Source of the DNA: Candidatus Udaeobacter sp.
Lineage (GTDB): Bacteria; Verrucomicrobiota; Verrucomicrobiia; Chthoniobacterales; UBA10450
Direction of reading: 5' to 3'
Length of the DNA stretch: 39,984 nt
Assembly: GCA_013372845.1 (NCBI GenBank)
Contig: JAALOD010000004.1
Span: 37,534-77,517, forward strand
Shown: positions 1-39,984 of the stretch, piece by piece
Position numbering within the stretch: the first letter of the stretch is position 1
Layout: each line of letters opens with the position of its first letter
The notes under the pieces: generated by a model
What the model saw: the letters and a program-made list of their open reading frames with translations, nothing else
The model's database searches: none
What the model was told of the DNA's origin: nothing
Translations under genes and position numbers: made by a program

Positions 1-419
1 TTCCAAAACGTTTCGATCCAGCCGCGTTCAGTGATCCATTTGCCGGAGCCCGTTTTGTCGACGCGTCCTTTCACCCTGGCCAGAAAGTCTTCAAGCGAAT
101 TTATGCCTTCCAGGTTCAATCGCATTTCGCGCTCGCCGATCCCGAAAATATGGCAATGCGAATCGGTGAAGCCAGGCACGACTGTGCGACCGCCAAGATC
201 CATAATCTTCGCAGCATGAAATTTCTTCGCGTCTTCGTTTGAGCCAACGAAGACGATTCGGTTGGTCTTTACCGCGACCGCTTCGGCCTTCGGTTGCCTC
301 TCCGCGACGGTGTAAACGTTCCCATTCGTGAGGAGAAGATCGACATCTTCAGCGCGTGCCATTCCGACAATGAAAAATCCAGCCAGAAAGAAAACCAGTC
401 GTTTTCGTCTCGAATTCAC
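1..419 (-). CDS. Exported amidohydrolase, YtcJ-like (5' part only)
   Basis: The gene is read leftwards and runs off the left edge, so only about 140 N-terminal residues are visible. From a GTG start at 419 the protein has a clear signal peptide: a basic start (NSRRKR), a hydrophobic core (LVFFLAGFFIVGM) and a probable cleavage after ARA. The mature part starts with the short beta-sandwich of metal-dependent amidohydrolases (DLLLTNGNVYTV) and reaches the metal-binding HxH motif in GFTDSHCHIFG. This order is typical of the Amidohydro_3/YtcJ family of secreted or periplasmic hydrolases of unknown substrate. An ATG at 362 is also in frame but would cut away the signal peptide, so I prefer the GTG. 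The C-terminal metal ligands lie outside the window. Confidence 0.8.
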   Translation of the reverse strand, partial: MNSRRKRLVFFLAGFFIVGMARAEDVDLLLTNGNVYTVAERQPKAEAVAVKTNRIVFVGSNEDAKKFHAAKIMDLGGRTVVPGFTDSHCHIFGIGEREMRLNLEGINSLEDFLARVKGRVDKTGSGKWITERGWIETFW

Positions 420-759
420 AGGGCGTCTTACTAAATGCTGCAGCAATGATGCTGACAACTTCCCCTGTAGAATCAAATGTCGCGCTTCCAGGCTTGACGT
501 GCCGCCGAAGTTTTGTCGTCATCAGTTTTGCCAATTGTTCGCTTTTCTGTATCGGACAGGCGCACGCTTTTTGCGGCATGAAATTGAATGATGAATTTTA
601 TTTTACTACCGCCAAACAGATTTATAGAATCTTGGTTTCCCCTCAGGCGAAGAAACCTTAACCCTTTTGCACCGTCTGAACACAGCGCATTCCGATTTCA
701 AGATTGATTCGTTGTGGTGGCTGGTGATGTCCAGCGGACCCGCTTTTGCCTGATATTCC
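420..759. other. Intergenic region between divergent genes, act operon leader
   Basis: These 340 bases separate the leftward amidohydrolase from the rightward act operon, so promoters for both should lie here. I see no convincing gene; the short open frames have no recognisable protein character. The part near 585-640 is AT-rich. I could not identify a -35/-10 pair with acceptable spacing, and no Shine-Dalgarno sequence precedes the actA ATG at 760. Confidence 0.5.
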
Positions 760-1485
760 ATGGCCAACTTCTTTCCACGCTGGACCAACTGGATACCGCT
801 TAAACTGGTGATTTGCGGCATCATTGCGGTCTGTGGATTGACCGCAGCGACCTGGTATTATGCGACGCCAAAGTACACAAAGATTGGCTACGAACCGATC
901 CAGCCGGTGCCCTTTCCGCATGACATCCACGTCTCGCAATTGGGAATGGATTGCCGGTATTGCCACAGCTTTGTGGAAATGGCGGCCCACTCGAATGTGC
1001 CGAACACCCAGACCTGCATGAATTGCCATACACAGGTGCAAAAAGATAATCCGAAACTGGAGCCGGTGCGGGCGAGCTGGAAAACGGGTAACCCGGTGGA
1101 GTGGGTGTGGATCTATCGCACCGTCGATTACGTTTATTACAATCACGCCGCGCACGTGAACCGCGGCATTAGTTGTTTCAGTTGCCACGGCCCCGTCAAT
1201 CATATGTCGACGGTGTATCTGGCCAAGCCGCACAGCATGGCGTGGTGCCTCGAATGCCATCGCCACCCCGAGAATTTTCTGCGGCCGGAAGATCAGGTTT
1301 TCAATCTCGATTGGAAACCGGACGATGTGAAACCGGCGGAATTTGTTGCCAAGTACGGACAGCCGCAGGATGCGGGCGAGGATTTTTCGAAGAAGCAGAA
1401 ACTTAGCCAGGCAGAGATCGGCCGGACGTTGAAAGAGCACTGGAACGTCAATCCGCCAACGAACTGTCAGGGGTGCCACCGATGA
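760..1485 (+). CDS. actA: Alternative complex III subunit A, pentahaem cytochrome c
   Basis: ActA is the membrane-anchored multihaem cytochrome c of alternative complex III and carries electrons from the Fe-S subunit towards the acceptor cytochrome. The 241-residue protein has one N-terminal membrane segment (about residues 13-33) and five CXXCH haem-binding motifs: CRYCH (65-69), CMNCH (86-90), CFSCH (139-143), CLECH (163-167) and CQGCH (236-240). Five haems and about 240 residues match the family. It opens a long operon, and its stop codon overlaps the start of the next gene (ATGA). There is no obvious Shine-Dalgarno sequence before the ATG. The identification rests on the haem pattern plus the complete act gene order downstream. 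Confidence 0.95.
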   Translation: MANFFPRWTNWIPLKLVICGIIAVCGLTAATWYYATPKYTKIGYEPIQPVPFPHDIHVSQLGMDCRYCHSFVEMAAHSNVPNTQTCMNCHTQVQKDNPKLEPVRASWKTGNPVEWVWIYRTVDYVYYNHAAHVNRGISCFSCHGPVNHMSTVYLAKPHSMAWCLECHRHPENFLRPEDQVFNLDWKPDDVKPAEFVAKYGQPQDAGEDFSKKQKLSQAEIGRTLKEHWNVNPPTNCQGCHR

Positions 1486-4400
1486 AACGCGTATTCCAGC
1501 ATCCACCGGAGCCGCCAACCGGCAAGCATTACTGGCGCAGCCTGGGCGAATACAGCGATTCGCCCGAATTCCGACAGTGGCTGGAACGCGAATTCCCACA
1601 GGGCATATCCGAGCTGAACGGCGACGAATGGTCGCGACGCGATTTCCTGAAATTGATGGGAGCATCCATGGCGCTGGCAGGGGTTGGCCTAACGAGTTGT
1701 CGAAGGCCGGAGCTGCACCTCGTTCCGTTCACAAAGAACGTTGAATGGACAATTCCCGGAAAATTTCTGTACTACGCAACCGCGATGCCGCGGCGCAACG
1801 GCGCGATTCCGCTTGTCGCCACCACCGTAGACGGGCGTCCCATTAAACTCGAAGGCAACCCGCTGTACCCTGCGACCGCTGGGGCTACGGACACTTTCGT
1901 TCAGGCTTCAGTTCTCGACCTTTACGACCCGACCCGCTCGAAACGATTTGTTCGCAATGGGAAAACAAGCAAGCGCGAAGATTTCGAGGCCTACGTAGGA
2001 GAACTTCGTAATAAGCTTCTCAGCAGTCACGGCGATGGGTTGGCGTTTCTTGTGCAGGAAACGAATTCCCCCACGCGCGAGCGTTTGCGGGGAGAGTTGG
2101 AAAAAAATCTCCCCGGTATGCGCTGGTGTGTGTATGAGCCGCTCCTGGATCAGGAAATGAGTTCGGCCGTGGAAGCTGCGTTCGGCGCTGGTGCGCGCGC
2201 GATTCCCAGATTCGATCGCGCCGATATCGTTCTTGCATTGGACAGCGATTTTCTCGACTGCGGCCAGGGCGATCTCGCGTCAGTGCGCGCATTTACCTCT
2301 CGTCGCCGCGTCAGTACACCCAAGGACAGCATGAACCGGCTTTATGTCGTGGAAAATCGGTTCACACTCACGGGCGCGATGGCGGACCATCGGCTACGCT
2401 GTCCGGCCAGCCAGATCGCTGCGATAACGCAAGCTCTTGCAGCTAAAATTCTCGCGGGAACAAACGACTCGGGCATTCGATCGGTGATGGGAAATGTCCA
2501 GAGCCCTGCGGCATTCGGTGGTGACATATTCGATGAGCAATGGATAACCGGGTTGGCAAACGACCTGATGGCAAAACCTGGAGCGAGCCTTGTGCTGGCT
2601 GGTCCATCCCAGCCGGTTGCCGTGCAATTGCTCGTGTACGCGATCAATGCAGCCCTCAAAAACCTCGGTCAGACATTGGTTGTTCGCCAAATGCCGCGCA
2701 ATTCGCGAACAATCGAGATTGCTCAGCTCGCAGCGGAAATTAACGCCGGGCGGATCAAACACCTTTTCATTCTCGGGGGCGATCCGGTGTATAACGCGCC
2801 GCGTGGCCTTGCGGAGGACAAGCAAAAAAATCTGCCGCTCGATTGGGCTGAGCTGCAAAAACGCGTACCCGAGATTGTGCGGCTCGGGTATCACGAGGAC
2901 GCCACATCAGCGTTAAGCCAATGGCACGTTCCTGCTGCGCATTACCTTGAATCATGGGGAGACGCGCTGACTGCCGACGGCGATCACTTGTCGATCCAAC
3001 CGATGATTTTGCCTATTTTCGGTGGTCTCTCGGAAATCGAATTGCTCAACGCGCTGCTCGGCGGCCCGAAAATCGAAGGGCCGGAGCTCGTCCAGGAAAC
3101 TTTTCGCTCTACGAACCCGCCAGGCGATTTTCAAACTGCGTGGTCGCGTTTCCTTCACGACGGTTTTGCGACACACGTTCAGCCGCGTGATCGCTCTTCG
3201 TCGTTCAGTGCGAATGCAGGTGGCCAACAGAATCAAAGTTCGTGGACATTGCCGCCAGCTCCCACGCCAGATTCTCCCGAGATTGTGCTAACCGCCAGTT
3301 ATTCGATGGACGACGGCCGCTATGCTAACAACGGCTGGCTCCAAGAATTACCTGATCCCATAACCAAGCTTACCTGGGATAACGCAGCACTGATTAGTCC
3401 TGCTTATGCGAAGAAGCTCGGTGTGCTGACTGGAGATTTGATACAGATCGCAATTAACGAAAAGAGTGCCGGCGGCCAGCCGGTCAAACGCGAGCTGGTC
3501 ATCGCGGCGCTCGTGTCTCCTGGTCACGCCGACAATTCCGTTTCGATCCCGCTCGGTTACGGGCGAAAAATGCCGCAGTTCGACGGGCTGCCATACGCGG
3601 GTGGCGCGCTGAAAGAAAGACCGGGCATTGCGGAGCAGTCCGGTTTCAACGGCTACTTTCTACGAACGGCGGCAAATCCGTATTTTGTCGCCGCTGGCGG
3701 GAAAGGGGTTGAAAGCGTGCAGGTGACAAAAGTTGGTCGCACCTATCCGTTCTCGATTACACAGGAGCAATTCAGCATCGAGGGCCGCGGTCTTGTGCGC
3801 GAGGCGACGTTGGAAGGCTACCGAGCAAATAATGAGTTCGCGAAAAAAATTCCGGGAGAGGAAGAACTGCCGCATCCGCCGCCCAGCATCTACACGCATC
3901 CGCCGCTGAAGGCACCGCAGCAGTGGGGAATGAGTATCGATTTGAACGTGTGTACTGGGTGCAATGCGTGTGTGATCGCCTGTCAGGCCGAAAACAATGT
4001 TCCGGTCGTCGGCAAACTACAGGTGTCGCATGGTCGAATCATGCACTGGCTCCGGATTGATCGCTATTACGCCAGCCGCAAACCGTACAACCAGGACCGC
4101 GGCGAATGGCCTGACAATCCCGAAATCGTTCACCAACCGATGCCGTGCCAGCATTGCGAGAACGCGCCGTGCGAAACGGTTTGCCCGGTGAACGCGACCG
4201 TTCACAGCGAGGATGGTCTCAACGTCATGGCTTACAACCGCTGCATTGGCACGCGATTTTGCTCGAACAACTGCCCGTACAAGGTGCGCCGATTCAATTT
4301 CTTCGATTACAATCAGCGACCCGTCGGCAAGAGAAAAGTCGTCGGCGCATTCAACATCTACGAAGAATATTTCGCGCCGCTGACCACCAAGGGCGCGCCG

Positions 4401-4793
4401 GACACGATCAAGATGCAGAAAAATCCTAACGTGACGGTGCGGATGCGCGGCGTGATGGAGAAATGCACCTTCTGTGTGCAACGGATCGAGGAGGCAAAGA
4501 TCGCGGCGCTCGCGCGCGCGGGCGCTTCGCCAGAGACGAGAATCCCGCGCGATTCTTTCACCTCGGCCTGTGCGCAAGCGTGTCCCACCGAAGCGATTGT
4601 CTTTGGCAATATCAAGGATCCGGAAAGCCGTGTGTCAAAAATGAAACAGCAGGATCGGAACTACCGAATTCTCGATTATTTGAACGTCGTCCCACGAGTC
4701 AGTTATCTCGCGCGCATTCGCAATCCAAACCCGAAGATGCCTGACGCGCAAAACATCGGGATCGCAAGTTTTGAGGAGAAATTGCCGGAATGA
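1482..4793 (+). CDS. actB: Alternative complex III subunit B, molybdopterin-like/Fe-S fusion
   Basis: ActB is the large peripheral subunit: a molybdopterin-oxidoreductase-like domain fused to a ferredoxin-like domain, 1103 residues from the ATG at 1482. That ATG overlaps the actA stop by four bases; a GTG at 1473 is also in frame but less likely. A twin-arginine motif (SRRDFLK, residues 51-57) sits before a hydrophobic stretch, as in Tat-exported ActB proteins. The C-terminal Fe-S domain has four cysteine clusters: CTGCNACVIAC near residue 824, CQHCENAPCETVC near 888, CIGTRFCSNNC near 921, and CTFC near 995 with CAQAC near 1030. Known ActB proteins hold three [4Fe-4S] clusters and one [3Fe-4S] cluster and no molybdenum. 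The twin-Arg motif starts about 50 residues in, so the leader is unusually long. Confidence 0.95.
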   Translation: MKRVFQHPPEPPTGKHYWRSLGEYSDSPEFRQWLEREFPQGISELNGDEWSRRDFLKLMGASMALAGVGLTSCRRPELHLVPFTKNVEWTIPGKFLYYATAMPRRNGAIPLVATTVDGRPIKLEGNPLYPATAGATDTFVQASVLDLYDPTRSKRFVRNGKTSKREDFEAYVGELRNKLLSSHGDGLAFLVQETNSPTRERLRGELEKNLPGMRWCVYEPLLDQEMSSAVEAAFGAGARAIPRFDRADIVLALDSDFLDCGQGDLASVRAFTSRRRVSTPKDSMNRLYVVENRFTLTGAMADHRLRCPASQIAAITQALAAKILAGTNDSGIRSVMGNVQSPAAFGGDIFDEQWITGLANDLMAKPGASLVLAGPSQPVAVQLLVYAINAALKNLGQTLVVRQMPRNSRTIEIAQLAAEINAGRIKHLFILGGDPVYNAPRGLAEDKQKNLPLDWAELQKRVPEIVRLGYHEDATSALSQWHVPAAHYLESWGDALTADGDHLSIQPMILPIFGGLSEIELLNALLGGPKIEGPELVQETFRSTNPPGDFQTAWSRFLHDGFATHVQPRDRSSSFSANAGGQQNQSSWTLPPAPTPDSPEIVLTASYSMDDGRYANNGWLQELPDPITKLTWDNAALISPAYAKKLGVLTGDLIQIAINEKSAGGQPVKRELVIAALVSPGHADNSVSIPLGYGRKMPQFDGLPYAGGALKERPGIAEQSGFNGYFLRTAANPYFVAAGGKGVESVQVTKVGRTYPFSITQEQFSIEGRGLVREATLEGYRANNEFAKKIPGEEELPHPPPSIYTHPPLKAPQQWGMSIDLNVCTGCNACVIACQAENNVPVVGKLQVSHGRIMHWLRIDRYYASRKPYNQDRGEWPDNPEIVHQPMPCQHCENAPCETVCPVNATVHSEDGLNVMAYNRCIGTRFCSNNCPYKVRRFNFFDYNQRPVGKRKVVGAFNIYEEYFAPLTTKGAPDTIKMQKNPNVTVRMRGVMEKCTFCVQRIEEAKIAALARAGASPETRIPRDSFTSACAQACPTEAIVFGNIKDPESRVSKMKQQDRNYRILDYLNVVPRVSYLARIRNPNPKMPDAQNIGIASFEEKLPE

Positions 4794-4852
4794 GGAACAG
4801 GAACATAGACATTTTGTCTGCGCGCAGGCCGCAGGTCGATCTTCCATAAAGC

Positions 4853-6301
4853 ATGGACGGAGCACCAACAGCACCAGAGACGATCAAAGAAGCGGAGCAG
4901 GAGCTCACGCGCGTACCGCTTGTGCTGCACCGGCGCAACTTTAGCTGGTTGACGGAACGGATCTCCGGAGTGGTGGAACAACCCGCGCCGCGCTGGTGGT
5001 GGGTGGCCTTCGCCATCACTTCAAGCGCCGCGACTTTCGGACTTTTTTGTATTGGATATCAGATTTCCACCGGCGTCGGCACATGGGGAAATCAGATCCC
5101 CGTCGGCTGGGCCTGGGACATTACCAATTTCGTTTTCTGGATCGGTATCGGACATGCCGGCACACTGATCTCCGCGATCTTGTTCTTGCTGCACCAAAAA
5201 TGGCGTACTTCCATCAATCGTTCCGCGGAAGCGATGACGCTGTTTGCGGTGATTTGCGCGGCGATTTTCCCAGGTATCCACGTCGGCCGGTTCTGGATGG
5301 CGTGGTATATGGCGCCTATGCCTAACAACTGGGGGATCTGGCAAAATTTCCGCAGCGCGCTGATGTGGGACGTGTTTGCGGTCTCGACCTATTTTACTGT
5401 CTCGGTCCTGTTTTGGTACACCGGGTTGATTCCGGATTTGGCGACGTTGCGCGATCGGGCAACCACAAAGGTCAGAAAGTTTCTTTTTGGAATTTTCGCG
5501 TGCGGCTGGCGCGGATCCAATCGCAACTGGCGCCATTACGAGATGGCATACCTGCTTTTGGCCGGCCTTTCTACTCCGCTGGTCCTCTCGGTGCACAGCG
5601 TGGTATCATTCGACTTCGCTTCGACGCTTATACCGACCTGGCACACCACAATCTTTCCGCCCTATTTCGTTGCTGGCGCGATCTTCGGCGGGTTCGCGAT
5701 GGTGCTGACCCTTCTCCTGCCGGCGCGTGCCATATTCAAACTGCACGATGTGATTACTCCCCAGCACGTCGACAAAATGGCAAAGATCATTTTGTTAACC
5801 GGCTCATTCGTCGCCTACGCCTATACGATGGAGTTTTTCGTCGCCTGGTATAGCGGCAATTCCTACGAAAAGTTCGCCTTTTGGAACCGCATCTTCGGTC
5901 CCTACTGGTGGTACTGGTGGTTTGGCATGCTTTTCTGCAATTGCCTTTCCCCGCAACTTTTCTGGTTCTCGTGGTGCCGCCGGAATGTGTTTGTCGTCTT
6001 TTTCGTCTGCATGTGCGTGAACGCGGGCATGTGGTTTGAGCGCTTCATCATTATTGCCGGTGGTTTGGTCCGCGATTTCCTGCCATCGTCCTGGAGAGTA
6101 TTTCATCCAACCTGGGTGGATATCTGGACCTACATCGGCACAATCGGGATTTTCACTTCGCTTTTCCTGTTATTCATTCGGTTCCTGCCGATGATTGCCA
6201 TGTCGGAAGTAAAGACTGCAGTGCCGGAGGCGGACCCGCATTACGGCACACTACCCGGGGTTCAATCCGTATCTCCCGGAGGAAAGGAGCGCACACGATG
6301 A
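4853..6301 (+). CDS. actC: Alternative complex III subunit C, NrfD-like quinol-binding membrane protein
   Basis: This is a 482-residue polytopic protein of the NrfD/PsrC family, with about ten hydrophobic segments starting near residue 45 ([18 protein letters not shown]). In alternative complex III, ActC sits under ActB and is thought to bind quinol and provide a half proton channel. Family-like stretches include [23 protein letters not shown] and the [20 protein letters not shown] region. A 59-base gap separates it from actB, the largest gap in the act part of the operon, and no Shine-Dalgarno sequence is seen. It overlaps actD by four bases (ATGA). Confidence 0.93.
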
Positions 6302-6855
6302 TGAGGACTCCTGCCGGCCACAAGGTGTACGCAATGGCTGCGGAATATCCCAGCGCGGCCGCCCTTTACGAAGCAGCCAAACATGTCCGTGATGCTGGCT
6401 TCAAACGCTGGGACGTTTATTCCCCGTTTCCAATCCACGGAATGGACGAGGCGATGGGGCTGGGAAAATCCTGGCTGAGCGGTTGGGTTTTGTTCGGCGG
6501 CGTCACCGGTTTGCTTACTGCCGCTGTCGTCGAATTTGGTCCGTCATCGATTCTCTATCAGCTCGATGTGCACGGTAAGCCTTGGAACTTCTGGACGGTT
6601 CCGGCGTTTTTCCCAATCATGTTTGAACTGACAGTCCTTTTCGGAGCGTTCGCCGCATTCTTCTCGATGCTTGGCATGAACGGATTGCCCCGCTGGTACC
6701 ACCCAATGTTCAATTGGGAACGGTTTATCCGTGTAAGCAACGACGGATTTTTCCTCGCGATCGAGTCGCACGATCCACGGTTCACCGAAAACGGTGTGCG
6801 CGAATTATTGGAAAGAACCGGAGGCGAACACATCACCATTGTGCACGAGGACTGA
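6298..6855 (+). CDS. actD: Alternative complex III subunit D (DUF3341)
   Basis: This 185-residue protein belongs to the DUF3341/ActD family. It has a soluble N-terminal part with the family-typical stretch [18 protein letters not shown], two membrane segments (about residues 60-82 and 100-125) and a soluble C-terminus. In solved alternative complex III structures ActD is a small membrane subunit packed against ActC. Its ATG overlaps the actC stop by four bases, suggesting translational coupling, and two bases separate its stop from actE. Confidence 0.92.
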
Positions 6856-6857
6856 AT

Positions 6858-7547
6858 ATGTTGCGCGGCTTTCTGGTGATTTTTATTCTGTGCGGAATCG
6901 CGATCCTCGCGGTCTTTGGATTTCGTGGACAGAAGAGCACCGCCCCGCCGACTGAGGTTTTCCCCGATATGGTGCGACAGATGAAGGTTCGTGCACAAGC
7001 ACCGCTTGGTCTTTTTGCCGACGGGCGCGGACCACGTCTGCCGGTCGCTGGCACTGTGCCGATTGGCTACGAGATGCCAAAGCCGGGGTCAACCCAACAA
7101 GCGGAGCCCGATGTGGGTCCATGGTCTCATCCGCGCGCTGATTTTGGTGGCGGCACTGATTACTACAACACTGGCAAAATGGGCGATCACTGGGGAACAG
7201 GCATTCCGGTTCCGGTTTCGCGCGAGCTGATGGAGCGCGGACAACAGCGTTTCAACATAACCTGCGCGATGTGTCACGGCGCTACTGCAGCAGGTAACGG
7301 GATCACAAAGCAATACGGGCTCGCGACTGTCGTTACGCTTCAGGATGAACGAATCCGCAAGATGTCCGATGGCGAGATTTTCAACACGATTACGAATGGC
7401 AAAAACACAATGATGGCCTACGGGCCAAACATTATCGTGCCCGATCGCTGGGCGATCATCGCGTACCTGCGCGCGTTACAGCGCAGCCAAAACGCAACGA
7501 CAGCCGATGTTCCTGAGGACCGGCGCGCAGAACTGGAGAAACAATGA
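6858..7547 (+). CDS. actE: Alternative complex III subunit E, monohaem cytochrome c
   Basis: ActE is the monohaem cytochrome c subunit that follows actD. From the ATG at 6858 it has 229 residues: an N-terminal membrane anchor or signal segment (about 3-21), a linker, and a C-terminal cytochrome c domain with one haem motif, CAMCH (136-140). The distal methionine could be one of the Met residues in NTMMAYGP. The open frame extends further upstream into actD, but that part is out of frame with actD and has no family character, so the ATG just after the actD stop is the better start. A purine-rich stretch (gaggact) lies close upstream. It overlaps actF by four bases. Confidence 0.92.
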   Translation: MLRGFLVIFILCGIAILAVFGFRGQKSTAPPTEVFPDMVRQMKVRAQAPLGLFADGRGPRLPVAGTVPIGYEMPKPGSTQQAEPDVGPWSHPRADFGGGTDYYNTGKMGDHWGTGIPVPVSRELMERGQQRFNITCAMCHGATAAGNGITKQYGLATVVTLQDERIRKMSDGEIFNTITNGKNTMMAYGPNIIVPDRWAIIAYLRALQRSQNATTADVPEDRRAELEKQ

Positions 7548-8746
7548 GCGAGCGTTCCCACACTGTCCCAACACCGGAAGGCGAATATTTCGAGAGCAAC
7601 CGCTTTGCAGGCCTCTCCTCGCTCCTGGGATTGATTGCCATTGTGGCGCTGGCGCTTTGCGTCGTCGGCGCATTTCTAAATCCGCATCAATTCAGCTATT
7701 CGTGGCTGTTTGCTTTTGCATTTTTCTTCACGCTGTGCGCCGGCTGCTTTTTCTGGACGATTGTGCATCACGCCACGGACGCTGACTGGTCGGTGGTGGT
7801 GCGGCGCCAGTTGGAAAACATTGCGGTGTTACTGGTGGTGCTGGCGATTCTTTTTGTGCCGATCCTTCTCCTGCGGCGCCATCTGTATTCCTGGATGGAC
7901 ATCCCGCCCGGTGTCGAACATGCGCTTGATGCGAAGCGTGCCTATCTCAATTGGTCGTTCTTTCTAGTCCGCGCGGTCGTGTTTCTGGGCTTTTTCCTTT
8001 GTGCATCGCTCGTTTTGCGCCGCTTATCGGTGAAACAGGACAAGGATGGAAATCCACGGTTCACCATCTTGATGCGCAAAGTCGCGTTTATCAGCCTGCC
8101 AATGTTCGCGCTTTGTCTCACCTTTGGCGCATTCGATTGGCTGATGAGCCTGAACTATCACTGGTTCTCCACGATGTTTGGCGTGTACATCTTCGCGGGC
8201 GCGGCAGGGAGCTCGATGTCGCTGCTCGTCCTGGTCATCACAGCATTACGGCGGGCTGGATATTTGAAGGACATCATCACCCTTGAGCATTACCACACCA
8301 TGGGAAAATGGATGCTCGCCTTCTGTATTTTCTGGGCCTACATCGGTTTTGGCCAGTACATGCTTATCTGGTACGCGAACATACCGGAGGAGACGCAATT
8401 TTTTATCACCCGAAACACTGAATCGTGGTGGGCGCTGAGCATGCTGCTCGTAGTAGGACGCTTCTTTATCTGTTTTGGGATTCTCCTCTTGCAATCGATC
8501 AAAAAGGAGCCGCGGCACCTTTGCTGGGTCGCGGGATGGATTCTCTTCATGCAAATGCTGGACATGTACATCATTGTCCTGCCCGCGTTACACGGCACAG
8601 GGGTGCACCTCAGCATCTGGGATTTGCTTTCCCTCATCGCCATCGGCGCCACGCTCGGTTTTGTTTATCTGCGAATTGTGCCTCGGACTTCTCTCTTTCC
8701 AGTCCGCGATCCGCGCCTGATTGAATCTTTGAACCTGGTGAACTGA
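7544..8746 (+). CDS. actF: Alternative complex III subunit F, NrfD-like membrane protein
   Basis: This 400-residue protein has about ten membrane segments, is related to ActC and completes the ABCDEF set. Hydrophobic segments are visible from residue 24 (SLLGLIAIVALALCVVG) onwards. The stretches FDWLMSLNYHWFSTMFGVYI and GFGQYMLIWYANIPEET are typical of ActF. In the complex it is a second NrfD-like membrane subunit thought to contribute to proton translocation. It overlaps actE (ATGA) and is followed after one base by the next gene. Confidence 0.93.
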   Translation: MSERSHTVPTPEGEYFESNRFAGLSSLLGLIAIVALALCVVGAFLNPHQFSYSWLFAFAFFFTLCAGCFFWTIVHHATDADWSVVVRRQLENIAVLLVVLAILFVPILLLRRHLYSWMDIPPGVEHALDAKRAYLNWSFFLVRAVVFLGFFLCASLVLRRLSVKQDKDGNPRFTILMRKVAFISLPMFALCLTFGAFDWLMSLNYHWFSTMFGVYIFAGAAGSSMSLLVLVITALRRAGYLKDIITLEHYHTMGKWMLAFCIFWAYIGFGQYMLIWYANIPEETQFFITRNTESWWALSMLLVVGRFFICFGILLLQSIKKEPRHLCWVAGWILFMQMLDMYIIVLPALHGTGVHLSIWDLLSLIAIGATLGFVYLRIVPRTSLFPVRDPRLIESLNLVN

Positions 8747-8747
8747 T

Positions 8748-9305
8748 ATGGCTGATACCGAATCACTTCGTCAAGTTGCCCATGGACGCACTCCGTTGTC
8801 GGCCTGGTTCGGGATCGTGCTTCTCTTTGCGCTTTTTGGTGTGATCGTGCTCGCGATCATTGGGCCGGCGCCGCGTGGAAGCGATTACGAAGAAGCCCGG
8901 GCGAAAAAGCGCGTGGGGAATTTGAAGACTGTGCGCGAGGAAGCCGACAAGGCTTTGACCACTTATGGTTGGATCGACAAAAACAAAGGCGTCGCTCGCA
9001 TCCCGATTGAGCCTGCCATGGAATTGACAGTTGCCGAGCTGGCGAAGCAAAAGCCGGCGCCGGCAGGTCCGATCGCTACGCCCGAGGCGCAAGCAACTGC
9101 AAGCGCTCCAGCGAGTGCCACTTCCCCGGCCCCTGCTACGTCTCCGAAACCCGGCGGCGCACAAGCATCACCTCAAGCGGCTGCGCCTGCTGCACCTCAA
9201 GGAGCGGCGGTCTCTAGTCCGCAGCCTTCACCGGCAGCCCAGGCATCGCCATCGCCGGCCGCTTCCCACGCGCCAACGTCACCAAGCCCTGCCAAAAGCC
9301 CATGA
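8748..9305 (+). CDS. Small single-span membrane protein with Pro/Ala/Ser tail, function unknown
   Basis: I do not recognise a named family. The 185-residue protein has one membrane segment (about residues 20-42), then a charged region, then the stretch GVARIPIEPAMELTVAEL at about 83-100. RIPI..AM.L is a short motif I associate with small proteins encoded beside respiratory complexes. From about residue 103 to the end it is low-complexity Ala/Pro/Ser sequence. It lies between actF and the ccoN-like gene, with a one-base gap upstream and an ATGA overlap downstream, so it is very probably translated with them. It may be an assembly factor or accessory subunit; that is inference from position only. 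Confidence 0.75.
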   Translation: MADTESLRQVAHGRTPLSAWFGIVLLFALFGVIVLAIIGPAPRGSDYEEARAKKRVGNLKTVREEADKALTTYGWIDKNKGVARIPIEPAMELTVAELAKQKPAPAGPIATPEAQATASAPASATSPAPATSPKPGGAQASPQAAAPAAPQGAAVSSPQPSPAAQASPSPAASHAPTSPSPAKSP

Positions 9306-10783
9306 ACGCCACCGGAATTCCACTAAAAGAACCGGCTATTTCCGCTGCCGCAGGTGACACGGAGCAATTTGAACGCGCCCTGATCGACGCCTCAACACGC
9401 GTCCCGGTGTTGATCTTTTACACTTCGGCGATGGCGTGGCTGATCCTCGGCACGCTGCTCGCTGGTTTCGTTTCATTCAAGCTGCACACACCGGATTTGC
9501 TTTCTGACATCAGTTTCCTCACCTGGGGACGCGTGCGCCCTGTCCACATGAATGTGATGGTGTACGGCTGGGCGTCCATGGCTGGCATGGGCACGGCGAT
9601 CTGGCTGATGGCCAGATTGTGCCGCACAGTCCTGCGTTATCCGCTGCTCTTGGTTGCGGGCGCTGGATTTTGGAACCTGGGAGTTTTCCTCGGCGTGTGC
9701 GGAATTCTCCTCGGCGATAGCACCGGTTATCAGTGGCTCGAGTTCCCCAGCTACGCTGCCATCATTCTTTTTGTCGCTTACACGCTCGTTGCCTCTTGGG
9801 CCGTGTTGATGTTTCGGTTTCGGCGCGGTGAACAAATTTACATTACGCAATGGTATTTACTTGGTGCGTTTCTCTGGTTCCCGTGGCTGTACGCGGCTGG
9901 CCAGTTAATGCTCTTCGTCGTCCCGGTGCAGGGGGTGTTGCAGGCGGCTGTTGGCTGGTGGTACGCGAATAATCTGCTGTTTCTCTGGTTCGGCGCGATT
10001 GGTCTCGGCACCGCGTATTACATGATTCCCAAGGTGATCGGTCGGCCGGTGTACAGTTATCATTTGGCAACGATCGGTTTCTGGAGCTACGCGTTGTTTT
10101 CCAGTTGGACCGGGATGCAGCGCCTCGTCGATGGACCGTTCCCAGCCTGGATGGTCACTGCAAGTATCGCGGCCACAATCCTCACGCTGATTCCCGTCGC
10201 CACCGTTGGGCTCAATCATCACATGACCATGCAAGGCTATTTCCCACTGATGCGCTACAGTCCGACGCTTCGCTTTACCGTGTTCGGTGCGATGTCTTAT
10301 ACCGTCTTTAGTCTGGTCGGTGTTCTGATTTCGCTGCGCTCCGTTGCCCGCTACGTGAACTTTACGCAGGCGAGCATCGCGTATTCACATCTCGGCCTTT
10401 ATGCATTTTTCACGATGGTGATTTTCGGCTCAATGTACTACATCGTGCCGCGACTGATTGGACGCGAGTGGCGCTATGGGTCGTTGATCAAACTGCATTT
10501 CTGGGCATCGGCCTACGGAATTGGGCTGATGACGCTGATGCTTCTCGCCGGCGGCCTTACTCAAGGCACGGGCATGGAGAATCCTTCGCTCGCTTTCAGT
10601 GAAAGCGTCGAATCGGTGTTGCCTTACCTGCGCGGACGCAGCCTATCCGGCATTTTGCTGACGGTGTCGCACTTCATCTTTGCGTATCACTTCGGATTGA
10701 TGCTTTTCGGCCTGGGTCGCAAATCGACGGTGCCCACATTTCTTAATCCAGTCGAAGCGGAGGGGGCCGAAGTGGCGCACTAA
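9302..10783 (+). CDS. CcoN-like haem-copper oxidase subunit I lacking the catalytic site ligands
   Basis: This 493-residue polytopic protein aligns along its length with CcoN of cbb3 oxidases: GRVRPVHMN, WWY, YYMIPK, RPVYSY and GSMYYIVPRLIG all have CcoN counterparts. Both low-spin haem b ligands are kept (His82 and His363). The catalytic centre is not. In the CcoN motif WWYGHN the CuB histidine is replaced, giving WWYANN (Asn223). The CuB His-His pair is replaced by Gln273-Arg274. The cross-linked Tyr position is Ser267. The high-spin haem ligand in the HVH motif is Tyr361 (YSH). It is therefore unlikely to reduce oxygen or NO, and probably carries one b haem for electron transfer or quinol contact. 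It overlaps both neighbours. No frameshift or stop is present, so the losses are not decay of the reading frame. Confidence 0.9.
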   Translation: MNATGIPLKEPAISAAAGDTEQFERALIDASTRVPVLIFYTSAMAWLILGTLLAGFVSFKLHTPDLLSDISFLTWGRVRPVHMNVMVYGWASMAGMGTAIWLMARLCRTVLRYPLLLVAGAGFWNLGVFLGVCGILLGDSTGYQWLEFPSYAAIILFVAYTLVASWAVLMFRFRRGEQIYITQWYLLGAFLWFPWLYAAGQLMLFVVPVQGVLQAAVGWWYANNLLFLWFGAIGLGTAYYMIPKVIGRPVYSYHLATIGFWSYALFSSWTGMQRLVDGPFPAWMVTASIAATILTLIPVATVGLNHHMTMQGYFPLMRYSPTLRFTVFGAMSYTVFSLVGVLISLRSVARYVNFTQASIAYSHLGLYAFFTMVIFGSMYYIVPRLIGREWRYGSLIKLHFWASAYGIGLMTLMLLAGGLTQGTGMENPSLAFSESVESVLPYLRGRSLSGILLTVSHFIFAYHFGLMLFGLGRKSTVPTFLNPVEAEGAEVAH

Positions 10784-11802
10784 TGAAAGGACTCGCCCCT
10801 CTTTTTCTCGGAATCTTCGGGACATTTGCGTTCTCCTGGGTGGGATTGACTGTGATCCCGAATTGGCAAATCGGACACCTCAATCCTCAATCTGACGAGG
10901 AAGGCACAGATATCTATCCAATGCCGCAATCGGGAATGGTCACGCGCGGCGCGCGCGTTTACGCCGCGAACGGCTGCAACTATTGCCACAGTCAACAGGT
11001 CCGCGCCGAGTATTCGGGCGCCGATATCGAGCGAAAATGGGGTGACCGCCGCAGCGCGCCACGGGACTACATTTTCGAGCGACCTGCTTTACTTGGGAAG
11101 ATGCGCATGGGCCAGGACCTGGCGAACATCGGCGCACGCGCGCCAAAGGAAGAGGAAAGTCCTTCGCCCACGGGCGGGGCAAGTCCCGCGCCACAAGCAG
11201 CGGCGGCCTCCCCGGGCGCCGTAGCCTCGGCGAAGGCGGCCAGTCCGCCGCCGTCAGCTGCAGCCTCTCCTTCACCCGCGAGCTCGCCTGCGGCCGCGGC
11301 GGCAACATCGCCCGGTGCTATTGCATCGAAACCGCCAACCAGCCCCGGTCCGGCGAGTTCTCCACCTTCAAAGTCTCCTGCAACAGCAGTGGCTGGGGGC
11401 ACAAGTCCAGCTGCATCTGCATCACCGCCTGGGGCAGGACCACCGTGGCCTGAGCAAACGGCGGGATTACCACCAATGTATTCCGCTGCCTGGCATCACG
11501 TGCATCTTTATTCGCCGCGCAGTATCAATCTTGATTCGAACATGCCGTCGTATCGTTTTCTCTATCGCGCCCGCCGCATCAGTGCCGGGCGGTCATCGGA
11601 CGCTTTGCAGCTCACCGGTTCGGACGTGCCACCAGAGGGGTGGGAAATCGTTCCCACCTTCGATGCAAGATGTTTGGTCGCCTACATGATGGCGCTTAAT
11701 CAATCGCATCCGTTGAAGGACGTCAGGTCGGCTGGTGCGTCAGCAGCCTCATCACAAGCGGCTTCACCTTCGCGTGGGCCTGGAGGACAACCAGCAAAAT
11801 GA
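10783..11802 (+). CDS. CcoO-like monohaem cytochrome c with long low-complexity insertion
   Basis: This 339-residue cytochrome c resembles CcoO (FixO). It has an N-terminal membrane anchor (about 5-24), a haem motif CNYCHSQQVR (CXXCH at 65-69) that matches the CcoO signature, and the C-terminal CcoO block WHHVHLYSPRSINLDSNMP with a likely distal haem ligand Met254. Between GQDLANIGARAP and GLPPMYSAAW an Ala/Ser/Pro-rich insertion of about 110 residues (roughly 121-232) splits the cytochrome domain. Standard CcoO proteins are near 200-240 residues and go almost directly from one block to the other. It overlaps the ccoN-like gene by one base (TAATG) and the next gene by four. It probably accepts electrons from the neighbouring b haem or from ActA/ActE. 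Confidence 0.9.
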   Translation: MKGLAPLFLGIFGTFAFSWVGLTVIPNWQIGHLNPQSDEEGTDIYPMPQSGMVTRGARVYAANGCNYCHSQQVRAEYSGADIERKWGDRRSAPRDYIFERPALLGKMRMGQDLANIGARAPKEEESPSPTGGASPAPQAAAASPGAVASAKAASPPPSAAASPSPASSPAAAAATSPGAIASKPPTSPGPASSPPSKSPATAVAGGTSPAASASPPGAGPPWPEQTAGLPPMYSAAWHHVHLYSPRSINLDSNMPSYRFLYRARRISAGRSSDALQLTGSDVPPEGWEIVPTFDARCLVAYMMALNQSHPLKDVRSAGASAASSQAASPSRGPGGQPAK

Positions 11803-12575
11803 ACGAGAACACTCCACCACCGGAGCCGCCTTCCGGCCAGGGTATGGATTACAGCGAAATCGCTGATGTGCACGAAGTCCATGCTGCGGTGCAGCGCGAG
11901 AAACGCGAGCCGCGTGTTGGTCGCGAACCGCTTTCCATCTGGTTGATCGCCGTGTACGGACTGGCAGTATTTTTTGGCGGCGCTTATCTCGGCCGCTTCT
12001 CGGGAAATTTCAGTGGTGAAGCGCTTGATCCATACGGCGGTGAAATGCCCACGATGAAAAAAGTTACCGGGCCGCAGGGCGCCCAACCGGAGGCCGAACT
12101 TTCGCCGCATGATCGCGGAAAGAAGGTTTTTGCGGCCAATTGCCAGACATGTCATCAAGCGAACGGTCTCGGAGTGGCAGGGCAGTATCCGCCGTTGGCC
12201 GGTTCGGAATTTACGACCGGCGGCTCACGGCGCCCGGCGATGATTGTTCTCAAAGGTTTGACAGGTCCAGTCACCGTAAAGGGCCAGAAATTCGGTGCGG
12301 CCGTGATGCAACCGTGGGATAAAACATTGACTGACCAAAAAATTGCCGACGTTCTCACATACGAGCGAAGTGAGTGGGGGAACAACGCTAGCCCGGTGAC
12401 AGCTGAACAGATTGCCGCGTTGCGCAAGGAACTCGCGAATCATCCCAATTCGTTTACCGAACCGGAGATACTTGCTGCTCCCGAAGAAGATCTTCTCGGC
12501 GGCGCACCGGGTGGTGCACCTCCCAAACCAGGCGAAGCCGCAAAGCCGGGCGAACCGCCAAAGCCGAAAGGGTAG
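11799..12575 (+). CDS. CcoP-like membrane-anchored monohaem cytochrome c
   Basis: This is the last gene of the act operon. The 258-residue protein has a soluble N-terminus with an acidic stretch (MDYSEIADVHEVH), one membrane segment (about 46-64) and a cytochrome c domain with CQTCH (115-119) and a probable distal Met170 in AAVMQPW, followed by the usual LTDQKIADVLTYE helix. The tail is Pro/Gly-rich (GGAPPKPGEAAKPGEPPKPKG region). CcoP of cbb3 oxidases normally has two haems; only one CXXCH is present here. It starts inside the ccoO-like stop (ATGA). With the two upstream genes it forms a ccoN-O-P-like trio. Confidence 0.88.
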   Translation: MNENTPPPEPPSGQGMDYSEIADVHEVHAAVQREKREPRVGREPLSIWLIAVYGLAVFFGGAYLGRFSGNFSGEALDPYGGEMPTMKKVTGPQGAQPEAELSPHDRGKKVFAANCQTCHQANGLGVAGQYPPLAGSEFTTGGSRRPAMIVLKGLTGPVTVKGQKFGAAVMQPWDKTLTDQKIADVLTYERSEWGNNASPVTAEQIAALRKELANHPNSFTEPEILAAPEEDLLGGAPGGAPPKPGEAAKPGEPPKPKG

Positions 12576-12641
12576 CGTGCAGTTTGGCTGCGGAGTGCGG
12601 GCGCCCGGGTATTCGCTTTCCCCGTCGCGCTTAGTAAGCGC

Positions 12642-13058
12642 CTAGTCTTCTCGGTTCGGAGTGCCGAGGATGTGGCTTTTCGGCGGCATCATCACGTTGT
12701 CGAAGTTTTGGGTGAACATCGCAGCGGCGAAGAAAGCGACGGCGCGCAATGTTTCCTTACCGACATTGACCAGGTCGTGTTTCACCGGCGTTGGAATGGC
12801 AAAAACACTGCCCGGACCGGTGCCGGCGATAATGTACTGCGTCTCCTGGGTGGCATCGGTATGCCAGCCGAGCCGTTTTCCCGGCTCGATCTCATAAACG
12901 ATCGTGGAAGATGCGGTGGCGCCATGGCCGCCATAGACGGCGAAAGCGCCAGCCCAATGAACTGACCCATCATCCTCAGCCCACACCTCAGTTCGCTTAA
13001 GTTTCTCAGACGCAACTACTGGATTCATGGGCGTCGAGGCTAGGGTGTGGCTATCCAT
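12642..13058 (-). CDS. Cupin-domain protein
   Basis: A short single-domain protein, 138 residues from the ATG at 13058; a start at 13085 is also possible. The central part fits cupin motif 1 with one variant metal ligand (GWHTDATQETQYIIAGTG, where the usual HxH reads HTD but the Glu is kept). Motif 2 is KHDLVNVGKETLRAVAFF. Cupins of this size often bind a metal and act as small-molecule sensors or isomerases, but the substrate cannot be told. It converges on the act operon with a 66-base gap. The region upstream of its start is pseudogene material. Confidence 0.7.
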   Translation of the reverse strand: MDSHTLASTPMNPVVASEKLKRTEVWAEDDGSVHWAGAFAVYGGHGATASSTIVYEIEPGKRLGWHTDATQETQYIIAGTGPGSVFAIPTPVKHDLVNVGKETLRAVAFFAAAMFTQNFDNVMMPPKSHILGTPNRED

Positions 13059-13106
13059 CGTCAATAACAGAAACCCTTCTGCCACATTGCAGCTGACGCA
13101 CGACGG

Positions 13107-13345
13107 CTACAGCAGCGCTTCGGCGAGTACCTCGGCCATATGCTTTTGGCTGGATATTTGTGAGATCGCGGATTTGATGCCGGCAACTTGTCCCTGAGGC
13201 GATGATCTGTGTCTCGCGGCCTTGATTCTCGAGCTTGTCGATCAAATCCTGGGCGACTTGGACCGACAGGTCATATTTCTCGGCGAGCGCTCCGAACGCG
13301 CCCGCCATTCCGCAGCAGGCTGTATTGAGCACAGTCGCGTTCCTG
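13107..13345 (-). pseudogene. 3' fragment of a second YdiJ-type FAD/Fe-S dehydrogenase
   Basis: The minus strand encodes a copy of the C-terminal end of the dehydrogenase at 16492-19395: ATVLNTACCGMAGAFGALAE, then DLIDKLENQGRETQIIASGT and SCRHQIRDLTNIQPK. After PK an extra A shifts the frame; in the shifted frame HMAEVLAEALL and a stop at 13107 complete the match to the intact gene's end. DNA similarity to 16497-16725 is obvious by eye over about 200 bases. Nothing upstream belongs to the same gene; the DUF4105 gene begins instead. It is a displaced or duplicated gene end. The stop codon TAG lies in a TGTAGCC sequence like that of the repeat family at 26010 and 28815. Confidence 0.85.
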
Positions 13346-13390
13346 GCAGTCTCTCTACCGACATTCGCCACGCGGCCGGGGGAAGCCGCG

Positions 13391-14431
13391 TCAGGGGTGG
13401 ATCGTCGGCACCGAGGCGCGAATGCGCTTAGAAAAATCCGGGGCTTGGTCGGCCGCCCGTGCGGCCTCGTTGATCCGGGAACGTCTGCGCAGTTCGTCAA
13501 ACGGAAGCGTAGTGTCTATCCGGCCCGAGTTGTAGAGATAGCCATCGATCAGGCCATTGAAGAGATGGCGGATGTTGAACCGGCCAACCCTACCGGCGGC
13601 GTTCGCGTAGCGCACGATGTTGATCGTGCAGCTATTGCTAAGCAGATGGTAGAACTCCGCCCGATCGGCGAGATCGTTAATCCGTTTGAGGTAGGCCATC
13701 AGCAGTCGGCGCGCACTTTCCGCCGAGACGTTCAGACGGTAGAGATACACCTCCTCATCGCGGTAGTTGGTGCGCAAGCGGACGAGGTCGCGCTCGTCAC
13801 CTACGACATAGATTAACTCGAATTGCTTGAATAGCGAGGCGATGGGCGCAAAGTCCTCGCCCACCTCCGGTCGCGTTTCGATGGAGATGCTCAGCGGCGG
13901 CGCGTTATCGAAGATGAAACTCACGAATGTGTGGGCGACTAGTCCCGGTGCCCAATAGGATACGTAGAAGTCGACGTGGATCAGGTGCGACAGCAGCACC
14001 TCGCGCTCCTCGTAGTGTACGGTGAAATCATTCCGCGTGCGGTAGTCGAAATTGCGAACACCAGTGATTCGCACGCGGTCGCCTTCGATAGCTACCCTCG
14101 GCATCACTGCCACCTCAGGCCGCCATGGGCGATCATGCGAAGGCTGGATGGTGCTCCACGCCACGACGACACCGAGAAACACCCCGGCAAAGACCCACTT
14201 CATCAGCGGCCGGCGTGTGAGCCACGAGGCCCAAATGCCGAACGCGAGGAAGACCATCGCCAGCACGACGCGCAACCAGGCCCACGGCAGATTCGAATAA
14301 TAAATGGCCAGCGCGGCCCAACCCAGGAGCACTGGCCCAACCAGAAATCCGGCTGCCCTGACCAGCCAGCCCACCGGCTTGGGCAACCGCCCCGGTGACG
14401 CCCGCGGGCGGCGCGATTCAGTAGACGCCAT
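13391..14431 (-). CDS. DUF4105 (Lnb N-terminal periplasmic domain) membrane protein
   Basis: 346 residues from the ATG at 14431. The N-terminus has several hydrophobic segments (AAGFLVGPVLLGWAALAIYY; WLRVVLAMVFLAFGIWASWL; MKWVFAGVFLGVVVAW), followed by a large extracytoplasmic domain of the DUF4105 type. Family features are the AHTFVSF block with its histidine and the NSCTINIVRYAN block with its cysteine, plausibly the catalytic His and Cys of a papain-like peptidase fold. The in-frame extension beyond 14431 (to 14527) lacks family character. It lies inside a segment bounded by duplicated dehydrogenase ends. The natural substrate is unknown. Confidence 0.82.
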   Translation of the reverse strand: MASTESRRPRASPGRLPKPVGWLVRAAGFLVGPVLLGWAALAIYYSNLPWAWLRVVLAMVFLAFGIWASWLTRRPLMKWVFAGVFLGVVVAWSTIQPSHDRPWRPEVAVMPRVAIEGDRVRITGVRNFDYRTRNDFTVHYEEREVLLSHLIHVDFYVSYWAPGLVAHTFVSFIFDNAPPLSISIETRPEVGEDFAPIASLFKQFELIYVVGDERDLVRLRTNYRDEEVYLYRLNVSAESARRLLMAYLKRINDLADRAEFYHLLSNSCTINIVRYANAAGRVGRFNIRHLFNGLIDGYLYNSGRIDTTLPFDELRRRSRINEAARAADQAPDFSKRIRASVPTIHP

Positions 14432-14683
14432 CGGTATGTATCGGTGCTGACGATCGTGCGCCGCTGCCCTTAGTCGGGAGCGGAACACGAGACCAACCCC
14501 TGACCCTGGCCACCATCCGGTCAGCACGCTCTTCTAGATCGGTCTCGTCCTTCATGATGACGAAGAAGCGGCGGTTCGGCTCTCGACCAACCACGATTCG
14601 GTCGTCGATGCGATGTGCCAGGGCGTTCCCAAGACGCGAAAGGTAGCAAAGCCGCGCATCAACCTCTCCGTGTCTCAGCGCCC
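14418..14683 (-). pseudogene. Possible remnant of an amidohydrolase C-terminus
   Basis: A minus-strand frame without a start codon reads DDRIVVGREPNRRFFVIMKD, which resembles the last strand of the neighbouring amidohydrolase (LVEDPDKNFLIIMKDGRIYK): both have a Pro-Asn/Asp pair followed by F(L/F)(I/V)IMKD. Upstream the frame is closed by a stop and nothing like the amidohydrolase barrel remains. It may be the tail of a lost paralogue, or a chance match over some 15 residues. Confidence 0.3.
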
Positions 14684-14874
14684 GCTAACAAGTAGCCAGC
14701 CGACATCGTCTGAGAAATCGCGGTCGCGGTCGTGCGTCGCACGAACATGGTGTGCCAGTGCGTGGCGATCACGCGGCCGAGATAGCACACACAAAGAAAC
14801 ATTTGCCCCTCGCTGCTTGTTACCAGTCGCCGCTTCGCCGCAACGAGCACTTCCGCGACCCTGACCTTGAGTCC
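14432..14874. other. Gene-poor spacer with a possible amidohydrolase 3' remnant
   Basis: This 443-base interval lies between the DUF4105 start and the amidohydrolase stop. No complete gene is visible. On the minus strand an ATG-less frame from 14683 to 14418 contains a piece resembling an amidohydrolase C-terminus (separate entry). The rest, 14684-14874, has open frames without recognisable character. Confidence 0.5.
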
Positions 14875-16350
14875 TCACTTGGACACTGCATTCTTGTAGA
14901 TCCTGCCATCCTTCATAATGATCAGAAAGTTTTTGTCGGGATCTTCGACGAGCTTGATATTTTCCAACGGATTTCCATCGACCAACAGCAGATCGGCAAG
15001 TGCGCCTTCTTCCACAACACCAAGCTTGCCGGGATAGGGATTGATAAATCCGGAGAGTGCCATTAACTCGCCATTGTCGGCCGTGGCCATCTTGAGCGCC
15101 TCGGCAGGCGTGTACCATTTCACCATCTTGGCGAGATAGGCTCCCTGTCGGCTGGCCGCCCCCGCATCGAACAGAATATCTGCACCCCAGGCCGTTTTAA
15201 CCTTGAACTTCTTCGCCAGCTTGTAGGCGTTCTCCGTTCCGGCCCACACCACCAGCGCCTTCTTCTGCGACACGGGCGACATTCGCGCAAATACGCCTTC
15301 TTCATACGTTAAGGGCTGCAAGCTCCACCAAATGCCCTTATCCGCCAGCAACTTGGCGGTTGGCTCGTCGATCAGATGACCATGCTCGATGCACTTGACG
15401 CCGGCGGCGACCGCTTGTCGGATCGCACGCGGCATATACGCGTGTACGGTTACGTAGGTGCCCCAATTGTCGGCAGCCTCAACCGCGGCGCGAATCTCCG
15501 CTTCAGTATACTGGGTCGATTCAATCGGATTGAGAGGCGAGCTGACGCCACCACCTGCCATCAGCTTGATCTGACTCGCGCCCGCTCTCAACTGTTCTCT
15601 GGCCCGCAGGCGGACCTCATCGGGGCTGTCAGCAATGGCTGCGATGCCTTCGACCTCGGAGTGGCTCAACGGGCCGCCAAGGGTCCGCGGAACCTCGAAG
15701 GGGAACCGAAAATCTCCATGTCCCGAGGTTTGCGAAATCATGGCTCCACAAGGATAGATGCGCGGCCCCGCCGTCACCCCTTCGTCAATCGCGCGCTTCA
15801 GCCCGAACACAGGCCCACCCAAATCACGCACTGTGGTGAAACCCCTCATCAACGTCGCCTCAGCCTGTCGCGCAGCCAACAGATGAAGGTAAGAAAAGTC
15901 GGCGGTCATAACAAGCGTCTGGGGTGTCGCCGCCATAAACGCATGCCAATGCGCGTCGATAAGACCAGGCATCAGCACGCGTCCATTCCCCGGAATAACG
16001 CGGACATTGGCATTTGTATCGACGGCGATCGGATCCAGAGAGATTCGCTCAATCTTGTTGTCTCGAACCAGCACGTTGGAAGGGCCCGAGAGCGTGGCAC
16101 TTTTACCGTCGAAGATGCGGACATTCTGAAAGAGCGTGATGTTGCCGGTAGCCAAAGTAGTAGGATAAGGTGCCAAACCCGGTGCTTCTAGATTGGCGTC
16201 ACCTTGCCCCAGGCTCGCCCGGCAAACCCCGAGTAGAAGTGCTAGCAGCACTAGTGATGGACATAGGATGAGTTTCAACTTCGCGCAATTATTTGACGGA
16301 CTGTCTTGCGCTATTTTTCGATCTGGACAATCATTGCTCATCGTTTGCAT
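14875..16350 (-). CDS. Exported metal-dependent amidohydrolase (imidazolonepropionase/prolidase-like)
   Basis: About 491 residues from the ATG at 16350; an ATG at 16341 also fits, and longer in-frame starts reach 16470. A hydrophobic leader (LILCPSLVLLALLLGVCRAS) suggests export, possibly as a lipoprotein. Metal-binding features of the amidohydrolase superfamily are all present in order: HxH in LIDAHWHAF, the carboxylated Lys in IKLMAGGG, His in TVHAYMP, His in EHGHLID and Asp in TAWGADILFD. Such enzymes are usually Xaa-Pro dipeptidase-like or act on cyclic amides; the substrate cannot be read from the sequence. It sits 141 bases downstream of the dehydrogenase, on the same strand. Confidence 0.88.
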   Translation of the reverse strand: MQTMSNDCPDRKIAQDSPSNNCAKLKLILCPSLVLLALLLGVCRASLGQGDANLEAPGLAPYPTTLATGNITLFQNVRIFDGKSATLSGPSNVLVRDNKIERISLDPIAVDTNANVRVIPGNGRVLMPGLIDAHWHAFMAATPQTLVMTADFSYLHLLAARQAEATLMRGFTTVRDLGGPVFGLKRAIDEGVTAGPRIYPCGAMISQTSGHGDFRFPFEVPRTLGGPLSHSEVEGIAAIADSPDEVRLRAREQLRAGASQIKLMAGGGVSSPLNPIESTQYTEAEIRAAVEAADNWGTYVTVHAYMPRAIRQAVAAGVKCIEHGHLIDEPTAKLLADKGIWWSLQPLTYEEGVFARMSPVSQKKALVVWAGTENAYKLAKKFKVKTAWGADILFDAGAASRQGAYLAKMVKWYTPAEALKMATADNGELMALSGFINPYPGKLGVVEEGALADLLLVDGNPLENIKLVEDPDKNFLIIMKDGRIYKNAVSK

Positions 16351-16491
16351 CGAAAACGCGTTTATGAACGGCGTTTCGTTCTCCTTCCCTTTCGCTGTGG
16401 ATTTGATGCGACAAAAAAATAGCCTAACAAGTCGGGGACGCAATTTTGACCAATAGTCATTGGCGTTCAATGAAATTAAACAATTTTGAAG

Positions 16492-19395
16492 TTAAACGAG
16501 CGCTTCTGCCAGCAATTCTGCCATATGCTTCGGGCGTACATTTGTTAGATCGGTAATCTGATGCCGGCAACTTGTCCCTGAGGCGATGATTTCTGTCCCG
16601 CGCGCTTGATTGTCGATCTTGTCGATCAAATCCTGGGCGACTTGGATGGAGAGGTCGTATTTCTCGGCGAGCGCTCCGAACGCGCCTGCCATTCCGCAGC
16701 ATGCGGTATCGAGCACCGTCGCTTTTCTCCCGGGCAAACGTTCCGCGAGTCTTCGCATGAACGCAGGATTAATGATCGATCTGGCATGACAATGCGGATG
16801 GATTGCAACATTCACCGGTGAATGCTCGAAGTGCACGGCGTCCGGTTCCTGCGCGAGTAGCTCGTCTACAAATTTTTCAAACAAAAAACAGCGGTTCGCT
16901 ATCTTCTCCGCGTGCTCGATCCTTAGCTCGCGATAATCTTCCACGAACATTGACCAGCACGATGGCTCGAGAAACAGGATTGGAGTGCTGGAGGTCTGAA
17001 CCGGACTGGCATTATTGAGTGATAAGAGAAGATCCGCATTGTGTTTTCCGACTTTCACCGCGGCGTCGAGATTTCCCTGACTAAACGCTGGTCGCCCGCA
17101 ACAGCGCCGATTCTCTACGAGCGAAACTTCGAACCCGAGCGCCTCCAGCACTTTGACCGCGGCAATTCCGATGTGTGGTTCGTGGTAGCGTACAAACGTG
17201 TCGTCCCAAAGAATGACGGGGCCCCGCTTGTAGCCGCGGGGGTTGACCGCGGCGCCGGGGTCAGCGACCCCGGCTACAGCGCGCCTCCCAAACCAGTTAT
17301 CAAATCGCTCTTTCGCATAATGTGGTAACGAACGTTGCGCTGAAAGTCCGAGCGCTTTTTCCATCGCGATCCGCACAGGCTTTGAATCGAGAAACCAATT
17401 TGCGAGCGCTGGGATCGCGCAGCCGATTTTGCCTAGCAAATCGACGTTGCTGAAAAGTCGCTCAGGCAACGGCAGACCATCACGCTTATTTCGCGCATGC
17501 ATCAATTCCGCTTTGATCAGCGACAGATTCACGTTGGACGGGCACTCGGGTGTGCACCCTTTGCAAGAGAGACAATTGCTCAGTGCGGCCTCCAGTTCCG
17601 CAGAACGCAAGGGATCGTGCCCGTTGACGCGCAGTTCCAGCGCGGCGCGGATTATGTTGGCGCGGCCACGCGTGGACATGACTTCTTCGTGCGTCGCCAT
17701 AAACGTCGGGCACATGACGCCGGTTTGTTTAAGGCAGCCGCCGCAGCCGTTGCATTGTTCCAGGTTGCCGATGAACGAATGATCTTTGAACGCGAAGGCG
17801 AGCTCGGGGTTGAATGGGAGCTCCAGCGGTCGTGTGAAGTTTTCGCGCAGATAATTGTCGATTCTGTGTCGATGACCGTCCGGCTCGGACCCAGCGGCGA
17901 AAATCTTTCCCGGATTGAAAATGTTTTTCGGATCGAACATTCGCTTGATCTCGCGCATTACTCCGAGCAGCTCATCGCCGAGTTGCTCCTGCATGTATTC
18001 GGTGCGCGCGATACCGACACCGTGCTCGGCGGAAAGCGAGCCTTTGAATTGCCGCACCAGCGCAGAAGTTTGATCTGCGACCTGCCGAAACTTTTTTAGA
18101 TCGTTTGCACTATGCAGATCGAGCACTGGGCGCACGTGTAGAAGTCCGCTGGCAGCGTGACCGTAGTAACTCGCTTCCAGTGCGAGCGGTTGCATGATCG
18201 ATCGCAATCCCCGTACGTATTCCGGCAACTGCGCTGGGCGAACAGCAGCATCTTCGATAAACGCGACCGGCTTGGCAGGCCCGATGCAGCCGGTCAAAAG
18301 TGAGAGGCCGGATTTGCGCACCGACCAGACCAGATTCATTTGCGCTGGCTCGGTGAGGATTTTGGTGCGCAGGCCGATTTTTCTCGCTTGTAGAATCGAC
18401 AATCGTTCGGCGACGTCATCATAGAACTCAACGATCAAAATCGATTCGCAAGGCTGCGTGTCGAGCTCGAGCAAGTCGCGCGCCGCCTGAAAATGGAGCT
18501 GGCCTTTGGTTTGATCGAGTAAAGGACGATCGATGTGCTCAATGGCGGCCGGTTTAAGATCGAGAAGCTCAACAGTGGCCTGCATCGCTTCATCCACCGA
18601 GGAAAAAAAGACCAGGCCCAGGCCTTTTTCATTGGGGAGCGGCGAAATCTTGAGTTCGGCGGAGAAAATCGCAGCGAGCGTTCCTTCGCTGCCCGCGAAA
18701 ATATTCGTGAGGTCATTGGGCGCACGCAGGAACCTTTCAATGCCGTAACCGGGCCAGCGTTTTATCAAGCCGGGCGGCCAGCGCTCGACCATCTCCGCGC
18801 TTCGTGCCCGGATGAGATTCTCGATTTCAGCTCGCTCCGCGCACAACGATTCGTGCATTCGGCCAATCGTCTCGACGCGACTATTGGCCATCACGACTTC
18901 CAAGGAGATCACGTGATCGGCAGTTGTCCCGTAGATTGGGCAACGCGCGCCGGAGGAATTGTTCGCGATCATTCCGCCAAGTGTCGCTCGTGAGCTCGTT
19001 GCTACATCCGGACCGAAACAAAATCCATGAGGCCTTAGAAATTCGTTGAGCTGATCGAGAACAACGCCTGCCCCGACATGTACGCTGCGTTTTTCGAGGT
19101 CAAGGTCAGTGATCTGGCGGTTGTAGCGTGAGAACTCGACAATCAAACCTTCGCCAATCGCGTTCCCCACCAGACTCGTGCCGGCCCCACGCGGAGTGAC
19201 TGAAACGCCCGAGTCAGCGGCTGCGCGAATGACTGCGCTCGCTTGCTGTGCGTCTTTCGGAAACGCCACCCCGATCGGCTCGATCTGATAAATCGAAGCA
19301 TCAGTCGCGTACAGCTGTCGCGTCAGGTTATCAAAGCGAACATCACAACCGGTTTGCCTGATTTTTCTTTCCTGCGCGGAAGTCATTTCGACCAC
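16492..19395 (-). CDS. FAD/Fe-S D-2-hydroxyacid dehydrogenase (YdiJ/D2HGDH type)
   Basis: The 967-residue protein combines an FAD-binding PCMH-type domain (about 35-215; PRGAGTSLVGNAIGEG and ATLGGMIANNSSGARC), an FAD-oxidase C-terminal domain (about 240-480, ending near SAEHGVGIARTEYM), a ferredoxin-like part (CNGCGGC near 545, CLSCKGCTPEC near 606) and two CCG domains (RRCCGRPAF near 762, TACCGMAGAFG near 895). This is the YdiJ layout, enzymes that oxidise D-2-hydroxyglutarate or D-lactate and feed electrons to the respiratory chain. Oddly, about 17 residues near 705-722 (AVAGVADPGAAVNPRGYK) are encoded by a TGTAGCC...GGCTACA hairpin repeat, between FGRR and RGPVILWDD. The start could also be the Met at 19386. 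Confidence 0.92.
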   Translation of the reverse strand: MVEMTSAQERKIRQTGCDVRFDNLTRQLYATDASIYQIEPIGVAFPKDAQQASAVIRAAADSGVSVTPRGAGTSLVGNAIGEGLIVEFSRYNRQITDLDLEKRSVHVGAGVVLDQLNEFLRPHGFCFGPDVATSSRATLGGMIANNSSGARCPIYGTTADHVISLEVVMANSRVETIGRMHESLCAERAEIENLIRARSAEMVERWPPGLIKRWPGYGIERFLRAPNDLTNIFAGSEGTLAAIFSAELKISPLPNEKGLGLVFFSSVDEAMQATVELLDLKPAAIEHIDRPLLDQTKGQLHFQAARDLLELDTQPCESILIVEFYDDVAERLSILQARKIGLRTKILTEPAQMNLVWSVRKSGLSLLTGCIGPAKPVAFIEDAAVRPAQLPEYVRGLRSIMQPLALEASYYGHAASGLLHVRPVLDLHSANDLKKFRQVADQTSALVRQFKGSLSAEHGVGIARTEYMQEQLGDELLGVMREIKRMFDPKNIFNPGKIFAAGSEPDGHRHRIDNYLRENFTRPLELPFNPELAFAFKDHSFIGNLEQCNGCGGCLKQTGVMCPTFMATHEEVMSTRGRANIIRAALELRVNGHDPLRSAELEAALSNCLSCKGCTPECPSNVNLSLIKAELMHARNKRDGLPLPERLFSNVDLLGKIGCAIPALANWFLDSKPVRIAMEKALGLSAQRSLPHYAKERFDNWFGRRAVAGVADPGAAVNPRGYKRGPVILWDDTFVRYHEPHIGIAAVKVLEALGFEVSLVENRRCCGRPAFSQGNLDAAVKVGKHNADLLLSLNNASPVQTSSTPILFLEPSCWSMFVEDYRELRIEHAEKIANRCFLFEKFVDELLAQEPDAVHFEHSPVNVAIHPHCHARSIINPAFMRRLAERLPGRKATVLDTACCGMAGAFGALAEKYDLSIQVAQDLIDKIDNQARGTEIIASGTSCRHQITDLTNVRPKHMAELLAEALV
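16495..16730 (-). repeat. Direct repeat copy: 3' end of the dehydrogenase gene
   Basis: This is the intact counterpart of the fragment at 13107-13345, in the same orientation and about 3.4 kb away. Long identical runs are shared, for example ctgatgccggcaacttgtcc and gtcgatcaaatcctgggcga. The two copies flank the DUF4105 and amidohydrolase genes. Confidence 0.85.
17229..17278. repeat. TGTAGCC...GGCTACA hairpin repeat inserted in a coding region
   Basis: A 50-base element with ends TGTAGCC and GGCTACA enclosing two GC-rich hairpins, GCCGCGG...CCGCGGC and GCCGGGGTC...GACCCCGGC. It has the same architecture as the elements at 26010-26090 and 28815-28899. Here it lies in frame inside the dehydrogenase gene, adding about 17 residues without a stop. 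Confidence 0.8.
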
Positions 19396-19440
19396 TCAAA
19401 TTATCACACGCGCGAAGCGATTTAGAAACTGCAGAACCCT

Positions 19441-19494
19441 GTCTCGTCGCGACAAACGAGACGGCCTTTGCGGCCGACATCCGCCTCAGGCGGA
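19441..19494. terminator. Cluster of three hairpins after dinB
   Basis: Three consecutive inverted repeats lie between the end of dinB and the dehydrogenase start: GTCTCGT/ACGAGAC (19441-19462), CGGCC/GGCCG (19462-19476) and the near-perfect palindrome TCCGCCTCAGGCGGA (19480-19494). In the minus-strand transcript they follow dinB at once and may end or stabilise its mRNA. No T-run follows, so a classical intrinsic terminator is not proven. It may be a relative of the dispersed hairpin repeats. Confidence 0.5.
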
Positions 19495-19497
19495 CCA

Positions 19498-20556
19498 CTA
19501 CAGCAGGTTCAGCTGTGCATTTTCCGGTGTCGTTTCGGCGAAGCGGACACCAGCGCCGATGAGACGCACCGGCTTTCCGGTACGACCAAACGCTTCATCG
19601 AGAAGAGCGCGGAAGTCTGGTAACGTAGGCCCAAGGCCGGCCCGCTCAGCAGTAGTTCGCGTGAAATCGTTGAATTTCAATTTCACGAATATTTTTGTGA
19701 TCTCGCGGGTAGATTCCTTTTGCGCCAGATCGGCCATCAAATCCTGAAAGAGCTCCTCGAGCTTTTCTTCGCATTGCTCGAGCGTCGTCAGATCGACAGC
19801 AAACGTTTCCTCAGTGCTTAGCGATTTCCGTGGGCGATCCGGTTCGACCGGGCGGTCGTCGTTGCCGCGACAAAGATCGTAAAGATCCAGACCGAATTTG
19901 CCGAAAAGATTGATTAGCTCCGGGCGCGAGAAGCGCTGCAACTCGCTGCATGTTTTTACCCCGAGTTCTTCCAGCTTTCGCTCGGTCTTCTCACCGATTC
20001 CCCAGATCTTGCGAACCGGCAAATCTTGCATGAAACCCGGCACTTCCTCCGGTTTCACTTCGAATTGACCGTCTGGTTTATTCATTTCGCTGGCGATTTT
20101 CGCGATCAATTTGTTGGGACCAATGCCGGCTGATGAAGTGAGCTTCGTTTCTCGAAAGATTGTCCCGCGGATCACCTGTGCGAGTGGCCCCGGTGCGCCG
20201 GGATGAGCGCTCACATCGAGATAAGCTTCGTCGAGCGACAACGGCTCGATCAGGGACGTAAACCGATACAGGATTCCGCGAATCGCTGCAGCTTCGCGCC
20301 GATAGACATCGAACCGCGTCGGCAGCACGATCAAATTCGGGCAACGTTGCAGCGCCATGAACGTCGGCATCGCCGAACGCACTCCAAATTTGCGCGCCTC
20401 ATAATTGCACGTGGTCAACACGCCGCGTCGATCGCGCGCGCCCCCCACCGCTACAGGCTTGCCGCGCAATGAAGGTCTGTCCCGAACCTCGATCGCGGCG
20501 TAGAAGCAGTCCATGTCGAGGTGAATGATGGAGCGCGGCGTTTTTTCTTGGTCCAC
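19498..20556 (-). CDS. dinB: DNA polymerase IV (Y-family)
   Basis: The 352-residue protein matches DinB, the error-prone translesion polymerase. The palm carries HLDMDCFYAAIEVRD near the N-terminus, with catalytic Asp14, and the second catalytic motif SLDEAYLDVS. The helix-hairpin-helix region (KIWGIGEKTERKLEELGV) and the little-finger domain (KLKFNDFTRTTAERAG) follow. The length is normal for the family. It is divergent from the phosphatase gene, with 153 bases between them containing an inverted repeat. I see no clear LexA box upstream. Its stop codon lies in CTGTAG, next to the hairpin cluster. Confidence 0.95.
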   Translation of the reverse strand: MDQEKTPRSIIHLDMDCFYAAIEVRDRPSLRGKPVAVGGARDRRGVLTTCNYEARKFGVRSAMPTFMALQRCPNLIVLPTRFDVYRREAAAIRGILYRFTSLIEPLSLDEAYLDVSAHPGAPGPLAQVIRGTIFRETKLTSSAGIGPNKLIAKIASEMNKPDGQFEVKPEEVPGFMQDLPVRKIWGIGEKTERKLEELGVKTCSELQRFSRPELINLFGKFGLDLYDLCRGNDDRPVEPDRPRKSLSTEETFAVDLTTLEQCEEKLEELFQDLMADLAQKESTREITKIFVKLKFNDFTRTTAERAGLGPTLPDFRALLDEAFGRTGKPVRLIGAGVRFAETTPENAQLNLL

Positions 20557-20584
20557 TGACCAATTGTAGCGTTAATAGCTGGCA

Positions 20585-20668
20585 CGTCATTCCGAGCAAT
20601 GTCGAGGAATCCCGTGGCGCGACCCAAAGCTAATGTTGCGGGATGTCTCGACTTCGCTCGACATGACG
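20585..20668. repeat. Imperfect inverted repeat (GTCATTCCGAGC family)
   Basis: Two 29-base arms (20585-20613 and 20640-20668) are imperfect reverse complements: the first begins cgtcattccgagcaatgtcg and the second ends cgctcgacatgacg. The spacer is 26 bases. Elements of this look are dispersed in many genomes. Here it fills most of the gap between the divergent dinB and phosphatase genes and could fold in either transcript or carry no function. Confidence 0.7.
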
Positions 20669-20709
20669 ATTGCCTTTTTAGGAAATTTGCGTCATGACAA
20701 GTCGATCCT

Positions 20710-21393
20710 ATGGCGATACCCGCAACGCGCGTTTTCATGGTGAGGCATGGCGCCACCGTATTGAGCGCTGAGGATCGGTTCGCGGGTGTGACCAATGTCG
20801 AGTTGTCCGACGAGGGCCGTGAACAAGCCCGTCGCCTGTCCGAGAGATTAAGTGCCGAAAAAATTTCCGCCGTTTACGCGTCACCGCTTGGTCGGACAGT
20901 CGAGACCGCGCGAATTCTCGCTGCGCCGCACGATCTCCCGGTTCAAACATGCGACGGTTTCCGGGAAATCTCGCACGGTCACTGGGAAGGGATGAAGCGG
21001 CGCGAAGTGGAAGAAAAATTTCCGAAGGAAATGGCCGAATGGGAAAAGGACCCATACACATTTGCCCCGGCGGGTGGGGAGAGTGGGCTGGCCGTAACGG
21101 CGCGCGCTTTGCCAGCGTTGATCGATTTGGTGCGCGAGCATCCCGGCGAAAACATTCTGATTGTGTCTCACAAGGCGACGATCCGGCTTTTGCTGAGTTC
21201 GTTGCTCGGATTCGATCCGCGGCGATATCGCGATAATCTCGACCAAAAACCGGCTGCCCTGAATATTGTCGATTTTCGAGATCCGATACGAGCGCGCCTG
21301 ACCCTGTTCAACGACACTTCGCACTATGACAAGACGGCGATTCCGGAAGTTCCAAAAGCGAGCTTGTCGAAATGGTGGAACACCGGTGCCTAG
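20710..21393 (+). CDS. Histidine phosphatase family protein (phosphoglycerate mutase-like)
   Basis: The 227-residue protein carries the phosphohistidine motif VRHGAT (Arg12, His13, Gly14), the acid residue in the FREISHGHWEGM block and the second catalytic histidine in LIVSHKATIR. This is the branch-1 histidine phosphatase pattern shared by phosphoglycerate mutases, CobC-type alpha-ribazole phosphatases and broad-specificity phosphatases. The spacing and the GHWEGM element fit CobC/GpmB-like phosphatases better than the glycolytic mutase. No cobalamin genes are nearby, so the substrate is open. No Shine-Dalgarno sequence is seen before the ATG. Confidence 0.85.
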   Translation: MAIPATRVFMVRHGATVLSAEDRFAGVTNVELSDEGREQARRLSERLSAEKISAVYASPLGRTVETARILAAPHDLPVQTCDGFREISHGHWEGMKRREVEEKFPKEMAEWEKDPYTFAPAGGESGLAVTARALPALIDLVREHPGENILIVSHKATIRLLLSSLLGFDPRRYRDNLDQKPAALNIVDFRDPIRARLTLFNDTSHYDKTAIPEVPKASLSKWWNTGA

Positions 21394-21602
21394 CAGCAAC
21401 GGTTTCCAATTTCAGCCAGCCAGTTCAAATCGACATGTTGAGATTGCACCATGAAAGATGAGATTTGAGCCGAGAATTGGTAGGGCGCGACAATGCCAGT
21501 CCAGCTCGGACCTGGACGCGCCGTTTTTGATCTGCGAAAATGTTTTTCCGCTTTGCAAACCGCGTTTCCCTCTAGATATTGAAATGATAATTTTCTCCTG
21601 AA

Positions 21603-23486
21603 ATGGACCCTTCTGCTTCTGTCGAAACGCATCACGATCCTCATTCACACGCAGGCGAGCACGAGCACCACGAACTCGGGTGGTGGCGAAAATATATTTT
21701 CTCTACCGACCACAAGGTGATCGGGATTCAGTACGGTCTTTGCGGTCTCGCGTTCCTGTTCCTTGGCTTTTGCCTGATGATGTTGATGCGCTGGCAATTG
21801 GCTTATCCGGGTCAGGCGCTGCCGGTGATCGGCAAATTTCTCCCGCACATTTTCGGGCCCGGCTCGATGCCGGACGGGAAAATGACGCCTGATTTTTACA
21901 ACTCGCTCGGTGCCATGCACGGCACAATCATGATTTTTCTCGGCGTGGTGCCGTTGGCGTTCGCTGCGTTTGGGAACTTCGTCGTGCCACTGCAAATCGG
22001 CGCGCCAGACATGACCTTTCCGAAGGTGAACGCTGCAAGTTTTTGGGCATTCGGCGTCGGGGGCGTGATCATGCTCATTAGTTTCTTTGTGCCGGGCGGC
22101 GCGGCCAAGAGTGGCTGGACTTCCTATACGCCGCTTGCAGGAATTGCCGATTCCGGCCCGGGACATAATCCCGTGTTCAATGGCCAGACTCTCTGGCTGA
22201 TCGGATTTATTTTCCTGATCACGTCGTCGTTGCTCGGCGCCGTCAATTTCATCACCACGATCATTCAATTGCGCGCCAAAGGGCTGACCTGGATGCGGCT
22301 TCCGTTTTTTGTTTGGGCGCAATTTGTCACAGCATTTCTGTTATTGTTGGCATTTCCGCCGCTCGAGGCTGCGATCGTCATGCAATTGATGGATCGCCTC
22401 GCCCATACCAGCTTTTTCTTGCCAACCGGTCTGGTCGTGAATGGCGTGCCGATGTCGATCAGCGGCGGTGGCAGCCCCCTTTTGTGGCAGCATTTGTTCT
22501 GGTTCCTCGGGCACCCCGAGGTTTACGTGCTTATTTTACCAGCGTTTGGCATCGTGGCAGAAATTCTGGCAAACAACTCGCGCAAGCCGCTCTGGGGATA
22601 CAAATCGTTGGTCTTTTCCGTGTTGGTGATCGGATTTTTGTCGTTCATTGTCTGGGCGCATCACATGTGGCTCACCGGCATGGGCTCAGCGGTCAGCGCA
22701 TTTTTTCAAACGACCACGCTCCTAATCTCTATTCCGTCGGTGATCATCTTGAGCGCGTTTTTCATTTCACTTTGGGGCGGCTCCATTCGCTTCAATGTGC
22801 CGATGCTTTTCACCATCGCGTTTCTGCCGATGTTTGGAATTGGCGGTCTCACGGGTATCCCGCTGGCGTTTAATTCGGCCGATCTTTATTTGCACGATAC
22901 CTATTACGTGATCGCGCACTTCCATTACATCGTCGCACCGGGCACAATCTTCGGACTTTTCGCCGGCGTCTATTATTGGTTCCCGAAAGCGACTGGCCGA
23001 AAGATGAGCGAGTTCTGGGGCAAAGTGCATTTCTGGCCGACGCTCATCTGCATGAACATGATTTTTCTGCCAATGTTTTTACAGGGAATGGCCGGAATGC
23101 ATCGACGGTGGTACGACGGTGGACAGGGATGGAACGTTGCGAATGACCACACGATTTGGGGATTGACTGGTTTTCAATGGAACCATCCGATCTCATGGGC
23201 AGCCTGGGCGATGGGGCTCGCCCAAATTCCATTCATCATTAATTTCTTCTGGAGCATCAAGCACGGCGAAAAAGTGAACGACAATCCGTGGGAAGCGACC
23301 ACCCTGGAGTGGACTGCGCCTTCACCACCGCCACATGGAAATTTTGTTCATACTCCCGTGGCCTATCGCGGTCCTTACGAATATAGTCTGCCCGGTCGCG
23401 AACGCGATTTCACGATGCAGAACGAACCGGTGGAACCGGCGGAGCGCACTCGCCGAAAACCGCCCGCTGAACCAGTTCTCGCTTAG
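21603..23486 (+). CDS. ctaD: Cytochrome c oxidase subunit I (aa3-type, A family)
   Basis: The catalytic subunit of the aa3 oxidase, 627 residues, about 12 membrane segments. Ligands are present: low-spin haem His106, CuB His304 with the cross-linkable Tyr308 in GHPEVY, CuB His353/His354 in AHHMW, high-spin haem His439 and low-spin His441 in AHFHY. D-channel residues Asp136 (GAPD) and Glu306 are kept. The K-channel lysine is not: canonical PTGIK reads PSVII here, so Ile382 stands where Lys is expected. The N-terminus is histidine-rich (HHDPHSHAGEHEHHE), and a soluble C-terminal tail of about 60 residues follows the last helix. It opens the cox operon after a 209-base spacer in which I could not define a promoter. 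Confidence 0.95.
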   Translation: MDPSASVETHHDPHSHAGEHEHHELGWWRKYIFSTDHKVIGIQYGLCGLAFLFLGFCLMMLMRWQLAYPGQALPVIGKFLPHIFGPGSMPDGKMTPDFYNSLGAMHGTIMIFLGVVPLAFAAFGNFVVPLQIGAPDMTFPKVNAASFWAFGVGGVIMLISFFVPGGAAKSGWTSYTPLAGIADSGPGHNPVFNGQTLWLIGFIFLITSSLLGAVNFITTIIQLRAKGLTWMRLPFFVWAQFVTAFLLLLAFPPLEAAIVMQLMDRLAHTSFFLPTGLVVNGVPMSISGGGSPLLWQHLFWFLGHPEVYVLILPAFGIVAEILANNSRKPLWGYKSLVFSVLVIGFLSFIVWAHHMWLTGMGSAVSAFFQTTTLLISIPSVIILSAFFISLWGGSIRFNVPMLFTIAFLPMFGIGGLTGIPLAFNSADLYLHDTYYVIAHFHYIVAPGTIFGLFAGVYYWFPKATGRKMSEFWGKVHFWPTLICMNMIFLPMFLQGMAGMHRRWYDGGQGWNVANDHTIWGLTGFQWNHPISWAAWAMGLAQIPFIINFFWSIKHGEKVNDNPWEATTLEWTAPSPPPHGNFVHTPVAYRGPYEYSLPGRERDFTMQNEPVEPAERTRRKPPAEPVLA

Positions 23487-23496
23487 ATCCAACGCA

Positions 23497-24354
23497 ATGG
23501 AAATTCCGTATACAGTTTCCAATCGTCCCGACACTGGACTTTGGAACGCCAAGATTGGCATCTGGTTATTCCTCGCGTCGGAAGTAATGCTCTTTGGCGC
23601 GCTCTTTTCAGCCTACATTTTCTTGCGCATCGATGCAGCGCCGGGGACGTGGCCGCATGGGCTACTCAATGTCCCAGTCGGCACGATGAACACGGCGATC
23701 CTCATCATATCGTCGGTCACCGTCGTGCTGGCGTGGGCAGCGCTGAAGATGAGGCGCTATCGGGCCTATTGGTGGTACATGCTGGCCACGATCACGTGCG
23801 GGTTGATTTTCTTGACCGTCAAGCTCGCTTACGAATGGCCGCAGAAGTTCGAGCACTTCGGCGCGTACATTAAACCGGATGCACTCGCGAAGTACGAAAA
23901 ATATCTGGGTAACGAACGACGCCTTGAAAAGGGGCTCGAACCGCGGATCGAGATCACCGGACACCTGCATAGTCAAAACGCAACGGAATACGAAGTCGCA
24001 CTGGATCCGGTGAATGCTGATCCCGACGATCCGGCGATGGATCGGCCGCACTTTATACCGCTGCCGGTGACTGACAAAATCGCCACGATCGAGAAGGCGG
24101 ATGTCCAGCGTGCAACGATGTTTCTGCCAACTCACAGCGCTTATTTCGCCAGTTATTTTACAATTACCGGTTTACACGGCCTGCACGTGCTGGGCGGAGT
24201 CATCGTGTTTATTTACATGTGGCTGCCGGTCAGCAAAAAACTTTACCAGCGCAACCCTGAACATCTGGCGAATCGCGTCGAGGTGAGCGGCCTTTTCTGG
24301 CACTTTGTCGACCTGGTCTGGATTTTTGTGTTCCCGCTGTTTTATCTGCTCTGA
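23497..24354 (+). CDS. ctaE: Cytochrome c oxidase subunit III with extra loop
   Basis: From the ATG at 23497 the protein has 285 residues. The N-terminal helices (KIGIWLFLASEVMLFGALFS) and the C-terminal block (YFTITGLHGLHVLGG, NRVEVSGLFWHFVDLVWIFV) are standard for subunit III. A hydrophilic stretch of about 85 residues (roughly 122-208) is inserted between KFEHFG and THSAYFASY; most bacterial CtaE proteins of this type are near 200 residues and connect these helices by a short loop. The open frame extends upstream into ctaD, but that overlap has no family character. Ten bases separate it from ctaD. Confidence 0.92.
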   Translation: MEIPYTVSNRPDTGLWNAKIGIWLFLASEVMLFGALFSAYIFLRIDAAPGTWPHGLLNVPVGTMNTAILIISSVTVVLAWAALKMRRYRAYWWYMLATITCGLIFLTVKLAYEWPQKFEHFGAYIKPDALAKYEKYLGNERRLEKGLEPRIEITGHLHSQNATEYEVALDPVNADPDDPAMDRPHFIPLPVTDKIATIEKADVQRATMFLPTHSAYFASYFTITGLHGLHVLGGVIVFIYMWLPVSKKLYQRNPEHLANRVEVSGLFWHFVDLVWIFVFPLFYLL

Positions 24355-24358
24355 GCCA

Positions 24359-24703
24359 ATGAACAATCCACCTGATATCTCGCAGGACCCGAAGGAATAC
24401 GAGGAGTACGCGCACGGCATACAAAAGCACGTCAGAGGTTATCTGATGGTGGGCGCGCTCCTGCTCACGTTTACCGTGATCACCGTCGCGCTGTCGTACG
24501 TCCACTTCGGTACTGACAAGGCCAACATAGCCATTGCCATGCTGGTGGCCACGCTGAAGGCAGGAGCCGTCGCTTTGGTTTTCATGCATCTGGCTGCGGA
24601 AAAACGCCTGATTTACCGCATCCTGATTTTCACCGGTTTTTTTGTTATGGGGCTTTTCTGGCTTATCTTATTAGCGTGGTACGACTATCCGATCTTTCAC
24701 TAA
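24359..24703 (+). CDS. ctaF: Cytochrome c oxidase subunit IV (CtaF/CyoD-like)
   Basis: 114 residues from the ATG at 24359. Three membrane segments are visible (about 26-46, 55-75, 85-108), including the family-like stretch IAMLVATLKAGAVALVFMHL. Subunit IV of this kind helps assemble or stabilise CuB in subunit I. The start four bases after ctaE is preferred over an upstream in-frame start inside ctaE. The next gene begins directly after its stop. Confidence 0.88.
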   Translation: MNNPPDISQDPKEYEEYAHGIQKHVRGYLMVGALLLTFTVITVALSYVHFGTDKANIAIAMLVATLKAGAVALVFMHLAAEKRLIYRILIFTGFFVMGLFWLILLAWYDYPIFH

Positions 24704-24913
24704 ATGTCGCTTAAAGGGTTCCATATTGTTTTCATCGTTTTCTCGACGCTTCTCGCGCTAGGAGTTGGACTGTGGTGCGTCTGGGTCGATCTGGTGGAAG
24801 GCGCGCCGGTTTATCTCGCAGGCGCGATCGCTTCGTTTGTGACCGCTGTTGCGCTGGTGATTTATGGGGTCTGGTTCTATCGGAAAATGAAACGGCTGCG
24901 GATCATCACATGA
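24704..24913 (+). CDS. Small two-span membrane protein of the cox operon, unknown
   Basis: The 69-residue protein starts right after the ctaF stop and overlaps the next gene by four bases (ATGA). It has two hydrophobic segments (about 5-27 and 37-60) and a basic C-terminus (RKMKRLRIIT), so both ends are probably cytoplasmic or in the same compartment. I do not recognise a family. Its place between subunits IV and II suggests a minor oxidase subunit or assembly factor, inferred only from the tight coupling. Confidence 0.7.
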   Translation: MSLKGFHIVFIVFSTLLALGVGLWCVWVDLVEGAPVYLAGAIASFVTAVALVIYGVWFYRKMKRLRIIT

Positions 24914-25170
24914 AAACAAAGATTCTGTCGGCTTTGCTTTTGTTTATCCTCTCGCCGGTCGGGCAGGCGCTCGCGTGCCCGTTTTGCTACGGCGCGAAGG
25001 ATGGAAAATCGACCGAGCATATGGCGGTCGCGATCTGGTTTCTTTTTGGTGCTGTGTTGTCGGTCCTGGGCGGGATCGGTGCATTCAGTTTTCATCTTTG
25101 GCGGCATGGACGCATGCCTGCCGAGCCGCACCAGGAGATCACTGAGGAAGACCTGAGTAAATATGAGTAG
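24910..25170 (+). CDS. Small exported membrane protein with N-terminal CPFC motif, unknown
   Basis: 86 residues from the ATG at 24910, which overlaps the preceding stop. A signal-like segment (ILSALLLFILSPVGQALA) ends just before CPFCYG (Cys23 and Cys26), so cleavage after ALA would leave the CPFC pair at the mature N-terminus, on the outer side of the membrane. A second hydrophobic span (about 40-62) and a charged tail follow. CXXC pairs of this kind bind metals or do thiol redox work. Beside subunit II, with its CuA site, a role in copper delivery or cysteine reduction is plausible but unproven. It overlaps ctaC by eight bases. Confidence 0.72.
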   Translation: MKTKILSALLLFILSPVGQALACPFCYGAKDGKSTEHMAVAIWFLFGAVLSVLGGIGAFSFHLWRHGRMPAEPHQEITEEDLSKYE

Positions 25171-26014
25171 CCTCGCGCTGATCAACGAATTTCTGGGACA
25201 GCCGCCGAACGCTTCCTCGCACGGATATCAAATCGATCACATCCTCGAGTTCTGTCACTGGTTCATGGGGGCGCTTTTTGTTGGATGGTCGTCATTTTTT
25301 ATTTACGTGCTGATCCGATTCCGGAAACGCCGGCAGCCGGGGGCGGATCATCTGGGTGTGAGGAGCGGCATCTCGACGCATCTGGAATTTTCCGTCGTCT
25401 TGATCGAGGCGGTGCTCCTGCTCGGCTTCGCGATTCCACTTTGGGCGAAGCGTGTGAATCAGTTTCCGCCGGGTAAAGACGCGCTGCTTGTCCATGTGGT
25501 CGCGCAGCAGTTCAGCTTCAATTATCACCTACCGGGGCCGGATGGACAGTTTGGCCGGCGCGATATCAGTTTTGAAAGCAACTCAAATCCACTTGGCCTC
25601 GATCCGAACGATCCTGCCGGCAAAGACGATATCGTAACGGCTGGAGAACTTCATGTTCCGGTAAATCGGCCAGTCGTTGCTGAACTTTCCTCAAAGGATG
25701 TGATCCACGATTTCTTTTTGCCAAGCATGCGGATCGGTGGCGATGCAATCCCCGGTTCGCTGATTCCGATCTGGTTCACTCCCATCAAGACCGGGACCGA
25801 CGAGGTGATTTGCGCGCAGCTATGTGGTCTGGGGCATTATGGAATGAAAGGGACGCTCGTAGTGGATACGCCGCAGGATTACGAAGCCTGGCTGAAAGAA
25901 CGCGCCGAATTGGCCGGCGGCTCGCAAAGCACCGCTCCTTCGCCATCGCCAGGCGCGCCGCAGCCTCAAAACAAACCGCCCCAGCCCGCGACCTCGCCAA
26001 GCCCTAGGCTGTAG
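25163..26014 (+). CDS. ctaC: Cytochrome c oxidase subunit II (CuA)
   Basis: The 283-residue protein has two N-terminal membrane segments (about 32-52 and 75-95) and a periplasmic cupredoxin domain. The CuA ligands are complete: His182 (VIHDFFLP), Cys217, Gln219, Cys221, His225 and Met228 in CAQLCGLGHYGM. Gln replaces the more common Glu between the cysteines. In the aromatic patch where cytochrome c donates electrons (canonical QWxWxFxYPG), this protein reads QFSFNYHLPG, with Phe117 in place of Trp. There is no fused cytochrome c domain; the C-terminus is a Pro/Ser/Ala-rich tail. Its TAG stop is formed by the TGTAGCC end of a hairpin repeat. Subunit II usually comes first in cox operons; here it follows subunits I, III and IV. 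Confidence 0.94.
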   Translation: MSSLALINEFLGQPPNASSHGYQIDHILEFCHWFMGALFVGWSSFFIYVLIRFRKRRQPGADHLGVRSGISTHLEFSVVLIEAVLLLGFAIPLWAKRVNQFPPGKDALLVHVVAQQFSFNYHLPGPDGQFGRRDISFESNSNPLGLDPNDPAGKDDIVTAGELHVPVNRPVVAELSSKDVIHDFFLPSMRIGGDAIPGSLIPIWFTPIKTGTDEVICAQLCGLGHYGMKGTLVVDTPQDYEAWLKERAELAGGSQSTAPSPSPGAPQPQNKPPQPATSPSPRL

Positions 26015-26090
26015 CCGCTTCGCTGTGCGAAGCGCCTTGCTGATGTGAAAGCAGGGCTGGTGTTGCGTCGCCCACGGGGCGATGGCTACA
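26010..26090. repeat. TGTAGCC...GGCTACA hairpin repeat after ctaC
   Basis: An 81-base element with outer arms TGTAGCC and GGCTACA. Inside are two hairpins: CGCTTCG/CGAAGCG near the left end and TCGCCC/GGGCGA near the right. It begins in the last codons of ctaC and provides the TAG stop. It lies within the cox operon between ctaC and ctaA, where it could attenuate transcription or protect the upstream mRNA. Confidence 0.8.
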
Positions 26091-26136
26091 GAAATTCATC
26101 GGCGAAATCCGCATAATCTGCGGTTATCTTTCCAAA

Positions 26137-27261
26137 GTGAATTCGGGGAAATCTCCGAGATCGAGAAAGTGGCTTAACCGTTTCGCGTGGTTCATCTGCG
26201 TAGCCGCACTGCTCCTCATTTGCAGTGGCGGAATGGTCACCAGCAAAAACGTCGGTCTCGCGGTGCCGGATTGGCCGACCACGTTCGGCTACAACATGTT
26301 TCTGTTTCCCGTCTCAAAATGGGTCGGCGGAATTTTGTTTGAGCATACACACCGCCTGATTGCTTCAGCAGTTGGGTTCCTCACGATCATTCTGGCGATC
26401 TGGCTTTGGCGCAGCGAGAGCCGCAGGTGGGTCCGCAATCTGGGTCTGATTGCGCTTGCCGGTGTAATCTTGCAGGGAATTCTCGGTGGCCTGCGCGTCA
26501 CGATGCTGAAGGACGAAATCGGCATCTTTCATGCGTGCGTTGCGCAAGCGTTTCTCGCGCTACTCGTGGTGATCGCGCTGGTCACGACAAATTTCTGGCG
26601 GTCGCTTGGGCACAACGCAGTTAATTTGGAGGGCGAAGCTCCTGCGACGCCAGGCCGCGATGAGCTTGTCCAAAGCCCGGGCTCGCGCGAGCTCGCCCCT
26701 CAATTGTCATTGCCCCACATTGCGACGATTCGAAACATTGCAGCCGTAGTCACGCTCGCGATTTATGTGCAGCTTGCGCTGGGGGCGACAATGCGCCATC
26801 AGCATCGCGACCTGTCGATTCTCGATTTTCCCACGGCTAACGGTGCGTGGATTCCGGATACAAGCGCCACAGCGTTGGCAAAGATCAACGCCTGGCGAGA
26901 TGCGCGTGGTTTGTCGGACGTGGATGCTTTCCAAATTTGGCTGCAAATGATACATCGTTTTGTCGCGCTGCTGATTGCGATCGGTGTAATTACATTTTGT
27001 TCGCGCGTTTGGAGAGACGCGCGCCAGGTTCCCGCGCTCAGGAAATTGTCGATGTGGTGGATCGCATTTCTTCTCGTTCAGCTGACACTGGGCGCTTGGA
27101 CAATTTGGAGCAACAAAGCTGCGGACATCGCCACGGCGCATGTCGCAGTAGGGGCGATCATGCTATCTTTTGGCGTGAGTATTTCGGCCATTTGCTGGCG
27201 AATCCTTGCGTTGTCGCGACACGCTGCGTTTGGCGGACGCGCTCTACCAATTCCGGCATGA
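26137..27261 (+). CDS. ctaA: Haem A synthase (COX15/CtaA)
   Basis: The 374-residue membrane protein starts at a GTG and oxidises the haem O methyl group to the formyl group of haem A. The two-fold repeat of CtaA is visible, with conserved haem histidines in FEHTHRLIASAVG, IFHACVAQAF, MIHRFVALLIA and TAHVAVGA, and the family-typical entry VPDWPTTFG. The loop between the halves (about residues 166-192) is rich in Pro, Glu and Arg. It precedes ctaB with an ATGA overlap, the usual coupling of the two haem A steps. No Shine-Dalgarno sequence precedes the GTG. Confidence 0.93.
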   Translation: MNSGKSPRSRKWLNRFAWFICVAALLLICSGGMVTSKNVGLAVPDWPTTFGYNMFLFPVSKWVGGILFEHTHRLIASAVGFLTIILAIWLWRSESRRWVRNLGLIALAGVILQGILGGLRVTMLKDEIGIFHACVAQAFLALLVVIALVTTNFWRSLGHNAVNLEGEAPATPGRDELVQSPGSRELAPQLSLPHIATIRNIAAVVTLAIYVQLALGATMRHQHRDLSILDFPTANGAWIPDTSATALAKINAWRDARGLSDVDAFQIWLQMIHRFVALLIAIGVITFCSRVWRDARQVPALRKLSMWWIAFLLVQLTLGAWTIWSNKAADIATAHVAVGAIMLSFGVSISAICWRILALSRHAAFGGRALPIPA

Positions 27262-28163
27262 AAACCGCCGCAATCGAAGTCGAAAATGCGAGGCACGCAT
27301 TCGCGCGGAGAAGGGTCATTGCTGATCTCTTCGAGTTAGTCAAAGCGCGGTTGACGTCGCTTGTGTTGCTGACTACCGCGGTCGGTTTTTATCTCGGATC
27401 GGGACCGTCCGTCGATTATGCCGCTTTGTTTCGCGTCGTGTTTGGAACAGCGGCTGCAGCTGCCGGGGCCGCCGCACTCAATCAGTGGTGGGAACGCAAA
27501 GCAGATGCGCTGATGAATCGGACCAGAATGCGACCAGTGCCGGCGGGCCGAATGCGACCAGCCGAAGCGCTCGCACTCGGCCTTGTCCTCTCGATCTTTG
27601 GAGTTGGGTATCTTGCGCTGGCTTGCAACGGGCTGAGCGCAGCACTCGCTGCGATAACGATCACAATTTACATCTTCGGTTATACGCCGCTGAAACGAGC
27701 CAGCACCGCGAACACGGTTGTTGGTGCCATCCCGGGGGCAATCCCGCCAGTGATTGGCTGGGCGGCGGCCCGGGGAGCAATCGATGCTGGCGCGGGGAGC
27801 CTTTTCGCAATTCTTTTGCTGTGGCAATTGCCGCATTTCTTTGCGATTGCCTGGATGTATCGCGAAGATTATTCGCGAGCGGGTTTTCGCATGATTTCAA
27901 GCGATGACCTCACCGGCGAACGCAGCGCCAGCCAAAGTGTGTTTTTCTGCATTCTGCTCCTTATCCTGGGAGGCCTGCCTGCATTTGTTGGAATCGTCAC
28001 ATTCGCGTATCTGGCGATCGAGCTGGTGCTTGGCGGCTTGTTTATTGCCGTTGCCATGCGGTTTTTGAGACTCCGCACCAGAGAAGCCGCGCGTTTATTG
28101 TTCCTTACATCGATTGTTTACCTGCCGCTGTTGCTGGCTGCGCTTGTTCTGACAAAATCATGA
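27258..28163 (+). CDS. ctaB: Protohaem IX farnesyltransferase (haem O synthase)
   Basis: From the ATG at 27258 the protein has 301 residues. It is a UbiA-type prenyltransferase that makes haem O from haem B. Motifs: NQWWERKADALMNRTRMRP (first Asp-rich site, N-x3-D-x2-M-x-RT-x-RP) and the YREDYSRAGFRM region (second site), with KRASTANTVVGAIPGAIPP between them. About eight to nine membrane segments are visible. The frame stays open far upstream inside ctaA, but only from this start does the sequence look like CtaB. ATGA overlaps exist on both sides. Confidence 0.94.
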   Translation: MKTAAIEVENARHAFARRRVIADLFELVKARLTSLVLLTTAVGFYLGSGPSVDYAALFRVVFGTAAAAAGAAALNQWWERKADALMNRTRMRPVPAGRMRPAEALALGLVLSIFGVGYLALACNGLSAALAAITITIYIFGYTPLKRASTANTVVGAIPGAIPPVIGWAAARGAIDAGAGSLFAILLLWQLPHFFAIAWMYREDYSRAGFRMISSDDLTGERSASQSVFFCILLLILGGLPAFVGIVTFAYLAIELVLGGLFIAVAMRFLRLRTREAARLLFLTSIVYLPLLLAALVLTKS

Positions 28164-28813
28164 ATACGACTTCTATCGCAGTGAATCGTACCTCTTCGAG
28201 GCCTTCGACTTTGTGGAAGACCACGCTCATCCTGATTCCGTTTGTTACACTCGGCCTATTGCTGTGGTTGCGTCACATCGAAGTGAACGCACTCAGGCAG
28301 CGGGCCGTTTCGTCGTATGGCACGGTGCCATCCTTTCAGCTGGTGAATCAGAATGGGCAGCCCTTTGGTTCCGCGCAGTTGACAGGGAAAATTTGGATCG
28401 CCGATTTCATTTACACAACCTGCCCAGGACCTTGTCCAATGATCAGCAGCCGGATGAGTGAACTGCAAAAGCCACTGGAAAAGACCGACGTGCATCTGGT
28501 TTCATTCAGCGTCGATCCGGAGAAAGATACGCCCAAGGTGCTGCGCGGTTACGCGGATAAGTTGCAAGCGGATCCTGCGCGCTGGGATTTCCTTACAGGA
28601 CCAAAGAGCGCGATTTACAAACTCTCGCACGATGGTTTTAAACTTGCCGTCTCGGACGGCAGCGGCGAACAGGGCATTCCGGTTCACAGCACGCGGATGG
28701 TGCTGGTGGATCGGCACGGCGATATCCGCGGCTACTACGACGCAACTGAAGCGGATGCGATAACGAAGTTGGTGGCGGACACAAGTCACCTGCTGCGCGA
28801 GCAGCCAAAATAA
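28160..28813 (+). CDS. sco: SCO1/SenC-type copper chaperone
   Basis: The 217-residue protein has one membrane anchor (about 20-38) and a thioredoxin-like Sco domain. Copper ligands are the CPGPC pair (Cys88, Cys92) and His177 in VHSTRMVLVD; the FSVDPEKDTP block is typical. Sco proteins deliver copper to, or reduce, the CuA site of subunit II, so it belongs functionally to this operon. It overlaps ctaB by four bases and is the last gene. A hairpin repeat two bases downstream separates it from the convergent rfbA-like gene. Confidence 0.93.
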   Translation: MNTTSIAVNRTSSRPSTLWKTTLILIPFVTLGLLLWLRHIEVNALRQRAVSSYGTVPSFQLVNQNGQPFGSAQLTGKIWIADFIYTTCPGPCPMISSRMSELQKPLEKTDVHLVSFSVDPEKDTPKVLRGYADKLQADPARWDFLTGPKSAIYKLSHDGFKLAVSDGSGEQGIPVHSTRMVLVDRHGDIRGYYDATEADAITKLVADTSHLLREQPK

Positions 28814-28814
28814 C

Positions 28815-28899
28815 TGTAGCCGCGGTCGCCGACCGCGCAGTGTAGCCACGGCCCTGTCGTAAAGTCGAAGCCGGCCCGTCCACAGGGCCGGTGGCTACA
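28815..28899. repeat. TGTAGCC...GGCTACA hairpin repeat between convergent genes
   Basis: An 85-base element with outer arms TGTAGCC and GGCTACA and two inner hairpins: GCGGTCG/CGACCGC near the left, and GGCCCTGT/ACAGGGCC around a longer loop. A second TGTAGCC lies at its middle. It fills the gap between sco (plus) and the rfbA-like gene (minus), so it could act as a bidirectional terminator of both transcripts. Confidence 0.8.
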
Positions 28900-28916
28900 G
28901 CGTTTGTGAACTTGTC

Positions 28917-29810
28917 TTAGCCCACCGGTTCCGGTCCAGCGCTGGGCCCTTCGTCGCAGACCATTCGCAGATAATCTCGATATTCGCCCTTCGGTAATCG
29001 ATCGATGGTAGCGGCGAGTTGAGACTCCGTGATGAATCCCGTCCGAAGCGCCACTTCCTCCAAGCACGCGATCTTCAGTCCCTGCCGGTGTTCAATCGTC
29101 GCGATGTAGTTGCTTGCTTCGAGCAAAGCTGTTGTCGTGCCGGTATCGAGCCAAGCCATTCCCCGGCTGAGCAACTTCACATGCAATTGGTTCTCCTTGA
29201 GATAGAGCAAATTCAAATCCGTGATCTCCAGTTCGCCGCGCGCAGATGGACGTAGTGCTCGACATAACTCGACGACGCGCTCGTCATAGACATAAAGTCC
29301 CGGCACTGCGAAGTGACTCTTTGGTTCCTTCGGTTTCTCCTCCAGGCTGATCGCCTTGCCATCGGCGTCGAACTCGACTACCCCGTACCGTTCCGGGTCG
29401 CGCACCTGATATCCAAAAATGCAGGCGCCACGCTTGATGGCCAAAGCGTCCCGGTAAAAGTCGAGTTTTCCATAGAAAATGTTGTCACCCAGAATGAGTG
29501 ACGCGCCGCAGCCCTCGATGAATTTTGCCCCGATCAGGAAAGCTTGCGCGATTCCCTCGGGCTTCGGTTGCTCGGCGTATTCAATCCGAATTCCAAGGTG
29601 CGCGCCGTCGTTCAAGTAATCGCGCAGCATCGGCAAATCCTTTGGCGTGGAAATGATCAGCACCTCGCGCAGGCCACCAAGCATGAGCGTAGCCAGCGGG
29701 TAGCAGATCATCGGCTTGTCGTAGATCGGGAGAAGTTGCTTGCAGACGATCTTCGTAAGCGGGAAAAGACGAGTCCCGGCGCCGCCAGCGAGTAGAATGG
29801 CTTTCTTCAT
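28917..29810 (-). CDS. rfbA: Glucose-1-phosphate thymidylyltransferase (RmlA/RfbA)
   Basis: 297 residues from the ATG at 29810. It makes dTDP-glucose, the precursor of dTDP-rhamnose and other deoxysugars. The nucleotidyltransferase signature is LLAGGAGTRLFPLTK at the N-terminus, followed by KQLLPIYDKPMICYPL, the LILGDNIFYG block and the SARGELEITDLN block. The length is normal for RmlA. The usual partners rfbB, rfbC and rfbD are not next to it. The expected ribosome-binding region is occupied by four copies of a 7-base tandem repeat. The in-frame extension upstream (to 29873) is encoded by that repeat and is unlikely to be translated as part of the enzyme. Confidence 0.94.
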   Translation of the reverse strand: MKKAILLAGGAGTRLFPLTKIVCKQLLPIYDKPMICYPLATLMLGGLREVLIISTPKDLPMLRDYLNDGAHLGIRIEYAEQPKPEGIAQAFLIGAKFIEGCGASLILGDNIFYGKLDFYRDALAIKRGACIFGYQVRDPERYGVVEFDADGKAISLEEKPKEPKSHFAVPGLYVYDERVVELCRALRPSARGELEITDLNLLYLKENQLHVKLLSRGMAWLDTGTTTALLEASNYIATIEHRQGLKIACLEEVALRTGFITESQLAATIDRLPKGEYRDYLRMVCDEGPSAGPEPVG

Positions 29811-30394
29811 TTTCGATTTTCGATTTTCGATTTTCGATCGCTGCCGCTCCAAGGCGTGAGCAGATCCGCCCATTCCTGCCAGAAACGCGTCCCAGCAGTC
29901 AAATCGATCCCGCTTCTTTGACTGACCAGTCCAAGCGCCTGCTGCGGAGCTGAACGGAACGTTGTCTTATCAACAAGAAACGAACTGCCGCGGACTAATT
30001 GCCGATCCTTCACACGGCCGCCTACGCACTCTGACAAAGCGTTCTGGATCCACTCTCGCGGTAATGCTGGTCGCGCCTCAATCGTGGCGCTCACGGTAAC
30101 GTTGAGAAGTTTCTTTAAAATGAGCGCGCACACCAGGGCACGGGAACTCGTTGCGTGGACATGCGACACGTTTTTCCGCAGCTTGGTCAACGCGAGAGCA
30201 AAACGCGCCTGGCGCAAAAAGATGGCGCTCGGCGCCCTCGCGCTCTGCTGTGCGCGATCTTCTTCCAGTTTTTGCGCGACTGCCTGGTTTGCCCGCCATT
30301 CCGCCTCGATAACCATCGGATCCGGCAGAAATTCGAGCGACGGCGCCATTTTCTCCATCGCTCTTGTGTACGCGTCCGAGAATTCAATTCGCAA
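29807..30394 (-). pseudogene. Probable broken glycosyltransferase N-terminal part
   Basis: A minus-strand frame of about 195 residues, opened only by a TTG. It resembles the N-terminal half of GT4 glycosyltransferases (VSHVHATSSRALVCALILKK and LLNVTVSATIEARPALP, similar to the HVHVHFANRAAHTA region of the neighbour). Its upstream part continues in another frame: RRLPLLDRELEEMKRRHVPI, before a shift near 30396. No nucleotide-sugar binding domain follows; the end is the SKIENRK-type repeat. I read it as a frameshifted, truncated paralogue of the GT4 gene upstream, but a divergent intact protein cannot be excluded. Its TGA overlaps the rfbA-like start. Confidence 0.45.
29811..29838. repeat. Tandem heptanucleotide repeat, four copies of TTTCGAT
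   Basis: Four exact units of TTTCGAT lie directly before the rfbA-like ATG (on the coding strand, ATCGAAA repeats). In the overlapping upstream frame they encode SKIENRK-like residues. A seven-base unit changes the frame when the copy number changes. Confidence 0.9.
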
Positions 30395-30482
30395 ACAATT
30401 GGGACGATGGGCACATGACGTCGCTTCATCTCTTCAAGCTCGCGGTCAAGGAGCGGCAAACGTCTATCCGGCCACCGATCGA

Positions 30483-31760
30483 TTAGATATGCGATCTGAT
30501 TGCTGGCCTCGCTGGGTCTGCGGTAGCCGCGCCCCAGTGGGTTGCTTTTCTTGTGACGGCTTGGTGTTTCTGCAGGAGCTCGATAAGCGGCGCCACAGTG
30601 TGCTCGATTTGGAAATGTTGTTCGATTCGCTCGCGCCCGGCCCGACCATAATGCAATCGCAATTTGGGGTCTTGTATAAGTCGTGCCAGCGCTTCGGCCA
30701 ACGCCATTGTATCCCCGGGCGGAACGAGCAAGCCCGTTTCGCCATGAACAACGGATTCAGGAATCCCAGCCAAATGGGTGGATACAACCGGGCGTGCAGC
30801 AGCCATCGCTTCGATGATCACGGTTGGAAAAACATCGCTGGCCCCTTGGGTGTCTGTCACCGAAGGCAGCGCGAAAATATCGGCAGCCCAGAGTCTCTCC
30901 AGAACGGCGCCCTGCGACAGTGAGCCGAGCAGGTGAACCCGGTCTGACAGATTCAGCTTTCTAATTCTTGCTTCGAGATCACCGCGTAGCGGGCCATCGC
31001 CAATGATTTCACAGGTGAAATTGAGACCCCGGCGCGCAAGCTCCGCGCAAGCGTCGATGAGGTACTCGAATCCCTTAAACGCAACCAGTCGGCCGATACT
31101 GATGATGCGCGGCACTGTATCCTCCGACATTTCGTAATGCCGCGCCGGAAAACGCGTCAGGTCCATCCCGTTATAAACACGATAAATTTTCGTAGCGGAA
31201 TTCGGACAGCGTTGGCGCAGCAGGTCGCGGCTGTAATCGGTTTCGGCCGCAACGAACTCCGCGGCGGCGCAAATCTCCCGCAGCAGGTCATCATTGCCGA
31301 GGTCCTTCATGAAATCCTGTCCGTGTGCCGTTACGCTGAATGGAATCCCTGAAATCTCTTTCAAGAACATCGCGGTGTGCGCCGCTCGATTCGCGAAGTG
31401 CACATGAACATGATCCACGCCGAGGCGCTTGAAATGGTCGGCAAAGTAAAGGGCATTACGCGCGCGCTGCTCTGCCTTCACACCGGGGCCAAACTTTCGT
31501 TCATGCCGCTCAACCAGATCGCGTGGCCAGTTGCCGTTCGTTTTCGCGGTCTTCTCTGAAATCTTTAAGATTTCCTGCGGCGGCGCGTAATGAATGGGCG
31601 CGCGCAAACAGGCTATATGCTCGTGACGAAGGCTCGTAAGCGGTGGATACACCGAGCCGATCTCGAGTTCGAAACCGAGCCGTTCCAGCGCCAGCATCTC
31701 CGCGTCGCAAAACGTCTGCGAAAGCACTGGATACCGGGAGTAAAGATAGCCGAGACGCAT
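30483..31760 (-). CDS. GT4-family glycosyltransferase (colanic acid type)
   Basis: The 425-residue protein has the GT-B double Rossmann layout. The N-terminal acceptor domain contains LGYLYSRYPVLSQTF, GVDHVHVHFANRAAHTAMFL and IPFSVTAHGQDF. The C-terminal donor domain contains IISIGRLVAFKGFEYLIDA, the binding loop IIGDGPLRGDLE, DIFALPSVTD and the catalytic EX7E-type stretch FPTVIIEAMAAARPVVST with AGIPE. Such enzymes add sugars to lipid-linked oligosaccharides in exopolysaccharide or O-antigen synthesis, at the cytoplasmic face of the membrane. Its C-terminal 20 residues are unlike the family. The decayed copy lies just downstream. Confidence 0.9.
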   Translation of the reverse strand: MRLGYLYSRYPVLSQTFCDAEMLALERLGFELEIGSVYPPLTSLRHEHIACLRAPIHYAPPQEILKISEKTAKTNGNWPRDLVERHERKFGPGVKAEQRARNALYFADHFKRLGVDHVHVHFANRAAHTAMFLKEISGIPFSVTAHGQDFMKDLGNDDLLREICAAAEFVAAETDYSRDLLRQRCPNSATKIYRVYNGMDLTRFPARHYEMSEDTVPRIISIGRLVAFKGFEYLIDACAELARRGLNFTCEIIGDGPLRGDLEARIRKLNLSDRVHLLGSLSQGAVLERLWAADIFALPSVTDTQGASDVFPTVIIEAMAAARPVVSTHLAGIPESVVHGETGLLVPPGDTMALAEALARLIQDPKLRLHYGRAGRERIEQHFQIEHTVAPLIELLQKHQAVTRKATHWGAATADPARPAIRSHI

Positions 31761-31842
31761 CGAACCGGATGATTACGCGTTCCGCGCGAAAATAGCAATG
31801 GTAGGGCGTGCTCTCCGAAGCGCCGCAGGTGACCGTTAGCTT

Positions 31843-32160
31843 CTACGAAAAGCGAACGTCCTTGCCCGGATCCATCTCAAAGTCCAGATCCAGGGAATCT
31901 TCCGTGTTTGGCTTGATCACTTCCTCCGTGAATTTCACGAAAATCGGATCTTCGCGAAAGATTGTGTACTTGTCCATCGACTCAAAATCGATGGCAATGA
32001 AGAACGGCCACGGCAATTCGGGATCGATCCGCTTCCCACATTTGATGTTCAAGACCTCGGGAATTTTCAGAAGCTGCATGCGCGTATTCATCATCATCGC
32101 CTCCACGCGGGCAGGGGTGACCTCGGGTTTGAGTTTATAGAGAACGATATGATGAACCAT
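31843..32160 (-). CDS. Dabb-domain (stress-responsive A/B barrel) protein
   Basis: 105 residues from the ATG at 32160. It starts with the family signature MVHHIVLYKLKPEVTP and contains VLNIKCGKRI, FFIAIDFESMDKYTIF and DPIFVKFTEEVIKP, which together define the Dabb ferredoxin-like fold that forms dimeric barrels. Function is unknown; homologues occur as stress proteins and small-molecule-binding or cyclase-like proteins. It stands alone, 82 bases from the GT4 gene, on the same strand. Confidence 0.85.
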   Translation of the reverse strand: MVHHIVLYKLKPEVTPARVEAMMMNTRMQLLKIPEVLNIKCGKRIDPELPWPFFIAIDFESMDKYTIFREDPIFVKFTEEVIKPNTEDSLDLDFEMDPGKDVRFS

Positions 32161-32364
32161 GAGGGTAAAGCTAATAGGCGTTTCCGACGAGGCGCGCAAG
32201 TCCGAATCCGTTACCGAGCGAAGCAACGACTATCCGCCGCCGCAAAAGGCGCTCATATTTATCGTGGGAGCCAAATTGACATGGCATGCTCAATGGTTTG
32301 ACGATTCCTTCGTGGAGAACAAGTTGCCCCCGCCCAACATTTCTCAAGCAAGCAAGAAGAGATA

Positions 32365-32690
32365 ATGAGCGATGAAAACACAGATGCGCAACCCGCGATC
32401 GTTCCCCGAAAACCATGGTGGTGCCGGTTCCCGAGCGAGGATTGGATCGTCGTCGGGTGATGTGGATCAAGGTCTTGCTTTTCGTTCTTGCGGTCAAAAG
32501 TTGCCCGATCCTTTGGGACAGATAGCTGCACGGCCTACGTCAATCGTTCGATGGATGGAACCATTGGGATGCGTTGCACTACCAGCAAATCGCGCAATTT
32601 GATACGCCGCGACAGGCGTCACCAGACCGTTTTATCCTGTTTCCGTTGTCCATCCGATCAGTTCATTATATCACTGGGAGTCATCTTGCC
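32365..32690 (+). pseudogene. Decayed 5' fragment of a PIG-V-like mannosyltransferase
   Basis: On the plus strand the frame starting at 32365 reads PSEDWIVVG, then a shift at about 32457 gives VMWIKVLLFVLAVKSCPILW, a TAG stops it, and a third frame reads WNHWDALHYQQIAQFDTP and DRFILFPLSIRSVHYITG. In this order the pieces match residues about 35-125 of the intact gene at 33814 (DWLVVGWILSIKILLFVFG, IWNRWDSLHFLQLAQFGY). Only the N-terminal third remains; the region to 32882 and the stretch 32161-32364 hold nothing else recognisable. Confidence 0.75.
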
Positions 32691-32882
32691 GCGGACAGTC
32701 AAGAAACAGATGCTTTCCGAAGCAACATCCACAAATCTGTCTACGAAGCTCGAATATCCGGCGTGTCCGTTATGTGAAAGCGGTCGGCGTTAATTTCCGT
32801 TTCGTTTGCATGGGCCGTGCAATATGCCTCGCTGCACGGCTTGCGGATTGCTGTAGGGAGAGTACGACAGCCGTTCAAAAAT

Positions 32883-33668
32883 TCAGTTGCCCAACTCCTG
32901 ATAATACGCGTGCAACAGCCTGGTCCGCTCCGGATGAAAAATCCTAAACCTCCCGATGCTCATCTTCTGCATCCTGAACTTGAGAGAGGTCCACAACACT
33001 CCAAACCCGTATTTAACGCTCCGTCTGAAACTGATCGAGGATGCCTCTGGAAAATACTTAGTCGGGCATGATATCTCGCCGATCTGATAATTGAAATAAA
33101 TCGCCTGAGCGAGCATTTCGTTGTCGAACAGAAAATCGTCGCTGTTTTCCTCGAGGGGCAACGACTCGAGAACCTGACGCGAGAACGCTCGGAATCCGGT
33201 GTGGTACTCCGACAGTTTATAGCCGAGTAGGAGGTTCTGAACGGCGGTAAGGACCCTGTTAGAAACATACTTGTAACGCGGCATTCCGCCCTTCAGCGCG
33301 CCGACGCCCAAAATACGAGAGCCTAGGGCCACATCGTAGTGGCCAGACGCAATCATTCCAGCCAGGGAGATCGCCAGCTTTGGCGAATACTGGTAATCAG
33401 GATGCAACATGATCACGATATCCGCCCCTCTTTTCAGCGCTTCGCGGTAGCAAGTTTTTTGATTCCTGCCGTAGCCTAAATTCTTTTTGTGCTGGAATGT
33501 GGTGACATTCAGCTCGCGTGCTAAAGCTACGGTCTCATCGGAACTGCTGTCATCAACCAGGAGCACCTCGTCAATGACATCGAAGGGAAGTTCTTCGTAC
33601 GTCTGACGCAACGTCCTCGCGGCATTGTACGCCGGCATCACTACCACGATTCTTTTACCGTCTAACAC
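32883..33668 (-). CDS. GT2-family glycosyltransferase (dolichol-phosphate mannosyltransferase-like)
   Basis: 261 residues. The GT-A fold signature is clear: [20 protein letters not shown] at the start, the nucleotide/metal region [29 protein letters not shown], and [10 protein letters not shown] as the DXD-like site. [19 protein letters not shown] is typical of undecaprenyl/dolichyl-phosphate sugar transferases. No membrane helices follow, as in the soluble DPM1 type. It probably loads a sugar on a lipid phosphate carrier, which the neighbouring PIG-V-like and PA14-tailed membrane proteins could use. It is divergent from the PIG-V-like gene at 33814, with about 145 bases between them. Confidence 0.9.
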
Positions 33669-33813
33669 GTTGGTGTCCCCAGGTACTTCCTCAGCGCTGT
33701 TCAGAAGGTCTTCATCTAAGCGGTTCTGCCAAGCCGCGCAAGTGGAAACGCGCTTGGTTGACGCGGCCCTTTATTTGCTGGTTTTTGCTGCCTTGAAACG
33801 CTAAACAGTCATC

Positions 33814-34998
33814 ATGGTACCAGAGAAACAACCGGGCGATCTTCAGCCAGAAGCGCACGAAACGCAAAAGTCGACAGCGAAATCCTTGCCGCTTCGCCTT
33901 GCAGGAATTTTATCAGCCGACGATTGGCTTGTCGTTGGATGGATCCTGTCGATCAAAATTCTGCTGTTTGTCTTTGGCGCAAAGAGTTTCCGCATTCTGG
34001 AGAATAAACCACTTCCCGGCCGGTGGGGCTGGCTGGACATTTGGAATCGCTGGGATTCCCTTCACTTTCTGCAGCTAGCCCAATTCGGTTACAACGCGAG
34101 CAGCGTTATGAAAGCATGGTTTTATCCGTTCTTCCCGTGGGCCACCCGATTGGTTGCCTATGTCGTTGGCAACTATCTTATCAGCGCATTTGTTGTCTCC
34201 TGTTGTGCTTCCGTCGCCGCGGCGGTTCTGCTGCGAAGAATCGTTCGATTCGATCATGACGCCAGCATCTCTCGCTGGGCGGTTTGGTTTTTCCTGATCT
34301 TTCCGACCGCCTATTACTTGCACATTGGCTACAGCGAAAGCCTCTTTCTGGCTCTGGCTTTGGGCTCGATTCTCGCTGCGCTCTTGGGACGTTGGTGGCT
34401 GGCCGGAGTGCTAGGCGCTCTCTCCTGGATGACGCGAGCCAACGGCATCATCTTGCTCCCGACGCTAGCTATTGAAGCACTTCATCAATGGGTCGTCACC
34501 AAGCGTTGGAATTGGCGATGGCTTTGGATCGCGATTGTGCCAGCAGGCTTTGGCGTCTACTTACTCATGAACTGGAAAGTTACCGGAGATCCGTTTGCGT
34601 TCTTAAAGATGCGAAAGCGGCTCTTCGCCATGGAGAGTTCTTGGCCGTGGGTTGGGATTCGTAGTGCCATCGGAAATCTTCGCCGCACTCCGAATCAGGC
34701 GGAGATAGTCGGCGCGCAAGAGCTGTACTTTGTCGCACTTGGTTTTCTTTGCATGATAGTCAGTTGGATTAAATTGCGCCCAGTCCACGCTGCGTGGATT
34801 ACTGGGAACTGGTTCCTCGTGACCAGTGTGACCTTTATTGAAAGTGTGCCGCGCTACACGCTAACGATGTATCCGGTGTTTATGCTTTTTGCGTTGCTAG
34901 GTCGAAATCGACTCTGGACTGCCGTTATTACTGTCTGGTCTTTGTTATTCCTCGCTCTGTTCAGCAGTGTGTTCATACGGGGCTGGTGGGTGTTCTAA
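33814..34998 (+). CDS. PIG-V-like integral membrane mannosyltransferase
   Basis: The 394-residue protein has about nine to ten membrane segments. The features WNRWDSLHFLQLAQFGY, FYPFFPWATRLVA and FFLIFPTAYYLHIGYSESLF match the GT-C-type PIG-V/GT76 family, which transfers mannose from a lipid-linked donor on the outer side of the membrane. The acidic catalytic residue is probably the Asp in WDS. A decayed copy lies 1.1 kb upstream in the same orientation. The target glycan is unknown. No Shine-Dalgarno sequence precedes the ATG. Confidence 0.8.
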   Translation: MVPEKQPGDLQPEAHETQKSTAKSLPLRLAGILSADDWLVVGWILSIKILLFVFGAKSFRILENKPLPGRWGWLDIWNRWDSLHFLQLAQFGYNASSVMKAWFYPFFPWATRLVAYVVGNYLISAFVVSCCASVAAAVLLRRIVRFDHDASISRWAVWFFLIFPTAYYLHIGYSESLFLALALGSILAALLGRWWLAGVLGALSWMTRANGIILLPTLAIEALHQWVVTKRWNWRWLWIAIVPAGFGVYLLMNWKVTGDPFAFLKMRKRLFAMESSWPWVGIRSAIGNLRRTPNQAEIVGAQELYFVALGFLCMIVSWIKLRPVHAAWITGNWFLVTSVTFIESVPRYTLTMYPVFMLFALLGRNRLWTAVITVWSLLFLALFSSVFIRGWWVF

Positions 34999-35053
34999 CT
35001 TTAACGGTGCGCGAACCTTTACCGAATTGTAACCCTTATTCGAGGCAACGCGT

Positions 35054-37189
35054 TCAAGGAGTGGACGGCACGAGCACTTCCGTAGGGATGACTTGCTCGG
35101 GCCGCCCTCTTAGAACCCAGGTGAGCCTGACTGAACCACCAAATAGGACGTTAAAATAACGTACCCGAATCGAATGGAGTCCAGCATTCAGATGAATCAC
35201 TCCGCTCCGTTTTTGCAGAAGAGCATGGCTGGCGTCCACGATCACTCTGCCATCGATTTCGAGCAGGGCGCCATCATCCGCCACGAGTGAAAAAGTGTAT
35301 TCTCCTGCTTCGCTAATGAGAATATTACCGGTCCATTCCACACTGAAGGGTGGCGGGAGTGGTAAGGTCTTCGCCCAATCAAAGTTAATCTCGGGATCTA
35401 CTTGGGCATCTATGGCCGACCCGCTCCAGTTAGCGTTGCGATAATACTTTCCCAATAGCCCGTGGGAGGGATGCCGCAATGAGGCTGCCGCGTGGATGAT
35501 AATCGGGGGCAGACTGATTGCCGTAACGAACAGCAGCAATACTACTAGCCTGCCGTTGGCAAAACGTGTTATAGCTTTGGCTACCCACTCTTTGCCGACA
35601 AGGAGTTGTTCAGCTTCGATTACACCATCATGTTTCGCGACCTGAAGGAGAAGTGCGCCACCCGCGATCAACCACCAGAGCATCAGGGGAGTCAGTTGGT
35701 AAGCACCAGGAAACCCGGCAAGTTTTCCGAGATTGAAGGCAGTCGAATCCTTTGTGAGATTTCGTTGTCCATCGAACAACGCGCTCGTGTTTTGCGCGAA
35801 TCTTCCTCGGAAGTAGTCGGGAAGAAGAGAATCTCGCGCTGGATTTTCAAAGGGCACGGGTGCTCGCGGCTCGATGGCGGTGGCGAGCAACATGTAGAAA
35901 ATCGAGATGGCCAGGAGAGGATAAAAAACGAATCGAAGCAGGCGAGCACCAAAACAAAGCGGCAGCGCAAGGAAAGGTAAAAGCGGGATGGTGTGACGCG
36001 AACCATAATAGACGGCGCCCGACCAGTCGTAGGCCCATGTACCGTAACTAGTAATAAAGAGCAAGTACATGCAGGTCATTGCTGCAACGAGCAAACCCTC
36101 GGCACGGAGGTGCCGTTTCCAAATCATTATGGCCAAGCCGGGAAGCGAAACCCAAAGCACCGGGCTGCACGCATACACGCGCCATTCTTGCACACCGATA
36201 TAGAGCATCCCGATCTGCGGGTGGATTGTGATTGCAGCTAGCGCCTGCAAAAAATGGTGAAGCCCAAGCCAACGCAGACCCAACACACCATGACCGTAGG
36301 TTTGCGAAAAACTTGCACCAGTCTTCGCATACGACTCGTAAGGTATGTAGAAAGGTTTGCCGAACGCCGCGACGTTATAGGTGATCAAGGCACCTGCCCC
36401 GACAAGTATCCCGAGAGTCCAGGCCGCCATGAGCCACACTCGATCTTTCCAAAATGGCTGACATCGTAGGATCACCCAAACCGCGTAAACCGAAAGGGCA
36501 CTGATGAGTAGTATCGTTGGGTACTCGGCAGCAACGCTGATGCTCATTAGCAGTCCGGCGGCAGATAAGCAAAGAAGCTGCGATCGACAGGCTTTAATCT
36601 CTCCATGACCGACCTTGAATAGAAGATAAAAAGCGATTGCCAACAATGCAGCCACCAGTTGGTGGCTAAAAAAAAGCGTGGAGAACGGGAAGGCCAGCGT
36701 CCCCAGCCAGACCGCGACAATAGCAAGTAACGAGAGATATTTATCTCCGATCAGAGAGTTCAGCACGCGATACATTGCCACCGCCGCCAGCGCAGAAAAC
36801 AGGCTGACTGTAAAGATTGTTGTAAGGTAGGTGACCCCGTGCCAGTAGATCCACTCTGGTAATCCAAGACTTCGAAACGGAGATAGGCCGATCGAGAAGA
36901 TTGCAAAAGGAAGGACAGCCAGAAGTACCATCCCGGGTGCTTTGTTAGGGTAAACGTGGCTCGCTCCGTCCTTCGCATAACGGATCACGTCAGCCGTGTT
37001 CCACCAGTATTTGTCAATTTCGAGCCCGCGATCCTGAACCATGGCACGCATCTGGTCAAATCGCGCGGCCTCATTGTGTTGCGTTGATTGGTAGAAATAG
37101 GTATAGGTTATCCAGAGCAGCAGGAACAATAGGAATTCCGTCCGATAAGTTCGGAGCCATCCTCTCAAAAAGTCCTCAGCTTTATTCAT
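35054..37189 (-). CDS. GT-C-like membrane protein with C-terminal PA14 domain
   Basis: 711 residues from the ATG at 37189 (a start at 37207 adds six). Residues about 15-560 hold some twelve or more membrane segments, with a loop after the first containing ARFDQMRAMVQDRGLEIDKY and SHVYPNKAPGMVLL, the layout of GT39/GT-C-like polyprenyl-sugar transferases. Residues about 576-705 form a PA14 domain (HGLLGKYYRNANWSGS, FSVEWTGNILISEAGEYTFS, ADDGALLEIDGRVIVD, GLHSIRVRYFN), a beta-barrel that binds carbohydrate and should lie outside the membrane. The fusion suggests an enzyme or receptor that handles glycans at the cell surface. A decayed tandem copy follows on the same strand. Confidence 0.8.
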   Translation of the reverse strand: MNKAEDFLRGWLRTYRTEFLLFLLLWITYTYFYQSTQHNEAARFDQMRAMVQDRGLEIDKYWWNTADVIRYAKDGASHVYPNKAPGMVLLAVLPFAIFSIGLSPFRSLGLPEWIYWHGVTYLTTIFTVSLFSALAAVAMYRVLNSLIGDKYLSLLAIVAVWLGTLAFPFSTLFFSHQLVAALLAIAFYLLFKVGHGEIKACRSQLLCLSAAGLLMSISVAAEYPTILLISALSVYAVWVILRCQPFWKDRVWLMAAWTLGILVGAGALITYNVAAFGKPFYIPYESYAKTGASFSQTYGHGVLGLRWLGLHHFLQALAAITIHPQIGMLYIGVQEWRVYACSPVLWVSLPGLAIMIWKRHLRAEGLLVAAMTCMYLLFITSYGTWAYDWSGAVYYGSRHTIPLLPFLALPLCFGARLLRFVFYPLLAISIFYMLLATAIEPRAPVPFENPARDSLLPDYFRGRFAQNTSALFDGQRNLTKDSTAFNLGKLAGFPGAYQLTPLMLWWLIAGGALLLQVAKHDGVIEAEQLLVGKEWVAKAITRFANGRLVVLLLFVTAISLPPIIIHAAASLRHPSHGLLGKYYRNANWSGSAIDAQVDPEINFDWAKTLPLPPPFSVEWTGNILISEAGEYTFSLVADDGALLEIDGRVIVDASHALLQKRSGVIHLNAGLHSIRVRYFNVLFGGSVRLTWVLRGRPEQVIPTEVLVPSTP

Positions 37190-37286
37190 GCCGCATTCAA
37201 GATACATGACGTCCGTTCACTGCTCGAACAATACCGAGACGAAGAAGTCATGGTACACTTCGGCAGACTGTACGTTACTTCCTTGC

Positions 37287-39365
37287 TCATTTGGCTGGAA
37301 CTAGAACTTCGTTGGGCACAATTTGGCGCGGACGCCCAATAAGCGTCCACCACAGTTTCACGGAACCACCAAGCAATCGATTAAAATAGCGCACTCGAAT
37401 CGGGTGCAGGCCGGTGCTCAGGACAATGGTTTCACTTTTTTTCCTGCAGCGGCGAATGGCTGGCATCCACAACTAGTCTATCATCGATTTCAACAAACTG
37501 CGCCGTCGTCAGCTACGAGCGTAAATAGGTAGAAACCCGTTCGTTCTACGATGATCTCGCCCGTCCATTCGACGCTAAACGGCGGCGGATATGGCGTGGT
37601 TTTGGACCATTCGAAATCGATAGTTTGATCGATTTTGATATCGGCTGGTATGCCGTCCCACGTTGCTTTTTGATAATACTTGGCCAGCAAACCGTGCACC
37701 TTACTGTGCGGGACACTGGTAGCGTAATGAATGGCCGGCGCAAATGCAATGGCGCCAGTAAACACAAAAAGAGCAATGGTTGCGCTGCTCCAAGGCCACT
37801 CGCGTTTCTGCTTTAGCAAATACAGGAGAGTTGTTCCGCCTATCATCCACTACACCATAATGGGAACGAGCTGATAGCGGCCGGGGATGTGTACGACTTT
37901 TGCAAGATTCGCGGCGGTGGAATCCTCGGTCAGATTTCGATGCGCGGCATCAAAAAGCGAAGATGTGTTTTGCGCAAAGTGTCCAGTCAAATAATCAGGA
38001 AGCAAAAAATCGCGTGCTATATCTCCGAATGGAAAAGCGACGCGCGGTTCAACTGCGGTTCCGATCAACATGTAGAAGATGGATACCGCAGCCAAGGGAT
38101 AGAACACCGGGCGCAGTTTCTGAGCGCCAAAATAGAGTGGCAGGGCTAGGAACGGTAGTAACGGAATAAGGTGGCGCGGGCCAAGGTAGAGGCGGCCACC
38201 CCAGTCATACATTGCTGATCCATAATTGCCGATAAAAACAAGGTAGGCTACGATCGTGGCCACGACCAATCCCTCAGGACGCAACTTACGTGTCAAAATC
38301 ATTATGGCCAAGCCGGGAAGCGTCAGCCATAACACCGGATTCCAGGCATAAACGTGCCATCGCCCGACGACAATATAAAGCAGTCCACTCGGCCGATACA
38401 CCGTGACCGACGCGAGCGCGTGGAGGAACTTGCTCATCCCAATCCAGTGCAACCCCATCCAGGTACCGGCGTAACTTGAATGGAAGGCGGAACCCGGGGG
38501 TCGAATAGGCTTCGTAGGGAATGTAGAAGACATTGTCGAACGCGCTGACGTTATACGAAATCAATAGCGCTCCGCCTATGCCCAATCCCAGCAGCCACAT
38601 GCCGTACAGAATCGCTCTGTTTAGCGTCGATCCGTGGCCCCGCAAGGCGATCCACAAGCCATAGATACCCATCACGGCGGTTAATAACGCTGCAGGATAT
38701 TCGATCGCGACACTGTATCCACTGAGCATACCCGCGCAGCAGGCATACATGCGCGAGCCGTAAACAGCCGCGGGACCCTGAGAACGCACTTTGAAAAGCA
38801 GGTAAAACGCGATCCCTACAGCGAGCCAGCCATTACATGGCTATAGAAAAGCGTGGAGAAAGGAAACGTCAGCGTCCCTAGCCATATCGCAAGAACTAAC
38901 AGTGTAGAAAGATAGCTGTCCTTCGTGAGTGTTTTCAGCACGCGATAGATGGCAACTGCGGCGAGGGCCGACGCCAAACTCACGGTGAAAAGTGTCGTGA
39001 GATAAGTAAGTACGTGCCAGTAAATCCATTGCGGTCATCCAATCGCTTGAAAGGGCTTCAAGATCGACAGCAGTGCAAAAGGGATCGCACCTATGAATGT
39101 CATTCCTGGTGCTTTGTTCGGGTAAATTGCACCAGTATCTTTGGGGTAACGGATCAGATCCGGCGAGTTAAGCAATATTTGTTGATAGCAAGAGTATGGT
39201 CTTGAACAAGAGCACGAATCTGATCGAACCGTACGGCTTCGTTAGTCCCAGTTGACTGATAGAAATATGCAAAGGTGGTCCAGAGTAGTATGAACAGTAG
39301 GAGTTCCGTTCGATAATTCGGAGCCACCCTCTCAGAAAGTGCTTAGTAATCGTTTTGTCCCGCAT
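37287..39365 (-). pseudogene. Decayed tandem copy of the PA14-tailed membrane protein
   Basis: Pieces in several minus-strand frames follow the intact gene at 35054-37189 from end to end. They are an N-terminal FLRGWLRIIERN near 39340, the shifted RTELLLFILLW and EAVRFDQIRALVQDHTLAIN, then blocks at 38841-39038, 38286-38789, 37850-38533 (WHVYAWNPVLWLTLPGLAIM and FGDIARDFLLPDYL), 37490-37846 (HGLLAKYYQKATWDGIPAD) and the end IVPNEVLVPAK. At least five frame changes or stops interrupt it. It is a full-length pseudogene, not a truncated one. Confidence 0.88.
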
Positions 39366-39897
39366 GATTTCGTGCATCATATGCGTGCAATAACCGGCAA
39401 GGCTTTGTTTGATAACAACGGCTTGCTGGATGAATCCGCCGGCTAATTGATTTGATTTCGACGCTCGACAAGCCAAAAAAGAAGAAGACGCACAGCCCTG
39501 CGATTAACGCTGTCAAAAACTGCGCAGGAAAACTGTGAATCCATCCTGCCTGCTGGAAAAGAGCGACTGGAAGAACGCTTAGAACTGCGCCAAGTGGAAA
39601 CGCTGAGTAATACTTACCTTCGAGTGGAACCAATTCGTTCAGCCACGAGCCGGGATTCCTGTCGAGGCCAAGATGTCCTTGCAACAATGCGGAAGCAATC
39701 CGGCCCGTATAATCGAAGTCGTGCATTGTCGCCTTCGTCGTTTTGAAGAACACGATCGCGGCAATCACGGCTAGAATAGTTCCCACAATCCAGTCGCGCG
39801 AAGCTCTAGTCGCCATAACATTTGGACGAACTTCTGGGGCCTCTTCAGTGCTCCGTGTCTCCCCTGTCATATCCGATTCATCCGATTCGCTGCTCAC
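39343..39897 (-). pseudogene. Truncated membrane protein, 5' part only
   Basis: An open frame of 184 residues. The first about 150 look real: a charged N-terminus, a membrane segment (DWIVGTILAVIAAIVFF), then HDFDYTGRIASALLQGHLGL, YYSAFPLGAVLSVLPVALF and FLTALIAGLCVFFFFGLSSVE, the start of a GT-C-like multi-span protein. From about 39450 the sequence loses hydrophobic character and runs into the decayed PA14 copy, so the rest of the gene is missing. It probably lost its 3' end by a deletion that joined it to the tandem pseudogene. Confidence 0.6.
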
Positions 39898-39915
39898 AAC
39901 ACGCTAAGATACATT

Positions 39916-39984
39916 ATGCGTGTTTCTCCGAGACTGAGCAAAAAAGCGCTGTTGTTCATTGCTGCCTACCGCGGGGATTGCCGC
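39916..39984 (+). CDS. Possible start of a gene running off the right edge
   Basis: An ATG at 39916 opens a frame of 23 codons to the window end, beginning MRVSPRLSKKALLFIAAYRG. The basic start and short hydrophobic stretch would suit a membrane or exported protein. It is divergent from the truncated gene to its left. Too little is present to identify it. Confidence 0.3.
   Translation, partial: MRVSPRLSKKALLFIAAYRGDCR

Follow-up and report, generated by a model that had tools for sequence, protein, structure and literature searches.

Introduction

In textbooks, subunit I of the haem-copper oxidases serves as the marker of oxygen respiration, and high-affinity respiration is predicted from cbb3 genes. 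In Flavobacterium johnsoniae and Rhodothermus, alternative complex III (ACIII) and an A-type oxidase are encoded together or bound to each other, and c-haems lie between them (PMC8552683, PMC5928083). In verrucomicrobial methanotrophs, the ACIII genes directly adjoin cbb3 oxidase genes, a pairing otherwise known in Opitutaceae according to a FEMS review (PMC8498564). The cbb3 oxidase was tied to high oxygen affinity in the Kam1 genome paper (PMC6688271) and is listed for Methylacidiphilum (PMC10205796); for strain IT6, a 2024 paper describes both aa3 and cbb3 genes adjoining the ACIII cluster (PMC11102522).

We report here the analysis of a 39,984-nucleotide stretch of DNA from Candidatus Udaeobacter sp. 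(the window), in which a gene coding for a CcoN-like protein (hereafter N) is found in an ACIII operon, and of the homologues of this protein in Verrucomicrobiae.

Results

Gene organisation of the window

The features of the window, with the evidence for each in brackets, are:

760-1485, + strand: ActA, pentahaem cytochrome c of alternative complex III (five C..CH)
1473-4793, + strand: ActB, molybdopterin-like and Fe-S protein (profile matches)
4853-6301, + strand: ActC, NrfD-like membrane subunit (PF03916)
6298-6855, + strand: ActD (PF11821, 185 bits)
6855-7547, + strand: ActE, monohaem cytochrome c (PF13442; one C..CH)
7544-8746, + strand: ActF, membrane subunit (position, length and conserved synteny; no Pfam match)
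8748-9305, + strand: small 185-aa protein with an N-terminal hydrophobic segment and a Pro/Ala-rich tail (sequence, synteny)
9302-10783, + strand: N, CcoN-like (C-family haem-copper oxidase core), without the ligands of CuB and haem b3 or the cross-linked Tyr, with His82 and His363
10783-11802, + strand: O, CcoO/FixO-like monohaem c subunit, CNYCH at residue 65 (PF02433, 65 bits)
11799-12575, + strand: cyt c, CcoP-like monohaem cytochrome c, CQTCH at residue 115 (PF00034/PF13442)
21603-23486, + strand: CtaD, A-type oxidase core (PF00115, 444 bits; HPEVY, HH and HFH motifs; ligands intact)
25163-26014, + strand: COX2 with CuA motif (CAQLCGLGHYGM), no c-type haem domain (motif)

The actABCDEF genes lie in order at 760-8746, which identifies an ACIII operon, and from the small protein to cyt c the starts and stops of the genes overlap. 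A first reading of the DNA made from its sequence only (the sequence-only reading) had placed N between actF and two cytochromes c; the operon context stood, with the correction that the 185-aa Pro/Ala-rich gene (8748-9305) separates actF and N. This small protein keeps its position in most loci. The O protein carries a Pro/Ala/Ser-rich insert of about 100 aa after the haem domain (window 11150-11470), which is particular to the window's family, where O has a length of 315-351 aa versus a median of 231 elsewhere.

The A-type oxidase genes (21603-26014) are located 9 kb downstream of the act-N-O-cyt c operon, and their CtaD is likely the real terminal oxidase. The COX2, with CuA and without a c-type haem domain, needs an external c-haem donor, a part that O and cyt c could play. 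The genome to which the window belongs (a 3.2-Mb draft, 83% complete) encodes two A-type cores, and a search of the rest of this draft for a canonical ccoN found none. Its nearest named relatives are MAGs of soil Verrucomicrobia, among them an uncultured Candidatus Udaeobacter sp. (88%) and further Chthoniobacterales. A short ORF at 13051-13500 on the minus strand is a partial copy (86%/225 bp) of the end of a large FAD-oxidase/Fe-S protein gene at 16492-19395, also on the minus strand. No RNA families or tRNAs were found in the window.

Fold and ligand residues of the CcoN-like protein

The N reading frame starts with ATG and codes for 493 aa with zero internal stops. The protein scored 192 bits with Pfam COX1 and 167 bits with NCBIfam ccoN, far below the equivalog cut-off of 583, a cut-off that a canonical CcoN passes (643) and that the intact ACIII-linked members (217-273) also fail to reach. 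The AF2 model (pLDDT 89.4, pTM 0.90) has the fold of a haem-copper oxidase subunit I, and its best PDB match is CcoN of P. stutzeri (3mk7; TM 0.86/0.91, 2.1 Å).

Residues were mapped by a phmmer alignment to 3mk7_A and by a 123-sequence MAFFT alignment, in P. stutzeri CcoN numbering, the roles of the 3mk7 residues (haem, CuB, cross-linked Tyr) being those established for the cbb3 structure. The two ligands of the low-spin haem are present as His82 (H60) and His363 (H347). The three CuB ligands are replaced by Asn223 (H207), Gln273 (H257) and Arg274 (H258), the cross-linked Tyr by Ser267 (Y251) and the proximal His of haem b3 by Tyr361 (H345). Three arginine residues, Arg79 (R57), Arg324 (R308) and Arg446 (R437), are unchanged, and Glu122 and His337 of P. 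stutzeri correspond to Gln144 and Asn353. The two alignments agree residue by residue on the loss of the oxygen-reducing site and the retention of the low-spin His82/His363, as had been read by eye. Divergent C-family homologues from outside the ACIII operon show all seven ligands under the same procedure, and the losses are therefore not misalignment. From its residues, N looks preserved on the low-spin side and lost on the high-spin side, and it would, with near certainty, be unable to bind CuB or haem b3 and to reduce O2.

Among 25 same-genus N sequences, no variation is seen at six of the seven site positions, position 273 being Q or T, nor at 287 of 430 core positions. N, with a median dN/dS of 0.052, ranks lowest of five genes of the operon, ActF, O, cyt c and the small protein all having higher values. 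N of the window genus is under strong purifying selection and its state is fixed in the genus; this invariance, together with the low dN/dS, indicates that the altered ligand set is a conserved state and not a sequencing error. The earlier description of an intact frame and a retained protein was thus upheld by the uninterrupted 493 aa, the dN/dS of 0.05 and the adjoining act genes.

Distribution and ligand states in Verrucomicrobiae

The N gene was found in 50 of 58 relatives (a few of these matches being canonical CcoN), and a scan of the class with a profile of 13 members gave a match in 185 of 237 genomes, again with some canonical CcoN among the matches. The gene order ActABCDEF-small-N-O-cyt c is kept in nearly all loci read, from about 100 genera, and nearly all have an open N reading frame. 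The N gene is part of a class-wide ACIII operon of Verrucomicrobiae. In the phylum sample outside the class, only lower-scoring C-family matches were obtained. All seven ligands are present in L247 and L248, from outside the class, and in L252, a distant copy within it.

The ligand set was written as a seven-letter code in the order b1-CuB-Tyr-CuB-CuB-b3-b2, HHYHHHH being complete. The complete code occurs in 34 of 119 distinct N loci, and some or all ligands are lost in 85. The window family has HNSQRYH or HNAQRYH; beyond this family and the intact set, nearly all ligands are gone in most loci. Complete, low-spin-haem-only and empty forms of N are all extant at the same operon position. The losses among act-linked homologues, which the sequence-only reading expected to be consistent, are so within the genus and are scattered at the level of the class. 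The O subunit has its C..CH motif in 100 of 100 homologues (33 beside an intact N and 67 beside a lost one). The motif is likewise present in 115 of 116 cyt c homologues; the one without it is a short ORF (118 aa) near a contig end. Death of the site loosens the ligand positions and their surroundings, and 51 positions remain conserved at 75% or more across 33 families.

Some individual loci deserve mention. In family f7, L040 (HRYHHHH) and L075 (HHCSHHH) are otherwise complete proteins, apparently at the first steps of site loss. One genome of the window family, G036, has an ACIII-linked low-spin-only N plus a stand-alone N-O pair with complete ligands (L035 and L043). At L041/L254 and L077/L253, the N-O-cyt c module is intact and the several kilobases upstream of it contain no act genes, so the module can exist apart from ACIII.

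Homologues in Methylacidiphilum and Opitutus

All ten Methylacidiphilaceae N loci, including that of Kam1 (G102) and those of G071 and G117 (likely SolV/V4), read SESSHFV or ADAAHQx, with the sole His at the third CuB position and no haem-b, haem b3 or other CuB ligand. With such residues, even the low-spin haem would be unexpected in Methylacidiphilum N, and the lone His would stand in a non-functional context. The ligand-free N of M. fumariolicum SolV is modelled as CcoN (pLDDT 87, TM 0.85/0.87). The Methylacidiphilaceae genomes carry pmoA. No canonical ccoN was found in the Methylacidiphilum genomes, in which profile A1 gave the ACIII-linked dead gene and weak matches only; the PF00115 match of SolV outside the A-/B-type cores reads as NorB by sequence motifs, though no NCBIfam model named it. 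The ACIII-linked homologue of Opitutus terrae PB90-1 (G139) reads QQGRHQQ.

The cbb3 oxidase claims published for several such bacteria are probably wrong. The caution that annotation by family name would mislead is well illustrated by the cbb3 assignments in print for Methylacidiphilum (PMC8498564, PMC6688271, PMC10205796, PMC11102522). A search of the open-access literature found no earlier report of the ligand losses in N.

Other terminal oxidases in the same genomes

A CtaD search showed an A-type oxidase in every surveyed genome whose N is lost or low-spin-only, except for G093, in which a bd oxidase is present. Eight of 39 intact-N genomes have no A-type match, and in G065, G185 and G058 bd is absent too, the intact N being the only terminal oxidase found; a PF00115 search of G065 and G185 gave the intact N as sole match. 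The absence of an A-type oxidase, 8/39 with intact versus 1/75 with lost N, gives a Fisher's p of 0.0007 with relatedness ignored and with individual cases that draft incompleteness could blur. This difference in oxidase complement leads us to conclude that the intact ACIII-linked N is very probably a real oxidase and that a genome can do without the site only when it encodes another oxidase.

In some decayed operons no A-type oxidase adjoins, and the A-type lies elsewhere in the genome. Adjacency to an A-type oxidase was also considered as the trigger of loss and was rejected, because intact N occurs beside CtaD as well (L039, L042, L093, L094, L111).

The low-spin haem histidines

N of the window family likely binds, to judge from its ligands, a single low-spin haem b, liganded by His82 and His363. 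Of 60 sequences of this family (67-99% identity), 50 have both histidines, 7 have neither and 3 have only one; the pair was lost on at least three separate occasions. The paired loss suggests that both His serve one haem where it is present; the sign test was non-significant, with too few independent pairs. Among the same-genus sequences read, the His pair and Arg79 are kept without exception, which argues that the haem matters in the window genus. Sister lineages that lost the low-spin histidines have 67-82% identity, and most ACIII-linked N of the class are without the pair. In whole families, His82 is kept and His363 is Ile or Leu (L097, L109, L123, L126 and L135 of f15; L089, L112 and L116 of f34).

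In the sequence-only reading, N was seen as a b-haem subunit for electron transfer or quinol contact within an enlarged ACIII; the low-spin haem would then be an obligatory redox step. Such a role would suit the invariance of His82 and His363 in the genus sample, the retention of Arg79 in the family, the tendency of the two His to be lost together, as expected if both ligate one haem, and the dN/dS of 0.05. We nevertheless find it rather unlikely, since sister lineages and most of the class, including the cultivated Methylacidiphilum, have kept this operon after losing the His pair, with the c-haems of the neighbours remaining. Moreover, ACIII has its own quinol-oxidising subunits and, without b3 and CuB, the low-spin haem has no known acceptor within the subunit. 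The b haem would be dispensable, and not an obligatory electron step, because the His pair is repeatedly lost while the c-haem motif of O survives in every homologue.

Parallel losses or replacement of the gene

Changes between intact and lost N were counted on the trees of four genes. The ActC tree shows 17 changes, of which at least 10 are forced by well-supported branches, the ActF tree 18 (at least 9 forced) and the OLIKE tree 13 (at least 5 forced). We read them as losses, because canonical CcoN possesses the full set of ligands and its regain would be implausible. On the N tree, with the 21 site columns removed, only four changes are counted, and most lost sequences lie, on long branches, outside a compact intact clade.

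This last tree would fit a single ancient loss giving a dead paralogue, the N gene alone being later swapped between operons, and so would G036, which carries a stand-alone intact copy beside a degenerate one (L043, L035). We consider such swapping unlikely in comparison with parallel losses: ActC, ActF and OLIKE, which flank N on both sides, interleave lost and intact forms, and even in the N tree some losses are nested among intact relatives (L121 in f21; L040 and L075 in f7). Since the lost sequences are long-branched and the flanking-gene trees disagree with the N tree, we prefer to read its low change count as long-branch attraction, with the site lost many times in parallel.

Discussion

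The ancestor of N would be a functional oxidase core of the C family (cbb3-like), encoded together with ACIII in Verrucomicrobiae. In the reading that we favour, and which we hold to be probable, N is a dead oxidase core kept as a scaffold for a c-haem wire leading from ACIII to a separate oxidase. N may thus have been retained as a membrane scaffold that keeps the two monohaem cytochromes, CcoO-like and CcoP-like, in contact with ACIII, and electrons could pass from ActA/ActE to O, then to cyt c and to CuA of a separate A-type oxidase. The low-spin haem b of the window family would be a structural or side cofactor, as its repeated loss in sister lineages suggests. What points to a scaffold is that the b haem seems dispensable while the neighbouring c-haems remain; gene order, conservation and the overlapping starts and stops are consistent with this role, with the electron path and with a physical place of N in ACIII. 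The broader proposal, that ACIII-linked oxidase cores repeatedly became metal-free or single-haem scaffolds for a c-haem wire, as a new adaptor between complex III and A-type oxidase, appears to us evenly balanced between right and wrong.

It is quite improbable that the emptied cavity or the proton channels were adapted to new chemistry or ion conduction, for example proton movement coupled to ACIII. The window family has replacements that are both specific and conserved (Asn223, Arg274, Tyr361), and 51 positions are conserved in dead lineages, as would suit an adapted protein, but the residues at the same positions differ between families, so that no shared new site is visible. A functionless relic, decaying while carried by the operon, is harder still to sustain: N is faster than ActC in dead groups (dN/dS 0.12-0.21 vs 0.05-0.11), but its dN/dS lies far under 1 in all groups (0.05 in the window genus), the frames are open in nearly all loci and the operon position is kept across the class. 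The idea that N is a functional oxidase and that the alignments put its ligands in the wrong place is virtually untenable, with no supporting point found and with the agreement of phmmer and MAFFT, the CcoN fold and the recovery of all seven ligands in distant C-family proteins against it.

A widespread soil and aquatic class thus carries cbb3-like genes without the oxygen site; the published methanotroph cbb3 beside ACIII lacks a usable ligand set, as does the O. terrae homologue. If the scaffold reading is true, it is a case of an enzyme complex that repeatedly lost its catalyst and was retained as wiring. Cultured organisms carrying a dead N exist, which opens the scaffold reading to experiment.

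Compared with known systems, N resembles CcoN of the cbb3 oxidase (3mk7) in fold, helix plan, low-spin His pair and CcoO-like and CcoP-like partner genes; it differs by the missing ligands of CuB and haem b3 and the missing cross-linked Tyr, by its 167 bits against a cut-off of 583 and by its place in an ACIII operon. The intact ACIII-linked cbb3-like oxidases (L037, L039, L081, L091, L093) share with N its operon position and its O and cyt c partners, at about 44-55% identity; unlike N, they have all seven ligands, and an intact N of this kind is the sole terminal oxidase found in G065, G185 and G058. The 'cbb3-type' oxidase next to ACIII in Methylacidiphilum is the same gene at the same operon position as the window N, from which it differs in that all seven ligand positions are altered, the low-spin His pair included. 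Finally, the ACIII-aa3 supercomplex of F. johnsoniae and Rhodothermus, unlike the window, has no CcoN/CcoO-like module between the two complexes.
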